Shown in pieces: positions 1 to 61,585 of a DNA stretch of 61,585 nucleotides; position 1 is the stretch's first letter, and each line of letters opens with the position of its first letter. The position numbers and the translations under genes were made by a program. Origin of the DNA: Mariprofundus sp. EBB-1 (GTDB lineage: Bacteria > Pseudomonadota > Zetaproteobacteria > Mariprofundales > Mariprofundaceae); contig NZ_RCFQ01000015.1 in assembly GCF_003665155.1 (NCBI RefSeq), forward strand, positions 1 through 61,585, given 5' to 3'. Under the pieces are notes generated by a model. The model saw only the letters and a list, made by a program, of their open reading frames with translations, searched no databases and was not told the origin of the DNA.

Positions 1-19
1 TAGTAACTTAGACGCGTAA

Positions 20-52
20 GCGGTGGCAGGTTTTCCTGCTGCCGCTTTGCTG
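20..52 (+). terminator. Hairpin between an upstream gene and rpmG
   Basis: An 11-bp stem (20-30 with 35-45, two G-U pairs) closes a TTTT loop and is followed by a weak T tract. Bases 1-3 (TAG) could be the stop codon of the preceding gene, which is often tuf in this context, but that gene lies outside the window. The short T tract suggests partial termination or an RNA-processing site rather than a strong terminator. Confidence 0.55.
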
Positions 53-68
53 TCACTGGAGAATGGGA

Positions 69-227
69 ATGCGTGAATTGCTGGCTTTGGCGTGTGAAGA
101 TTGTAAACGTCGTAATTACACCACTGATAAAAATAAACGTACAATGACTGATAAGTTGTTGTTGAGAAAGTATTGCAACTCTTGTCGTAAGCATACTGCG
201 CACAAGGAAACAAAAATAGGTAAATAG
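69..227 (+). CDS. rpmG: 50S ribosomal protein L33
   Basis: This is a 52-residue large-subunit ribosomal protein. The start is the ATG at 69 because GGAG at 58-61 gives normal spacing; the in-frame ATG at 63 is too close to it. Two CxxC pairs (CEDC and CNSC) are present, so this is the zinc-binding (C+) form of L33. The product is rich in Lys and Arg and has the usual family length. It precedes tRNA-Trp and secE, a conserved order in proteobacteria. Confidence 0.95.
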
Positions 228-247
228 TTTTAAACTATTTGTCGGAT

Positions 248-323
248 AGGCGAGTAGCTCAATTGGTAGAGTACCGGTCTCCAAAACCGGGTGCTGTGGG
301 TTCGAGTCCCTCCTCGCCTGCCA
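248..323 (+). tRNA. trpT: tRNA-Trp (anticodon CCA)
   Basis: The 76-nt cloverleaf has a perfect 7-bp acceptor stem (AGGCGAG with CTCGCCT), a 5-bp anticodon stem CCGGT/ACCGG and the loop CTCCAAA with anticodon CCA. The T-loop is TTCGAGT and the 3' CCA is encoded at 321-323. The T stem has one U-U mismatch. Its place between rpmG and secE is typical, and it is probably co-transcribed with them. Confidence 0.97.
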
Positions 324-357
324 GTTTGAATGTGTGAAGTAATAATAGGAGCTTGAT

Positions 358-546
358 ATGAGTCGCGTAGCAGATATGCGTAAATTCATGAATGAAGTGA
401 AGGTCGAAACCAAAAAGGTTACGTGGCCGGAACGCAAAGAGACGACGCAGGCAACACTAATGGTGTTTGTCATGGTTATTTTCGTTGCCCTATTTTTATG
501 GTTGATTGATACAGGCTTAAGTGCCCTTGTGCAGCAGGTGATCTAG
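358..546 (+). CDS. secE: Preprotein translocase subunit SecE
   Basis: This is a short, single-spanning SecE of 62 residues. The amphipathic N-terminal helix carries the family signature (KKVTWPERKET, about residues 19-29), and one transmembrane helix covers about residues 34-54. SecE clamps SecY in the inner-membrane translocon. RBS AGGAG lies 6 bases upstream of the start. The stop codon TAG directly abuts the nusG ATG, so the two are translationally coupled. Confidence 0.96.
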   Translation: MSRVADMRKFMNEVKVETKKVTWPERKETTQATLMVFVMVIFVALFLWLIDTGLSALVQQVI

Positions 547-1077
547 ATGGCAAAACAATGGTTTGCAGTCCAAGTATATTCCAACTTTGAAGATAAAGTT
601 GAAAGAATGTTGCGTGAAAATATCGAGCGTGCAGGTCTGGAAGAATTGTTCGGTGAAATTATGGTGCCTCGCGAAGAAGTGGTTGAATTGCGCGATGGCC
701 AGAAAGTAATTTCGCAGCGTAAATTTTTCCCTGGTTATGTGCTGGTGCAGATGGAAATGAACGATGAAACCTGGCATGTAGTGAAAGATACCCGTCAGGT
801 TAGTGGTTTCCTGGGCTCCGGTGGTAAGCCGCGTGCGATGCCACAGCGTGAAGTGGATGCGCTGGTTAATCAGATCGCCGAAGGTGTTGAGCGTCCTAAA
901 CCTAAGGTGATGTTTGATATTGGTGATGCTGTACGTGTAATCGATGGGCCGTTTGCATCATTCAATGGCACGGTTGAAGAAGTGATGGAAGATAAAGCGA
1001 AACTGAAAGTTAGTGTTTCGATCTTTGGCCGTCCGACGCCAGTTGAGTTGGAATATATTCAGGTTGAGAAGGCTTAA
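547..1077 (+). CDS. nusG: Transcription antitermination factor NusG
   Basis: NusG has 176 residues, the usual length. An N-terminal NGN domain (MAKQWFAVQVYSNFE onward) binds RNA polymerase. A C-terminal KOW domain (about 125-176, including GDAVRVIDGPFASFNG) contacts Rho or ribosomal S10. The gene starts immediately after the secE stop codon. It couples transcription to translation and supports Rho-dependent termination. Confidence 0.98.
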   Translation: MAKQWFAVQVYSNFEDKVERMLRENIERAGLEELFGEIMVPREEVVELRDGQKVISQRKFFPGYVLVQMEMNDETWHVVKDTRQVSGFLGSGGKPRAMPQREVDALVNQIAEGVERPKPKVMFDIGDAVRVIDGPFASFNGTVEEVMEDKAKLKVSVSIFGRPTPVELEYIQVEKA

Positions 1078-1130
1078 TAGCAAGCTCATAGCTTAACGTG
1101 TTACCCTGCACAGGATGTGTCGGGCTCACC

Positions 1131-1153
1131 GCTGATGCGGAAGCATAGTCAGC
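1131..1153 (+). promoter_or_regulatory. Structured leader hairpin upstream of rplK (candidate L1 site)
   Basis: In the 134-nt gap between nusG and rplK, GCTG-ATGC pairs with GCAT-CAGC around a GGAA (GNRA) tetraloop. Three unpaired bases, AGT at 1147-1149, interrupt one strand. Known biology: L1 represses the L11-L1 operon by binding a 5' leader hairpin with an asymmetric internal loop that mimics 23S rRNA. The match here is by position and shape only. Confidence 0.45.
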
Positions 1154-1211
1154 AATGACATGCGAATAAAGGTGAAGGGCAAGAGGCCTGAAACCGGTTG
1201 GAGATAAAATA

Positions 1212-1640
1212 ATGGCAAAGAAACTCGATAAAATTGTTAAATTGCAAGTGCCTGCAGGCTCTGCGAATCCAGCTCCACCAGTAGGACCAGCTCTTGGTCA
1301 GGCTGGCGTGAACATCATGGAATTTTGTAAAGGCTTTAACGCCAGAACACAGGAAATGGAAAAAGGCCTGACGCTACCAGTAGTGATCAGTGTATATGCT
1401 GATAAATCATTTGATTTTATTATCAAAACTCCGCCTGCTTCTGTTTTATTGCTGAAAGCAGCCGGCCTTAAAAGTGGCAGTGGCGAACCGAACAAGAAGA
1501 AAGTTGGTAAAGTAACCAGCGCTCAGGTTCGTGAGATTGCAGAAACTAAAATGCCTGACCTGAACTGCTACACAGTTGAAGCTGGTATGAAAATTATTGA
1601 AGGCACCGCTGTTTCTATGGGCCTGGTAGTAGAAGGCTGA
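1212..1640 (+). CDS. rplK: 50S ribosomal protein L11
   Basis: L11 has 142 residues. The N-terminal domain carries the proline-rich [13 protein letters not shown] stretch (about 20-32) that contacts release factors and the GTPase centre. The C-terminal domain binds 23S rRNA. RBS GGAG at 1200-1203 supports the start. L11 forms the GTPase-associated stalk base with L10-L12, which is encoded just downstream. The gene is followed by rplA after 10 bases. Confidence 0.98.
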
Positions 1641-1650
1641 GGGGATAGAG

Positions 1651-2337
1651 ATGGCAAAGTTAACTAAACGTATGAAAGCTAGCCTGGCAGCAGTACCTGC
1701 AAAGGCTGTAAGTGTAAAAGACGCGATTGATGCGGTTTTGGCACAACCAGGCACAAAATTTGATGAGTCTATCGATGTGGCCATTAAATTGGGTGTAGAT
1801 CCTCGTCACGCAGATCAGATGGTTCGTGGTTCTATCTCTTTACCACACGGCACAGGTAAAACAATGCGCGTTGCTGTATTTGCTAAGGGTGCGAAAGCAG
1901 AAGAAGCAACTGCTGCTGGCGCTGACTTTGTAGGTGCTGATGATTTGGTAGAAAAAGTTCAGGGTGGTTTCATGGATTTTGACCGTGTTGTTGCTACACC
2001 AGATATGATGGCACAGGTTGGCCGTTTAGGTCGTGTATTGGGTCCTCGTGGTTTGATGCCTAACCCTAAGCTTGGCACAGTAACTATGGATGTTACTAAA
2101 GCTGTTGGCGCAATTAAAGCTGGTCAAATTGAAGTGCGTGTTGATAAAGGTGCGGTTGTTCATGCTCCTGTTGGTCGTCGTTCTTTCGATGCATCTACGT
2201 TGAATGAAAATCTTGAGTACTTGCTGAGTGAACTTAATCGTATGAAACCAGCATCTTCTAAAGGTCGTTATATGCTGAAAATGTCTATCTCATCTACGAT
2301 GGGTGCCGGCGTTCGTGTAGACGAAACAACCCTTTAA
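1651..2337 (+). CDS. rplA: 50S ribosomal protein L1
   Basis: L1 has 228 residues, close to the usual length. It forms the mobile L1 stalk at the E site and is the known translational repressor of the L11 operon. The signature [15 protein letters not shown] (about 130-144) is present. RBS GAGGGGATAGAG precedes the ATG. It is co-transcribed with rplK. Confidence 0.98.
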
Positions 2338-2567
2338 CAGGTAACACGTTTGGCTGCAGGCCTTCGGGCCAGCAGCAGTGTCTACGGACACATAAAAATC
2401 GATAGCACGGTGACTGATTACCGGTCACCAGAAAATCGAACGAACGATCCGTCCAAAACTGTCGGAGTCTGACTTAGAGCGTTTAAGTAAGATTTAATTG
2501 GAGAAATCCTTCCAGCAGTAGATGGAGTGCAAGCCACTTGCGCGGGTCGAAAAGCAAGGGGGTAAAT
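2338..2567 (+). promoter_or_regulatory. rplJ leader region with two hairpins
   Basis: The 230-nt gap between rplA and rplJ contains no gene. It has a hairpin with a TTCG tetraloop at 2353-2376 (GCTGC-A-GGCC / GGCC-A-GCAGC), directly after the rplA stop. A second hairpin is at 2409-2429 (GGTGAC / GTCACC). Long structured leaders at this position bind the L10(L12)4 complex in other bacteria and repress rplJL translation. That role is inferred here from location. Confidence 0.5.
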
Positions 2568-3086
2568 GTGAATAAAAATGACAAACAACGCATTGTCGAA
2601 GAACTTCACTCTGCCTGGTCTGAATCAACAGCGGCTGTTGTAACACAGTATCGCGGTCTAACAGTTTCCCAAATGGGGGAATTGCGCCGTGATCTGCATA
2701 ATGCAGATGTGTCTCTACAGGTTGTTAAAAACACGTTGGCAAAACGTGCTGCTGAAGGTACAGACTTTAAGGTAGCTGAAGAACTTTTCAAAGGTCCAGT
2801 AGCAATTGCTTATGGTAATGATCCTGTTGGCATGGCAAAAGCCATCGCAGATTTTTCCAAAAAGCATGAGATATTTGAGATCAAAGGTGGAGTACTCGAC
2901 GGTAAGATGATTGACGTCGCAAATGTGAAAGCATTGGCAAGTCTACCATCACGCGAAGTTTTGCTAGCCAAAATGCTGGGAAGCATGCAGTCACCAATTT
3001 CCGGATTCGTCCGTACATTGGCAGAAGTACCTGCATCTTTCGTACGTACATTGGCAGCCATTCGCGACCAAAAAGAAGCTGCATAA
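2568..3086 (+). CDS. rplJ: 50S ribosomal protein L10
   Basis: L10 is the base of the ribosomal stalk to which L7/L12 dimers attach. I place the start at the GTG at 2568 (VNKNDKQRIVEEL, 172 residues) because AAGGGGG at 2556-2562 is a good RBS and the family starts just before this helix. A longer reading from TTG at 2538 would add ten residues unlike L10. The C-terminal helix binds L12. The gene is followed by rplL after 70 bases. Confidence 0.95.
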   Translation: MNKNDKQRIVEELHSAWSESTAAVVTQYRGLTVSQMGELRRDLHNADVSLQVVKNTLAKRAAEGTDFKVAEELFKGPVAIAYGNDPVGMAKAIADFSKKHEIFEIKGGVLDGKMIDVANVKALASLPSREVLLAKMLGSMQSPISGFVRTLAEVPASFVRTLAAIRDQKEAA

Positions 3087-3156
3087 TCGAGTCTTTGACT
3101 CGAAGCCGCAAACATTTATCACTAACTTATTAAACTAAAAGCACAAGGAGCTTAAA

Positions 3157-3534
3157 ATGGCACTATCTAAAGACGAACTAATTGAAGCAATCGAAACTAT
3201 GACCGTACTGGAACTGTCTGAGCTGGTAACAGCATTAGAAGACAAATTCGGCGTATCTGCTGCTGCACCTGTAGCTGTAGCTGCTGGTCCTGCTGCTGGC
3301 GGCGAAGCTGCTGCTGAAGAAAAGACTGAATTCGACGTAGTTCTGGTTTCTGCAGGCGAAAAGAAAATCCAGGTAATCAAAGCAGTACGTGAAATCACTG
3401 GCTTGGGCTTGAAAGAAGCTAAAGCAATGGTTGACGGCGCACCTGGCAACGTTAAAGAAGGCGCATCTAAAGATGACGCTGGCGAAATCAAAGAAAAATT
3501 GGAAGCAGCAGGCGCTACAGTAGAACTTAAGTAA
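3157..3534 (+). CDS. rplL: 50S ribosomal protein L7/L12
   Basis: The product has 125 residues: an N-terminal dimerisation helix, an Ala/Gly-rich hinge (about 34-52) and a C-terminal factor-binding domain (EKTEFDVVL to the end, with [11 protein letters not shown]). It recruits elongation factors as multiple copies on L10. RBS AAGGAG is strong, as expected for the only multi-copy ribosomal protein. Confidence 0.98.
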
Positions 3535-3579
3535 GCAACTCTAGTTGTTCCGTTTTACACACGCTTGATTTTGGTTAAT

Positions 3580-3616
3580 CCCCGGTAGCGAAAGCTATCG
3601 GGGCTTAGCCTTTTTC
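3580..3616 (+). terminator. Attenuator-like hairpin between rplL and rpoB
   Basis: A 10-bp stem (3580-3589 with 3594-3603, one G-U) with a GAAA tetraloop is followed by CTTAGCC and then TTTTT. The delayed T tract suggests partial termination. In E. coli the rplL-rpoB gap holds an attenuator that makes ribosomal proteins more abundant than polymerase subunits. The same role is inferred here from position. Confidence 0.7.
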
Positions 3617-3677
3617 GCGTTTGTGAGTTTTATCTTTATAAGAATTTAACAAAACTAGTTTTTAGTTCGAGGGTATC

Positions 3678-6600
3678 ATGGCCAAGCAAGCATCATTGAA
3701 ACGTATCCGTAAGAATTTCGGCACAATTAAGTCTCCTATCGACATGCCAAACATGTTGCAGTTGCAGACTGAATCGTACCACGAGTTTGTGGGTTATGGG
3801 GAAGCGGTTAATGATTCCCGTCTATCCACTGTATTCCAATCTGTATTTCCTGTGCGCGATTATGGGGGCAATGCTGAATTGTCTTTTGAAGGCTTAGAAT
3901 ATAGCCCGCCACGTTATGATCTAGATGAGTGTCGTCGTCGTGATATGACTTTTGCCTTGCCGGTAAAAGTGAAATTGCGTTTGAAGATCTTTGAATCTGA
4001 TGGAGATAAACGCAACAAACGCAAAGTGCGTGAAGTGCGTGACCAGTCAGTATATATGGGTGAAATCCCATATATGACAGAGCATGGCTCTTTCATTATT
4101 AATGGTACTGAGCGTGCTATTGTTTCTCAGATGCATCGTTCTCCAGGTGTGTTCTTTGATCACGATAAAGGCAAAACCCATGCATCAGGTAAATTTCTGT
4201 TTAAAGCACGTGTGATTCCTTACCGTGGTTCATGGCTTGATTTTGAATTTGATGCCAAAGATAAAGTACATTTCCGCATTGATTTACGTCGCAAAATGCC
4301 ATGTGGTGTTTTGCTGAAAGCGCTTGGACTTTCTACACAGGACATTCTGGAACGCTTTTATCAGCGTCGTTCTTACCAGTTCACCAAAAAAGGTATTCAA
4401 ATTAAATTTGAAGCTGAAAAGTTCCTTGGAACACGAGCGGTAACGAGCATCAAGATAGGTTCAAAAATCATTGTCGCTGAAGGTAAGAAGTTTACCAATA
4501 TGGCTATTAAACGCCTGACTGAAGCTGGCGTTGAGTGGATTGATGTACCACTTGAAACGGTGATTGGTGAAGTTGCTGCTGAACCTATTCTGATTGATGG
4601 TGGCGAAATCCTGATCGATCACAACCATGAACTTACAGAAGATTCCATCTCTGCTTTGCAGGGTGCCGGCATTAAGAAGTTTGACTGTCTGTTGATCGAT
4701 GGATCTGTTCGCGGCCCATGGTTGGCCGATACACTACGCTTGGACATGGTTCAGTCACGTGAAGAAGCTCGTGTAGAAATTTATCGTATGATGCGACCTG
4801 GTGAGCCTCCAACGGTGGAAACTGCCAGAGCACTGTTTGAATCACTGTTTTATGATCCTTCCCGTTACGATCTGTCCCGTGTTGGTCGTATGAAATTGAA
4901 TAGCCGCTTGAATATTGCTGATACTGATGTGCCACTGGATCAGGGTACGCTGCGTGTCGAAGATATTCTGATGACGCTCGATATGTTGCTGAACCTGCGT
5001 GATGGTATTGGTGAAGTGGATGATATTGACCACTTGGGTAACCGTCGTCTTCGCTCTGTTGGTGAGTTGCTGGAAAATCAGATTCGTATTGGTTTAGTTC
5101 GCATGGAGCGTGCTATTCGTGAGCGTCTGACTTCAGGTGACCTGACTGAAATGATGCCTTCTGATGTGGTCAACGCCAAACCATTGATTGCATCTGTGAA
5201 AGAGTTCTTTGGCTCTTCTCAGCTGTCTCAGTTTATGGATCAGACCAATCCGCTTTCTGAAGTTACCCATAAACGTCGTCTATCTGCATTAGGCCCCGGT
5301 GGTCTGTCCCGTGAACGTGCTGGTTTTGAAGTACGTGACGTACATCCAACCCATTATGGCCGTCTCTGCCCGATTGAAACGCCTGAAGGTCCAAATATTG
5401 GTCTGATCAACTCATTGGCGACCTATGCTAAAGTAAATGATTTTGGTTTCCTTGAGTCTCCTTACCGTAAGGTAATAGATGGTAAAGTTACCGATGAAGT
5501 TGAGTACTTGTCTGCAATTGATGAAGCTACATTAGTCATTGCTCAGGCGAATGCTAAAATTGATGATAATGGTATGTTTTTAGCTGATATGGTTCAGTGC
5601 CGTCAGGCTGGTGAATTTATCATGATTGAACCTGCTGATATTAACTTTATGGATGTCTCTCCATCACAGGTTGTATCTGTGTGTGCCGGTTTGATTCCTT
5701 TCCTTGAGCATGATGATGCGAACCGCGCATTGATGGGCTCGAACATGCAGCGTCAGGCTGTTCCGCTGCTGCGTTCCGAAAAACCATTGGTTGGTACAGG
5801 CATGGAAGCGCCATTGGCACGTGACTCGGGTGTATCTCAGGTTGCGCGTCGTGGTGGTGTTGTTGAACGTCTTGATGGTGGTCGTATCGTTGTTAAGGTA
5901 CATGATGACGAACAGGTTGAAGGTGAGCCTGGTGTAGATATTTATCGTCTATTCAAATATCGCCGCTCCAACCAGAACACTTGTTTCAACCAGCGTCCGT
6001 TGGTCAAAGCGGGTGAGATTGTAGCCAAGGGTGATATTATTGCCGATGGTCCATCTACTGATTTGGGCGAGCTTGCTTTGGGTCGTAACGTGCTGGTGGC
6101 ATTGATGCCTTGGCGTGGTTACAACTTTGAGGATGCGATTGTAATTTCTGAAAAGATTGTCAAAGAAGATGTTTATACATCTATTCATATCGAAGAATTT
6201 GAAGCGGTCGCTCGTGATACCAAGTTGGGTGAAGAAGAGATCACGCGTGATATTCCTAATGTTGGTGAAGAAGCACTGCGTCACCTTGATGAGTGTGGTA
6301 TCGCTTACATTGGTGCTGAAGTTAAACAGGGCGACATTCTGGTTGGTAAAATCACACCTAAGGGTGAAACCCAGCTATCTCCTGAAGAAAAATTACTACG
6401 CGCCATCTTTGGTGAAAAAGCATCGGATGTACGTGATACATCTATGCGTATCAAGCCGGGTAATGAAGGTGTAGTTGTAGATGTGCAGGTCTTCACACGC
6501 AGAGGCGACGAGAAAGATGATCGTGCCAAAGTGATTGAAGAGAGTGCCATTGAGCAGCTTTATGCTGATAAAGAAGAAGAACGTCGTATTCTTGAAGCCA

Positions 6601-7772
6601 ATGCTGTAAGCCGTTTGCAGGATTTGTTGACTGGCCAAAAAGCTGCGCAGTTCAAGGGCCTGAAAACAGGTGCGAGTATTAAAGCAGAAGACATTAATGC
6701 ACTGAACTTGCGTGATCTGTCTGCAGTTTCTGTGGATGATGCTGCAATCAATGAGCGTGTCGCTGAAATTCATGAATCTATGGATAAAGAGCGTGCTAAA
6801 CTTGAATCACGTTTCGAAGAAAAAGTTGCCAAGGTGCGTGAAGGTTCTGAATTGAAACCTGGCGTCATCAAAGTGGTTAAAGTATTCGTTGCTGTGAAAC
6901 GTAAACTGCAACCTGGTGATAAAATGGCTGGTCGTCATGGTAACAAGGGTGTTATTTCGGTTATCGTACCGGAAGAAGACATGCCATATACCGCTGATGG
7001 AACACCGGTTGATATCTGCTTGAACCCTCTGGGTGTACCGTCACGTATGAATATCGGACAGATTTTCGAAATTCATATGGGCTGGGCTGCCAGTGGCCTT
7101 GGTAAGAAGATTCAGGGCATGCTGCAAGCCAATGTAGCGCATGAAGACATGAAAGCGTTCCTGCTGGATGCCTATGACGAAGATAAGTCTGCCTGCAAAG
7201 ATATTGCAGCTATGGATGAAGAGTCTTTGACTGAATTGGCTACCAACCTGAAAGGTGGTATCCCGATTGCGACACCTGTGTTTGATGGTGCTAAAGAAGC
7301 TCATGTTACACGCATGTTGAAGTTGGCTGGCTTGCCTGAAACCGGTCAAACCACATTGTATGATGGACGTACCGGTGAAGCATTTGATCGTCCGGTAACG
7401 ATTGGTCATATGTATATCATTAAACTGCATCATCTGGTCGATGAGAAAATTCATGCCCGTTCTACTGGCCCGTATTCTCTGGTTACACAACAGCCATTGG
7501 GTGGTAAAGCTCAGTTCGGCGGACAGCGTTTCGGTGAAATGGAAGTGTGGGCGCTGGAAGCGTATGGCGCAGCTTACACCTTGCAGGAAATGCTGACTGT
7601 GAAGTCTGATGATGTGCAGGGTCGCACGAAGATGTATGAATCTATTGTACGTGGTGATATGTCGTTTGATGCAGGTATCCCTGAATCATTCAACGTGATG
7701 ACGAAGGAATTGAACGCGCTGGGTATTGACCTTTCTATGGTCAAGAAACCCACCGAAACAGAAGGAGAATAA
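3678..7772 (+). CDS. rpoB: DNA-directed RNA polymerase subunit beta
   Basis: The beta subunit has 1364 residues, a proteobacterial length. It includes the rifampicin region ([20 protein letters not shown] and following) and the [13 protein letters not shown] active-site lobe. The C terminus contains [20 protein letters not shown], which interlocks with beta prime. With beta prime it forms the catalytic cleft of RNA polymerase. rpoC follows after 3 bases, so the subunits are translated from one message. Confidence 0.99.
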
Positions 7773-7775
7773 GTT

Positions 7776-10700
7776 ATGCAAGAACTTCTCAAAATGTTCC
7801 AGAAGCCGTCCAGCATCGAAGATTTCGATGGTCTGCGCGTAGGGCTTGCAAGTCCTGAGAAAATTCGTTCATGGTCTTACGGCGAGGTTAAAAAGCCTGA
7901 AACCATCAACTATCGTACCTTCAAACCAGAACGTGATGGCCTGTTCTGCGCTAAAATCTTTGGTCCTATCAAAGATTACGAGTGTCTGTGCGGAAAATAC
8001 AAACGCCTGAAACACCGTGGTGTAGTGTGTGAAAAGTGCTCGGTTGAAGTGATTCAATCTAAAGTACGTCGTGAGCGCATGGGTCATATTGATCTTGCTG
8101 CTCCGGTCGCACATATCTGGTTCTTGAAAAGTCTGCCGTCCCGTATCGGTCTGCTACTTGATAAAACCTTGAAAGAGCTGGAACGCATCCTTTATTTCGA
8201 ATCTTACATTGTACTTGATCCTGGTCTGACCAGTTTGGAACAGTTCCAGCTACTAACCGAAGAAGAGTATATCGAAGCATTTGAAGAGTACGGTGAAGAG
8301 TTCCGTGCCGGCATGGGTGCGGAAGCACTGCAGGAAATGCTTAAAGATATCAATCTTGACGAAGAACGTCAGTCATTGCGTGCTCAGATTCTGGCGACCA
8401 AAGCAGTTACTAAACTGACCAAATTGACCAAGCGCCTCTCTACTGTGGAAGCGATGCTGGGTTCAGGCAACCGTCCGGAATGGATGGTACTGAATGTTAT
8501 TCCGGTACTGCCACCAGAAATTCGTCCATTGGTCCCTTTGGATGGTGGACGTTTTGCGACTTCCGACCTGAATGATCTGTATCGTCGTGTGATTAATCGT
8601 AACAACCGTCTGAAACGTCTGTTGGAACTCAACGCGCCCGAAATCATTACCCGTAACGAAAAACGCATGTTGCAGGAATCTGTTGATGCGTTGTTCGATA
8701 ATGATCGTCGCTCTAAACCGATCACTGGTAACAACCGTCGTCCTTTGAAATCACTCTCTGATGTGATTAAAGGTAAGCAGGGTCGTTTCCGTCAGAACTT
8801 GCTTGGTAAACGTGTGGATTATTCCGGCCGTTCGGTGATCGTTGTTGGTCCTGATCTGAAACTGCATCAGTGTGGTTTGCCGAAGAAGATGGCCTTGGAA
8901 CTGTTCAAGCCTTTTATCTACAACAAACTGGAACTGCGCGGTCTATCCAACACGATTAAAGCGTCTAAGAAGCTTGTGGAGCAGGGTATTCCGGAAGTAT
9001 GGGATATTCTGGCTGAAGTGATTCATCAGCATCCGGTTATGCTGAACCGTGCACCAACACTGCACAGACTTGGTATCCAGGCTTTTGAACCGATCCTGAT
9101 TGAAGGTAAAGCGATTCAATTGCACCCATTGGTTTGTACTGCCTTCAACGCGGATTTCGATGGTGACCAAATGGCTGTGCATGTTCCGCTATCTGTGGAA
9201 GCTCAGACCGAATGCCGTGCATTGATGATGGCTTCCAATAACGTACTTTCTCCTGCAACAGGTAAACCTGTTATCGTTCCTACACAGGATATGGTTCTGG
9301 GTATTTATTACCTGACGCGTGAGCGTCCATTCGAGAAGGGTGAGAATATGGTATTCTCATCACCGGCTGAAGTGCTGCGTGCAGAGGATGCTGGCGCTGT
9401 AGCGTTACATACACGTATTACGTGTCGTATTCGTGGTAAGCGTGAGAAGACAACTGTTGGTCGTGCTATTCTTTCCACTATTTTGCCGGATGAAATGCCA
9501 TTCTCAAGCATTAATCGTATTTTGACCAAGAAAGATGTGGCCGGTTTGATCGAAGATTGTTACCGCGTTGCAGGCAATAAAGCGACTGTATTGTTGGCTG
9601 ACCGTTTGAAAGTGCTGGGTTACACCTATGCAACGATTTCCGGTGCTTCATTTGCATTGTGTGATGTTGTAGTACCGGATAGCAAGGCTACTACTGTTGC
9701 AGAATCTGAAGCAGAAGTTGCCAAAGTACAAAAGCAATATGCTGATGGTTTGATCACTGCCGGTGAGCGTTACAATAAGGTAGTGGATTTATGGACTCAT
9801 ACCACTGAAAAAGTGGCACGTGCCATGATGGACAACCTGTCCAATGAAACAATCACCAGTGCTGATGGCTCACAGAGTGAAGAAGTTAAGACCTTTAACC
9901 CGGTTTATATGATGGCTGATTCCGGTGCACGTGGTTCTGCACAGCAGATTCGTCAGCTGGCTGGTATGCGTGGTCTGATGGCGAAACCGGATGGCTCTAT
10001 TATTGAGACACCGATTACGGCGAACTTCCGTGAAGGTCTGACTATTCTGCAATACTTTATCTCTACCCATGGTGCCCGTAAGGGACTGGCCGATACTGCC
10101 TTGAAGACTGCGAACTCAGGTTATCTGACCCGTCGTCTGGTTGACGTGGCGCAAGATGCTGTAGTGCGTATTCAGGATTGTGGTACTGAAGCTGGTGTTA
10201 CACTGACTGCCCTTGTTGAGGGTGGTGAAGTGATTGAGCCACTATATGAACGTGTGCTTGGTCGTATTTTGTTAGAGTCTGCATGTGATCCAATTTCAGG
10301 TACTGAAATTGCTCCAGCTGGCGCAATGGTTAATGAAGAACTGGCGAATAAGATTGATGATGCAGAAATTGAATCTGTGCGTATCCGTTCAGTACTGACA
10401 TGTGAAGCTGAAGATGGTGTGTGTGCAAACTGTTATGGTCGTGATCTTGGTCATGGTGCTCCTGTAGGTATCGGAGAAGCTGTTGGTGTGATTGCAGCGC
10501 AGTCCATTGGTGAGCCGGGTACTCAGCTTACCATGCGTACTTTCCACGTTGGTGGTACTGCATCACGTTCAGCTGAGCAGGCTGCTGTTGAAGCCAAGTT
10601 CGGTGGTACTGTTAAATTGGACGCTGCGATCACAGTAACCGATTCACATGGTTCTGAAATTGTTATTAACCGTCATACAGAAGTGATTATTAATTCTACT

Positions 10701-11990
10701 GCAAATAAAGAGATGGAACGTCATCGTATTCCATATGGTGCACATCTGTTGATTAAAGATGGCGCGGTCATTAAAGCTGGCGCAAAACTGGCTGAATGGG
10801 ATCCTTACACCATGCCATTGATTGCAGAAACTAATGGTAAGATTCGTTTCGTTGATCTGGAAGAAGGTATCACCATGCGTGAGCAGTCTGATGAAGTTAC
10901 TGGTCTCTCCAGTCGCATCGTTACGCAGCAGACCGATACCCGTAAAGATGCATTGCGTCCGCAGATTCATCTGGTTGATCCTAAGGATCCGGAAGGTGAT
11001 CCGATTGTACTGGAACGTACGAATACTCCGGCGCGTTACTTCCTTTCTCCCGGTGCGATTCTGAATGTTGAAAATGAAGCTGAACTGAAAGCGGGTGATG
11101 TACTGGCTCGTATTCCACGTGAAGCAGGCAAGACCAAGGATATTACTGGTGGTCTTCCACGCGTTGTCGAGCTGTTTGAAGCACGTAAGCCGAAGAATCT
11201 GGCATTCATTGCCGGTGCTGATGGTGTGATTTCATTCGGTAAAGATATTCGTGGTAAACGTCGTGTATATGTCGATCCAGCCGATGGTTCTGATCAGCTT
11301 GAATATCAGATTCCTAAGGGTTCACAGATCCTCGTTCAGGAAGGTGACCGCGTACGTCGTGGTGAGCGTCTGATGGAAGGTTCTCCTGCTCCTCAGGATA
11401 TTCTGAAAGTATTGGGTGTTGAAGCGCTATCCAACTACCTGACTGATGAGATTCAAGAGGTTTACCGTCTACAGGGTGTGAAGATCAACGATAAACATAT
11501 CGAAGTGATTGCACGTCAGATGATGCGTAAGGTTCAGATCAATGATCCGGGCCAGTCCAACTATGTTGCTGGTGAACAGCCAGTGCGTAAACATGTACTG
11601 CAGGCTAACCGTAAACTGGTTGCAGCAGGTAAAGCTCCGGCAACATTCGAGCCTATCCTGTTGGGTATAACCAAGTCTTCCTTGAACACTGAGTCGTTCA
11701 TCTCTGCGGCTTCATTCCAGGAAACTACGCGTGTGATCACCGAGGCTGCATTGGCTGGTAAAGTCGATTGGCTGACTGGTCTGAAAGAGAACGTCATTCT
11801 TGGTCGCCTGCTACCTGCCGGTACTGGTCTTGCAGCACGCAATGCACCACGCCGTCAGACTGCTGAAGAGGCTGCTGCGGCAGATGTGATCGAGAAAGCT
11901 ACCGATGTGGATATTCTTGAAGAGTTGAGCGAAGTGATCGACGATGTTGATCCGAGCACAACGATCTCGATTGAAGACGCAGCTGCTTAA
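7776..11990 (+). CDS. rpoC: DNA-directed RNA polymerase subunit beta'
   Basis: The beta prime subunit has 1404 residues. The N-terminal zinc site is visible ([19 protein letters not shown]). The catalytic magnesium motif [12 protein letters not shown] and the bridge-helix/trigger-loop segments follow. The RBS GGAG overlaps the end of rpoB. The gene ends in a strong terminator, and the usual rpsL-rpsG-fusA string does not follow within the window. Confidence 0.99.
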
Positions 11991-12016
11991 GCTTCGACTT
12001 ACACATACGTAACAAT

Positions 12017-12045
12017 AAAAGGGTGCCTTTGGGCGCCCTTTTTTT
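12017..12045 (+). terminator. Rho-independent terminator of the rpoBC operon
   Basis: The stem GGGTGCC/GGCGCCC (12021-12027 with 12032-12038, one G-U) has a TTTG loop, an upstream A run and seven T residues downstream. This is a textbook intrinsic terminator 27 bases after the rpoC stop codon. Confidence 0.92.
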
Positions 12046-12117
12046 ATGGCAATCATTTTCTTCAGATGTGTAACACGAAAAAGAAGCAAACTGTGCAGTT
12101 TTGCATATGATCGGGAT

Positions 12118-13191
12118 ATGGACCCGTTAACACATGCGATTTCGGGGGCAGCACTTGCCCGCGCAATTCCGAAACATCATCTTCCCGCACAGCAGTTTAT
12201 AATGATTGTACTGCTGTCGATGGCTCCAGATGCCGATATTGTATTGCGTCTATTTTCAGAGACCCTCTATCTGGAACATCATCGAGGTCTTACTCACTCC
12301 ATACTGTTGGTTCCTCTCTGGGGCTGGTTTATCTACAGTCTTACATCACGACAGGTGCAGGCGAACAGGGTAATGCCATGGCTGATTGGGGGAGCATTGC
12401 TGCTGCATATCATGCTCGATGTGATTACCACCTTTGGTACCATGATACTGGCACCTTTTTCAGATTGGCGTGCCAGTCTGGACCTGTTGTTTATTATCGA
12501 CCCGTTTTTTTCGGCCTGTATGTTGGTTCCACTGTTGCTAGGTTTGATCTGGAAAAAGCAAAAGCGCATCATGGGAATAGCCAGTTTAATACTGATGTGC
12601 AGCTATTTAGCTCTAGCCTATAGTAACCAGCAATCAGCAGTCACATTGACAAAACAGGCGTATCCGGATGCTGTGGGCTATAATGCTCTACCCTTGGCTT
12701 TTTCACCGTTTCATTGGCAGTTGATCGCTATCTATCCGGATTACTATATGCGGTCATCAGTAAACCTGGCCCCCGAATTCGCTGGTACGAAATGGTTATT
12801 TGATGATGATTTTATCGAAGCGATGATCTCCAACCGTATGGGGCGTGCCGGTGACCTCGTTTGGCAGAAGTTATTGGCGATGCATACGGTAAACGATGTG
12901 CATAGTCTTCCCGGCGCAGCATTTTATACGTGGTTTGCCAGTTACCCTGTGTTGTTGGAGAAGGGCGAGAATATGATCCGCTTCGGTGATCTGGCTTTTG
13001 GAGCAGGGGCACCGGGTGTGCGTCCTGCCTTTGAACTCCAGATTGAGGGATACAAGGTGACTTTAAATCATGGTAATAAAGAAAATCATCTTTCTGGCCC
13101 TTCACAAGCCCGTGCGTATCTTATCTGGCGCAATAAGCATAAGAGTGAACTCACAGGATCTGAGGTGCCATTTGGTTGGTTCAATAGTTGA
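12118..13191 (+). CDS. Membrane-bound metal-dependent hydrolase, YbcI/DUF457 family
   Basis: The product has 357 residues from the ATG at 12118 (MDPLTHAISG). The reading frame is open further upstream, but that part overlaps the rpoC terminator and looks unlike a protein. The family hallmark histidines are present (DPLTHA, HRGLTHS, HIMLDVITTFGT), and several hydrophobic helices lie in the N-terminal half. Proteins of this family are inner-membrane and predicted metal-dependent hydrolases of unknown substrate. The gene is single and convergent with the SulP transporter. Confidence 0.85.
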   Translation: MDPLTHAISGAALARAIPKHHLPAQQFIMIVLLSMAPDADIVLRLFSETLYLEHHRGLTHSILLVPLWGWFIYSLTSRQVQANRVMPWLIGGALLLHIMLDVITTFGTMILAPFSDWRASLDLLFIIDPFFSACMLVPLLLGLIWKKQKRIMGIASLILMCSYLALAYSNQQSAVTLTKQAYPDAVGYNALPLAFSPFHWQLIAIYPDYYMRSSVNLAPEFAGTKWLFDDDFIEAMISNRMGRAGDLVWQKLLAMHTVNDVHSLPGAAFYTWFASYPVLLEKGENMIRFGDLAFGAGAPGVRPAFELQIEGYKVTLNHGNKENHLSGPSQARAYLIWRNKHKSELTGSEVPFGWFNS

Positions 13192-13262
13192 TAACTGCAT
13201 GGTTGGTTGTCGTAGCGTTGTCTGTAACAGACTAGGTGTGTGCATATTGCTGGGTGGTTAAT

Positions 13263-13292
13263 AAAAAAAGGGCGCTCAAGGCGCCCTTTTTT
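13263..13292. terminator. Bidirectional terminator between the DUF457 gene and sulP
   Basis: The stem GGGCGC/GCGCCC (13270-13275 with 13281-13286) is flanked by an A run on the left and a T run on the right. It can therefore end transcription from both convergent genes. Confidence 0.9.
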
Positions 13293-13311
13293 CATCCTGA
13301 GATGCGCTGTA

Positions 13312-14841
13312 TTATGCCAGTTTATCGTCCGCAATGTGGTAGCGCGGGTCTTCTTTGATATTCACTTCAACCAGATCACCAGCAGTTGTAAGCAACTTGG
13401 TACATTCAGGGCTCAAGTGGATCAGATGCAGGTTCTTGCCGGCACTTTTGTAGCGTTCAGCCAGATTATCGATGGCTTCAATAGCGGAGTGATCTGCAAT
13501 ACGGGATAGAGCGCAATCGATATAGACCTCTTCAGGGTCGGAATCAGGATCGAACAGATTACCGAAATTATGTGCTGAGGCGAAAAAGAGCGGGCCATGC
13601 ACTTTGTGGGTGCGTGAACCATCGGCATGGTCTTCTGTAGTGACATAGATATGGCGAGCCTGCTTCCATGCAAATACCAGTGCAGTTGCAATCACACCAA
13701 CAATTACAGCAGTTGCCAGATCAGTAACAACAGTGACGGCTGCAACCAGCATTCCGACAAATGAATCTTCACGCGGCACTTTTTTGAGCAGGTTAAAACT
13801 GCCCCATTCAAACGTACCAATGACCACCATAAACATTAGCCCGACCAGTGCGGCAACGGGCACCAGAGCAATCAAATCAGATGCGAACATGATAAATATA
13901 AGTAGAAATAGTGAAGCTGCGATGCCGGAGAGATTACGCAGGCCACCGGATGATACGTTGATCATGGTTTGCCCGATCATGGCACAACCACCCATGCCAC
14001 CGAAGAAACCGTTGATGGTGTTGGCCAGGCCTTGTCCGATGGATACGCGGTTGCCCTGTCCACGGCTATTGGTCATTTCATCCACAACGGTCATGGTCAG
14101 AAGCGATTCAATCAGACCAACGCCAGCGAGGATGGCTGCATATGGTAAAATGATATAGAGCGTTTCAAGCGTAAATGGTACGTCAGGGATATGAAACGAT
14201 GGGAAACCACCACTGATATCAGCAATGTCACCAACAGACTTGGTATCCAGTCCGCCAAAAATAACGATCAGGCTGACGGTGATAATTGCAGCAAGCCCGG
14301 CAGGGATCGCGCGGGTAATCTTTGGCAGAAAATACATAATAGCCATTGTTAACGACACCAGACCAAGCATGGTGAATAGCGGGTTACCGCCTAACCAGTG
14401 CATGACGCCATCGGCACCTTCAACTTTAAAATGATCCATTTGGGCTAGAAAAATAACGATAGCCAGACCGTTTACGAAGCCGAGCATAACTGGATATGGA
14501 ACCATGCGAATATATTTACCGAACTTGGCGGCACCAAACATCATTTGAAAAATACCGGTCAACACAATGGTGATAAAGAGATATTCAACACCATGTTGAG
14601 CAACCAGCGCAACCATGACAACAGCCATTGCACCTGTCGCGCCGGAAATCATGCCCGGGCGACCACCTACAATTGAGGTAACCAAACCCATCATAAAAGC
14701 GCCATACAAGCCTACCAGTGGGTTGACACCGGCGACAAAGGCAAAGGCAACCGCTTCCGGTACCAAAGCAAAAGCAACGGTCAGACCGGAAAGGATATCA
14801 TCCTTGGTCTTGGCGGCGTGGTTATAGTAGAGCTCGAACAT
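13312..14841 (-). CDS. SulP-family anion transporter with STAS domain
   Basis: This is an inner-membrane permease of 509 residues. The start is at 14841 (MFELYYNHAAKTKDD), where AGGAG lies at good spacing; the upstream extension is not membrane-like. The SulP core has the signature LVPEAVAFAFVAGVNPLVGL in its first helices and about 10-12 membrane segments. A C-terminal STAS domain begins around residue 410. SulP proteins carry sulfate, bicarbonate or other anions; the substrate cannot be told here, but BicA-like bicarbonate uptake is possible. It is transcribed alone, divergently from hemD. Confidence 0.9.
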   Translation of the reverse strand: MFELYYNHAAKTKDDILSGLTVAFALVPEAVAFAFVAGVNPLVGLYGAFMMGLVTSIVGGRPGMISGATGAMAVVMVALVAQHGVEYLFITIVLTGIFQMMFGAAKFGKYIRMVPYPVMLGFVNGLAIVIFLAQMDHFKVEGADGVMHWLGGNPLFTMLGLVSLTMAIMYFLPKITRAIPAGLAAIITVSLIVIFGGLDTKSVGDIADISGGFPSFHIPDVPFTLETLYIILPYAAILAGVGLIESLLTMTVVDEMTNSRGQGNRVSIGQGLANTINGFFGGMGGCAMIGQTMINVSSGGLRNLSGIAASLFLLIFIMFASDLIALVPVAALVGLMFMVVIGTFEWGSFNLLKKVPREDSFVGMLVAAVTVVTDLATAVIVGVIATALVFAWKQARHIYVTTEDHADGSRTHKVHGPLFFASAHNFGNLFDPDSDPEEVYIDCALSRIADHSAIEAIDNLAERYKSAGKNLHLIHLSPECTKLLTTAGDLVEVNIKEDPRYHIADDKLA

Positions 14842-14975
14842 GGGGACTCCTAGTCTTTCTTGGGCGCGGCATGCTAGAGCAGGGGGTGTGTAGCGCAAGA
14901 CGTTAAGCATCCCTGGAAACTTCTACCAGCTATTTGGCATAGAACTCGATCATCAGTTACTGCATCATTGCATGC

Positions 14976-15740
14976 ATGAGCTCTCGACTTTTGGAACATA
15001 AACGGATTCTACTGACGCGGTCTGAAGAGCATCTGCAGGTACTTGATAAGATGCTTTGTGCAAGAGGTGCCGTGGCTGTGCATTTTCCATGTCTGCAGAT
15101 TGAGGTGTTATCCGATGCTGTGATGCAAGCCGCTGCATCTATAACAGAAGTTAGTGATGTGGTATTCACGAGTGCTAATGGTGTGCACGCGCTAGCCAGT
15201 CAGGACTTGTCACTTGCCACCTTGCTGCAAGGCAGGCGGGTTGCAGCAGTGGGCAATAAAACTGCTGCGGCATTGCGGGATTTTGGTGTGCGTGCCGACA
15301 TTATGCCGGAGCTTGAATCACAGGACGGTTTGATTGCAGCGTATGCACAGCGCGGGTTGCCGCGTTCACTGCTATTTGTACGCGCTGAAGAGGGACGCGA
15401 TGCCTTAAGTGAAGCACTACGCAGGCAGGCTGTACCGGTGCAGATGGCACTGCTCTATCGAACTATCTGCCCACTGGATGATGCATCTGATATTATTCAC
15501 AGCGTAGCGAGCAATCAAATTGATGCAGTGCTACTTGGCAGTCCTAAAACAGCCCTGCATTACATTGAGCGTCTTGGCTCTGTTGCGCTTGCAGATAAGC
15601 CGGTGGTCGTGGTGATCTCTGAATCTATGGCCATTGCTGTGCGCAATATGGGTCTGAGCGTGCAGGTTGTGGCCAAACACGCTAGTTTCGAGGCTATGCT
15701 CGATGCCTTAGCTGAGTGTTTTGAAAGCCATAAAATTTGA
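14976..15740 (+). CDS. hemD: Uroporphyrinogen-III synthase
   Basis: HemD has 254 residues. It closes and inverts ring D of hydroxymethylbilane to give uroporphyrinogen III. Family marks include ILLTRSEEH near the N terminus, VVFTSANGVHAL, and AVGNKTAAALRDFG in the linker region. The start at 14976 has no clear Shine-Dalgarno. It heads a four-gene haem cluster with hemB, hemX and hemY; hemC is not in the window. Confidence 0.9.
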   Translation: MSSRLLEHKRILLTRSEEHLQVLDKMLCARGAVAVHFPCLQIEVLSDAVMQAAASITEVSDVVFTSANGVHALASQDLSLATLLQGRRVAAVGNKTAAALRDFGVRADIMPELESQDGLIAAYAQRGLPRSLLFVRAEEGRDALSEALRRQAVPVQMALLYRTICPLDDASDIIHSVASNQIDAVLLGSPKTALHYIERLGSVALADKPVVVVISESMAIAVRNMGLSVQVVAKHASFEAMLDALAECFESHKI

Positions 15741-15752
15741 TGGAGTTTTAAT

Positions 15753-16751
15753 ATGTCCCTACCTGATTTAGCCATTCGTTCACGTCGATTGCGTGGCAAT
15801 GCCACCATACGTCGCATGGTGCGCGAAACGCATCTGTCGGTAGCAGACCTGATTTATCCTCTGTTCGTTGATGAGGCCATCAGTGAAGCGATTGAAGTGG
15901 TGAGTATGCCGGGTGTTAAGCGCATTCCACTCTCTGATGTTGGAAAGGAGGTTCAAGAAGTAGAAGCGTTGGGTATCCCCGGTGTCATTTTGTTTGGCAT
16001 TCCGACGGAGAAGGATGCCATCGGTTCTTCCGGTTGGGATGATCATGGTATTGTGCAGGAGGCCATTCGTGCCGCCAAAACTGCTGCCCCTGATATGTGC
16101 GTGATTGCCGATACATGTTTTTGTGAATATACCGACCATGGTCACTGCGGTGTACTGTGCGGCGAAGAAGTAGATAACGATGCCACGCTGCTTAATCTGC
16201 AAAAAGAAGCGGTCTCTTACGCTAAAGCCGGTGTCGATATCGTTGCGCCATCAGGTATGATGGATGGTATGATTGGCGCGATTCGATCTGCTTTGGATGC
16301 GGCAGGGTTTTGCGAATTGCCGATTATGTCGTATGCGGTTAAATATGCGTCGGGTTATTTTGGGCCATTCCGTGATGCTGCGGATTCAGCCCCGAGTTTT
16401 GGTGATCGTGCCAGTTATCAGATGGATCCGGCCAACCGTCGGGAAGCCTTGAAAGAGGCTGAACAGGATGTGAAAGAGGGCGCTGACATGTTGATGGTGA
16501 AGCCTGCCCTGGCCTATATGGATATTATTCGCGAAGTGAAGGATGCGACACAGCTGCCGATGGCTGTGTATAATGTATCGGGTGAATATGCTATGGTGAA
16601 GGCGGCGGCAGCCAATGGTTGGATTGATGAGAAGCGTGTGGTGCTGGAGACGATGTTGAGTTTCAAACGTGCCGGAGCTGATTTGATCCTGACCTATCAC
16701 GCGCTTGATGTGGCGCGTTGGTTGCAGGAAGATGAGCTGAATAGAGGTTGA
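15753..16751 (+). CDS. hemB: Delta-aminolevulinic acid dehydratase (porphobilinogen synthase)
   Basis: HemB has 332 residues and condenses two 5-aminolevulinate molecules into porphobilinogen. The active-site lysines are Lys197 ([18 protein letters not shown]) and the Schiff-base Lys250 ([10 protein letters not shown]). The catalytic zinc cysteines are Cys122, Cys124 and Cys132 ([14 protein letters not shown]), so this is the zinc-cysteine type. RBS GGAG precedes the ATG by a few bases. It lies 12 bases after hemD and 4 bases before hemX. Confidence 0.98.
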
Positions 16752-16755
16752 TCTG

Positions 16756-17919
16756 ATGAGTGATAAGGTGGAGAACACGATCGATAAGAAAGCTGCTGCT
16801 GATGCATCGATTGAAGCTGTGATTGCTGAAAGCGCCGGTGCGGAGTCATCAGAAAAACAGAAGAAAACAAGCAAGGCAACAAGCAAGGCAACAAGCAAAA
16901 AAAGCTCAAATACGGGCGTATATATAGTTGCCTTTATTCTGCTTATCGCAGCTATTCTTGGTGGCTTAAAGCTGACCGGGCAGTTGCAACCACTGTATGC
17001 ATCACTTATCTCAAGCGTAGCGACAGAGTCTGCAGATGTAGTGGAACCGGTTGAAAGGCTTGTGCCTCAGGCGGTTATTCCTCAGGCAGAAACGCTGAAT
17101 ACTTCAGCTCAATTAGAACATAGTCAGCCGATGACATCCGCTGTGTCATCTGACGTACCTTCTGATGTGCAAAATCAGCCTGCCGATGTAGCGCCGAATG
17201 AAATGGCAGCAGCGATCCCCGCTGTGTCGGATGCTGCGATAAATGAATTGTTGCTTAGCATCGATAGTTTGCGAAGCACATTGAGCCAGTTGGAAGAATC
17301 GCAACAAACATTACAGCAGCGTTTGCTTGAACAGCAGCGCATGAACAGACAGGTGCGTTTACGTTGGATTGCAGATTCAGATAGCCGTTTGGCTCAGATG
17401 CAACTGGCTTGGGAAGAGATTTCTTTACTGCCTGGATTGAATGAACAGCAGCGTCAGCAAGCTGTGGAGATGCATACATTGGCCCGAACCAATGTGCTGC
17501 GGTTGTATCAATGGCAAGGTAACTTAAAAAAATGGGCAGAGGTTTTATCAACACCAGTGCATGAAAATGTATTACCAACTCCTGAGCAACCCTGGCTGGC
17601 CTGGATTGTCGGCCAATTCCAGTTGCGCCATGCACCTTCGCAAGAGGCCAGAAGACTGTCTGATTTGCGTGGGCGTTTGCTTGATTCTGCTCGCCAGCTG
17701 ACATTGCAAACATGGCCTGATCAAAGCGCATGGCAGCGTTTGCATGCCGAACTATTATTGCAGATTAAATCCATGCAGGCCGGTGATGCGAAAGTCGAAA
17801 TTGGTTTGCCTGTTGATTTTGAAGGTATACAGACTGATATCAACACCTTACGAGAAACAGCCCGGCAATGGTCGAGTGATGTTGAACAGAGCAATGTGCA
17901 GCAAGGAGGTATGTTATGA
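16756..17919 (+). CDS. hemX: HemX-family membrane protein
   Basis: The product has 387 residues. A charged cytoplasmic N terminus contains a repeated KATS unit (about 39-48). One transmembrane helix follows at about residues 53-74. After a Ser/Ala-rich linker, a long helical region (about 160-387) is rich in Gln and Leu and probably periplasmic. It resembles HemX, often mis-annotated as uroporphyrinogen-III C-methyltransferase; no methyltransferase fold is visible. Its stop codon overlaps the hemY start (ATGA). Confidence 0.8.
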   Translation: MSDKVENTIDKKAAADASIEAVIAESAGAESSEKQKKTSKATSKATSKKSSNTGVYIVAFILLIAAILGGLKLTGQLQPLYASLISSVATESADVVEPVERLVPQAVIPQAETLNTSAQLEHSQPMTSAVSSDVPSDVQNQPADVAPNEMAAAIPAVSDAAINELLLSIDSLRSTLSQLEESQQTLQQRLLEQQRMNRQVRLRWIADSDSRLAQMQLAWEEISLLPGLNEQQRQQAVEMHTLARTNVLRLYQWQGNLKKWAEVLSTPVHENVLPTPEQPWLAWIVGQFQLRHAPSQEARRLSDLRGRLLDSARQLTLQTWPDQSAWQRLHAELLLQIKSMQAGDAKVEIGLPVDFEGIQTDINTLRETARQWSSDVEQSNVQQGGML

Positions 17920-19064
17920 GACTGGTACTGACTCTCCTTGTTGTTCTGGCAATCAGCATTGCACTGATTGTGTTCCCTGATATTGCCGATCAGGCACTGC
18001 GTGTCGAAGCTTTTGGCTGGGTGTTTGAAACACGACAAGGGGCATTTATTGTAGCCTTTCTATTGTTGTTGTTTGTGCTTTGGTTGATGCGCAGTTTGAT
18101 TGCAGCGCTGTTTGCCGGCCCGGGTATGGCCTGGCGCTCACTGCGTATGGGCAGTCGTAAACGGCGTGAGAAAAACCTTAAAGAAGCGCTGGCGCAATGT
18201 TTGGATCAACGCGGTGACTCTGGTCTTAAAGCTTTTAAGCGCAGTCGTGGGGTATTGCCTGACTGGAGCGATGAGTTGCTACGCACGATGGTGACACCGG
18301 CGCATCGATTACCCACGCCTGCGGAGCAGCAGAATCTGGAACCGTTAAGCACTGTGTTGGCAGCACGGATCGCTACCGATCCACATGCTGAGCCGAAACT
18401 GGATCTGGATGTGCGTAAAGCGCACCTGGATGCATGGCTGGCGGCACATCCCGGCGCACCATTAGCTGTGAGCCGAAGGTCTGATTTGGCTGAAGAAGAT
18501 GGCGAATGGTTGTATTGTACCGAACTACTTGAGGCTGAATTAAAACATGGGCAAAGGCCTGCTACGCAGGTGCATCCGCGTTTGGTGCATGCCTATCTTA
18601 AGCTAACCAAGCAGGAACCGAAAAATGCCACACTCTTTTTGAGAAAGGCATATCAGTTGCAGCCTGAAAATGAAGAAGTGTTGCTGGCTTATGGGCGTAG
18701 CCTGGTTGCTGGGGATGATGCGAAAACGGCACAGCGCTTGTGGTCGGGTCATCTGGAACGCATCAGCAGTGATGCTATTGCAGCAGCTTTGTTGGAGTTA
18801 CTGCGTGGCGATGCCATGCACGCATATCGTAAGCTTGAAAATAAAAAAGCGAGTGCTATGAATCATGCCCAACGCTGGTTACGTGCTGAGTTGGCTCATG
18901 CCGCTCATCTTGATGGGCTCGCATTTGAACAGATGCAGGCGCTGGCCGATGAAACCGGTAGTAAATCCGCATGGCAGAGTCTTGGAGTGTGGTATCAGGC
19001 TGCGAAAAAATATGAACAGGCAGCGACCTGTTTGAGAGCAGCTTGTGAGGCGAAAGCTTCTTAA
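17916..19064 (+). CDS. hemY: HemY-family TPR membrane protein
   Basis: The product has 382 residues with two N-terminal membrane helices (about 3-25 and 40-62). A cytoplasmic or periplasmic helical-repeat domain follows (for example LRKAYQLQPENEEVLLAYGR). This is the proteobacterial HemY of the hemX-hemY pair, which is not protoporphyrinogen oxidase. Its role is likely to scaffold late haem enzymes. It overlaps hemX by 4 bases, and its stop is 1 base from the stop of the convergent nadE. Confidence 0.85.
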   Translation: MRLVLTLLVVLAISIALIVFPDIADQALRVEAFGWVFETRQGAFIVAFLLLLFVLWLMRSLIAALFAGPGMAWRSLRMGSRKRREKNLKEALAQCLDQRGDSGLKAFKRSRGVLPDWSDELLRTMVTPAHRLPTPAEQQNLEPLSTVLAARIATDPHAEPKLDLDVRKAHLDAWLAAHPGAPLAVSRRSDLAEEDGEWLYCTELLEAELKHGQRPATQVHPRLVHAYLKLTKQEPKNATLFLRKAYQLQPENEEVLLAYGRSLVAGDDAKTAQRLWSGHLERISSDAIAAALLELLRGDAMHAYRKLENKKASAMNHAQRWLRAELAHAAHLDGLAFEQMQALADETGSKSAWQSLGVWYQAAKKYEQAATCLRAACEAKAS

Positions 19065-19065
19065 G

Positions 19066-20670
19066 CTATTCCCAAAAACCGTGGGTGATGGGGTAACGCC
19101 GATCGCGGCCAAAGGCGCGTTCTGTGATTTTCACACCGGGGGCAGCCTGGCGACGTTTATATTCGGCTAGTTGTAGTAGTCGTATAATGCGTTTTACTTC
19201 TGCCTTGTCATAACCACGTGCGGCAATGGCATCTACACTTAAACGTTCTTCGATATTGGCACTGAGAATCGCATCGAGCACATCATAATCGGGCAAAGAA
19301 TCGGAATCTTTCTGATCCGGGCGCAATTCGGCTGATGGTGGTTTGTTGATGGTGTTGGCAGGAATGATCTCCTCAACGCGGTTAATCCAGCGGCACAGAG
19401 CAAACACATCTGTTTTGTACACATCTTTGAGTACAGCAAAGCCACCAACCATGTCGCCATACAAGGTGGCATATCCGACTGCCATCTCTGATTTATTACC
19501 CGTGGTGAGCACCATGCGTCCTGTCTTGTTGGATATGGCCATAAGTAATACGCCACGCATGCGGGCCTGAATATTTTCCTCGGTGATATCGGGTGCTGAT
19601 TTCCCCCAGGCGGCAAAGGAGTTTGCCAGCGTGGCTTCTACCGAAGTAACACTATCAGCGATAGGCAAGGTGATGGATGCTATGCCAAGGGTAGTGACCA
19701 GCGCTTCTGCATCTGCAATAGAGTGATCACTGGAATAGCGGGATGGCAGCAATACACCGAGTACATTGTCTGCACCCAGTGCTTCTACCGCAATCACCGC
19801 CGTTAAGGCTGAATCAATGCCGCCGGATAGACCAATCACTACCTGTTTACAGCCATTACGCAGTACGTAATCGGCGACACCCATGACCAATGCTTGGTAA
19901 ATTTGCTGCATGGGGTCTGGCAATGGAGTGATATCACTGGTACCAACCGCCCCAAGATCGATGATTTTCTGGCATGGCTCAAACAGTGGCGCGCGCATGA
20001 GTAAATTACCCAACGCATCCACCACATGAGAGCCGCCATCAAAGACAATCTCATCCTGGCCGCCAACAGGATTCACATAAATCACCGGAGCAGAAAATGC
20101 TTGGGCCCGGCGTTGCACCAGAGCTTCGCGATCTGCTTGTTTACCAATGTGGAAGGGAGAGGCGTTCAGATTAAGCCAGACATCACATGCAATATCGGCC
20201 TGTTTGGAGGCGAGTTCATCACTCCATAGATCTTCACATACGCCGATACCAATATGCCAACTATTCACCTTAAAGCTGCATGTTTCACCATTTCCAGGCT
20301 CAAAATATCTACGTTCGTCAAACACACCATAATTGGGCAGACATTGTTTATCATAGATGCCGATGATCTTGCCATGTTGGGCTAGAAATACGCTATTTCT
20401 CAGATGGTTACCATCTTGACGCGGGGCACCGAAAACTACGCAGCTATTATGACTGGCGCTGACCACTGCATGGATCGCTTGCACTACAAGGTCCATGAAA
20501 GCCGGGCGTTGTAGTAGATCTTCGGGTGGATAACCGGTGATGACTAATTCTGGTAGTACGAGCAGGTCACAAAGCCCAGCTTCTGCCTTGGCCATGGCCT
20601 CATGTATCAGTTTTACATTGCCGTTAAGATCACCAACTCGTGGTGCGATTTGTGCCAGTAATATCTTCAT
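19066..20670 (-). CDS. nadE: Glutamine-dependent NAD+ synthetase
   Basis: NadE has 534 residues and two domains. The N-terminal nitrilase-type glutaminase (about 1-260) carries the catalytic cysteine in GIGVCEDLW. The C-terminal synthetase (about 270-534) has the ATP-pyrophosphatase loop GLSGGIDSAL. It makes NAD+ from deamido-NAD+ using glutamine nitrogen. Its ATG overlaps the queA stop codon by 4 bases, so the two are co-translated. Confidence 0.96.
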   Translation of the reverse strand: MKILLAQIAPRVGDLNGNVKLIHEAMAKAEAGLCDLLVLPELVITGYPPEDLLQRPAFMDLVVQAIHAVVSASHNSCVVFGAPRQDGNHLRNSVFLAQHGKIIGIYDKQCLPNYGVFDERRYFEPGNGETCSFKVNSWHIGIGVCEDLWSDELASKQADIACDVWLNLNASPFHIGKQADREALVQRRAQAFSAPVIYVNPVGGQDEIVFDGGSHVVDALGNLLMRAPLFEPCQKIIDLGAVGTSDITPLPDPMQQIYQALVMGVADYVLRNGCKQVVIGLSGGIDSALTAVIAVEALGADNVLGVLLPSRYSSDHSIADAEALVTTLGIASITLPIADSVTSVEATLANSFAAWGKSAPDITEENIQARMRGVLLMAISNKTGRMVLTTGNKSEMAVGYATLYGDMVGGFAVLKDVYKTDVFALCRWINRVEEIIPANTINKPPSAELRPDQKDSDSLPDYDVLDAILSANIEERLSVDAIAARGYDKAEVKRIIRLLQLAEYKRRQAAPGVKITERAFGRDRRYPITHGFWE

Positions 20671-21695
20671 GCGCTTTCTAATCGAGGTACAAACATGGCA
20701 TCTCCGTAGGAGTAGAAACGGTAATCATGCGCTTTGGCATGTTCATAGGCAGCCAGTACACGATCCTGACCTGCCAGTGCTGCAACCAGCATAATGAGGG
20801 TTGATTTGGGCAGGTGAAAGTTGGTTAATAAGGCGTCCACCATCTGGAAATGGTACCCCGGATATATGAAGATGGAAGTTCTGGCAGCACCTGCCTGCAG
20901 TGTGCCGTGTTGGCTGGCGGCTTCCAATGTTCTCAGGCTGGTGGTGCCGACAGCTACAATGCGCTTGCCGTCTGCTTTGGCCTGGTTGATTGTTTTAGCT
21001 GTTTCTGCGGGCACGATGTATGCCTCTTCGTGCATGATATGTTCGCTCAGGCTATCGACCTGTACCGGTTGAAAGGTACCGGGGCCAACATGCAGCGTGA
21101 GATGTACAAATTCGGCACCTGCTTGCTGCATTGCAGCCATTAATGCTGTGGTCAGGTGTAGTCCGGCAGTTGGCGCAGCAACAGCACCGGAGTGACGTGC
21201 AAAAACGGTTTGATAACGCGCTTTATCCTCTTCAGTGTCAGGGCGATTGATATATGGCGGAAGCGGCATATGGCCATGTGTTTCAATAGCTGTGCCTACA
21301 TCATCAGCGAATAACTGTACTTCAATCTGTTTGCCATCACGGCGCAAGACTTTGGCTGAAAAATTATCACTGAAGTGAATGATGGTATCGGGTTTCAATG
21401 GTTTATTGCACTTGCCCCAGGCGATCCAACAGTTGTCATCCCCTGTTGGCTCAAGAAGTAAGACTTCCACTTTTCCGCCGCTGGGCTTTGTGCCGGTTAA
21501 TCGGGCAGGAATAACCTTCGTATCATTTAATACCCAGACATCACCGGGCTGAACAAGCGCCGCTAAATCGCTAATGCGCGCATCTGTGCAGCCACTATCG
21601 GAAAGACAAAGCAGGCGTGAAGCATCGCGTTGCTTTAACGGTTGCTTGGCTATCAGGTGTTCGGGTAATTCAAAATTAAAATCGCTGACTTGCAT
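20667..21695 (-). CDS. queA: S-adenosylmethionine:tRNA ribosyltransferase-isomerase
   Basis: QueA has 342 residues from the ATG at 21695 (MQVSDFNFELPEHLIAKQPL). The 13 residues that could be added upstream do not look like the family and reach into a repeat element. QueA converts preQ1 in tRNA to epoxyqueuosine. Conserved stretches include AAPTAGLHLT and the C-terminal NFHLPKSTLIMLVAALAG. It is followed by nadE with a 4-base overlap. Confidence 0.96.
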   Translation of the reverse strand: MQVSDFNFELPEHLIAKQPLKQRDASRLLCLSDSGCTDARISDLAALVQPGDVWVLNDTKVIPARLTGTKPSGGKVEVLLLEPTGDDNCWIAWGKCNKPLKPDTIIHFSDNFSAKVLRRDGKQIEVQLFADDVGTAIETHGHMPLPPYINRPDTEEDKARYQTVFARHSGAVAAPTAGLHLTTALMAAMQQAGAEFVHLTLHVGPGTFQPVQVDSLSEHIMHEEAYIVPAETAKTINQAKADGKRIVAVGTTSLRTLEAASQHGTLQAGAARTSIFIYPGYHFQMVDALLTNFHLPKSTLIMLVAALAGQDRVLAAYEHAKAHDYRFYSYGDAMFVPRLESA

Positions 21696-21720
21696 GGTTG
21701 CGCAGCCTATCGTGAGGCAT

Positions 21721-21898
21721 AGTACACAGTCCATGTTGTATTGACGGATTCAGCGGATAGAAGAAGACCTTAGCTGTTAGGCATGCGACCGCAGGACTAG
21801 CAGTAGCTCATTCAAGGAAGCACAACAACGTAGATTATGCCTTCTCTATTCGCCCTTGGGGCATTCTGAATGCACCAATACAACATGGACTGTTTACT
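21721..21898. repeat. 178-bp element with 23-bp terminal inverted repeats (MITE-like)
   Basis: The left end (21721-21743, core CAGTCCATGTTGTATTG) and the right end (21876-21898) are inverted copies matching at 22 of 23 positions. The 132 bases between them have no open frame of note. The element fills almost the whole gap between queA and the downstream kinase gene, so the queA promoter must lie within or beside it. No target-site duplication is obvious. Confidence 0.75.
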
Positions 21899-21922
21899 CA
21901 GCCAATGGGTACTTTGTTTTGT

Positions 21923-24019
21923 TTAGCCTTGTTTAGAGGTGGAATGCATGACCTCATAGAGCGTGGTTTTTAGCGTTTTGGCTTTAAATGGTTTTTGCAA
22001 AAACGCATCAGGGCGATCGCCTGCGATGAGAGAACCGGCTTCAACCTCTGAATAGCCGGAAACCAGTATAATCGGTACGTTACTATCAATTTCACGCATA
22101 CCCGCCATGGCTTCGACACCCCCGAGCACAGGCATGGTCATATCGAGGAGTACTGCTGCCAGATTAGTATGATGTTTGGCGAATACTTCCAAGCCTTCTT
22201 TGCCATCATCGGCGGTCATCACCGTAAAGTGCAAGCTTTCTATGAAAGCTTTGCCTACTTGGCGTACCCGCATATCGTCATCGACAATGAGCACTTTACC
22301 ATCTCCTTGCCAGGCATCGACTTCGACAGTGCTGATCATGGTCGCTTTAAACTCTTGATCAGTAGATGGCAGATAGACACGGAACGCCGTGCCTCTACCC
22401 TCTGAACTATGCACCTGAATGGCACCATGGTGACCGCGCACAATACCAAGTACGGCAGATAGGCCCAGACCACTACCGGTTTCTTTGGTGGTAAAGAAAG
22501 GGTCAAAAATCTTTGAAATCATCTCAAGACTCATACCGCGACCAGTATCAGAGACTTCGATAATGACGTATTGGCCGGGTTTCAGGCATGAGCCATTATA
22601 CAGTTTATCCAGCATTTGGCGGTCTATGTTGCGGGCACCAGTAGATACTTTGATTTCACCCGACTTGGGGCCAATGGCATCGGCAGAATTAACGATGAAG
22701 TTAAGGATCAGTTGTTGAATTTGGGCCATGTCGCCTTCAATGCCGGGCAGTGTTTTGGCCAGTTTTATTTTAAGTGCAATATGACTACTTACCGAGGCTC
22801 GAATAAGCTTACCAGTCGATTTTACCATCTCGTTAAGATCAAGAATATCGAGTTCATAACTACCTTTTCCGGCATATGCGAGCATCTGTTTACATAACTC
22901 CGCAGCGTGATCGCAGGCGTCGCTGATATTATCGATATGGGTAGTTGCTTCTGCTTCTTTATCCAGACTACTGCGAGCCAATTCTGCATTGCCGGAAATC
23001 GCTGCCAGCAGGTTGTTAAAATCGTGGGCTATGCCGCCAGCCAGCACGCCAAGCGATTCCAGCCGTTGCGCATGTTCGAGCCGATCACTGTGATCGTTGG
23101 ATGATAGGGGCTGATTGCTTGTGTGTTGGCGTGAATCTTCAGCGGTAACTAGAAAGGCGGGCTCACCATCATAAATAACCGGGCTGGATTGAATCCTCGC
23201 AACGATAGTCTGGCCGTCTTTGCGAATGATTGTTTCATCAACCACTGGGGCGGGGCGGGCATGTTTGATCATGTTGGCAATGCGCTCTTTTACCTTTTCC
23301 AGATCATCATCTTGAACATAATCGTAAATGGATGTGCCAATGATCTCCTCAGTACCACTAGCGCCGAACAAGTCGGCAGCAATCGGATTGCAATAGACCC
23401 AACGGTCATTGCAATGCACAGCTAAGGCATGTGGCAGGCTATCGAGCAGGGTGCGGTGACTCATTTTATTGTTTAGTAATGCATGTTCTTTATGTTTGAG
23501 ACGTGAAGTGGTGTCCAGGATGCGATGTAGACTATTTTCTTCGCGCAATTCGCGCCAAGTAATGGTGTAAGCGGCGATCAGGCTGAAAGCAACATAAGCC
23601 AGGCTAATATAGGCTGCTTTTTGCCAAATGAGATCACCAATGGTGGCGCTTAAAATTGCGATAATCAGCGCATAAATTACAGTCCATATCAGACCAATTC
23701 GGGAGCCTGCACTTAAGCAGGCGATAAATGGGAAGCCAAAGCTCCAGATGAAACCAATACCACTAAAACCACCCTGTAAAAACAGCAGAGAAAATAGGGT
23801 GGCGGCATGGATGATGAAGAGGTTTTGTTGCACAAAAAGCATTTCTACTTTTCTGGTCCAGAGATAGAGAGAGGCAAGTGAAGCGACCATGAGCAGTTCG
23901 ATTTGACCCAAACCATTGAAGCCCTGACTAAAATTAATGATGCTAAACATCAGCACAAATGGAATGGCAACCAGCAGAGAGAGCTGTAATGGATTCATAT
24001 GAAGAATAGTCTTTTTCAT
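21923..24019 (-). CDS. Membrane hybrid histidine kinase (PAS-HisKA-HATPase-receiver)
   Basis: The protein has 698 residues. About six hydrophobic helices (residues 10-155) form a membrane sensor. A PAS domain follows (LLDSLPHALAVHCNDRWVY, about 190-300). The HisKA box has the phospho-His in GGIAHDFNNLLAAISG, and the HATPase domain has NFIVNSADAIG and GSGLGLSAV. A C-terminal receiver has the acceptor Asp in LLDMTMPVLGG. The receiver may act as a phosphate sink or relay. It is the last gene of a - strand signalling run and follows cheB after a 176-base gap. Ligand and target are unknown. Confidence 0.9.
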   Translation of the reverse strand: MKKTILHMNPLQLSLLVAIPFVLMFSIINFSQGFNGLGQIELLMVASLASLYLWTRKVEMLFVQQNLFIIHAATLFSLLFLQGGFSGIGFIWSFGFPFIACLSAGSRIGLIWTVIYALIIAILSATIGDLIWQKAAYISLAYVAFSLIAAYTITWRELREENSLHRILDTTSRLKHKEHALLNNKMSHRTLLDSLPHALAVHCNDRWVYCNPIAADLFGASGTEEIIGTSIYDYVQDDDLEKVKERIANMIKHARPAPVVDETIIRKDGQTIVARIQSSPVIYDGEPAFLVTAEDSRQHTSNQPLSSNDHSDRLEHAQRLESLGVLAGGIAHDFNNLLAAISGNAELARSSLDKEAEATTHIDNISDACDHAAELCKQMLAYAGKGSYELDILDLNEMVKSTGKLIRASVSSHIALKIKLAKTLPGIEGDMAQIQQLILNFIVNSADAIGPKSGEIKVSTGARNIDRQMLDKLYNGSCLKPGQYVIIEVSDTGRGMSLEMISKIFDPFFTTKETGSGLGLSAVLGIVRGHHGAIQVHSSEGRGTAFRVYLPSTDQEFKATMISTVEVDAWQGDGKVLIVDDDMRVRQVGKAFIESLHFTVMTADDGKEGLEVFAKHHTNLAAVLLDMTMPVLGGVEAMAGMREIDSNVPIILVSGYSEVEAGSLIAGDRPDAFLQKPFKAKTLKTTLYEVMHSTSKQG

Positions 24020-24195
24020 GGCAGTAAAAGCACCCTCAAATTTCTAAAATAGGCTTCTCAACTAACACATATTATAGCATAAAGACTGTGTTTGTAAGTT
24101 TTTTAAGATGTGTGATTGCTGCCACTTGCACATGCCGGGCCGCTGTATTGCGGATGTTGCACTAAGCGTTTTTTGTTTTACTCTTTATTTTAAAG

Positions 24196-25281
24196 CTATT
24201 TGCATAGAGTGATTAAGTGATCTCCGAGCGCGTTGAGCGCCACCTCTTCTTCGGCTGCGCCTATTTTTACAGCTGCACCGGGCATGCCCCATACGACGGA
24301 GCTGGCTTTATCTTGTGCTACAGTTCGGGCATTGGACTGGCGCATTTTTTTCAGACCGGAGGCGCCATCTTCCCCCATGCCGGTCATCAATGCGCCAATT
24401 GCTTTTGAGCCTGCATGTTTGGCAACCGAATTGAAGAGCATATCTACCGATGGACAATGGCTATTCATGGGATCCTTACCCCCAACATGACAAATATAAC
24501 CCTGACCATTGCGCTCGATGGTGAAATGTTCATCGCCGGCACCGACATAAATAAAACCCTTGCAGATTTCCATGCCTTCTTCAGCAGATACCACATGCAT
24601 CGGTGAAGCTTGATCCAGCCTATCAATAAATGATGCAGAAAAAGTTGTGGGAATATGCTGCACAAGCACGACTGCCCCCGTATCTGCAGGGAATTTAGCA
24701 ATGACGTGACGGAGTGCTTCTGTGCCGCCTGTTGAGGCTCCAAGCGCAATCAATTTATCTTGCGTGGGATGGTGTCTCTCTGCTGTCGCCATATTTTTTT
24801 TGCTGCTTGTCAGGCGGGGGGGGGCAGGCTGTTCTACGGCAGTGAGAGTCTTTACTGCAGGGCCATGTTTCTGCGTGAACTGTTGCGAAATACGTTTAAT
24901 TCGCTGAGTTAGCTTGTCGAAAAAAGCTGCCTGCTGGACCGTAGTTTCAAGCGGCGGTTTGATCATCACTGTGGCAATGCAGGAGCTGATTGCATTCAAG
25001 TAGGTACTGGACTTGGGCAATGTTTCACTGGCTACAATCACCATAGCCAGTGATTTCTCTTCCGTCATTTGTATTAAAAAGTGAGTGATGGCATCGCTGT
25101 TTTGATTAACCCCTAATACCAATACATCAGGTTTACGAATTTTTACCTGCATACGCGCCTGCATTACATCAGAGGCGATACCGTTCACGTTAATGCCGAC
25201 TTGTTTGTTGAGCGCATGAACCATGGCCAGGCGTGCTTTCGGATCGCCTTCCACTACAACGACGTTTAATTTTGAGGTCAT
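24196..25281 (-). CDS. CheB-like protein-glutamate methylesterase with degenerate receiver
   Basis: The protein has 361 residues. The C-terminal methylesterase (about 175-361) keeps the full catalytic triad: Ser183 (GASTGG), His209 (VQHIP) and Asp305 (GMGEDG). The N-terminal receiver-like domain (about 1-125) has lost the phospho-acceptor: the position normally Asp in PDVxxLD reads Gly57 (PDVLVLGV). The acidic pair is Glu-Gly instead of Asp-Asp, while the KPP lysine (Lys108) remains. Activity is therefore probably not controlled by phosphorylation. No cheR, cheA or chemoreceptor gene is nearby. Orphan CheB-like proteins of this kind may serve a non-flagellar pathway. Confidence 0.88.
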   Translation of the reverse strand: MTSKLNVVVVEGDPKARLAMVHALNKQVGINVNGIASDVMQARMQVKIRKPDVLVLGVNQNSDAITHFLIQMTEEKSLAMVIVASETLPKSSTYLNAISSCIATVMIKPPLETTVQQAAFFDKLTQRIKRISQQFTQKHGPAVKTLTAVEQPAPPRLTSSKKNMATAERHHPTQDKLIALGASTGGTEALRHVIAKFPADTGAVVLVQHIPTTFSASFIDRLDQASPMHVVSAEEGMEICKGFIYVGAGDEHFTIERNGQGYICHVGGKDPMNSHCPSVDMLFNSVAKHAGSKAIGALMTGMGEDGASGLKKMRQSNARTVAQDKASSVVWGMPGAAVKIGAAEEEVALNALGDHLITLCK

Positions 25282-25332
25282 AGATTCACCAGATTTAACA
25301 GCTTGTTGGGATTTGGGTAGGGAAGACAGGAG

Positions 25333-25734
25333 TCATGTGAGATCAAATTCCATGACGCAGCTTAGCTTGTTGCGCAACTCAGGGAATTGAATGGGCTTGG
25401 TGACAAAGTCAGAAGCCATCACCGCGATAGCACAATCCATGGCTGCCTTCCCTTCCAAAGCTGTGATCATAAATATCGGCAGCTCCTCACCTCCGGGCAA
25501 TGTGCGAATGACTTCGCAAGCGGCAAAGCCATCCATTACCGGCATATCACCATCTAGCATGATCATTGCCGGATGCTGTTGTTCAAATATTTTCACTGCC
25601 TGTTCACCATCGTCAACAGTGATGACTACATAACCATTGGCTTGAAAAAATTGAGTCAGCATAACACAAAACATTGGGTCATCATCGGCAACCAATACCG
25701 TTGCCCCTTTCTCTATCAAATTCATATCATTCAT
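25333..25734 (-). CDS. Single-domain response regulator
   Basis: This receiver has 133 residues and no output domain. The acidic pocket (VADDD, Asp17-19), acceptor Asp61 (MLDGDMPVMDG) and the KP lysine are all present, so it should be phosphorylated. It is encoded directly after the tripartite kinase gene (29 bases) and before cheB, so it is likely a partner of one of these. Stand-alone receivers act through protein contacts or as phosphate shuttles. Confidence 0.92.
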   Translation of the reverse strand: MNDMNLIEKGATVLVADDDPMFCVMLTQFFQANGYVVITVDDGEQAVKIFEQQHPAMIMLDGDMPVMDGFAACEVIRTLPGGEELPIFMITALEGKAAMDCAIAVMASDFVTKPIQFPELRNKLSCVMEFDLT

Positions 25735-25763
25735 TATAGCACCTTTTTCTGTTTTTTAGCTTA

Positions 25764-28700
25764 CTAGCGGATGTCGGATAACCAGTTGGCGGTGAGAGCT
25801 TCCTGCACCTCTTCTGCAGCTTGTTTGAATTCCTTGAATACACTCGCGGCGGCTTCGATATCGTTGTTTTGGCCAAGTTGTTCAAGCTGAAAACATAGTT
25901 CGCCCAATGTCGCGGCTGCAATGGAGCGGCTGGCACCTTTTAATCGGTGTCCATTACGGCGCAGTGTATCGCCATCAGCAGCAGCAATAGCGGCTTCAAT
26001 AGCTTCGATCTGTTTGGGCAACTCGGATAAATAGGTGTCGATAATCATGCCTATACCAAAGCCCATATCCGTTCGTAGTTGTCGCAGTACAGCTTCATCT
26101 ACGACGGCTAGCGCAGGCTCCTGGCGATGTTTTTCTTCCTCGATGGTTGCGCTGCTGGCTTGGGAGGTCGCTTGTGTTTGTAATGGCAACCATTCGGCCA
26201 TCGTTTCTTTTAGTGCTTTGCCGGTGAGTGGTTTAGTCAAGTGGGCATTCATGCCTGCATCCCGGGTGCGCTGCATATCCGCATCGAGTGCATGTGCTGT
26301 AAGTGCGATAATGGGAATCTGTTGTGCGTTTTCACTGAACTGTTCCAGTTCTCGGATTTCGCGGGTGGCAGCAATGCCATCCAAATCTGGCATCTGCACG
26401 TCCATCAAAATCAAATCATAGTCATGTTCGGCATACAGGGTCAGTGCTTCCAGGCCATTGTGTGCCACATCTACATTGGCAAAGCCTTGGTTCTTCAACA
26501 TGCCCACGGCCACTTGCTCATTCACGGCATTATCTTCAGCCAGCAGGATGCGTTCATCGCGCTGAATAACACCAATCTCTGTATCAGCACGAATGATTCG
26601 CTTTCTGACTCCCATCACATCGAGCACTGTTTCACACAGCGAATGCACATAAATCGGCTTACGCATAAAACCATTCAGGCCATATTTTTGGCGCAAGGCA
26701 TCATCAAACGTAAAATCCAGTGATGTGGTCATGATAACTTTCAAGTCGGAAAGTTCAGGTGTCTCCTTAATCACACGTGCCAGCATCATGCCATCCATAC
26801 CTTGCATTTGATGATCTATAAATATCATATCATAGGCAGTAGATTGGCTTGTCATCTCTAGTAAGCGTTGTTTGGCATCTTCTCCGCTGCTACACACATC
26901 GCAACTCGCGCCCCAACCGGCTAACAGGCCATGCAATATGTTGCGATTGGTCGCATTGTCATCGACCACCAAGGCCCGCCACTGTGAAAATTCAGCATTA
27001 TATTGATGGGGCCCTGCTGCAATCGGAGTGGACTTTTTCAGCGTGAGATCGAAATAAAAGCATGAGCCTTTGCCGATCTCACTTTTCACCGCAATGTCAC
27101 CACCCATCATGGATACCAATCGCTTCACAATAGCCAGTCCCAAACCTGTGCCGCCATGTTTACGTGTATCGGTACCATCGGCCTGGGTGAATTCTTCAAA
27201 CAAACGGGCTTGATCTTTAACAGAAATGCCTCTACCTGTATCGGCAACCTGAAAGCGCACAATAACCTGTAAATCGCTTTCCGACAGCATATCGACAGCA
27301 ATCAAAATCTCACCCTGTTGGGTAAACTTAATGGCATTAGATACCAAATTTAACATCACTTGATGTAAGCGATCTGAATCGCCTATTACTACATTTTTTA
27401 CGACAGGGATGCCTCTGGCAATCAATTCCAGAGTGCTTTCATCCTGGTTAACCTGAGAGGAAAACAGCTGTACAACATCCTCAATCACGTGGTTGGGATT
27501 AAACTCGATTGCTTTCGTCTCCATCTGGCCTGCTTCAATTTTGGAGAAATCGAGAATGTCGTTCAAAATCGTTAATAGTGCCTTGCCGCTCGACTGTATC
27601 ACTTCCATGCGTTTGCGCTGGGCCGGATACATTTTTGAGGAAAGTACCAGCTCAGTTAATCCTAATACTCCATTTAACGGTGTACGGATCTCATGGCTCA
27701 TGGTGGCCAGAAACTGACTTTTGGCTACAGCAGCCTGTTCGGCATTGATCAAAGCCTTTTCCAGTTGAGTATTCTGGCTTTCCAGTTCTTCTGCTAATCT
27801 GCCTAACTCTGCAGTGCGGTTATTTACTTTCACTTCCAGTGCAACGTTGAGGGCTTCTGTTTTTTGACGCGATTCTCTTAAATGCGTTACCATCTGTTGC
27901 AGAGCATGGCTTAATAAACCAATTTCATCTTTGCCTGTGTTCGGCATAGGCACGTCTTTTTCGCCTTCACTGATTTTGACTGCAACATCGATCATCTTAC
28001 GCACAGGGCGGGTTAAATAGCGCGCCCAATAATATGTGACTACGCCTAGAAAAATGGCCAGCAATAGGGTCAGCCATAGCATTCTGTCGCGTAAGGCAAG
28101 TGATTGTTGGCGTAACTGATGCAGTGTGAATGTACCTCCTATATGCAAAAAACGATTAGGGTGGCTCTGATCAAGGAGTACTTTGCCGAGCATTAATATA
28201 CTCCCCGAATCATCGAACAGATATTGATCAATACTGTTCGATGCATGCTTGTTGTTTTGTAAAAGTGCACCTTCGATATGAAAGTCCTGCTGCAAAGTGG
28301 CCTGCCGCCCGAGTTCAAAAGCCATGTTTTTGTGTGCATCAGGATGTACGATGTAATCACCATGCGCATTGGCAATAAAATAGTGTTGCTGATCATCGCT
28401 GTGCTCGATATGAGCCAGAAAAGATTGCGCCAGTAGGTTGAAATCAACATTGATTAGCAAAATGGCATAGATTGCACCATTATCATCAAATAGCGCTGTT
28501 GAAACGCGCAACATTGGTTGCGGCGGCAGGGTAATGACACCATGTTCCCGATTTAGGGTGATATCGGAAAAACGAAACTCTCCCGGTTTGAGTTTGATGG
28601 ATGCCTGGAAATAATCCCGCTTATTTTTTTTCATTAACTTACTGTTGGGAATGACTGTAATACCGTGTGCCAAACGAGCTACCCGCGCTAGCTCATGTCC

Positions 28701-29060
28701 ATCGTTGGCCACGCCAATTAAACGTACCTGAGAATACATTTTGTGTTGCACCAGCAGATTGGAAAAAAGCATTTCCAAATGCCTGATATCTGTCTGAATA
28801 GGAAGACCTTTGGCGAACTTTTGGGTCAGTGATTGCACGGGCTCAGATTGGGATAAAAAGGCCACATCTGATCTTACCACCTCTGCATTGGAACTTAATA
28901 AATCGCATTCTTCTTGTACCTGCATGGATAAGCTATGAATGGCTTCTTGCTGCAATAACTGATCAGATTCGAGATAGGCCATCATAGCTACGCCAAGCAC
29001 ACCAAACAGGGTGATAATAAATGACATTGATGCAAACTTTACTGGTAATGATAATTGCAT
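25764..29060 (-). CDS. BarA-like tripartite hybrid kinase (Cache-HAMP-HisKA-HATPase-REC-REC-HPt)
   Basis: The protein has 1098 residues. A membrane helix (about 10-28), a periplasmic double-Cache-like sensor (about 35-315) and a second helix (about 327-345) are followed by HAMP (about 345-400) and a coiled coil. The kinase core has phospho-His456 (ATMSHEIRTPLNGVL) and N/G boxes including NLVSNAIKFT and GTGLGLAI. Two receivers follow (acceptors in FIDHQMQGMDG and LMDVQMPDLDG). A C-terminal HPt domain has NGHRLKGASRS. It can run a full internal phosphorelay. Its likely output is the receiver gene immediately downstream. Confidence 0.93.
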   Translation of the reverse strand: MQLSLPVKFASMSFIITLFGVLGVAMMAYLESDQLLQQEAIHSLSMQVQEECDLLSSNAEVVRSDVAFLSQSEPVQSLTQKFAKGLPIQTDIRHLEMLFSNLLVQHKMYSQVRLIGVANDGHELARVARLAHGITVIPNSKLMKKNKRDYFQASIKLKPGEFRFSDITLNREHGVITLPPQPMLRVSTALFDDNGAIYAILLINVDFNLLAQSFLAHIEHSDDQQHYFIANAHGDYIVHPDAHKNMAFELGRQATLQQDFHIEGALLQNNKHASNSIDQYLFDDSGSILMLGKVLLDQSHPNRFLHIGGTFTLHQLRQQSLALRDRMLWLTLLLAIFLGVVTYYWARYLTRPVRKMIDVAVKISEGEKDVPMPNTGKDEIGLLSHALQQMVTHLRESRQKTEALNVALEVKVNNRTAELGRLAEELESQNTQLEKALINAEQAAVAKSQFLATMSHEIRTPLNGVLGLTELVLSSKMYPAQRKRMEVIQSSGKALLTILNDILDFSKIEAGQMETKAIEFNPNHVIEDVVQLFSSQVNQDESTLELIARGIPVVKNVVIGDSDRLHQVMLNLVSNAIKFTQQGEILIAVDMLSESDLQVIVRFQVADTGRGISVKDQARLFEEFTQADGTDTRKHGGTGLGLAIVKRLVSMMGGDIAVKSEIGKGSCFYFDLTLKKSTPIAAGPHQYNAEFSQWRALVVDDNATNRNILHGLLAGWGASCDVCSSGEDAKQRLLEMTSQSTAYDMIFIDHQMQGMDGMMLARVIKETPELSDLKVIMTTSLDFTFDDALRQKYGLNGFMRKPIYVHSLCETVLDVMGVRKRIIRADTEIGVIQRDERILLAEDNAVNEQVAVGMLKNQGFANVDVAHNGLEALTLYAEHDYDLILMDVQMPDLDGIAATREIRELEQFSENAQQIPIIALTAHALDADMQRTRDAGMNAHLTKPLTGKALKETMAEWLPLQTQATSQASSATIEEEKHRQEPALAVVDEAVLRQLRTDMGFGIGMIIDTYLSELPKQIEAIEAAIAAADGDTLRRNGHRLKGASRSIAAATLGELCFQLEQLGQNNDIEAAASVFKEFKQAAEEVQEALTANWLSDIR

Positions 29061-29118
29061 ACCGACTATCCACCCCGATTCCCTGAATTAAAAGTTCAAT
29101 AACCATTGATTTGAGCAA

Positions 29119-29135
29119 TATCTATGCCATAGATA
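29119..29135. promoter_or_regulatory. 17-bp palindrome upstream of the tripartite kinase gene
   Basis: TATCTATG-C-CATAGATA is a perfect 8-bp inverted repeat about 60 bases before the kinase start codon. It is a candidate operator. The rest of the 200-base gap (29061-29261) shows nothing clear. Confidence 0.35.
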
Positions 29136-29261
29136 AACTGGCTCCAATCATGGTTGTTGTTGAGAGGGAAAGTTACTGGTCTTGAGAAAATGGGGTAGCT
29201 ACAGTAAATATTAACGGTGTTCGCAGATGGTCAGGATGCCTATGGAAAAATCTTCAAGTAT

Positions 29262-29621
29262 TTATGTGGTTAATTCGATGGTGTTACCATCTGGATCACG
29301 ACAAAACAGTGCGTTCCGACCGGATTTACTCATGGTATATGGTACATCCATCGCATCAAGCTTGCTGGCGATCAATTTGATATCATCAGTTTGCATGGCG
29401 ACATGATTGTCACGTCCTCCATGTAGAGGTTTAGGGCAATTTTCATAAGGATTATCGAGCAGCATAAGGTGAATCTGCTGGCCACCGTCAAGGCCATACC
29501 ATAGGCCATCAAAAGCAAGTGCAGCAGGGCGCGCAAGGCGTTGTAGATCGAACACCTGTTCGTAAAAGCGGGCAGCTCTGTTGAGGTCGCTTACCAATAG
29601 TGCAATATGTACAATTTTCAT
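29262..29621 (-). CDS. Glyoxalase/bleomycin-resistance fold (VOC) protein
   Basis: The product has 119 residues from the ATG at 29621, which overlaps the stop of the ROK gene by 4 bases and has GGGAGA as RBS. VOC features are visible: MKIVHIALLVSDLNRAARFY at the start, GGRDNHVAMQTDD in the middle and CRDPDGNTIELTT at the end. His, Glu and the DPDGN turn suggest a metal-binding VOC enzyme. The substrate is unknown. It is co-transcribed with the sugar-kinase gene. Confidence 0.85.
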   Translation of the reverse strand: MKIVHIALLVSDLNRAARFYEQVFDLQRLARPAALAFDGLWYGLDGGQQIHLMLLDNPYENCPKPLHGGRDNHVAMQTDDIKLIASKLDAMDVPYTMSKSGRNALFCRDPDGNTIELTT

Positions 29622-30529
29622 GTTTTCTCCCATAACCAGGCTGCACCATACACGCCGGATGAATCACCGTGCTCTGGCGGCAGCAGTGTAGTGCGCACGT
29701 CATCTGAAAAAATATATGGCAACCATAGCTCTGGAACGCGTCTGTACAGAGCATCGATATTGGATAGACCACCGCCCAGTACGATCACATCAGGATCAAC
29801 TATATTAATCACAGTCGCCAGTGCCATGGCTACTCTTTGAAAATAGCGTTCCAGTGTCTCTGTGCAATCTATGTCTCCGGATGCTGCGGCATGTGCAATG
29901 GCTTCGGCACTAAGGAAGTCACCAGTATCACGTTGGTGGCAGGCAGCCATGGCAGGCCCTGAGAGCCAGCTTTCAATGCAGCCATGTCTGCCGCAATAAC
30001 AGGCAGGCCCGGGGAAATCTGTGGCGGTCGAAAGCGGCAATGGATTGTGTCCCCATTCGCCAGCAATATGATTGGCTCCATCGATGATTTGACCGTTAAT
30101 CACCAAGCCTCCACCCACACCGGTGCCTAAAATAACACCGAAAACAACCCGCGCTCCCTGTGCTGCTCCGTGTATGGTTTCAGAGAGCGCAAAGCAGTTG
30201 GCATCATTACTCAGGCGGATTTTTCGCTGTAATGCCCGCTCAAGATCCTGTTGTAGCGGTTGACTATTCAAGCAGGTGGAGTTGCAGTTCTTCATGCGTC
30301 CTGTGCTGAGTGAAACGGCACCGGGTGTGCCGATACCAATGCTGCACTCAGCCTGCAAACTGGACGTTGCCTCACTCACCATTGCAACAATCAAGGCGAT
30401 GGTTGCTTTATAGTCGCCAGCCGGTGTTGGGCGACGTATGCGCATGTGTTCGCGGTCATGATGATCGAGTGCAATTAACTCGATTTTGCTGCCACCCAGA
30501 TCAATGCCAATGCGCATGTCGCTTTTCAT
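29618..30529 (-). CDS. ROK-family sugar kinase
   Basis: The product has 303 residues. The ATP-binding loop is GIDLGGSKIELIAL (about 7-20). The ROK zinc site is CYCGRHGCIESWLSG, preceded by GEWGHNPLP. The length and motifs fit the bacterial fructokinase/glucokinase (Mak/NagK) group; the exact sugar cannot be read from sequence. It overlaps the downstream VOC gene by 4 bases. An alternative start is the ATG at 30517. It is divergent from folD. Confidence 0.9.
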   Translation of the reverse strand: MKSDMRIGIDLGGSKIELIALDHHDREHMRIRRPTPAGDYKATIALIVAMVSEATSSLQAECSIGIGTPGAVSLSTGRMKNCNSTCLNSQPLQQDLERALQRKIRLSNDANCFALSETIHGAAQGARVVFGVILGTGVGGGLVINGQIIDGANHIAGEWGHNPLPLSTATDFPGPACYCGRHGCIESWLSGPAMAACHQRDTGDFLSAEAIAHAAASGDIDCTETLERYFQRVAMALATVINIVDPDVIVLGGGLSNIDALYRRVPELWLPYIFSDDVRTTLLPPEHGDSSGVYGAAWLWEKT

Positions 30530-30602
30530 TTTGTGCGTATCTCCGTGAGCATGCAGCTTATGATTGTCTGAACAGGCCGATACTGCAACAATGCGCAGTC
30601 AT

Positions 30603-31472
30603 ATGACTACTTTAAATGCACAGATACTAGATGGTAAAGCCCTGGCTGCTCGCATGCGGCAGGAAATAGCGCTTGATGCTGACGCGCAGAGTCGCAAACA
30701 CGGACGCAAACCCGGACTGGCGGTTATTCTGGTTGGCTCCGACCCTGCTTCAGAGGTCTATGTTCGCGCCAAAAAAACAGGTTGTGAAAAAGCAGGCATT
30801 GCCTCTTATTCGCATGAGTTGCCTGCCGATACTACGCAGCAACATCTGCTTGGCCTGATTACTGAACTGAATCAGGATCCGAAAGTAGATGGTATTCTGG
30901 TGCAGTTGCCTGTGCCTGCGCACATTAATCCCGAGACGATCATTGAAGCGATTGACCCGAGTAAGGATGTGGATGGTTTTCACCCTTATAATCTTGGGCG
31001 GTTGGCTGCGCGTCAGCCGGCACTGCGCTCGTGCACACCGTATGGCTGCATGAAGTTGATCGAAGAAACGGGCATTGATTTGCATGGTAAAGAGTGTGTG
31101 ATTGTTGGTGCATCGAATATTGTCGGTCGTCCGATGGCGTTGGAATTATTGTTGGCCGGAGCTACGGTGACGGTGACGCATAAGTTTACCCGCGATTTGC
31201 AGAGTCATGTCGAACGCGCGGATGTGTTGGTGGCGGCAGCCGGGAAACAGGGCCTGATTAAAGGCGAATGGATTAAACCCGGTGCTATCGTTGTGGATGT
31301 TGGTATCCATCGTTTGGAAGATGGCACGTTAACCGGAGACGTGGCTTTTGAAGATGCCAGTAAGCGTGCAGGCTGGATTACCCCGGTTCCCGGTGGTGTG
31401 GGCCCGATGACGATTACCATGTTGCTAGCTAATACTGTGCAAGCATTTAAAGCACACCTGGGAGAAGGATAG
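30603..31472 (+). CDS. folD: Methylenetetrahydrofolate dehydrogenase/cyclohydrolase
   Basis: FolD has 289 residues from the ATG at 30603 ([18 protein letters not shown]), which fits the family length. Upstream in-frame ATG codons (for example 30591) would add residues unlike FolD. Conserved catalytic parts include [15 protein letters not shown] (Tyr/Lys), [11 protein letters not shown] and the NADP site [15 protein letters not shown]. It interconverts methylene-, methenyl- and formyl-tetrahydrofolate. The glycine-cleavage genes follow at once, so it supplies or drains their C1 units. Confidence 0.96.
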
Positions 31473-32576
31473 ATGCCTACATTAGAAGCAACCCTGGCTA
31501 AAACAGCACTATTTGCTGCGCATGTTGGCCTGGGCGGAAAGATGGTGCCGTTTGCAGGCTTTGAGATGCCTGTACAATATAAAATGGGCGCATTAAAAGA
31601 GTATACAGCTGTGCGTGAAGGTGGGGCTGGTATCTTTGATATCGCTCACATGGGCCAGGTGCGAGTGAGTGGAGATGAGGCGCTGGAGTTTTTGCAATAC
31701 CTCACCACCAATGATGTCTCGAAGCTGGTGGAAGGTCAGGTGCAATATTCAGCCCTGTTGAATGAAACAGGCACATTTATTGATGATATCACCACCTATA
31801 AACTAGGCGACAACGCATACTATCTCTGTATCAATGCCGCCAATCGCCACAAGGATGTCGCGCATTTGCAAACAGAGGCGGCTAACTTTGATGTGGTGGT
31901 GGTGGATGAATCGGATGACACCACATTATTGGCTCTACAAGGGGCAACTGCACAGGCGGCACTGCAACCACTATTGGATATCGATCTTGAGTCGATTGGT
32001 TATTACAAGTTTGCTGAAGTTTCCATCAATGGTTGTGATGGCATCATCTCACGTACCGGTTACACCGGTGAAGATGGTTTTGAAATCTATATCCCCAATG
32101 CTATCGCTGTAGATGTGTGGGATGCATTGCTTGCCAATGGAGCCGTTCCGATTGGTCTGGCTGCGCGTGATATGTTGCGTACAGAGATGGGCTACGCACT
32201 CTATGGCCATGAAATTTCTGATGCTGTGACACCTGTAGAAGCGAAATTGATGTGGATTACCAAGCTTGAGAAAGGTTATTTTATCGGTAAGGAAGCGGTT
32301 GAAGCACGCAAAGAGAGCGGGCCACAACAGCGATTGATTGCGATTAAATTGACCGGTCGCGGTATTCCGCGCGAGCATTATCCGGTCAGTGTGGATGGTG
32401 TCTTGAGTGGAGAAATCACTTCCGGCATGTTCAGCCCTATGGCTGGTGGTGTTGCATTAGCGTATGTAAAACCTGAACACGCTGAAGCAGGTGAAGTGAG
32501 CGTAGAGATTCGTGGTAAACAGGTGGCAGCCGAACGCACCGTTCTACCTTTTGTACGCAGCAACGTAAGACGATAA
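31473..32576 (+). CDS. gcvT: Glycine cleavage system T protein (aminomethyltransferase)
   Basis: GcvT has 367 residues. It releases ammonia and moves the methylene group from lipoyl-bound H protein to tetrahydrofolate. Signatures include PFAGFEMPVQY, the folate-site Asp in VEGQVQYSALLNE and SRTGYTGEDGFEI. The ATG follows the folD stop directly with no gap. RBS GGAGAAGG is in the end of folD. Confidence 0.97.
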   Translation: MPTLEATLAKTALFAAHVGLGGKMVPFAGFEMPVQYKMGALKEYTAVREGGAGIFDIAHMGQVRVSGDEALEFLQYLTTNDVSKLVEGQVQYSALLNETGTFIDDITTYKLGDNAYYLCINAANRHKDVAHLQTEAANFDVVVVDESDDTTLLALQGATAQAALQPLLDIDLESIGYYKFAEVSINGCDGIISRTGYTGEDGFEIYIPNAIAVDVWDALLANGAVPIGLAARDMLRTEMGYALYGHEISDAVTPVEAKLMWITKLEKGYFIGKEAVEARKESGPQQRLIAIKLTGRGIPREHYPVSVDGVLSGEITSGMFSPMAGGVALAYVKPEHAEAGEVSVEIRGKQVAAERTVLPFVRSNVRR

Positions 32577-32601
32577 TTCTAGTAGAAAAGGGAGAGGGAC
32601 G

Positions 32602-32979
32602 ATGACAATTTCTGCGAATGTAAAATATACCAAAGATCATGAATGGGTCAGAATGGATGGCGATATCGCCACCTTTGGCATTACCGATCATGCCCAGGAA
32701 GCGTTGGGTGATATTGTGTTTGTCGAGCTGCCGGAAGTTGGTCGTGAGGTAGAGGCCGGTGAGGCCTATGCCGTGGTAGAATCTGTAAAAGCTGTTTCTG
32801 ATGTCTATGCGCCTGTGGCCGGTGAAGTGATTGAAGTGAATGAAGAGCTGGAAGGCGAACCGGAGAAGGTCAATACCGATGCGTTTGGTGCCGGCTGGAT
32901 TGCTAAAGTGAAAGTTATCGGTGATGGACCTGTCGAGTTGATGACAGATGATGAGTACAACACATTTTTAGAAGAGTAA
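32602..32979 (+). CDS. gcvH: Glycine cleavage system H protein
   Basis: GcvH has 125 residues and carries the lipoyl group that shuttles the aminomethyl intermediate among P, T and L proteins. The lipoylation lysine lies in VVESVKAVSDVYAP (Lys64 or so). RBS GGGAGAGGG is strong. It is in line with gcvT; a 192-base gap with a repeat element separates it from gcvPA. Confidence 0.97.
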   Translation: MTISANVKYTKDHEWVRMDGDIATFGITDHAQEALGDIVFVELPEVGREVEAGEAYAVVESVKAVSDVYAPVAGEVIEVNEELEGEPEKVNTDAFGAGWIAKVKVIGDGPVELMTDDEYNTFLEE

Positions 32980-32986
32980 ATCTTTA

Positions 32987-33148
32987 TACCGCAGAGTACG
33001 CAAAGGAACGCAAAGTAGATCAAAATCTTTATAGGGAATTCAAGAATAAGGTTGCCGCTTTCTTTATTGGGAAGCTGAGCCTGCCCAAGGCGCTTTTCTT
33101 GTTTGCTCTTATGGTTTTACTTCGCGTAACTTTGCGTCCTTTGCGGTA
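32987..33148. repeat. 162-bp inverted-repeat element with CGCAAAG arms
   Basis: The gap between gcvH and gcvPA is almost filled by a segment whose ends are 30-bp inverted copies (32987-33016 and 33119-33148) matching at 25 of 30 positions. Both begin TACCGCA and contain repeated ACGCAAAG words. The inside has no gene. It looks like a dispersed intergenic repeat or MITE relic that transcription of the operon must cross. Confidence 0.7.
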
Positions 33149-33171
33149 AAATTATTGCAGAGGACATAACC

Positions 33172-34548
33172 ATGCGGTTTCTTCCCCATACCGATACTGA
33201 TCGCTCAGCCATGCTTGAGTCGATCGGTGTATCAGGCATTGCTGACCTGTTTTCAGATATCCCGGATGTATTTCATCTGGAGCGAGGTCAGCTGGATATT
33301 GCTGAAGCGCTTTCAGAAGCAGGCATTGTGCGTAAATTTACCAAGGCTTCTGAAAAGAATCGTAATGCGACCAACACCCGTTATTTTCTGGGTGGCGGCA
33401 CCTATCACCATTTTGTGCCAGCCGTTGTTGATTATGTGATTTCACGTGGTGAGTTTCTCACCGCCTATACACCGTATCAGCCTGAAATTGCTCAGGGTAC
33501 ATTACAGGCTTTGTTCGAGTTTCAAACCATGATTGCGCGTTTGACCGGCATGGATGTATCCAATGCTTCGATGTATGAGGCTGCCACAGCAACTGCAGAA
33601 GCAGCCTTGATGGCGCGCCGTGTGAGTCGCAAAAAAAGGGTAGTGATGGCCGGATCTGTGAATCCGCGTTACCGTAGTGTTACAGCCAATTACCTGTCGC
33701 GTTTAGATGGTGAATATGAAGAAGTCGATATGGGCTGCTTCGGCACTGATCTGGACAAGGTGATTGCTGCGATCGATGCGCAAACAGCCTGTGTGATTGT
33801 GCAATATCCTGATTTTTATGGTTCCGTTTATGATCTGGCACCTCTGCGTGAAGCGTGTGATGCCAATCAATGTTTGATGGTTGTGGCGTTTTCTGATGTC
33901 AGTGCATTTGCCCTGATTGAGTCTCCCGGTGCGATGGGAGCGGATATTGCCGTCGGTTCCGGCCAGTCACTGGGTATTCCGATGGCTTTTGGGGGGCCGC
34001 ATCTGGGGCTATTCACCTGCAAACAAAAATATCTGCGTCAGATGCCCGGGCGTGTGTGTGGTCTGACCAAAGATGCTGATGGCAAGCGAGGTTTTGTGTT
34101 AACGCTATCGACCCGTGAACAGCATATCCGTCGCGAAAAAGCGACATCGAATATCTGTACCAACCAAGGCTTGATGTGTACTGCAGCTGCCACTTATATG
34201 ACGCTGATGGGAGATGCAGGTTTATCCACGGTAGCGCGTCATTCTGCTGCTGCATTGCAATTGCTGGTATCGCAATTGCCCGATCATGTCACGGCGCTTG
34301 AAGGCGCACATTACAACGAAACCGTACTTAGTTTTGTCGATCATCAGGCACGCCAGCGTTTCATGGCTGCTGCACAGGCCGATGATATATTTGCCGGTAT
34401 CCCGCTTGAACGGTTTGATGTCGGACAGGCTGATCTTGGAGAGGCTGGCCCGAGTGCTGAGAACAGGCATCTGCTTGTCGCCACCACAGAGATGATTGAA
34501 GAGGCGGATATCCACGATTATCTGCGTGTGCTGGAGGTGAGCCTGTGA
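33172..34548 (+). CDS. gcvPA: Glycine dehydrogenase (decarboxylating) subunit 1
   Basis: The product has 458 residues and is the N-terminal half-equivalent of the P protein, in the two-subunit form. Family marks include RFLPHTDTDRSAML at the start, YTPYQPEIAQGTLQALFEFQ and SLGIPMAFGGPHLGLF. RBS GAGG lies 6-8 bases before the ATG. It lacks the PLP lysine, which is on gcvPB. Its stop codon overlaps the gcvPB start (GTGA). Confidence 0.96.
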   Translation: MRFLPHTDTDRSAMLESIGVSGIADLFSDIPDVFHLERGQLDIAEALSEAGIVRKFTKASEKNRNATNTRYFLGGGTYHHFVPAVVDYVISRGEFLTAYTPYQPEIAQGTLQALFEFQTMIARLTGMDVSNASMYEAATATAEAALMARRVSRKKRVVMAGSVNPRYRSVTANYLSRLDGEYEEVDMGCFGTDLDKVIAAIDAQTACVIVQYPDFYGSVYDLAPLREACDANQCLMVVAFSDVSAFALIESPGAMGADIAVGSGQSLGIPMAFGGPHLGLFTCKQKYLRQMPGRVCGLTKDADGKRGFVLTLSTREQHIRREKATSNICTNQGLMCTAAATYMTLMGDAGLSTVARHSAAALQLLVSQLPDHVTALEGAHYNETVLSFVDHQARQRFMAAAQADDIFAGIPLERFDVGQADLGEAGPSAENRHLLVATTEMIEEADIHDYLRVLEVSL

Positions 34549-36044
34549 GCGTTTCAGACATGAACGATACGGCCTTTAAATATTCAGCGACCAATGGCAT
34601 TCAGCATGAGGAAGCCTTGTTGTTTGAACATGCACATGATGCTGCCGAATCTATTCATTTGCCCGGAGTAAAGGGTGATATGCCGAATGCACTGGCTGTT
34701 TTTGCACGCCAAAATCCTGCCGGCATTCCAGGTCTGTCCGAGCCTGAAACAGTACGTCATTTTGTGCGCTTGTCGCAGTGGAATCACGGTATTGAAACAG
34801 GATTTTATCCACTTGGCTCCTGCACCATGAAATATAACCCGCGTGTCAACGAGCAGGTGGCACGGTTGCCCGGATTGGCGCACATTCATCCGGATCAGCC
34901 GGAAGAGACAGTGCAGGGCGCACTGGAACTATTGTATGAAGTGCAGCAATGGTTGGGTGAGGTTTCCGGTTTTCCGCATGTCACGCTGCAACCTGCGGCT
35001 GGGGCACATGGTGAACTGACTGGACTGATGATGATTCGTGCCTGCCTCGATGCGCGTGGTGAGACTGAGCGCAGAACTGTACTGGTGCCTGATTCAGCTC
35101 ACGGCACTAATCCTGCTTCAGCAGCCTTGTGTGGCATGCATACGGTCGAATTGAAATCCGGCCCTGATGGCCGCATTGATCTGGATGTCCTGAAAGCGCA
35201 TTTAAATGACGGCACGGCTGCCTTGATGATGACCAATCCGAATACTGCTGGTGCTTTTGAATCAGACGTCAAAGAGATCTGTCAGCTTGTGCATGATGCT
35301 GGTGGTTTGGTTTACGGGGATGGAGCCAATTTGAATGCGCTTGTTGGTGTAGCGCGCCCTGGCGACATGGGCATCGATTGCTTGCATATCAATGTGCATA
35401 AAACTTTTGCTACACCACATGGTGGCGGTGGCCCGGGAGCCGGTCCTGTTGCTGTGAATGAGACGCTGGCGCCATATATGCCGGTACCGCGTATTGTGAA
35501 AGATGCTGATGCGTATGCTTTGCAGGGTAATGTGGGGACATCGGTCGGTTCGGTATTGGGTAGCATCGGTCAATCCGGTGTGTATATGCGTGCGAATGCC
35601 TATATCTCCGCGTTCGGGCGTGAACACCTGCATAAAATTGCACAAGACGCAGTGCTCAATGCCAACTATATTCTGCATCGTTTGAAGGATGCTTATCACG
35701 TACCCTTTGACGGTGTGTGCAAACACGAATGCTTGCTAACTGATGAGATTCAGAACAGACACGGCGTTAAAACACTCGATATTGCCAAGCAGCTGATTGA
35801 TCTGGGTTTCCATCCGATGACGGTCTATTTCCCGCTAATTGTACACGGGGCGATGCTGATTGAGCCAACCGAAACGGAATCACGTGAAACACTGGATAAT
35901 TTTTGTGATGCGATGCTGGAAATTGCAGCGCAATGCGAAGCCGGTGATACGGATGCCCTGCATGAAGCGCCTGTGAAACCGTTTCGCCGCAGGTTGGATG
36001 AAACACAGGCGGCAAGAAAGCCCGTATTGGTCTGGCCCGCGTAA
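34545..36044 (+). CDS. gcvPB: Glycine dehydrogenase (decarboxylating) subunit 2
   Basis: The product has 499 residues and carries the PLP-binding lysine in HINVHKTFATPHGGGGPG. Together with GcvPA it decarboxylates glycine and loads H protein. The GTG start at 34545 is supported by GGAGGTGA five bases upstream and by the 4-base overlap with gcvPA; an ATG at 34560 is an alternative. It ends the folD-gcvTHPAPB operon. The dihydrolipoyl dehydrogenase (L protein) gene is not in the window. Confidence 0.97.
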   Translation: MSVSDMNDTAFKYSATNGIQHEEALLFEHAHDAAESIHLPGVKGDMPNALAVFARQNPAGIPGLSEPETVRHFVRLSQWNHGIETGFYPLGSCTMKYNPRVNEQVARLPGLAHIHPDQPEETVQGALELLYEVQQWLGEVSGFPHVTLQPAAGAHGELTGLMMIRACLDARGETERRTVLVPDSAHGTNPASAALCGMHTVELKSGPDGRIDLDVLKAHLNDGTAALMMTNPNTAGAFESDVKEICQLVHDAGGLVYGDGANLNALVGVARPGDMGIDCLHINVHKTFATPHGGGGPGAGPVAVNETLAPYMPVPRIVKDADAYALQGNVGTSVGSVLGSIGQSGVYMRANAYISAFGREHLHKIAQDAVLNANYILHRLKDAYHVPFDGVCKHECLLTDEIQNRHGVKTLDIAKQLIDLGFHPMTVYFPLIVHGAMLIEPTETESRETLDNFCDAMLEIAAQCEAGDTDALHEAPVKPFRRRLDETQAARKPVLVWPA

Positions 36045-36048
36045 GCCG

Positions 36049-37185
36049 CTAAGGAATACGCATGCGACAGGGTTCGATGATGTGCGTGGTTTTTGCAAAA
36101 CTGCGCAGGCGTTCAAGCATGGGCAGATTTACTTCCTGACCTTTGGCGATGAGCAGCATGTGATTGACCGTAAGAATATCTTCATCGGCAATCATGCCAA
36201 CGGTTAAATCTTTCATGTAAATGGGCCTGATTTCCATGCTTCGGTCCACTTTACTAAGTGATTCCATGCATTGAAGTAGTCGTGGATAATAGACACCGCG
36301 CCGATTCGACATGCTCTGAATGGCTTTAGGCAGGCTCATGCCCGTGTTGATCAGACGATCAAAATCAAGGGCTACTTTAAGCATGCAGCCGCCAAGTGTG
36401 GATGGATCTGCCAAAATGGATTCTTCTGTCAGGGTATAATCACTGAAATTAGACTGCTGTCTGCGCACCATTTCAGCGACCTCCTCAAGCCTGGGGATAT
36501 GGTCCAGCATGGATGCAGAAACAGTCGGATGCGCATCAAATAATGTTTGCTCGTTGCTGGATAAGGGTTGATTGGCAAGGATTTTAGATGTGGTTTCAGG
36601 AGGCAGGGTGACGTACCCAAGCTCGCATAGCATAGCAGCCAGTTCATAACGCCATTTTCCTGGCAGGTTAAGTGTTTCCACCATGTGTTTAATATATGAT
36701 TTGATACGTGATGTGCTACTGAAGGCGACAGGGTTCACCAGAGATAGAATCTGGCTCATCACCTTAATACTGCCAGACAGGGTTTTCTCAAGCAGCTCTT
36801 TTTCCGCAGTAATCAGATGGTATTGATCGATGCTAGCATGCAGTGATAACGCCAGTTGTTCGGGTGCGCATGGTTTGGCAAGAAAACGAAAAATATTTCC
36901 CTCATTAACGGCGTTAATGGCATTTGTCGCATTGGCAAAGCCTGTCAGCATGATGCGTACACTGTTGGGCGATATCTTCTTCACTTCGCTTAAAAATTCG
37001 ACGCCATTCATGCCCGGCATGGAGAAATCAGATACCACCACCGCAAAGTTATGATGGTCGGCAATAAGTTTCAGCGCCTCCTCAGGTCCCTGTGCTGTAT
37101 GTAGGTCAAACTGTTTACGTAGCTGACGTTTATAGGCTTGAAGAATATTGATATCGTCATCAACAAAGAGAATCTTTTCGCTCAT
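36049..37185 (-). CDS. Response regulator with degenerate HD-GYP-like output domain
   Basis: The protein has 378 residues from the ATG at 37185 (MSEKILFVDDDINILQ). The receiver (about 1-120) is intact, with its acceptor in VVSDFSMPGMNG. The output part resembles an HD-GYP domain but the key motifs have decayed: the HD pair reads CELGYVTLP where HDIGKIxxP is expected, and the later HH site reads RRQQ. It is therefore unlikely to be an active c-di-GMP phosphodiesterase and may bind partners instead. It shares one base with the stop of the receiver-HDOD gene, indicating coupling. It is convergent with gcvPB. Confidence 0.82.
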   Translation of the reverse strand: MSEKILFVDDDINILQAYKRQLRKQFDLHTAQGPEEALKLIADHHNFAVVVSDFSMPGMNGVEFLSEVKKISPNSVRIMLTGFANATNAINAVNEGNIFRFLAKPCAPEQLALSLHASIDQYHLITAEKELLEKTLSGSIKVMSQILSLVNPVAFSSTSRIKSYIKHMVETLNLPGKWRYELAAMLCELGYVTLPPETTSKILANQPLSSNEQTLFDAHPTVSASMLDHIPRLEEVAEMVRRQQSNFSDYTLTEESILADPSTLGGCMLKVALDFDRLINTGMSLPKAIQSMSNRRGVYYPRLLQCMESLSKVDRSMEIRPIYMKDLTVGMIADEDILTVNHMLLIAKGQEVNLPMLERLRSFAKTTHIIEPCRMRIP

Positions 37186-38411
37186 TAGCTCTTCTCCATA
37201 AGCTCTTTCAGACATGTCTGCCAATCCGGAATATGATCGATTAAAGCATGATGGTTGAGATAGGCTTCATCGAGGCTGTCTGGGTGACCACGCCGTTCGA
37301 GATCGGGGTCAGCAGTCAGGACATTGGCGATATGTACGGCGGTAAGTGGCAGATGATCATCCAGTAGCGTGCACTCAGCCGGAGTGTGATGGTAGTGAAC
37401 TATTTCAACGACATGTTCGGGCAAACCCCACAGGCCAAGCAGATAGGCCCCGATTTCCGCATGTGATGCCCCGATTTCGCGCTGTTCGATGCTCCATGTG
37501 GGCTCTGATGAAAGTTTTGCCTGTTCTATGATGGCGGTATATTTTTTTGGCATATTCACGGCCAGAATGAGACGACCAAGATCATGCATCATGCCGCCTA
37601 TATAGGCATCCAGACAACAGGATGGATTGCCGCCTTCTTTTTTGGCAATCGCTCGTGCCAAGGTGGCGACCAGCATACAGTGTTCAGAGATTTCTCCGAC
37701 TACCCGCTCAATAGCTGGATGTGAAACAAAGGTTTGCACATGTAACATGATAAACTGCACCATATTCACACCAAGCAGTGCGGCAGCCTGAGCGGGAGTA
37801 TCAATATTGCGGTTGAAACCGAAGAAGGGGGAGTTGACCAGCTGCAACAGTTTTGCGGTCATGCCGATGTCCTGGCCGATAATGTCGCCAACCCGCTGCA
37901 TGGATGAGTCAGGGCGTTCCAGTTCCTTTTCAATTTGTAAATATATCGTTGGCGGTGATGGCAGTGTGTTCATCTGCATGATGATGTCGCGTAAGGTTTC
38001 ATTCTCGAGCAGATAACGCAGCGCAATCACGCGTTCGATGGTTTTCTTCAGCGTGACTGCATCACAGGGTTTGGATAGTAGTTGATGCGCAGGGCAGGCC
38101 GTACCAATAAATGACTCAAGGTCACACTGGCCCGAAAGTAGAATGCGTATCACGTGGGGGTATTCGCCGGATACTTCGCTGAGCAGCTGCGCCCCATCCA
38201 TCATGGGCATGCGCATGTCACTTACCAGTACATCAATCTCCTGCTCATCCATTATTTGCAGCGCTTGCTGGGCAGAAGATGCAAAGCTGGCATCCCACTC
38301 ATCACGCATCGATCGTACGATGCGTTTAAGGCCAGTGAGCACATTCTCTTCATCATCAACAAACAGGATGTGTTTTTTCTCAGCGATGGATGAATGGGTA
38401 TGTTCGTTCAT
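37185..38411 (-). CDS. Response regulator with HDOD output domain
   Basis: The protein has 408 residues. The receiver has its acceptor in VSDMRMPMMDG (about 60). The HDOD domain (about 145-350) carries features such as LPSPPTIYLQIEKEL, DIIGQDIGMTAKLLQLVNS and GGMMHDLGRLIL. HDOD proteins are HD-related scaffolds in signalling, usually without proven enzyme activity. It lies between the kinase gene (34 bases upstream) and the degenerate HD-GYP regulator gene. Confidence 0.92.
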   Translation of the reverse strand: MNEHTHSSIAEKKHILFVDDEENVLTGLKRIVRSMRDEWDASFASSAQQALQIMDEQEIDVLVSDMRMPMMDGAQLLSEVSGEYPHVIRILLSGQCDLESFIGTACPAHQLLSKPCDAVTLKKTIERVIALRYLLENETLRDIIMQMNTLPSPPTIYLQIEKELERPDSSMQRVGDIIGQDIGMTAKLLQLVNSPFFGFNRNIDTPAQAAALLGVNMVQFIMLHVQTFVSHPAIERVVGEISEHCMLVATLARAIAKKEGGNPSCCLDAYIGGMMHDLGRLILAVNMPKKYTAIIEQAKLSSEPTWSIEQREIGASHAEIGAYLLGLWGLPEHVVEIVHYHHTPAECTLLDDHLPLTAVHIANVLTADPDLERRGHPDSLDEAYLNHHALIDHIPDWQTCLKELMEKS

Positions 38412-38445
38412 GATAGCAGCTCCAGCATCAAATTCTTGTTTATGT

Positions 38446-39777
38446 TCATGTATTTCCTATCGGCAATTTAATGGTGAAATGTGCGCCCTTACCCGGTTCG
38501 CTTTTAACCGATAGTTGCCCATCAAGCCGATTACATACAATCTGATGACTGATCGCTAGCCCCTGACCAGTTCCTTTGCCGGGCTCTTTGGTGGTGAAAA
38601 ACGGATTGAAAATTTTATCCAGTTTGTCTTTTTCGATACCTGAGCCTGAATCATTAATGTGAATCTCTACAAATTCATTTGAATGGCAGGTTTGAATATG
38701 AATACGGCCCTTTTCATCACTGTTTTCAGGTAGCGTATCTGCAATGGCATGCGCGGCATTGACGATAATATTCAGAAATACCTGATTGATCTCGGGCAGG
38801 GCATGAATCATGGGTAATTCAGGATCGAATGTGACATCCAGATCGGCAACATATTTCCACTCATTCCGGCTCACGGTAACGGCACTTTCAATCATTTTAT
38901 TGATATCAATAGGCATTTTATCACCGGTGCCCGGGTGCGAGAGTTCCTTCATAGCGCCAACGATTTTACTGACGTGGGCAATACCTTCGAGCGTTTGCGC
39001 TACAGCCAACGGCACTTCCTCGCGCAGAAAACCCAGATCTGCCTTCTCTTCCGCCTGTTGCAGTGTCTCAGTGAGCTGTTGAACCGATGTTGACATATTT
39101 TCCTGTTTCATTGTCGTCATATGCAATTGATAGGTGGATATCAGTTGCAGTATGTCATTAAAACCATCTTTGAGAAAACGAACATTATCACCAATGTATT
39201 GCATCGGAGTGTTGATTTCATGCGCAATACCCGCCGCCAGTTCGCCCATAGATTCCATTCTTTGAGACATTTGTAACTGGTTTTCCAGCTGCATGCGTGT
39301 TGTTTTATCGGCACCCACCAACAGAAAACCATTGTATTGACCATGCTCAATTACGGCATTGATTGTGAGTCCCAGGAAACCATCTGTTCCGTCATTGCGG
39401 TTGAATTTCACATGATCCATAGAGCTGGTGTAAGAAGCTTTTGATTCAGATAGCGCATGGTGAATTTCATCCCAATCCCATGCGATGGCGAGAGTAGAAA
39501 AGGCGGTGCCGGTTACTTCTTTACGGGAAAGGCCGAATACCTTCTCAGCAACATCATTCCATAATGAAATGATCCCATTATGGTCGACTGCAATGAGGAT
39601 TGAGGGCATAGCCGAGAGCAAACGTTCAATGAGCTCATGCTCTTTTTTAACATCATCCAGGGCTTGCAGAAGTGCTGCCTGTGTCGTTTTTGACTGCTCA
39701 TCCAGATCTGCGTGCGACTTTTCAGCGGCCAACAGTGAGATACGCATCTGCTCAACATCGCCTGACATGGGGTTCAT
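38446..39777 (-). CDS. PAS-domain sensor histidine kinase
   Basis: The protein has 443 residues and no membrane helix, so it is likely cytoplasmic. A coiled coil (about 15-50) is followed by a PAS domain ([19 protein letters not shown], about 55-175). The HisKA box has the phospho-His in [19 protein letters not shown]. The HATPase domain includes [12 protein letters not shown] and [11 protein letters not shown]. It starts a three-gene operon with the two response regulators downstream, which are its likely targets. Confidence 0.92.
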
Positions 39778-40079
39778 GCTGTTATGCTCCTGCCGGGGAG
39801 TGACATGTCATAATGGGGGATGGTAGCAAGCATTCGCACGATATTTAACTCCCTGAGATGCATTGAAATCCATGTGTTGATTCCAATGTTCATAGTTTCA
39901 GGTGTGCAGCAAGATAGCTGCCAAAGTGAGGGCGTGGATTATCCCGTGTTAGCATGAACGGGCTTGGGTGTAAGTTAAGGGTATGCTGAATAATTCAGTG
40001 TTTCTTTATAGTCCTTGCATGGGCTGTCAAAGCGGCCATATAAATGGCTGCTTTTATGTGGATATTTTGCAACTGAAAC
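39778..40079. other. 302-base intergenic region
   Basis: No open frame of note is present. The right part holds the rsmA terminator hairpin. The left part should hold the promoter of the PAS kinase operon, but I see no convincing -35/-10 pair. Confidence 0.5.
40029..40054. terminator. Terminator hairpin downstream of rsmA
   Basis: An 11-bp stem (40029-40039 with 40044-40054, one G-U) has an ATAA loop and A/T runs at both feet. It lies 26 bases past the rsmA stop on the - strand. Confidence 0.75.
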
Positions 40080-40853
40080 TTAATTGGCCAATGCCAGAGC
40101 AATGTTAACCCATTGCTGATAGTCCAGTTGCTCCGGGCGTTTGCGCGGGTCTATGCCGATAGCCTCAAACTGTTCGCCGCTTAACTCTTTTTTGAAATTG
40201 TTGGCAATGGTTTTGCGACGATGGGCAAACCCCTGACGCACTGTTTTTTGTAATTGGTTGAAATCACAGGAGGGCGTGTTGCCGTGCGGTGTTAATAAAA
40301 TGACAGCTGAGTGTACCTTTGGCGGTGGTGAAAAAGCGCCTGGAGGCAGTACTAACAGACGTTTTACATTGTAATGGTGGCGTACCAGCACAGATAGACC
40401 ACCGTATGTCTTGCTGCCGGGGCCTGCGGCAATGCGCTCTGCAACTTCACGTTGATACATCAGTACCATCCCGCCGGATAGCGATAGAGAAGCCAGTTTG
40501 GCGGTTAATGGGCCACTAAGGTTATAGGGCAGATTGCCGGCAATCCATTCCGGTTGTACTTGATTTACTGTCTCTTCCAGCAGCTGCATCACATCGCCGT
40601 GAATGACAGATAAGCGATCATTTTCTTGTGCTATTTTTTGCCAACTGGCGGCGAATTGATCATCCATCTCAATGACACTCAAATGCGCGACGTGTTGCAA
40701 TAACACATTGGTGATTGCGCCCGGCCCAGGCCCGATTTCAATGGCGGTAGCGCCTTTTGGCACCGCCTTGGCAATGCGGGAGATGGCATGTTGATCGTGT
40801 AAAAAATGTTGCCCAAGTGATTTTTTGGCCCGGGCTGCTGGTTGCTTGCTCAT
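40080..40853 (-). CDS. rsmA: 16S rRNA (adenine1518-N6/adenine1519-N6)-dimethyltransferase
   Basis: RsmA (KsgA) dimethylates two adjacent adenines near the 3' end of 16S rRNA. I choose the ATG at 40853 (MSKQPAARAKKSLGQHFL, 257 residues), the usual family beginning; the frame is open to 40943 but the extra 30 residues are unlike the family. The SAM site is EIGPGPGAITNVLL, and the catalytic motif is NLPYNLSGPL. It ends the - strand run that starts with the NusG-II gene. Confidence 0.93.
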   Translation of the reverse strand: MSKQPAARAKKSLGQHFLHDQHAISRIAKAVPKGATAIEIGPGPGAITNVLLQHVAHLSVIEMDDQFAASWQKIAQENDRLSVIHGDVMQLLEETVNQVQPEWIAGNLPYNLSGPLTAKLASLSLSGGMVLMYQREVAERIAAGPGSKTYGGLSVLVRHHYNVKRLLVLPPGAFSPPPKVHSAVILLTPHGNTPSCDFNQLQKTVRQGFAHRRKTIANNFKKELSGEQFEAIGIDPRKRPEQLDYQQWVNIALALAN

Positions 40854-40921
40854 GTGCCAAGGGTAGCTGATCGAAGCCATATGCACGAGTTTGTCATTGA
40901 TCTTGGCGTAGCTGGATTGCT

Positions 40922-41422
40922 CTACCTGTTTAATTGTTTCCAATGTGCAAACATGGCGGCCTGCCCCTGAGGGTTGCCATCTTTATCGAGCAGATTCCAG
41001 ACCGTGGCGCGCTCAATAATAAAACGCCTGCCCGTTTTGGCGATGCGCACACCTGAATAGTCATCAATATAACCGTTGTCGCTGACCCGTTTTAGTAGTG
41101 CATTGCGCTCTTGTTGAACAGCTGTTTCAGCGGATAAGCGTGAAGGTAGGGCAATGAACTCCTGCCAGCTCATTTCAAACAGTGTTTGTGCTGCCAGATT
41201 AGCATAATTGATGATGGGATCAGGCTCTGTGCCGTGTGATAACAGTGCAAAGGGGGCATGGTAGAGCTGTTGTGCGGCAGCAATGGGATCACGTTCTAGT
41301 TGGCCATCATCGAGCAGAGATCGGCCTGTCCAGTGTTGCAAGCTGTCATTGAGCATACGGATATGGTCCAGCAGGAACTGATTCTGCTGACATGGTGCTG
41401 TTGATAGATCAGCGCGGGACAT
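40922..41422 (-). CDS. MEKHLA-domain protein
   Basis: The product has 166 residues from the ATG at 41422, with AGAGGA as RBS; the start overlaps the end of mutY by 14 bases. The whole protein matches the MEKHLA/PAS-like family: LLSHGTEPDPIINYANLAA, FEMSWQEF, PSRLSAE, YSGVRIAKTGRRF and ATVWNLLD are its hallmarks. The fold is PAS-like and the role is unknown. It is co-transcribed with mutY and rsmA. Confidence 0.88.
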   Translation of the reverse strand: MSRADLSTAPCQQNQFLLDHIRMLNDSLQHWTGRSLLDDGQLERDPIAAAQQLYHAPFALLSHGTEPDPIINYANLAAQTLFEMSWQEFIALPSRLSAETAVQQERNALLKRVSDNGYIDDYSGVRIAKTGRRFIIERATVWNLLDKDGNPQGQAAMFAHWKQLNR

Positions 41423-42377
41423 GATCGATCCTCTTAAGCAGCTGATGGATACCGGTTGGCAGTGCATGTTTTGCAAGGCTGTTGACCCATATACCTTCTC
41501 CAAGCGGTTGATCAGACTGAGCCTGAGCATAGAGATGCAGGCGGCGATGGGTGAGCAGGTGGATATGATCGGGTTGGTTTTCAGGGGCGAGGGAGAGTTC
41601 AGTGATTGGTGGTGTCCAAAGCCCTGCCCAAATGCCGGATGCGGGGCGCTGGGTGAGCCATATGCCTTTTGTTTGATCGAGATGCAGATCTACCTGCCAG
41701 TGCAGATCAAGCACAGCAACCTTTTTACGCGTCTCTTTCGCCGGCTCAACTTGAAAAGCGGACTTACAATACTGATGCACTGGACAGTGATCACAATCAG
41801 CTTTTCTAGCAGAGCAAAGCGTTGCGCCCAGCTCCATCATGGTTTGATTCCAGCTGGCCGGCTGGGCTGAGGTATCAATGGCCTGTTGTGCCAAGGGCCA
41901 CAGTATTTTGTCTGAGGCATCGGGTAGGGCATGCCAGCGTTTGAGTACACGCTTTACATTGGCATCAAGCACCGGTGTATTGGCATCAAAACAGAAGGAG
42001 GCGATGGCACCTGCTGTAGAGCGGCCAATACCGGGCAGTGAGATGATGGTTTCAAGATCGTTGGGGAAGCTGCCTCCATGTAGCGATACAATGGCTTGGG
42101 CAGCCTGATGAATGAAGCGGGCACGACGGTAATAGCCTAACCCTTCCCAGGCTTTTAACACATCATCCAGTTCAGCGTCGGCCAGCGTTTCAATGCGAGG
42201 AAAGCACTCAAACCAAGCAGTGTAACGTGGCAATACCGTTTTCACCTGGGTTTGTTGTAACATGATTTCAGAGATCCAGATATGGTATGGCTCGCGGGTC
42301 TCGCGCCACAGCAGTTTGCGTGCATGTAGCCGGTACCAGCCCAGTAGGGCCTTACATCTGGCGGAAGACAAAACCAT
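41409..42377 (-). CDS. mutY: A/G-specific adenine glycosylase
   Basis: MutY has 322 residues from the ATG at 42377. It removes adenine mispaired with 8-oxoguanine. The helix-hairpin-helix is SLPGIGRSTAGAI with the catalytic Asp in PVLDANVKRV. The 4Fe-4S ligands follow the C-x6-C-x2-C-x5-C pattern (CSARKADCDHCPVHQYC). A C-terminal NUDIX-like domain recognises 8-oxoG. Its start lies inside the end of the TonB-like gene. Confidence 0.96.
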   Translation of the reverse strand: MVLSSARCKALLGWYRLHARKLLWRETREPYHIWISEIMLQQTQVKTVLPRYTAWFECFPRIETLADAELDDVLKAWEGLGYYRRARFIHQAAQAIVSLHGGSFPNDLETIISLPGIGRSTAGAIASFCFDANTPVLDANVKRVLKRWHALPDASDKILWPLAQQAIDTSAQPASWNQTMMELGATLCSARKADCDHCPVHQYCKSAFQVEPAKETRKKVAVLDLHWQVDLHLDQTKGIWLTQRPASGIWAGLWTPPITELSLAPENQPDHIHLLTHRRLHLYAQAQSDQPLGEGIWVNSLAKHALPTGIHQLLKRIDHVPR

Positions 42378-43290
42378 TCTCAACGACTTCAAAGGTCAAA
42401 TAGAAGCTTACGCGATCCAGTCCCCACGAGGATGGCAAGCCTTTGAATGGCGCGGCATCTTTAATCGCTTTAATGGCACTTTCATTGATTTGAGGAATAG
42501 GGCTGGGGCGCAGGATTTCAATGCCTCCAAGCGAACCATCATGTTCAATGGTGAGTTTAATCAGAGAGCGACGCGCCTGCTCTGAAAACTTTTCATAATT
42601 GGCTTTGCCGGGACGCCATTGATCTTCCAGAGCGCGAACCAGTGATTGGGCGTAGGGAGCATACTTGGCCTGGCGGGTGTTGATCGGAATATCAGCTTCA
42701 CGGTTGAGTGTCTGTTTCATGCGCCGTTCGCGTTCGAAATCTTGAGAGAGTTGCGAGAGCGCCATGGCAGATGGCATCAAGTTCGCCAAAGGCACCTGTT
42801 TGCGCGGTTTTTCGACCAGCTTTTTCTTTATTACTTTCGGTGTTTTGATCGGTTTCTGATGTTCCGTTTTTTCACTACGCTTGGTGATTACACTAGAGCG
42901 TGTCTGTTTGGGTTTTTCAGGTGCAGGCGTGGGTTGCTGTTTGACGACTTTTGGCCTTGGCGCGGGTTTCTTTTTGCTTTGTTGCGGGTTGGGTGGAACC
43001 GGCGCCTTGGCTTTTCGTGTCACCCGGTCACGGGCATTGCGGCTACTGCCTGTAGCATTTTTATTGGATAGCGTACGCGCATCCTTGTTGGCTTTTTTGC
43101 TTGGCTTTTTGTCATCATCAAGCAATGTCACATCCATAATCTGTGGCTGCTCTTTTTTTGGCAACGGTTTGTCGTGTGTTGAGGTCACTATGAGCACCGC
43201 CAACAGTAGATGGGCGGCGATTGAAGCGGCCAACGCCAACGTGAAACGTTGCTGTTGGGGCTTGAGTATGACGGCGTTAAATTTTTTCAT
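42352..43290 (-). CDS. TonB/TolA-like energy transducer protein
   Basis: The protein has 312 residues from the ATG at 43290 (MKKFNAVILKPQQQRF). One N-terminal membrane helix (about 16-35) is followed by a long Lys/Pro-rich periplasmic spacer (about 45-170). A TonB/TolA C-terminal domain follows (LTIEHDGSLGGIEILRPS to the end). Such proteins link inner-membrane proton force to outer-membrane transporters. No exbB/exbD or tolQ/tolR is adjacent. It overlaps the genes on both sides. Confidence 0.82.
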   Translation of the reverse strand: MKKFNAVILKPQQQRFTLALAASIAAHLLLAVLIVTSTHDKPLPKKEQPQIMDVTLLDDDKKPSKKANKDARTLSNKNATGSSRNARDRVTRKAKAPVPPNPQQSKKKPAPRPKVVKQQPTPAPEKPKQTRSSVITKRSEKTEHQKPIKTPKVIKKKLVEKPRKQVPLANLMPSAMALSQLSQDFERERRMKQTLNREADIPINTRQAKYAPYAQSLVRALEDQWRPGKANYEKFSEQARRSLIKLTIEHDGSLGGIEILRPSPIPQINESAIKAIKDAAPFKGLPSSWGLDRVSFYLTFEVVENGFVFRQM

Positions 43291-43804
43291 GGGCGAGACG
43301 GCCGCAAATATACTCTGCCAATGCCCCATTAATCCAGCCACTAATGCAGGAGAGGATCAGCAATGGGGGTAGAGCGTAATAAAGGGCGCTTTGTTGAATG
43401 AACAGAGCTTCGACGGTGACAAACTGTGCCAGCATGTGTGCCAGCGCTCCGAGCAGACTAATGCCAACCAGGCTAAGACCCGGAATACAGCGCCAGGCCG
43501 CTACCATGACGAGTGTGGCACTTAAACCACCCGCCATGGCAATGATAAAGGTTGGTGTGAACAGGGTGCCGATAAAAAAACTACCGACAAGGATGCGTGC
43601 AATGGAGAGTGAGATTGCCGCCTGTGTTCCCATCATGGCTAAAGCGATCAGGGTTACTAAATTTGCTAAGCCCGGTTTGAACCATGGCCCCAGACTTGGT
43701 AAAGATGCTTCAAACACATGCAGGCCAATAGCCAGCATTAACAGGGCTAGCCAACGGGCTTTTGTTTCCAGTTCTTTTAAAGGAGGGCGTGCCAGGGAAG
43801 TCAT
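43277..43804 (-). CDS. Gx transporter family membrane protein
   Basis: The product has 175 residues from the ATG at 43804; the start is not fixed by a good RBS, and ATG 43843 is possible. About five or six hydrophobic helices are seen. It resembles the Gx transporter family, long annotated as heptaprenyl diphosphate synthase component I. Key stretches are SLGPWFKPGLANLVTLIAL and SISIARILVGSF-like segments. In other bacteria it is paired with a NusG-domain-II protein, as here. Confidence 0.8.
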   Translation of the reverse strand: MTSLARPPLKELETKARWLALLMLAIGLHVFEASLPSLGPWFKPGLANLVTLIALAMMGTQAAISLSIARILVGSFFIGTLFTPTFIIAMAGGLSATLVMVAAWRCIPGLSLVGISLLGALAHMLAQFVTVEALFIQQSALYYALPPLLILSCISGWINGALAEYICGRLAHEKI

Positions 43805-43826
43805 ATTGTGTGCTGTTGATTGTTTA

Positions 43827-44261
43827 TCATTCAACAATCGCATCAAAACGGGATTCAGCACTGCCGCGCAGTGTGATCAGAATTTTATTGGGTACACAGG
43901 CAATAATATCGCCTGCATGGGCGTGTGGCCCTGATAAAACACAGTGCTGCGAAGCGCAGGGGGCAGAGGCTATGCGGGCTCCATGTTCATCAATGATGAT
44001 ATCGGATAGTCCCAGATCTCCTTTTACTTGCAAAGTAATGGGAGCTTCGCCCTCTTGTGGCAGAGGGTAGCTCGCCAACAGTGTGCCTCCATGATAAATC
44101 TCAGCTATGGCGGGGCCTGCTGCAATATTCGCTTGAATGACAAACCATGTGCCGACAATACTGATCAATGCGATCAATAACAGCAGCCGATCAGGCCATG
44201 TGCCTTTGAGGGCATCAAGCATGTTTTGGCGCGGCGGCGATTGCATGGTTAGGCTTGGCAT
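43827..44261 (-). CDS. NusG-domain-II membrane-anchored protein
   Basis: The product has 144 residues with a single N-terminal membrane helix (about 25-45) and an extracytoplasmic NusG_II domain. The domain contains the conserved Cys pair CASQHC near residue 103 and a following GDIIACVPNKI strand. The start is uncertain (ATG 44261, 44246 or 44222). This small family is often beside Gx, FMN-transferase or Rnf genes and is thought to act in redox membrane complexes; that role is inferred. It is 26 bases from the divergent SDR gene. Confidence 0.8.
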   Translation of the reverse strand: MPSLTMQSPPRQNMLDALKGTWPDRLLLLIALISIVGTWFVIQANIAAGPAIAEIYHGGTLLASYPLPQEGEAPITLQVKGDLGLSDIIIDEHGARIASAPCASQHCVLSGPHAHAGDIIACVPNKILITLRGSAESRFDAIVE

Positions 44262-44287
44262 GCGGCTATGCTAACCATGGAGGTAAC

Positions 44288-44956
44288 ATGAATATACTGA
44301 TCACCGGTGCAAACCGTGGCCTTGGGCTCGGTTTTGCACGCCATTATCTTGCGCAGGGGCATGATGTTTGGGCTTGTTATCGAACTGACCCCGGAGCATT
44401 AGTAAAGATCGACTCTGCACATCTGCACACTGTCGTGTGGGATATCAGTAGCGATGCCGAGCCTGTTGGAACGCTGCCGGAACGTATCGATCTGTTGATC
44501 AATAATGCTGGCATCTATGGGCCGGGCAAAGATGGCCAGTCGCTTGAGAAGGTCTCATCTGTTGCCATGATGGACGTGTTTAATGTGGATTGCGTGGGCC
44601 CATTACGCGTGGTGCAAAAATTAAAAGAGAAGGTCATTGAAGCGAAAGGCACTATTGCTAATGTCAGCTCTAAAATGGGTTCCAGTGGCGATAATGGCAG
44701 TGGTGGCACCTATGCCTATCGCGCCGCTAAAGCGGCCCTGGTCATTGTATCGAAGTCAATGGCGGTGGATTTAGAGCCGTATGGTGTGCAGGTGATCACC
44801 CTGCATCCGGGCTGGGTTGAGACCGATATGACGCATCAGACCGGTCTGATTGATGTTTCCACATCGGTGAACGGCATGACACAGGTGATTGCCCATGCGC
44901 ATGATTTTATGGGTGGTGAATTTATTGCGTTTGATGGTAAACTAGTGCCCTATTAA
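44288..44956 (+). CDS. Short-chain dehydrogenase/reductase
   Basis: The product has 222 residues from the ATG at 44288 with RBS GGAGG. A classical SDR: cofactor loop ITGANRGLGLGFA (about 5-17), NNAGIYG (about 74), catalytic Ser in NVSSKMGS and the Tyr-x3-Lys pair in YAYRAAKAAL. The length is short, and the C terminus lacks a large substrate loop. It resembles CsgA-type SDRs. The substrate is unknown. Confidence 0.9.
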   Translation: MNILITGANRGLGLGFARHYLAQGHDVWACYRTDPGALVKIDSAHLHTVVWDISSDAEPVGTLPERIDLLINNAGIYGPGKDGQSLEKVSSVAMMDVFNVDCVGPLRVVQKLKEKVIEAKGTIANVSSKMGSSGDNGSGGTYAYRAAKAALVIVSKSMAVDLEPYGVQVITLHPGWVETDMTHQTGLIDVSTSVNGMTQVIAHAHDFMGGEFIAFDGKLVPY

Positions 44957-44990
44957 TTTTTCAAAAGTTTTTTACCACTAAGGAGTTCGC

Positions 44991-45809
44991 ATGTTAGACC
45001 CGTCAAATGTTCAGGATATTATAGATGTTTATGTTATTCCGTGGGGCATCAATATTGCCATGGCCCTTGCGATATTCTTTGTTGGTCGGTGGATTGCCGG
45101 CATCTTATTGAATGTTGTTGATAAGATGCTGAATAAAGCTGGCATGGACAAGATGCTGGTGAATTTTGTGCACTCCATTCTCAATGCACTATTGTTGCTG
45201 TTCATTATTATTGCATCGCTTGATCAGCTCGGTGTAAATACCACCTCATTCATTGCATTGATCGGTGCGGCTGGCTTGGCTGTTGGTTTGGCATTACAGG
45301 GCTCACTGCAGAATTTTGCCTCCGGTGTACTGTTGATTATCTTCCGTCCATTCAAAGTGGGGCATTTCATTGAAGCGGCAGGTGTTTCAGGCGTTGTGGA
45401 AGAGATCGGTATCTTCAGCACATGTCTGAAAACGGGCGACAACCGTGAAATTATTGTACCAAACGGCGCTATCTATGGTGGCACTATCACCAATAACTCT
45501 GCCCGCGATACCCGTCGTATCGATATGGTATTTGGTATTGGTTATGACGATGATATCAAGAAAGCCAAAGAGATTATGCAGGGCATCCTTGATGCCGATG
45601 AGCGTGTGCATAAAGAACCTGCTGTCCTTATTGCTGTTGGTGAACTGGCTGATTCCAGTGTGAATTTCAATGTGCGCCCTTGGGTCAACGCTGGTGATTA
45701 CTGGGCTGTTAAGTTTGACGTCACTGAAAAAATAAAATTGGCATTTGATGATGCTGGCATCTCGATTCCATATCCACAGATGGATGTGCATGTGAATAAA
45801 ACGGAGTGA
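44991..45809 (+). CDS. mscS: Small-conductance mechanosensitive channel
   Basis: The channel has 272 residues and the MscS core. Three membrane helices lie in the first ~125 residues. The pore-lining TM3 has the Gly/Ala pattern GAAGLAVGLALQGSLQNFASG, followed by the beta domain (FRPFKVGHFIEAAGVSG) and a cytoplasmic cage. It opens on hypo-osmotic shock to release solutes. RBS AAGGAG precedes the ATG. It is transcribed after the SDR gene with a 34-base gap. Confidence 0.95.
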   Translation: MLDPSNVQDIIDVYVIPWGINIAMALAIFFVGRWIAGILLNVVDKMLNKAGMDKMLVNFVHSILNALLLLFIIIASLDQLGVNTTSFIALIGAAGLAVGLALQGSLQNFASGVLLIIFRPFKVGHFIEAAGVSGVVEEIGIFSTCLKTGDNREIIVPNGAIYGGTITNNSARDTRRIDMVFGIGYDDDIKKAKEIMQGILDADERVHKEPAVLIAVGELADSSVNFNVRPWVNAGDYWAVKFDVTEKIKLAFDDAGISIPYPQMDVHVNKTE

Positions 45810-45897
45810 TGCACGCTTTGTAAGTATGGCAGGTCAGCAGGCAGGGTTTACAAGATTAAAACTGTCACTTTATGCTTTCAGCTACGCCTAATTGATT

Positions 45898-45915
45898 AGG
45901 TGGCTTCGGCCACCT
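45898..45915 (+). terminator. Hairpin between mscS and the DUF992 gene
   Basis: AGGTGGC/GCCACCT with a TTCG tetraloop lies 89 bases after mscS and just before the RBS of the next gene. T residues after it are few, so it may terminate mscS weakly or stabilise the downstream message. Confidence 0.5.
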
Positions 45916-45933
45916 TGTTAAAAGGAGGCTGAA

Positions 45934-46428
45934 ATGAAAGTGAGGATGATGATTTTAAGTGCGGCTGGTATCGCTCTGGTACTAGCTGCTATGCCGGCCT
46001 ATGCCGGTAATTCAACGGCAGGTACAAAAATTGGTATTTTAAGTTGCGATTCGGTTCCCGATTCGGGCGTGAATCTGCTTATCCATTCTACTGTCGACAT
46101 ACAATGCACGTTTAAATCCACTGATGGCAGTGGTGTTGAGCACTATATCGGAGAAACCGGCGTTGGCTTTGGCATCAATATTAATTTTGATGTGGAAAGG
46201 CATCTTCGCTTCGCTGTCTTTGCGGCGGATATGGTGAAGGGTAGCCATAAACTGGCAGGTAAATATGGCGGTGTTGGAGCATTGGCCAGTGCCGGTGTCG
46301 GTGTTGGTGCACAAGTGCTGGTGGGTGGCAGTAATTCGAGTGTTTCACTGCAACCTGTGGTTGAAGGCACGACTGGCGTCGGTGTAAATGCTGGTCTTAC
46401 CTATCTGTACCTCCAGGCCACTGAATAA
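45934..46428 (+). CDS. DUF992 secreted protein
   Basis: The protein has 164 residues. A signal peptide is clear (MKVRMMILSAAGIALVL, cleavage about AYA-GN at residue 24). The mature part fits DUF992: GILSCDSVPDSG, CTF with a second Cys, YIGETGVGFGI and a Gly/Ser/Val-rich end. It is probably periplasmic with one disulfide. Function is unknown. RBS AAAGGAGG is strong. Confidence 0.85.
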   Translation: MKVRMMILSAAGIALVLAAMPAYAGNSTAGTKIGILSCDSVPDSGVNLLIHSTVDIQCTFKSTDGSGVEHYIGETGVGFGININFDVERHLRFAVFAADMVKGSHKLAGKYGGVGALASAGVGVGAQVLVGGSNSSVSLQPVVEGTTGVGVNAGLTYLYLQATE

Positions 46429-46458
46429 GCTTAGTGGTATAAAGTAGATCTAATGAAA

Positions 46459-46488
46459 AAGGGGGGGTGATGAAATATCATTCCCCTT
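46459..46488 (+). terminator. Probable terminator of the DUF992 gene
   Basis: A G-rich run pairs with ATCATTCCCCTT, giving an imperfect stem after the stop codon, followed by a short T-rich stretch. Confidence 0.55.
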
Positions 46489-46558
46489 CTTATTGGTTTC
46501 TATTGCTGTGATTGTTGGGATTCGGTCAATCACACTTAAATGAGCTGACTCCCAGTTC

Positions 46559-46765
46559 TTAGTCTTTACTGTTTAATAGGTCTAGTTGTTCCGTGTCTGT
46601 TTGAATGGGGTTTCCCTTACTTAGAAAGTCCTTAAATTCATCGGAAATACGTTCATCATTTGCAACTCTATTCCAAAAGTTTTGGGCCATGTCTTTCGCC
46701 AAAGCAATAGAGCGGTCATTAAGGTTTAATCCTTTAATTGGTCGGATTGGGTCAGACCAAGCGAA
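46559..46765 (-). pseudogene. C-terminal remnant of an unidentified gene
   Basis: The - strand carries 68 codons open from a TAG at 46766-46768 to a TAA at 46559-46561. They read as normal protein (AWSDPIRPIKGLNLNDRSIA, then KDMAQNFWNRVAND) but have no start codon at the beginning. This looks like the end of a gene cut off upstream. I cannot name the family. It marks the left side of the accessory region. Confidence 0.4.
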
Positions 46766-46837
46766 CTAGCTGAGATATAATAAGTATGCGTCTATATGAT
46801 AGGTGATGTGGCGCTTAGAAGGGCTATTTCGGGTGTA

Positions 46838-46914
46838 AATCGACCTCTCTAAGGGAGGTCTGTATGCATGAGAAAATCGACACCATATCACCAAGTTCAT
46901 CAATGAGGTCGATT
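46838..46914. repeat. Inverted repeat AATCGACCTC / GAGGTCGATT
   Basis: A perfect 10-bp inverted pair (46838-46847 and 46905-46914) lies just past the 3' end of the fic gene. A local hairpin GACCTC/GAGGTC is nested at its left arm. It may be part of a fic terminator or a recombination scar. The rest of 46766-46944 shows nothing. Confidence 0.35.
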
Positions 46915-46944
46915 AATTCAAAAGCCGAGCTGACATTGATTCAT

Positions 46945-48036
46945 CTAAAACGCCTTATCTTTTGGTTCCGGTATATCAAGAAACAAATCGTATAATGGAT
47001 TGTTGATATAATAGTTGAAGTTCCCAATTTTATGTTTTTGAATAAACCCTTTCTCCACTAGCAGATCAAGATAACGGGTGGCTGTTATTCGCGAGACTCT
47101 CAACTCACTTTTTACATGTTCAATCTTTGTATACGGATGCCTAAACAATAAGTTCAATAAGTCTTGGCTATAAATTTTAGGCAGCTCATTTCGAATTCGA
47201 TGTTTATAGTCCAACATTAACTTTTTAATACCTTGAATTAGCCATATGGTTTGTTGCGCAGTGCTTTCGATTCCGTCTAGCATATAGAGAATCCAAGGCT
47301 CCCAATTCCCTGATATACGAGTGTCTTGAAGCAGTCGATAATATTCGGATTTACTACGAATAATATAACGGCTTAAATATAATACGGGGAGGTTCAACAA
47401 GTCTTTTAATACTAGGTACAAGATATTAATCATCCGGCCAGTACGGCCATTACCATCATAAAATGGATGAATACTTTCAAATTGAAAGTGAATAATCGCC
47501 ATTTTTATTAAAGGATCGATGTCACACATTGCGTCATCATTTATAAACTGCTCCAGGTTAGACATGAGCTTCGTAATCTCATGGTGATCTTGAGGAGGGG
47601 TGTATACGACCTCACCAGTCTGTGCATTCTTAAGTTCTGTGCCGGGAAGCTTCCTAATACCCCCCTGGTTTTGCTCAAGTTCTTGATGAATTTCTAGAAT
47701 AAGTCTTGTTGATAAAAGTTCGCTGCCTTCAACTAGTTCAAAGCCCTTTCGAAGCGCGAGAGCATAACGATTTACTTCTTTTGCGGCAGGGCCACCAATA
47801 AAGTCCGAAAACAGGCCTGCTTTATAAAGCTCATCATGTGTTGTGATAATATTTTCAATTTCTGAGCTATCTTTAGCCTCTTGCAGTCCAAGTGTTGTTA
47901 TTAATATATCAGCGTTTGGAATGCTGGCAGCAACCCCTTTAAGTTCAGCTAAATAACGATGCGCAGATGCTGCTTTCTTCAATACAGATTTTGTTTCCAC
48001 GTCTACACTTGGCGGAAGTAAATTAGGGCTAGCCAC
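46945..48036 (-). CDS. Fic-domain protein (class II, N-terminal inhibitory helix)
   Basis: The protein has 363 residues. The Fic core motif is HPFYDGNGRTGR (residues 190-201), complete for AMP transfer to a target hydroxyl. The inhibitory helix motif [S/T]xxxE[G/N] is present as SSEIEN (57-62), so Glu61 should block ATP in the resting form. A C-terminal winged-helix (about 295-355, ELRVSRITATRYLDLLVEKG) suggests DNA binding or autoregulation. The arrangement resembles SoFic of Shewanella. No antitoxin gene is needed or seen. Repeats upstream look like operators. Confidence 0.93.
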   Translation of the reverse strand: MASPNLLPPSVDVETKSVLKKAASAHRYLAELKGVAASIPNADILITTLGLQEAKDSSEIENIITTHDELYKAGLFSDFIGGPAAKEVNRYALALRKGFELVEGSELLSTRLILEIHQELEQNQGGIRKLPGTELKNAQTGEVVYTPPQDHHEITKLMSNLEQFINDDAMCDIDPLIKMAIIHFQFESIHPFYDGNGRTGRMINILYLVLKDLLNLPVLYLSRYIIRSKSEYYRLLQDTRISGNWEPWILYMLDGIESTAQQTIWLIQGIKKLMLDYKHRIRNELPKIYSQDLLNLLFRHPYTKIEHVKSELRVSRITATRYLDLLVEKGFIQKHKIGNFNYYINNPLYDLFLDIPEPKDKAF

Positions 48037-48091
48037 TGATATGCTCCCTCTCTTGATTGCTAAAGTAAGCTAACATCAACGTCCTCCATAT

Positions 48092-48181
48092 ATAGATAAT
48101 GGTGAATATCTATGCATGATGTCCGGTCTATATATAGAAAGCAATCATTATCTATACACTGATAAGTAGTCGTGTATAGAT
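48092..48181. promoter_or_regulatory. Inverted repeats in the fic promoter region
   Basis: Two perfect 10-bp inverted pairs share the word ATCTATA/TATAGAT: ATAGATAATG (48092-48101) with CATTATCTAT (48146-48155), and ATCTATACAC (48150-48159) with GTGTATAGAT (48172-48181). They lie 56-145 bases upstream of fic. They are candidate operators, perhaps for the winged helix of Fic itself. A further AGTAAGC/GCTTACT pair is at 48207-48227. Confidence 0.5.
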
Positions 48182-48277
48182 TACTAGCATTAGTTATGCA
48201 CCTCTAAGTAAGCGCATATAGCTTACTGGCTTTAATTGAGCTAAAGGGTTGATAGTCCTTAATTTTAAAAGATACAG

Positions 48278-48486
48278 GCCTAACGCAAAAGACCCGCGTG
48301 GCATTAAGTCACTCAGATTTATTTACATAAGAGCCTAACGCAAAAATCCCAGCTGACATTGAGTCACTGAGTTTTTTAGATAAAGGCCTAACGCAAAAAG
48401 GGAGAGTGACATTGAGTCACTGAGTTTTTTAAATAAAGGCCTAACGCAAAAAAGGGCAGTGACATTAAGTCACTACCCTTTTTATT
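48278..48486. repeat. Four tandem 53-55-bp repeats with terminator-like dyads
   Basis: Units start at 48278, 48333, 48386 and 48439, each with GCCTAACGCAAAA. Each carries the dyad GTGAC-ATTRA-GTCAC or a near copy. The last unit forms a long hairpin with A/T feet (about 48450-48485), a good intrinsic terminator on either strand. All lie just outside the left att copy. They are thus the likely former downstream flank of tRNA-Leu(TAA), and on the - strand each unit ends in a T run after the dyad. Confidence 0.75.
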
Positions 48487-48488
48487 GT

Positions 48489-48514
48489 TGGTACGAGGAC
48501 GGGAGTCGAACCCG
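48489..48514. repeat. Left attachment site (attL) of the tRNA-Leu(TAA) element
   Basis: This 26-bp copy of the tRNA-Leu 3' end differs from the right copy by one missing C. The 20-bp core GAGGACGGGAGTCGAACCCG (48495-48514) is identical. Homology stops to the right of it, marking where the element begins. Confidence 0.9.
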
Positions 48515-48534
48515 ATTCCCAAATAATAAAAATC

Positions 48535-48720
48535 ATGGATCAAACCGAAGAAACACTTACTCAGTCAATAAAAACAGTACAAAGCGCTCAGGTGATGAAA
48601 GAGGTAAAAAACACTCTAATTCGTCCTTATCTAGTCACAGTTTGGTTACAAACCCAAGCATCTTTAGCAGAGAGATACAAAGCATGGCAGAAAAAAATGC
48701 TAACTTGTGCTTTCGACTAA
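48535..48720 (+). CDS. Small hypothetical protein overlapping the rep start
   Basis: The ORF of 61 residues begins MDQTEETLTQSIKTV. It looks like real coding sequence: helical, mixed charge, ending KAWQKKMLTCAFD. The rep frame across the same bases is low-complexity Ser/Asn, so this frame is the coding one until the rep ATG at 48684. The 37-base overlap suggests translational coupling or copy control of rep. No family is recognised. Confidence 0.55.
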   Translation: MDQTEETLTQSIKTVQSAQVMKEVKNTLIRPYLVTVWLQTQASLAERYKAWQKKMLTCAFD

Positions 48721-50102
48721 TTGGCTCCAGCACATCTTCTTTAATTGCTTTTGGTCGATTGTCTGATTTATGTCAGATGCTTGGTATTCATGCTCCAGAT
48801 TTATCAGATAGTATATCAGTAAATGGTGCCGTTCAGAGAATGATTAGTGAGCACTGGTGGCGCCGAGCACTTAGAAAGCTATTTGCTAGAGAGATAGAGG
48901 CAAAAGCTATCGTAGAGAACCGTGTGAACCTCTTTAAAAGCATTTATGTGTCTGATGAAGGCCTGAGTATTCATCGAGAGCAAAAACAGCGTAATCGTAA
49001 AATGCTTGAGAAAGTCATAGCCGTAAATGAAGAGGGTAAAGAACTCACTTTAGCTGAGCTTGCTGACACTTCTGTTTCTAACCCTGTTAATCGTCGCAAC
49101 GAATTAATGTGTCGTATTGCTGGATTCGAGAAGTATTCACTTGAGAAAGGTCACATAGCTTTGTTTTGGACAATCACTTGCCCTAGTCGCATGCATGCAT
49201 CGCTTAGTAAATCAGGCCGTTCCAATCCCAAATATGATGGAACCACTCCGGCCCAGGCACAGAAATATCTTTGTGATTTATGGGCATGTATTAGAGCTAA
49301 ATTTGATCGCATGGGTATAAAACTTTATGGGTTCAGAGTGGTAGAGCCGCAACATGATGGTACCCCTCATTGGCATCTGCTCGTATTTCTTCCTGATCGT
49401 GACCAAGAACAAGCAACGAAGATTGTTAGAGCTTACTCACTCATGGAAGACGGTCACGAGTCCGGCGCAGACAAATATCGTTTCAAAGTCGAAGCTATTG
49501 ATAGGAGTAAAGGAAGTGCTGCTGGTTATATTGCTAAATATATCTCTAAAAACATTGATGGACATGAAGTTGAAAAAGACCTTTATGGTAACGATGCAAA
49601 AAATAGCTCAGAGCGTGTTACTGCTTGGGCTTCTATTTGGAATATTCGTCAGTTTCAACAGGTCGGTGGGCCTTCGGTTTCTGTTTGGCGTGAACTAAGA
49701 CGTGTTCGAGAACCATCTGTAAATGATCCTAAATTAGGTGATGCATGGTTGGCAGCTAATTCCGGTGATTGGTGTGCCTTCATTCATGCAATGGGTGGAC
49801 TTGAATGCTCTCGTAAAGACCAGACAGTGAATCTTTCAAAAGAGTGGAGTGATGATGAAAACCAATATGGTGATCCTTTGGGGTGGTTAGTTAATGGAGT
49901 TGAATCATCTAGAGAGTATCTATGCACACGATTACACGATTGGAAAATTGAATTACGTTCTACTTCAAAGGCCGATGAGCTGCAGTGCGCAGAGCACGCT
50001 ACGCGCGCGCATAGCACGGCTGCGCAGCGGCCGCCTTGGAGTCCTGTCAATAACTGTACGGGTGCATTACAGAGTACATCTAATAGGCCACCGCCCATCT
50101 GA
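48684..50102 (+). CDS. Rolling-circle replication endonuclease, phage P2 gpA-type (HUH)
   Basis: The protein has 472 residues from the ATG at 48684 (MAEKNANLCF). The frame is open to 48459, but that part crosses the att site and is not protein-like. The HUH metal motif is PHWHLLVF (His229, His231). The two catalytic-type tyrosines are Tyr282 and Tyr286 in GYIAKYISKN, as in gpA-family nickases. ITCPSRMHASL and YGFRVVEPQHDG are further family marks. It nicks one strand at an origin to start rolling-circle replication. The last ~40 residues are low complexity. Confidence 0.9.
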   Translation: MAEKNANLCFRLIGSSTSSLIAFGRLSDLCQMLGIHAPDLSDSISVNGAVQRMISEHWWRRALRKLFAREIEAKAIVENRVNLFKSIYVSDEGLSIHREQKQRNRKMLEKVIAVNEEGKELTLAELADTSVSNPVNRRNELMCRIAGFEKYSLEKGHIALFWTITCPSRMHASLSKSGRSNPKYDGTTPAQAQKYLCDLWACIRAKFDRMGIKLYGFRVVEPQHDGTPHWHLLVFLPDRDQEQATKIVRAYSLMEDGHESGADKYRFKVEAIDRSKGSAAGYIAKYISKNIDGHEVEKDLYGNDAKNSSERVTAWASIWNIRQFQQVGGPSVSVWRELRRVREPSVNDPKLGDAWLAANSGDWCAFIHAMGGLECSRKDQTVNLSKEWSDDENQYGDPLGWLVNGVESSREYLCTRLHDWKIELRSTSKADELQCAEHATRAHSTAAQRPPWSPVNNCTGALQSTSNRPPPI

Positions 50103-50124
50103 TAAATCAAGAGGAGAGCTGATA

Positions 50125-50442
50125 ATGAGAAGCAATAAATATGTTAAATTATCTATTCCATTAAACCTTAAAGAAAAGGTTGCTATGGAAGCAGGAAACA
50201 AAGGTATGAATACATCTTCATTTGTTCGTTTTAAGCTATTTGAAGCGATTGTTAATAATGATGTGATGGATTCTATTCCTACGATGAAATGTAATGTGTA
50301 TCTTAAGTTTAGAGCTCCGGTTGAGTTAATGAATCATGTTGAACAACAGGCGATAACGTCGAATGTAACTGTTAGTGCTTATATCCGGTCTTTGCTTTTT
50401 AATGCTGTCATTGGAAAGGAAATAGAATCACGTTATCCATAG
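50125..50442 (+). CDS. Double ribbon-helix-helix-like protein
   Basis: The product has 105 residues from the ATG at 50125 with RBS AGAGGAG. It seems to contain two copies of an RHH-like unit: VKLSIPLNLKEKVAMEAGNK with SSFVRFKLFEAI (about 7-44), and VYLKFRAPVELMNHVEQQA with SAYIRSLLFNAV (about 58-97). Such units bind DNA as dimers, as in MobC or plasmid copy regulators. It follows rep by 22 bases and may help at the origin or repress it. Confidence 0.65.
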   Translation: MRSNKYVKLSIPLNLKEKVAMEAGNKGMNTSSFVRFKLFEAIVNNDVMDSIPTMKCNVYLKFRAPVELMNHVEQQAITSNVTVSAYIRSLLFNAVIGKEIESRYP

Positions 50443-50472
50443 AATTATGCACAGGGTCGTGCCGGGTTTTAT

Positions 50473-50519
50473 CCACAACAAAAAACGATCCCTGATTAAA
50501 TCAGGTGTTTTTGTTGTGG
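50473..50519. terminator. Bidirectional terminator/cruciform between convergent genes
   Basis: An inner hairpin CCTGA-TTAAA-TCAGG (50491-50505) is followed by a T run on + and, on the other strand, by another T run. An outer CCACAACAAAAA / TTTTTGTTGTGG pairing extends it to a 47-base cruciform. It ends both the rep operon and the cargo gene, though a role as a single-strand origin is possible. The rest of 50443-50678 contains one repeat copy. Confidence 0.7.
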
Positions 50520-50605
50520 GTGAAATTGGGTGCGAATCGCATAGCGATACTGTGTGAAATTTTGTGGGTAACCACATTGAAGAGTGTTGGAGTTGGAAGC
50601 TTATC

Positions 50606-50637
50606 GTTGCAATATAGCGACCGGCTGATTTCGGCCA
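50606..50637 (-). repeat. Inverted repeat copy A beside the cargo gene
   Basis: The - strand sequence begins TGGCCGAAATCAGCC and ends ATTGCAAC. It matches copy B at 52492-52523 at 28 of 32 positions in opposite orientation. The pair brackets the cargo gene alone. Confidence 0.75.
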
Positions 50638-50678
50638 AAACAGGACGTTCGGAAACGTTCTTTTGACGCCGCGCTTTG

Positions 50679-52310
50679 TTAGAGATCATTTTCGATAGTT
50701 TCTCGAGGTTTAAGAATTTTAGCATCAAAACCTTCCGTATCTTGATCAACTACAGCTGTACCAAAGAAGTACTCTGGATTATACCAGCGCCGATGCTTTG
50801 AAACCCCATCGAGGACAAACCGGTAACTAAGCTGTCGATTAATATCGGCCACTGCATTAGAGAACATATCTGTCGTTGGCATCCAGTCGTACAGGTAGCG
50901 ACATTCATCGAGTATTAACATATCCATAAACATCGGTGTGTCTTTGGCCTTGTAGTTCCAGCGTTTTGTTTCGCTGATATTTACATGATAAGGAGTGGCT
51001 ACCTGCCGAAACAACGCTTCAAATATTGGATGAAATAATACGAGGTCACAAAACTGATGGAAGGCCCAGATGTTGTGGTTTCTATATAGTTCTTTTATCT
51101 TTTCAGACCAGAATTCTTCTTGCCCGCTTCCTTCTGACAACAAGTAAGATATTAATAAATGAGTATTAATCAGTTCTTTCTTGCTGCCACCAACATCTAG
51201 TTGAGATAAAAACTGCTCAGTAAATTTATAAAACTCATCATCCTCAAAAATAAACTGAGGATAATTTGAATCTCTCGCATTTAACTCTTTGTCTAATGAT
51301 GCAAGAGTCCATAAGGTAGGATGCTGCCCAGAATCAACAATTACGTCCCCTCCACCACCTTCATCCTCGTCATTAAAATGAAAAAAACTACGCTTTATCG
51401 TATTTAGAATACTCCCTTCATTTCCACTAAAAAATTTCTTATAGAGAAAGTTGTTTTTAGGAAATCTATTGTACGTTGAGATTAAACTGGCATGATCTAT
51501 TAAAAGACGAGTAACAAATTGCCCATAATAATATTCCAAGTCACTTGATACAGTTTCATGCCATTCTTCTGGAGATAAACTGCGCGCTACGGGTCCCTCA
51601 CTAAATCCACTTTCAGATTGTTTGTCTTCTAGAAAATCTTTGGGGTAAAGGTAGCATGAGACTAGCTTTGCTAGTAATGACCGGCCAGCTTCATCCTGCT
51701 CCTCCAAAGGTAGTGAAAAGTTTGTGATTAAGACGCCTGGTGAATTAAGGGCATGTTTAGCAAGTATTCTTGTTAGAGCACTTAAGGTTTTCTGCTTCTT
51801 ATTTCTACTAGGAAGGGGGCCGCAAAAATCAAGGTATATAATATCAAACCGTTGAGGTGAAGCATCAATGAACGTGTCAAGGCCACCATTGATTATCTTG
51901 ATAAATGGAAATTCTGAATTTAATGCAGAAACAACTGCATCTGAATAGGTGGAGTTTTCCGATTCAAATGCCCAAATATTCTCAGGAAGAACGCCAGCCT
52001 GACAGAATATCCTTAAGTCATTTTCTGGGTTAGGGCCCGACAAATATGCGATTTTTAAATTGGCTGGTGTTCTGGATTGTACGATGGAGTCGTAAAAATA
52101 TTCCCATCTTTCTATAGTTTCATCGGTAAGCTGTTTCGCTATTTTTACATCATACGGATTATCACCAGATGTAATATGATCTCTGACATCACGGACATAA
52201 GTGCGTCGCGCAAGAGTTGATACAGAACGGTTTTTAGTCAGGGCTTTTATTGCATTGTCTATTACAAGTGCCCTTGCTTTATTTTTTTCAGGTTCAGAGT
52301 AAGAACTCAT
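50679..52310 (-). CDS. Methyltransferase-like protein of unknown function (cargo gene)
   Basis: The protein has 543 residues; I recognise no named family. Residues 85-230 look like a Rossmann methyltransferase core with altered motifs: YLSGPNPEND (89-98) at the SAM loop, AFESEN (114-119) with the acidic end of strand 2, GGLDTFI (142-148) and FDIIYLDFCGPL (155-166) at the motif-IV position. An N-terminal helical region (1-80) and a large C-terminal part (about 240-543) with a Gly-run near 350 and aromatic-rich segments complete it. It is transcribed against the rest of the element and is flanked by inverted repeats. Its place as the lone cargo of a small element suggests a phage-defence or host-fitness role, which is inference. 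Confidence 0.6.
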   Translation of the reverse strand: MSSYSEPEKNKARALVIDNAIKALTKNRSVSTLARRTYVRDVRDHITSGDNPYDVKIAKQLTDETIERWEYFYDSIVQSRTPANLKIAYLSGPNPENDLRIFCQAGVLPENIWAFESENSTYSDAVVSALNSEFPFIKIINGGLDTFIDASPQRFDIIYLDFCGPLPSRNKKQKTLSALTRILAKHALNSPGVLITNFSLPLEEQDEAGRSLLAKLVSCYLYPKDFLEDKQSESGFSEGPVARSLSPEEWHETVSSDLEYYYGQFVTRLLIDHASLISTYNRFPKNNFLYKKFFSGNEGSILNTIKRSFFHFNDEDEGGGGDVIVDSGQHPTLWTLASLDKELNARDSNYPQFIFEDDEFYKFTEQFLSQLDVGGSKKELINTHLLISYLLSEGSGQEEFWSEKIKELYRNHNIWAFHQFCDLVLFHPIFEALFRQVATPYHVNISETKRWNYKAKDTPMFMDMLILDECRYLYDWMPTTDMFSNAVADINRQLSYRFVLDGVSKHRRWYNPEYFFGTAVVDQDTEGFDAKILKPRETIENDL

Positions 52311-52491
52311 TTTGTACCTCTAACTAAGGTAATATGAGTAACAGTCATTCCACATATTACGCCCCTATAGTTGAACATAAATCACACTATATCTCATATT
52401 AAAGAGGAAGTGAGAAACTTTATGACTCAACTCTACACATTCAGCCTTAATGATGATTAAGGTAAATGTTATTAAGTTGACTGTCCATTTA

Positions 52492-52523
52492 TGGCCGAAA
52501 TCAGCCTGTCGCCTCATTGCAAC
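52492..52523 (+). repeat. Inverted repeat copy B beside the cargo gene
   Basis: TGGCCGAAATCAGCC followed by TGTCGCCTC and ATTGCAAC, matching copy A in opposite orientation at 28 of 32 positions. It lies in the 315-base divergent gap 52311-52625, which should also hold promoters for the cargo gene and the int operon; I see no clear promoter boxes. Confidence 0.75.
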
Positions 52524-52625
52524 AGCCTACTGGTATAGTGCAATCAGCTGTTAATTTCATTGTAAACTTTAGTTTTTTATTGTCGGGCGTTGAGAGTGCT
52601 ATTATTTAAGTGCATGCTTCCATGT

Positions 52626-52973
52626 ATGGAACGAACCCCGACCCCAGTTACGGCAAAAGAAGCCAAAGAGCTTATTGATTTAATTAATGAGGCAACACTC
52701 AATTTTCGCGGTAATTTGAATCATTTGCATACTGCTATTGGAGTTTTACTTGTAGGGCGCGAATTAGGGTGGAAGCCTTTGCTTTTGATTCACGACAAAA
52801 AAACTATACGTCGCTGTGAGGAAATTCTTGGCGTTGAGTTTAGAAAGGTTTTGCCGGAAGTTGGAAATAACGCAGATAAGTCAATTGCTTGGAAGCTAGC
52901 GCAGAAGGTTACTTCATTCTGGAAAGCTGTTCGTGGAGAAATTAAAGGTGTTCGTAGTCCTGAAATAGATTAA
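52626..52973 (+). CDS. Conserved small element protein, unknown function
   Basis: The product has 115 residues from the ATG at 52626 (MERTPTPVTAKEAKELID); an ATG at 52614 and a GTG at 52596 are alternatives. It appears to be one folded helical domain with LLVGRELGWKPLLLIHDKKT in the middle and SIAWKLAQKVTSFWKAVRGEI near the end. It has no membrane helix or known motif. It is the first gene of the operon that ends in the integrase. Confidence 0.7.
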   Translation: MERTPTPVTAKEAKELIDLINEATLNFRGNLNHLHTAIGVLLVGRELGWKPLLLIHDKKTIRRCEEILGVEFRKVLPEVGNNADKSIAWKLAQKVTSFWKAVRGEIKGVRSPEID

Positions 52974-52987
52974 CTGTGGCGATATAT

Positions 52988-53073
52988 CACACCTCTACAA
53001 GAGGGGGTGTGTTGCACCTCCATTGGTGGAGGTATAGCGTACCCCTCCAGTAGGCCGCACTTGGCCACGGAGG
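52988..53073 (+). promoter_or_regulatory. Three consecutive hairpins with anti-Shine-Dalgarno arms
   Basis: Hairpin 1 is at 52988-53011 (CACACC/GGTGTG), hairpin 2 at 53016-53033 (ACCTCC/GGAGGT) and hairpin 3 at 53044-53073 (CCTCC/GGAGG with inner GGCC/GGCC). The GGAGG at 53069-53073 is the ribosome binding site of the next gene and is locked in hairpin 3. Each hairpin offers a CCTC(C) arm, so the arms could exchange partners. This suggests translational control. Confidence 0.6.
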
Positions 53074-53078
53074 TGTTT

Positions 53079-53357
53079 ATGTTAAAAATCGAAGGGCGGC
53101 TTTCAAAAGAGCAATTAATTCAACTGAAAAGCATGCAGCCAAAGAAAAAATGCAAGGAATGTAAAGGCCACCTTTTACACGTTCCTTTTTTTGCGTGGCC
53201 AGAATATGTCTATGACGGATTTCCTCAAGTCGTTCCCGTATTTTTCAGTGTTTGCACGCGTTGCAAGTCTTTCCAAGTAGATGCAATGAAAGCGGATTTG
53301 GATGAAATTGAATCGTGCCCCGTCTGCAGTCCTGACTTTAGTTCGGTTCAACACTAA
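53079..53357 (+). CDS. Zinc-ribbon-like small protein
   Basis: The product has 92 residues from the ATG at 53079, whose RBS GGAGG lies in a hairpin. Three Cys pairs (CKEC, CTRC, CPVC) are spaced as in zinc ribbons. A Phe/Pro-rich stretch, VPFFAWPEYVYDGFPQVVPV, lies between the first two. It is probably a DNA-, RNA- or protein-binding regulator. Its stop shares one base with the next start (TAATG). Confidence 0.7.
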   Translation: MLKIEGRLSKEQLIQLKSMQPKKKCKECKGHLLHVPFFAWPEYVYDGFPQVVPVFFSVCTRCKSFQVDAMKADLDEIESCPVCSPDFSSVQH

Positions 53358-53536
53358 TGAAATACGTTCGTGCTATAAAACTCGCTGAAGTGACCGGTTT
53401 AACGGTTGCTGCAATTAATGCGATGAGATATCAAGGGAAGTTACTAAAGGATATTCATTGGTTTAAGCGTTCTGCACGAACTGTTTGGTACGATTATCCA
53501 GCTGTTATGCGTTATGTTAAAGGCGATACTCAATGA
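53357..53536 (+). CDS. Excisionase-like DNA-binding protein
   Basis: The ORF of 59 residues begins MKYVRAIKLAEVTGLT. It has a helix-turn-helix start (LAEVTGLTVAAINAMRYQGK) and a wing-like end (WFKRSARTVWYDYPAVMRYV), the layout of excisionase/MerR-like factors. It overlaps the preceding stop by one base and the integrase start by four (ATGA). The position directly before int fits an excisionase role. Confidence 0.75.
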   Translation: MKYVRAIKLAEVTGLTVAAINAMRYQGKLLKDIHWFKRSARTVWYDYPAVMRYVKGDTQ

Positions 53537-54654
53537 GTGTTCGCCCAAGAGGAAAAAGCATACAAATCGATTTTTATTATCGGAATGTTCGCTGCCTAGA
53601 AACATTGAAGCTTTCTCCAACCAAAGCAAATATTCGATATGCTGAAAATAAGTTATCAATCATTAAACATGAGATAGCGACCAATTCTTTTGAATACCGT
53701 GCTCATTTCCCTAATAGTAAAACTCATAGTTCAATGATCTTTGGTAATTCCTTGGCTGGAAATATGACTGTTGAAATGGCACTGCAAAATTATTTCAACG
53801 CCAATAAAAAAGGATGGAAAAAATCAACCGAAGAAACAAACCTTCAGGCTATAGAGGGGCATCTTATCCAGGCATTTAAAGATGTGCGTTTGATTGATAT
53901 TAATGTCGGTATGATTCGACAGTGGATGTCTTCATTAAGTTGTTCACCAAAACGGATTAATAATATTCTGATTCCACTGCGCGGCATGTTGAAAGACGCA
54001 CATGCTGATGGCCTTATTGAACAAAACCCAATGGATCGCATTCGAAATTACAAAACTAGAAGTAGGGAGCCACAACCATTTAGTCTTGAGGAACAGAAGA
54101 AAATATTGAATGTGCTCCATGACCAAACTCGGAATCTAATCCAGTTCGCATTTTATACAGGGTTAAGGACTGGGGAGTTAATTGCTCTTCGCTGGTCTGA
54201 CATTGATTTTGATAATAATTTGGTTCGGGTGAGGCGCTCTATTAGTAGGAAAGAAGAATCAACTACAAAAACAGCCGCTGGTGAGCGTGATGTGGTTTTA
54301 TTTGAGGCTGCTTTAGAAGCTTTGAACGGTCAGAAATTATTTACGTATAAATTATCAAACCGTATTTTTCATAATCCAATCACAAAAAAAGAATGGGCTA
54401 GTTGTGATGCTATATGGCGCCACTGGCAAGCAGCATTTAAGAAATTAGATATTCAATATCGAGAGCCATACCAGACACGACATACCTATGCTTCATCACT
54501 TTTATCTGCAGGAGAGCATCCATCATGGATATCTAGGCAGATGGGTCACACTGATCCGAGCGTATTATTTAAGAAGTATGCTCGTTGGATGCCAGAGATG
54601 TATCCACATGCTGGAGACAAAATTAGAGCTGTTTGGTTACAGAATGGTAACTGA
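53533..54654 (+). CDS. int: Tyrosine integrase of the tRNA-Leu(TAA) element
   Basis: The integrase has 373 residues. An N-terminal arm-binding domain (about 1-60, IQIDFYYRNVRCLETL) is followed by a core-binding SAM-like domain (about 80-165). The catalytic domain shows Arg in YTGLRTGELIALRW, the RH pair in QTRHTYASSLL, His in MGHTDPSV and the nucleophile Tyr in KKYARWMPE. It recombines the tRNA 3' end with the element. It lies next to the intact tRNA, the normal place. Confidence 0.95.
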   Translation: MSVRPRGKSIQIDFYYRNVRCLETLKLSPTKANIRYAENKLSIIKHEIATNSFEYRAHFPNSKTHSSMIFGNSLAGNMTVEMALQNYFNANKKGWKKSTEETNLQAIEGHLIQAFKDVRLIDINVGMIRQWMSSLSCSPKRINNILIPLRGMLKDAHADGLIEQNPMDRIRNYKTRSREPQPFSLEEQKKILNVLHDQTRNLIQFAFYTGLRTGELIALRWSDIDFDNNLVRVRRSISRKEESTTKTAAGERDVVLFEAALEALNGQKLFTYKLSNRIFHNPITKKEWASCDAIWRHWQAAFKKLDIQYREPYQTRHTYASSLLSAGEHPSWISRQMGHTDPSVLFKKYARWMPEMYPHAGDKIRAVWLQNGN

Positions 54655-54671
54655 GTCAAAATCAGAAAATG

Positions 54672-54699
54672 AAAAAGCCCCGATAAATCAGGGCTTTAT
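54672..54699. terminator. Bidirectional terminator shared by int and tRNA-Leu(TAA)
   Basis: The stem AAAGCCC/GGGCTTT has A/T feet on both sides. On + it ends int; on - it ends tRNA-Leu(TAA). The element therefore brings a new terminator for the tRNA it occupies. Confidence 0.85.
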
Positions 54700-54702
54700 G
54701 CA

Positions 54703-54729
54703 TGGTACCGAGGACGGGAGTCGAACCCG
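54703..54729. repeat. Right attachment site (attR), 3' end of tRNA-Leu(TAA)
   Basis: This is the 27-bp tRNA 3' end, whose 20-base core is identical to the left copy. The tRNA remains whole because the element carries the same bases. Confidence 0.9.
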
Positions 54730-54789
54730 TACAGTATTGCTACCGAGGGATTTTAAGTCCCTTGTGTCTACCAGTTCCACCACCTCGGC
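54703..54789 (-). tRNA. tRNA-Leu (anticodon TAA)
   Basis: An 87-nt class II tRNA with a long variable arm. The anticodon stem AGGGA/TCCCT encloses CT-TAA-AA, giving anticodon TAA. The T-loop is TTCGACT, and CCA is encoded. It lies downstream of rnr on the same strand and is the integration target of the 6.2-kb element. Confidence 0.96.
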
Positions 54790-54814
54790 ATAGGTAGGTA
54801 TGCACGTTAAGCGG

Positions 54815-54845
54815 GCGGAATCATGCCAAAACAGCAGAATTCCGC
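54815..54845 (-). terminator. Weak hairpin between rnr and tRNA-Leu(TAA)
   Basis: GCGGAAT/ATTCCGC with a 17-base loop lies just after the rnr stop codon. It has no T run, so it is probably an mRNA end or processing structure rather than a strong terminator. Confidence 0.35.
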
Positions 54846-54852
54846 AAGAAGC

Positions 54853-57027
54853 TTAGTCATCATCGGTCAGGCGAGCCAGGATCTGACCACGAACCGGATC
54901 GGTGGATTCTATCACTACATCCAGTGTCTCACCCAGATGATAGGCATGGCCGCTATGCTTGGAAGCAAGGGTATGGCCCATTTCATCCAGAATAAACGCA
55001 CCTGTCAAATCATCCACATCCAGTGATGCTTCAGCCATTGTGCCTTCCAGTTCAAAGAAGATGCGACGTTTAGTTAAGCCCGAAATACGCGCGCTCATGG
55101 TTTTGCCAACATCTTTAGCATGAAACAGGGCCGCCAACATCGCTTGAGTATCCCACTCGCCGCGCTGCTGTTTGCGTTCCTGGGTTGATGTCTGCGAACC
55201 AATTTCGGCCAGCGTATTTTCATGCTGTACCTTATTCGGGTCCTGGCCTTTGATCAGCGCTTTTAGACGACGATGCACAATCAGATCGGCATAACGGCGA
55301 ATTGGACTGGTGAAATGCGCATAAGATTCATACGCCAGACCGAAGTGCCCTTCGTTATTGGGCGTGTATTGTGCCCGCTGCATGGAGCGCAGCACCATGC
55401 GATGCAATACATGTGCGAACGGTTTACCTGCAGATTTCGACAACACATGCTGCACTGCACCCGGTTTAACCTTGCCATCTTTATCCTTGGCCTTGGGCAG
55501 AACGACAAACAAGCCGAACGGGGCCAGATAATCATTGAGTTTTTCAATGGCTTCACGTTCTGGTGCTGCATGCACACGGTATAATGTCGGGCAATGATGT
55601 GATTCCATATATTCAGCTACGGCCGTATTGGCAGAGAGCATCATCTCTTCAATGAGTCGGTGAGCAATGTTGCGATCAGAGGCAGTCATATCGACGACGA
55701 CATCATTTTCAAGCTTGGCGCGTACTTCCGGCATATCAAGGTCGAGTGCGCCACGTCTTTCACGTCTGATCAGCAGTTTTCGGAACAGGCGTGCCGCATC
55801 ATCAAGCATATCGCGGATGCCTGCTTCTTCAACGCTACTTTCATCACCATCTTCCAGCCATTTTGCAACCTGTGTATAGGTTAAACGTGCCTGTGAATGA
55901 ATGACTGCGTTATAGATATGAATAGAGCGGCGTGTGCCATTGGCATCAAAACGCATCCGTACGGTCATGGCCAGGCGCGCTACGTTTGGATTCAGAGAGC
56001 AGAGGCCATTGGATAGTTTTTCGGGCAACATTGGAATCACACGATCAGGGAAATAGAAGGAGTTACTGCGTTCCAGCGCTTCTTCATCCAAGGCAGAACG
56101 TGGTTTAACATAATGTGCTACATCGGCAATAGCCACCCAGGTTTCAAAACCTTCGCCGCGTGGCAATACACAAATGGCATCATCAAAATCACGCGCATCT
56201 TCGCCATCAATGGTAACAAACGGCAGATGTCTTAAGTCTTTGCGCTCTTCAATATCTTTTTCAGCCACTTCATCTGAGAAAGCGTTGGCCTCAGCGACGA
56301 CCTTGGCCGGGAATTCATTTGTTAATCCAAGCTCGGCAACGATCAGGTCGATCAGACGGGAAGGTGAAAGGTTATCACCGAGTACCTCCTGCACGCGTCC
56401 GCGTAGAGGGCCGGAGCCGCGAGATATGTCGATGCGCACCCAGTCGCCATCAGTGGCGCCGTTGCAGTCTTTATGGGCAATGAGAATATTTTGCAAAATT
56501 TTACGGGAGCGCGGTTTTACCAACGCATTATTGCCTTGAATCAGGAATTGGCCAACCAGTATAGATGATGCATGTTCAACAATGCGTACTACTTCAGCAG
56601 ATTCTCGACCGCGATTACGCACCGCACGCACCTCTACAGTGTCGCCATGCATCAAACCGTTCATCTGTTCATGCGGCAGAAAAAAACCTTTTTCTACGCC
56701 AACAACATCAACAAAACCGAAACCATCGGGATGGGCGGAGACAATGCCTGTCCATGTTTGTTGGTCTTTTTTGCTTACGGTTGCCCAGGGAGATTTACCA
56801 CCTGCTTTCCGCTTTTGACGGCTAGGGCGCTCAGAGGTTTTGTCCCATGCACTATTGCCACGCGATTTTTTTGCAGCGCTTTTATTGCCGGACTGTTCGT
56901 CGGCATCCCGCTTTTTGTCAGACTTTTTTGGCCACTTGTTGCCTGACCGTGCGTCCGGGGTCTGTTTTTTTCCCGATCTTTTTGGCCATTTATTGCCTGA
57001 ATCTGTTTCGTTTTTCTTTCTTGACAC
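54853..57027 (-). CDS. rnr: Ribonuclease R
   Basis: RNase R has 724 residues from the GTG at 57027, with GGAG at spacing 8; the frame is open to 57081 but that part overlaps the tRNA-Leu(CAG) promoter. A Lys/Ser-rich N-terminal tail (about 1-75) contains a repeated SGNKWPK unit. OB/cold-shock domains follow (TWTGIVSAHPDGFGFV). The RNB catalytic core has GEDARDFDDAICV, and an S1 domain ends the protein. It degrades structured RNA from 3' to 5'. It lies between two tRNA-Leu genes. Confidence 0.95.
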   Translation of the reverse strand: MSRKKNETDSGNKWPKRSGKKQTPDARSGNKWPKKSDKKRDADEQSGNKSAAKKSRGNSAWDKTSERPSRQKRKAGGKSPWATVSKKDQQTWTGIVSAHPDGFGFVDVVGVEKGFFLPHEQMNGLMHGDTVEVRAVRNRGRESAEVVRIVEHASSILVGQFLIQGNNALVKPRSRKILQNILIAHKDCNGATDGDWVRIDISRGSGPLRGRVQEVLGDNLSPSRLIDLIVAELGLTNEFPAKVVAEANAFSDEVAEKDIEERKDLRHLPFVTIDGEDARDFDDAICVLPRGEGFETWVAIADVAHYVKPRSALDEEALERSNSFYFPDRVIPMLPEKLSNGLCSLNPNVARLAMTVRMRFDANGTRRSIHIYNAVIHSQARLTYTQVAKWLEDGDESSVEEAGIRDMLDDAARLFRKLLIRRERRGALDLDMPEVRAKLENDVVVDMTASDRNIAHRLIEEMMLSANTAVAEYMESHHCPTLYRVHAAPEREAIEKLNDYLAPFGLFVVLPKAKDKDGKVKPGAVQHVLSKSAGKPFAHVLHRMVLRSMQRAQYTPNNEGHFGLAYESYAHFTSPIRRYADLIVHRRLKALIKGQDPNKVQHENTLAEIGSQTSTQERKQQRGEWDTQAMLAALFHAKDVGKTMSARISGLTKRRIFFELEGTMAEASLDVDDLTGAFILDEMGHTLASKHSGHAYHLGETLDVVIESTDPVRGQILARLTDDD

Positions 57028-57048
57028 TATGTTGCTCCATCCTATGAT
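57021..57048 (+). promoter_or_regulatory. Sigma70-type promoter of tRNA-Leu(CAG)
   Basis: TTGACA (57021-57026), a 16-base spacer and TATGAT (57043-57048) lie about 40 bases before the tRNA 5' end. The -35 box overlaps the GTG start of the divergent rnr gene. Confidence 0.8.
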
Positions 57049-57086
57049 TGCGCGCCTTCGTGGACCCGCAGTGCGGGACACTATAG

Positions 57087-57173
57087 GCCGAGGTGGCGGA
57101 ATTGGTAGACGCGCTAGCTTCAGGTGCTAGTTTCCTCTTGGAAGTGCTGGTTCGAGTCCAGTTCTCGGTACCA
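57087..57173 (+). tRNA. tRNA-Leu (anticodon CAG)
   Basis: An 87-nt class II tRNA. The anticodon stem CTAGC/GCTAG encloses TT-CAG-GT. A long variable arm, the T-loop TTCGAGT and an encoded CCA (57171-57173) are present. A P4-type integrase lies just downstream, so its 3' end is the likely attachment site of the second element. Confidence 0.97.
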
Positions 57174-57206
57174 TTTAGTAATATCATATAATAGCAGAAA
57201 GACGCG

Positions 57207-57233
57207 AAAGCCCTTGGAAACAGGGGCTTTTTT
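57207..57233 (+). terminator. Terminator of tRNA-Leu(CAG)
   Basis: The stem AAAGCCC/GGGCTTT is followed by a T run 34 bases after the tRNA. Confidence 0.85.
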
Positions 57234-57315
57234 CTTGTGGGGTTGTCGCATAGGTGCCATACTGACGCAATGAAGCGCATGATTTACAGGGGTATATTCC
57301 GTGGTACGGCAAGTC

Positions 57316-57358
57316 GTACCCCACCGCAGATCTCAAACGTACCCCAGTTTGTACCCCA
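57316..57358. repeat. Three GTACCCCA direct repeats before the P4-type integrase
   Basis: Copies at 57316-57323, 57339-57346 and 57351-57358 lie between the tRNA and the int start. Repeats in this place are common in P4-like elements and may bind the integrase arm domain or the AlpA factor. A GGTACG/CGTACC hairpin precedes them. Confidence 0.55.
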
Positions 57359-57384
57359 GCATTTGCGCTCATTTGAGGTGTGAA

Positions 57385-58605
57385 ATGGCTCTAACAGATG
57401 TTCAAATCCGTAAAACAGCATGCCCAACGGATAAAGCGCAGATCAAAAAGTATGATGCAGATGGTCTATTTATGGCTTTTAAGCGTTCTGGTAAGAAAGT
57501 ATGGCGGTACAGATTCACTCTGGCAGGGAAGGAAAAGCTTTTAACGCTTGGTGACTATCCGGCACTAACATTAAAAGAAGCTCGCAAGATAGTGGGCGAA
57601 TTTAACCTAGAGGTTATGCGCGGCGTTGACCCAGCCATAGCAAGAGCCAAAAAAAAGCAGAAAGATGATGATTGCAAACCAACCTTTGAACCAGTTGCAC
57701 GCGAATGGATGGAACAAGTTAGCCGTGATTGGGTAGATAAGTCAGCTCAGAAGCTCACCACATGGATGGAGGTTGATGTTTTCCCTTATATGGGTGGCAT
57801 GACCTTTGAGGAAATAGAAGCGCCTGATGTGTTGCTTATTCTTCGTCGTGTATATGCAGCCGGACATGAATATAAGCTGCGCAAGCTTCATTCATACTTT
57901 AGCAGGATCTTCTCTTTCGCCATATCTCACGGTAAAGCCAAACGTAATCCAGCCAAAGATATTGTAATGCGTGACCTGTTCGGAAAGGTGAACAGTGAAC
58001 ATAGACCAGCATTCACCACTGCGACAGATGCAGGCAAGTTGATGCGGATGATTGAAGGGTATGAAGGTAGCCACCTGACACGCGATGCGTTGAAGCTGAT
58101 GGCGCTGATGTTCACAAGGCCAGGCGAATTGCGGCAGATGAAGTGGAAAGAGATTGATTTCAAAGCTAAGCAATGGCGCTACTTTGTGAGCAAGACCAGC
58201 GTTGAACATATTGTACCGCTATCAGAGCAGGCGTTAGCAATACTGGAAGGGCTAAAGCCTATATCCAGTCATCTTGAGTATGTCTTTATAGGTGCAAGAT
58301 CAGTTCACCGACCAATGAGCAACAACACCATGAATGCAGCTTTAAGAAGCATGGGCATTGATACCAAGACAGAGCATTGCTCGCATGGCTTCCGCGCTAT
58401 GGCGCGCACCCTGTTGGCTGAAAAGGGTTGGAATACTGATTTTATTGAACGCCAGCTTTGTCATAAAGAACGCGATGCAACAGTAGAAGCCTATGCCCGC
58501 GCAAAGTATTTGGATGACCGTTGCTTGATGATGCAAGACTGGGCTGATTATCTGGATGCATTGCGTGATGGTGCGCAGGTGATACCCTTTAAGCGTTCAG
58601 CCTGA
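57385..58605 (+). CDS. int: P4-type tyrosine integrase
   Basis: The integrase has 406 residues from the ATG at 57385 (MALTDVQIRKTACP) with GAGGTG as RBS. The frame is open to 57301, but that part covers the GTACCCCA repeats. The N-terminal DUF4102 arm domain (about 1-90, DADGLFMAFKRSGKKVWRYRF) is typical. Catalytic residues are Arg in FTRPGELRQMKW, His/Arg in HGFRAMARTLL, His in QLCHKERD and Tyr in EAYARAKYLDDR. It is adjacent to tRNA-Leu(CAG), its target. Confidence 0.95.
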   Translation: MALTDVQIRKTACPTDKAQIKKYDADGLFMAFKRSGKKVWRYRFTLAGKEKLLTLGDYPALTLKEARKIVGEFNLEVMRGVDPAIARAKKKQKDDDCKPTFEPVAREWMEQVSRDWVDKSAQKLTTWMEVDVFPYMGGMTFEEIEAPDVLLILRRVYAAGHEYKLRKLHSYFSRIFSFAISHGKAKRNPAKDIVMRDLFGKVNSEHRPAFTTATDAGKLMRMIEGYEGSHLTRDALKLMALMFTRPGELRQMKWKEIDFKAKQWRYFVSKTSVEHIVPLSEQALAILEGLKPISSHLEYVFIGARSVHRPMSNNTMNAALRSMGIDTKTEHCSHGFRAMARTLLAEKGWNTDFIERQLCHKERDATVEAYARAKYLDDRCLMMQDWADYLDALRDGAQVIPFKRSA

Positions 58606-58624
58606 CCAGTTGGCAGGGCGGATA

Positions 58625-58646
58625 GGCAGGGCTTGATCACCCTGCC
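58625..58646. repeat. Hairpin after the P4-type integrase
   Basis: GGCAGGG/CCCTGCC with an 8-base loop and no T run lies 20 bases after int. Further on, CACACCCCTTC pairs imperfectly with GAAGAGGTGTG just before the next start and could cover that gene's RBS. Confidence 0.45.
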
Positions 58647-58717
58647 GAACAGGTTGCACACCCCTTCCGTCCAGCCTCTCTACTTTGAGACAAAATCGTG
58701 TGCAGAAGAGGTGTGTT

Positions 58718-59443
58718 GTGGACATAGATAAAAGCATGAACGCCATTGAAATAATTAAAGCGAGAAGCCCGAAAATAGGGCCTGTGGAGATTGATTCTAC
58801 AGCTATAGCGATTCTTGAGAAATATGTTGGGGCCTCCCATATTAACGATGGCGATTGGCCCGAGCTTTGTTATGATAATGGTGAAGAAAAAAGCTATCTT
58901 CGCATACTCTTGGATTATTGGGCTGACGCATACTCATTCCCTATAGATGCAAACTTATGTGATGTTTTTGAAGATTTTGACAAATACATAGAGGGTGAAG
59001 CTTCCCTGCAACACGCCATGCTATATAATCTTCCTATTCCAGATGATGTTTTGAAAGTTCATTTTCACAAGCTAATAGAATATGAAAAAGATGAGGCCGA
59101 TAGTGAGGATATAATTCGCTTGCTAAGGTTTCTTGATATGGCAATTCAGGAAGGGCTTTTTGATAGTAAGGCGCCAGAAATATTCGTTAAGAAAATATTT
59201 GCAGAGCATGGGGCACGAGGTGGAAAATTACACCACGCCGATGATCGCCAAGCATTCAAAAGCGATTATCGAGATGAGAGAGGTGATGAACCTGACCATT
59301 CACCTACCCGCCCCAGTATTTGCACATCACTAAAGCCACATTATCCAAGCGTTGCTGATTCAACAATGTTAAAATGGGCAAAGGAGGCCGACAAAGAAGA
59401 TGGCTTTAATCGCAAAAGTGGCAGACCTAAAAAGGGGGAGTGA
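58718..59443 (+). CDS. Hypothetical element protein
   Basis: The product has 241 residues from the GTG at 58718 (AGAGGTG upstream); the ATG at 58736 is an alternative. It is acidic in its middle part (LLDYWADAYSFPIDANLCDVFE) with a basic, proline-containing end (KSGRPKKGE). No family is recognised. The segment near 205-241 (LKPHYPSVADSTMLKWAKEA) resembles a short DNA-binding tail of element proteins. Confidence 0.6.
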   Translation: MDIDKSMNAIEIIKARSPKIGPVEIDSTAIAILEKYVGASHINDGDWPELCYDNGEEKSYLRILLDYWADAYSFPIDANLCDVFEDFDKYIEGEASLQHAMLYNLPIPDDVLKVHFHKLIEYEKDEADSEDIIRLLRFLDMAIQEGLFDSKAPEIFVKKIFAEHGARGGKLHHADDRQAFKSDYRDERGDEPDHSPTRPSICTSLKPHYPSVADSTMLKWAKEADKEDGFNRKSGRPKKGE

Positions 59444-59571
59444 ACCCTGCATAATAGGGTATTAGACCCTGTAAAATAAGTCATTTATCCCAGTTCAGCC
59501 ATTTATTAAAACCTTCCAGAAAGCCCCAAGCTTCGCATATCACCGCAACAAGCGGACATGTGAGGCATATC

Positions 59572-59748
59572 ATGCAATATAATCGAGCAAGACAAGTAGC
59601 ATCCAGACTAGATATTTCAGAATCGACAGTTTGGAGATGGGCAAAAGCAGGTAAACTACCCAAGCCGATAAAGTTATCCAATAGAGTGACTGTATTTAAT
59701 TCAGAGGAAGTTGATGCAGCAATCGAAGCGTTAGGTGGTGCTGTATGA
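59572..59748 (+). CDS. AlpA-family DNA-binding regulator/excisionase
   Basis: The product has 58 residues from the ATG at 59572, with GAGG at 6-base spacing. The fold is a MerR-like helix-turn-helix plus wing: RARQVASRLDISESTVWRWA, then KAGKLPKPIKLSNRVTVFNS. AlpA-like proteins control int and excision in P4-type elements. It starts a chain of overlapping genes. Confidence 0.88.
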   Translation: MQYNRARQVASRLDISESTVWRWAKAGKLPKPIKLSNRVTVFNSEEVDAAIEALGGAV

Positions 59749-60041
59749 CTACTCAAATAGAAAAGGCCACCCCCACGGCGGCCAATCCCAAAGCAAGCAG
59801 CCTGAAAGATACCAGCACAGCAGCACAATGTATGCGCTTAAAAGCAGCATTGAAGGTTCACCCCATGAACACAAACGAAATCAGGCATGGTCTGGATATT
59901 ATGGAGGTTGCCGCACGCATTTGGGATTTACGCAATAAGTACGGCTGTGATATTCATACTCAGATGATTGAGGTGGAAAACGATATTGGTGTTAAACATA
60001 AAATAGCATTGTACAGCCTAATCAGCGAAGCAATGAAATGA
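59745..60041 (+). CDS. Small helix-turn-helix-like protein
   Basis: The product has 98 residues and overlaps the alpA-like stop by 4 bases (ATGA). The middle reads like a winged-helix for element regulation (MNTNEIRHGLDIMEVAARIW then DLRNKYGCDI). Similar proteins occur in prophages and satellites after AlpA. The exact function is unknown. Confidence 0.7.
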   Translation: MTTQIEKATPTAANPKASSLKDTSTAAQCMRLKAALKVHPMNTNEIRHGLDIMEVAARIWDLRNKYGCDIHTQMIEVENDIGVKHKIALYSLISEAMK

Positions 60042-60268
60042 ACACCAAAAGAATGCATAAAAGCAAATCAACCACTGACAGAGCAAGACTTCACCTTCTA
60101 GGTGTTTGCCTGATTGATTCAGTCTATGCCTGCCATATCCCTGCAACCGTTCACCTATCTGAGTATGGAGCTATGACCATCATGCTAATTCAGCGTGGTT
60201 TGGGGCTAAATGCAATCACACGGCACTTGGAAGCTGTAGGTATTACCGGACCAACCAGCTCTTGGTAA
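60038..60268 (+). CDS. Hypothetical small protein
   Basis: The product has 76 residues, overlapping the preceding stop by 4 bases (ATGA). The basic N-terminal end (KRMHKSKSTTDRARLHLLG) and LIQRGLGLNAITRHLEAVG suggest a helical, nucleic-acid-binding protein. No family is known. The overlap supports it being real. Confidence 0.6.
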   Translation: MNTKRMHKSKSTTDRARLHLLGVCLIDSVYACHIPATVHLSEYGAMTIMLIQRGLGLNAITRHLEAVGITGPTSSW

Positions 60269-60353
60269 GTGCCTTAGCTTCGATCCCTGATAATGCTAAC
60301 TATGGGAATATTTTCTGGCAGTCAGTAAGCGTGCTAGCAGAAGGTGTGGCAAG

Positions 60354-60764
60354 GTGACTGATCATAGAAATATGAAGCGGCGGAAGTGTCCGCCATTTGT
60401 ACGGCTGGATCGTGCAATGGTGGACTCTGACGCATTCAATGACTTGCGGCCTACATCGCTAGTGGTTCTGGTTTCCATCCTTCGCAGGCATAACGGATTT
60501 AACGGCACAAAAGATGATCCAATCATATGCCCATATTCAGCTATGAAAGGCGGCATATCCACGGCAACAATTGCAAAGGGTATTCGTGATCTTGAAGAAC
60601 ATGGTTTCATTAAGCGCATTCGATATGGCGGATTGATGAAGCAGCCCAACACATATGAGTTGCTGTTTACTTGGCATCAGTGGAAGCCGGATAAAAATGA
60701 AAGGAAACTTCAAAAAATAAAGCGATCAGGTTTAAAAAGTGAAGCTATGGGGGTGTTGCCATGA
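60354..60764 (+). CDS. Winged-helix protein, replication-like
   Basis: The product has 136 residues from the GTG at 60354; ATG 60372 is an alternative. The layout KCPPFVRLDRAMVDSDAFND at the start and MKGGISTATIAKGIRDLEEHGFIKR in the middle is a winged helix of the kind found in element replication initiators. YGGLMKQPNTYELLF follows as the wing. The C-terminal end is basic. Its stop overlaps the next ORF. Confidence 0.65.
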   Translation: MTDHRNMKRRKCPPFVRLDRAMVDSDAFNDLRPTSLVVLVSILRRHNGFNGTKDDPIICPYSAMKGGISTATIAKGIRDLEEHGFIKRIRYGGLMKQPNTYELLFTWHQWKPDKNERKLQKIKRSGLKSEAMGVLP

Positions 60765-61039
60765 TGCCCTCAGCTTTAATAAATAAACCTGTTAGACGAT
60801 TTTCACCATTTCTACAGCTTCAAAAACTAAAGACATCTTATATCTACCATACGCACAGTGCAGGTAGGGGGTGTTTAGTCTCTACAAGCATCAGCAGAAA
60901 GACCGTTGGGGTAATGAATCTTTTATGCATGCAAAATGAGTATTCACAGGCATCAGCCTTACATGATAATAAAACATTAACTTTACTAATGATTTGTGAA
61001 AAGAATTTTCAGGAGGCTGAAAAATGGGTGGCTATATGA
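60761..61039 (+). CDS. Hypothetical ORF, uncertain
   Basis: The ORF has 92 residues and begins at an ATG overlapping the previous stop (ATGA). Its composition is less protein-like (many Ser/Thr/His, no motif), and its end overlaps the next gene by 16 bases. It may be a real small protein or only an open frame. Confidence 0.35.
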   Translation: MMPSALINKPVRRFSPFLQLQKLKTSYIYHTHSAGRGCLVSTSISRKTVGVMNLLCMQNEYSQASALHDNKTLTLLMICEKNFQEAEKWVAI

Positions 61040-61585
61040 GTGGTAGAAGTGGCTGGCGTAGGAAGGCTGAAAGTCAGCATGCCGTTGATATTCAATGGAT
61101 GAAGCGCAAAGGCTGGCTGTATGATGGATGCGCCGGATCTCTACGATGGAGCTGCAGGGGTGAAGAAACAGGGAGTATTAGGTATCGCGTAACTGACGAA
61201 GCCCTTACCCTAATTTACAGGCATCGCGACAATGGCGGCGAATGGGAGCCTGTAGAGGCGAAAATTATCCTGACGCATACCCCCTGCAATTATGGCGGTA
61301 AACGTGTTTGGATGCTCTGCCCTCATTGCCACCGAAGATGCTCCAAGGTTTATATTGCTGGAAAATATCCGGCCTGTCGAAAGTGTTACAACCTGGCTTA
61401 TTACTCCGAAGCTGAAACCCGCATGGATCGTGCAATGCGTCAGGCACGCAAGGCACAGGCGAAGCTAGGCTATGATGGTGGTGATATGTCTGAATGGCTA
61501 CCTAAGCCCAAGGGCATGCACTGGAAGACATACTATAAGCTGAAACGGAAAGTAGATTATGGAAATGATATGTTTTGCTCAGAAA
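61024..61585 (+). CDS. Zinc-ribbon element protein of the MGG(S/Y)xSGR type, partial
   Basis: The gene starts at the ATG at 61024 with an excellent RBS (AGGAGG, 7-base spacing) and runs off the window after 187 codons. It begins MGGYMSGRSGWRR. A central TPCNYGGKRVWMLCP leads to two Cys pairs (CPHC, CRKC) as in zinc ribbons, then LAYYSEAETRMDRAMRQARK. Proteins of this kind are common, uncharacterised members of proteobacterial prophages and integrative elements. Confidence 0.8.
   Translation, partial: MGGYMSGRSGWRRKAESQHAVDIQWMKRKGWLYDGCAGSLRWSCRGEETGSIRYRVTDEALTLIYRHRDNGGEWEPVEAKIILTHTPCNYGGKRVWMLCPHCHRRCSKVYIAGKYPACRKCYNLAYYSEAETRMDRAMRQARKAQAKLGYDGGDMSEWLPKPKGMHWKTYYKLKRKVDYGNDMFCSE

Follow-up and report, generated by a model that had tools for sequence, protein, structure and literature searches.

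The 61.6-kb stretch of DNA that we analyzed (here called the window), from the iron-oxidizing marine bacterium Mariprofundus sp. EBB-1, contains a precisely bounded integrative replicon, located at positions 48494 to 54708 at a tRNA-Leu(TAA) gene. Counted with one att copy, the element has 6,215 bp and a G+C content of 40%, compared with 47% for the window. It codes for a gpA-type HUH replication initiator (Rep), a double ribbon-helix-helix (RHH) protein, a cargo gene in reverse orientation, an orphan protein (p5), a small protein with zinc-ribbon cysteines, an excisionase-like protein (Xis), and a tyrosine integrase (Table 1). This is largely the gene order first proposed from the sequence, in which the nickase, the double RHH protein, the reversed cargo gene, and the integrase all hold. 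The small open reading frame placed in front of them (48535 to 48720) is probably no gene, as it is missing from the related element of Mariprofundus sp. OFTM123 and overlaps a conserved N-terminal stretch of Rep in another frame. Searches of the element proteins against Pfam, PHROGs, PADLOC, and NCBIfam left the proposed zinc ribbon below the curated cut-offs and gave a weak match for Xis, which is also supported by its position and its 4-nt overlap with int. Among the element proteins, the profile searches found no capsid, terminase, portal, relaxase, or secretion genes.

TABLE 1 Features of the element at tRNA-Leu(TAA), in window coordinates
Feature	Position	Strand	Evidence or remark
attL	48494..48514	+	Displaced 21-bp copy of the tRNA-Leu 3' end; flank agrees with empty sites
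Left candidate integrase arm-type site TAGTCACAGTTTGGTTAC, paired heptamers	48632..48649	+	Also in OFTM123 (L028:5224) and Mariprofundaceae 131-447 (L129:1297)
gpA-type HUH rolling-circle replication initiator (Rep)	48684..50102	+	PF05840 E=1.9e-88; phrog_91 E=3e-174
Candidate rolling-circle origin GGAGTCCTGTCAATAACTGTACGGG	50038..50062	+	Matches the annotated rep_origin region of phage 186 at 24/25 bases
Double ribbon-helix-helix protein, probably regulating Rep or copy number	50125..50442	+	PF12441 E=2e-7; 56% identity in OFTM123
Strong hairpin with TTATCCACA box	50467..50525	+	z = -4.6 as single-stranded DNA
543-aa cargo gene in variable slot	50679..52310	-	Orphan family; slot swapped in OFTM123
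115-aa orphan protein p5	52626..52973	+	Common to islands with other HUH Reps
Small protein with zinc-ribbon cysteines	53079..53357	+	Subthreshold matches; not conserved in OFTM123
Excisionase-like gene (Xis), overlaps int by 4 nt	53357..53536	+	phrog_539 E=0.0012; 61% in OFTM123
Tyrosine integrase with Arm-DNA-bind_2 domain	53533..54654	+	PF12167 E=2.5e-20, PF00589 E=8.5e-19; 76% in OFTM123
Right candidate integrase arm-type site TGGTTACAGAATGGTAAC	54634..54651	+	Same place in OFTM123 (L060:10149)
tRNA-Leu(TAA), integration target	54703..54789	-	ARAGORN; attR core 54709-54729

A direct repeat of 21 identical bp marks the two ends of the element; its right copy coincides with the 3' end of tRNA-Leu(TAA), which ARAGORN places where it had been predicted. 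The longer att copies of 26 and 27 bp with a one-base indel were likewise found as described, the left one starting at 48489 and carrying the 1-base deletion (displaced copy GGTACGAGG, corresponding empty-site sequence GGTACCGAGG). The 20-mer att core occurs exactly twice in the window, a result seen in 0 of 100 shuffles, and the 2.88-Mb host genome has no third exact copy. Sister genomes agree with the expected empty site, as in them a sequence like the left flank comes directly after tRNA-Leu(TAA). In two of them (G012 and G010) the site reads GTCAC, a terminator-like hairpin, and TTGTTGGTACCGAGGACGGGAGTCGAACCCGTACAG, and the left flank in the window ends alike before the displaced att copy. 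No such element lies directly at this tRNA end in G012, G010, G016, G015, G001, or G011. The locus thus shows what is typical of site-specific tDNA islands, with a tyrosine integrase, an intact tRNA at one end, a displaced fragment at the other, and empty sites in relatives, and we have high confidence in both the integration at tRNA-Leu and the family assignment.

In the near relative G006 (97% identity near the site), the sequence adjoining the tRNA is unrelated and resembles part of another integrase gene, and the match to the left flank reaches only to about 46739. Just left of the element (46945 to 48036) is a gene for a SoFic-type Fic adenylyltransferase (PADLOC SoFic E=5e-120), followed beside the tRNA site (48246 to 48481) by four tandem units of ~53 bp (GCCTAACGCAAAA...GACATTGAGTCAC), and other Mariprofundus genomes contain similar units in many locations. 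At the right end of the window (57087 to 58605), a second tRNA-Leu (CAG) is directly followed by another integrase-like gene, which seems to mark the beginning of a further island.

The integrase has no close relative in viral contigs (best, 29% identity). Within the window, TGGTNAC-like heptamers paired across a 4-bp spacer are confined to the two arm-type sites of Table 1, just inside the element ends; such pairs recur at matching places in OFTM123 and in a third relative. The pattern was derived post hoc from these same sequences, and we regard the pairs as good candidates that probably represent the integrase arm sites. We propose that Int, aided by the small overlapping Xis, would recombine the 21-bp att cores via the arm sites at both ends and free a circle of about 6.2 kb.

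Proteins of the gpA-type HUH family initiate rolling-circle replication in P2-like phages. The family matches of Rep bear out the nickase predicted at this position, and the protein is ~40% identical to the initiator of phage 186 and contains the motifs HDGTPHWH and YIAKY, both kept in the OFTM123 Rep. Its true start is probably upstream of the annotated one, at about 48640, because an N-terminal stretch conserved in relatives precedes the annotated start. Near the 3' end of the gene is the candidate origin, which in phage 186 is found with one change at the annotated rep_origin (28576), likewise inside the A gene. In most of the gpA loci examined, Rep ends in an origin-like site with 1 to 9 mismatches, versus 7 to 11 anywhere in shuffled loci. 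At the C terminus, the two Mariprofundus Reps have little in common apart from the PWSPVNN stretch encoded by the origin site, and this conserved DNA at the 3' end therefore supports a working, if predicted, origin. The element shares with P2-like phages a gpA-type initiator with the origin inside its gene, and Rep would nick the circle at this P2/186-type origin to start rolling-circle replication. We consider rolling-circle replication of the element well supported, with moderate confidence; this part of the circular replication in the original prediction is now stronger than it was claimed to be, given the conservation of the phage 186 origin sequence in the Rep gene.

The RHH protein downstream combines a CopG_antitoxin segment with a NikA-like one (E=2.7e-5, below the cut-off) and probably restricts Rep expression. 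The weak, subthreshold similarity to the mobilization proteins NikA and MobA could also be read in favor of an integrative mobilizable element, in which the HUH protein would serve as the relaxase and the RHH protein as a relaxosome accessory, with movement provided by a conjugative element, and some rolling-circle initiators are indeed related to relaxases of other elements (MOBT, PMC11389934). We think this improbable, as Rep matches phage initiators (phrog_91) and no MOB family, keeps a phage-type origin inside its gene, and is accompanied by a NikA match that falls below the curated cut-off, and a search found no homolog of the RHH protein in the islands at transfer-messenger RNA (tmRNA) genes described below. 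The hairpin after the RHH gene is a candidate single-strand origin or terminator. Paired DnaA-like boxes are found near it, at 50445 and 50469; they are missing in other islands, so we set them aside as evidence.

A second member of the family is located at the same tRNA-Leu in OFTM123 (G019), the kind of relative that the original prediction had called for. One contig of this genome contains attL, Rep (75% identical), and the RHH gene (56%), and another contains the tRNA-Leu, the integrase (76%), Xis (61%), and p5 (37%), so the element is split and its joining is an inference only. A third Rep, 51% identical, was found on a 3-kb Mariprofundaceae contig beside an apparent tRNA-Ser end. Within the genus, Rep is present in 2 of 23 genomes. 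Alternatively, the element could be what is left of a P2-like or tailless (corticovirus-like) prophage after decay, with nothing retained but int and the replication gene. The relationship of Rep to both of these phage groups would fit such an origin, as would its closest relatives in viral contigs, which are on small contigs that lack P2 structural genes and read like tailless phages. Against this, all the main genes are intact and conserved in the OFTM123 island, whose cargo differs, the element contains no structural fragment, and islands comparable in size and layout are found repeatedly at tmRNA genes, so we judge a remnant very unlikely.

The slot between rhh and p5 holds different cargo in the two islands. 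In OFTM123, the 543-aa gene is replaced by a class-II glutamine amidotransferase (PF13230), which is not recognizably defensive. The reversed cargo gene in EBB-1 was predicted as such, and it lacks any family match in Pfam, PHROGs, PADLOC, and NCBIfam, including the known defense families in PADLOC. Homologs are found in three proviruses (48 to 49% identity) and on three plasmids (30 to 35%), one of them annotated as a SAM-dependent methyltransferase, and none in phage records. A structure model of the protein was unreliable (mean pLDDT, 43), with only residues ~85 to 200 resembling an alternating alpha/beta core, and sequence searches found no PDB relative of the cargo protein or of Rep. We list the protein as a candidate single-gene defense or methyltransferase-like protein, probably though not demonstrably defensive; the defense role is a guess from the slot, and our confidence in it is low. 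A 41-nt inverted repeat (83%; 50606 to 50646 and 52483 to 52523) flanks the cargo gene, with partial copies elsewhere in the host genome and in five other genus genomes, some near contig ends. Because of these dispersed copies, the cargo may have entered as a cassette bounded by the repeat.

The same plan extends beyond the genus. Of 65 loci obtained in a genome scan with Rep, most belong to P2-like prophages and a few to elements resembling tailless phages. Four gammaproteobacterial islands directly downstream of tmRNA have a gpA-type Rep, cargo, and an Arm-type integrase 37 to 44% identical to that of the element, between exact direct repeats of 27 to 30 bp (Methylotetracoccus, 7.1 kb; Pleionea, 6.8 kb; Zhongshania, 8.2 kb; Catenovulum, 8.4 kb). 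Two further gpA islands carry an integrase of a different type, one in Microbulbifer (tRNA-Ala, 52-bp repeat, 9.0 kb) and one in Porticoccus (34-bp repeat, 9.4 kb). In Colwellia (L137:1556-3462), a gpA Rep gene lies in pieces directly downstream of tmRNA, apparently in a decayed island. A quick Rep tree recovers the Mariprofundus Reps as one supported group, with the tmRNA islands apart at moderate support; given its long branches, it only suggests that gpA islands have more than one origin.

p5 has clear homologs in two islands, one in G354 (6.0 kb, at tRNA-Lys, exact 46-bp repeat) and one in G011 (6.6 kb, at tRNA-Met, exact 24-bp repeat). Both have a REP_ORF2-G2P-type HUH Rep, and their cargo is defensive, SIR2-type in G354 and AriA/AriB (PARIS-like) in G011; p5, integrase, and defense cargo therefore recur with a different HUH initiator. 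Plasmids contained neither a DNA-level relative of the element nor p5. A second HUH island may be present on another contig of the host genome (L030, G000:C25, ~5329 to 13787), where a distant gpA-like Rep (28%) and what look like type I restriction-modification genes come after a tRNA-Gln.

As it encodes no transfer machinery, the element must borrow a phage or move passively to reach other cells. The host genome gave no match to the portal PF04860 or the terminase PF03237, we found no helper gene, and the element has no P2/186-type cos (best, 7 mismatches of 19). Packaging or mobilization by a helper, as originally proposed, is pure inference, and our confidence in phage transfer is low; the most likely route would be for a phage to package the multiplied DNA. 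The lack of any helper or induction signal would fit a passive genomic island in which Rep is a relic, replication occurs only as part of the chromosome, and spread depends on generalized transduction or transformation. In favor of this, the functionally similar I55, which has no known transfer genes, is moved by jumbo phages (PMC12595487). We consider this passive reading unlikely, as Rep and the origin are intact across islands of Zeta- and Gammaproteobacteria, which suggests selection for replication.

Taken together, we favor as the probable reading a minimal helper-dependent integrative replicon, or "hitcher" island, that would excise, replicate by rolling circle, and carry exchangeable cargo in a slot that in relatives often holds antiphage defense and for which the 543-aa gene is a candidate. 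A broader and clearly more doubtful possibility is that gpA-replicon islands represent an undescribed and widely distributed class of minimal phage satellites that arose repeatedly by combination with different integrases, multiply from a copy of the P2/186-type origin, are packaged by phages, and carry exchangeable defense genes. We found no description of such islands in the open-license literature, and an earlier one elsewhere is possible. Small islands that lack transfer genes are common, and their movement has long been a question. A bounded 6.2-kb island with relatives in another class that share Rep, a predicted origin, and a cargo slot makes excision, replication, and helper use directly testable, and the slot is a place to seek unrecognized antiphage genes, such as the family of the 543-aa cargo.

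The earlier view that the element matches no named satellite group agrees with the literature, in which PICMIs and I55-type tmRNA islands work similarly. With the P2/186 phages (Peduoviridae), the element shares the gpA-type initiator, the origin inside the A gene, and nearly all of the origin bases; it differs in having no structural, lysis, or regulatory phage genes (0 matches among its proteins to the capsid, portal, terminase, and tail genes of a P2-like prophage), a Rep of only partial identity, and a different integrase. P4-like satellites carry a primase-helicase and capsid-size and transactivation genes, for which the element has no matches, although both are small integrative elements with their own replication gene, and P4-like satellites carry a defense hotspot (PMC9122126). 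The I55-type tmRNA islands of Pseudomonas (PMC12595487) resemble the element in their tRNA/tmRNA-type site, tyrosine integrase, small excision factor, defense cargo, and lack of transfer genes, and an inovirus Gp2-like HUH protein is among the common genes of I55. They are, however, about 20 to >70 kb long, with AlpA, RadC, and YqaJ, and are defined by intY downstream of tmRNA with alpA or a 23-bp end sequence, whereas the element has a P2-type gpA Rep with its origin, a tRNA-Leu site, and no AlpA match. The PICMIs of Vibrionaceae (PMC10803314) are likewise ~6 kb long with few genes, an int overlapped by 4 nt by a small gene, their own replication gene, defense cargo, and no capsid genes. PICMIs code for a DUF3987/DUF5906 primase and AlpA and adjoin fis, in contrast to the PF05840 Rep without a primase family match, the weak excisionase match without AlpA, and the tRNA-Leu(TAA) site found here; helper dependence is proven for PICMI only (PMC10803314). 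Functionally, the element is near the PICMI and I55-type hitcher islands, yet it falls outside both as they are defined.
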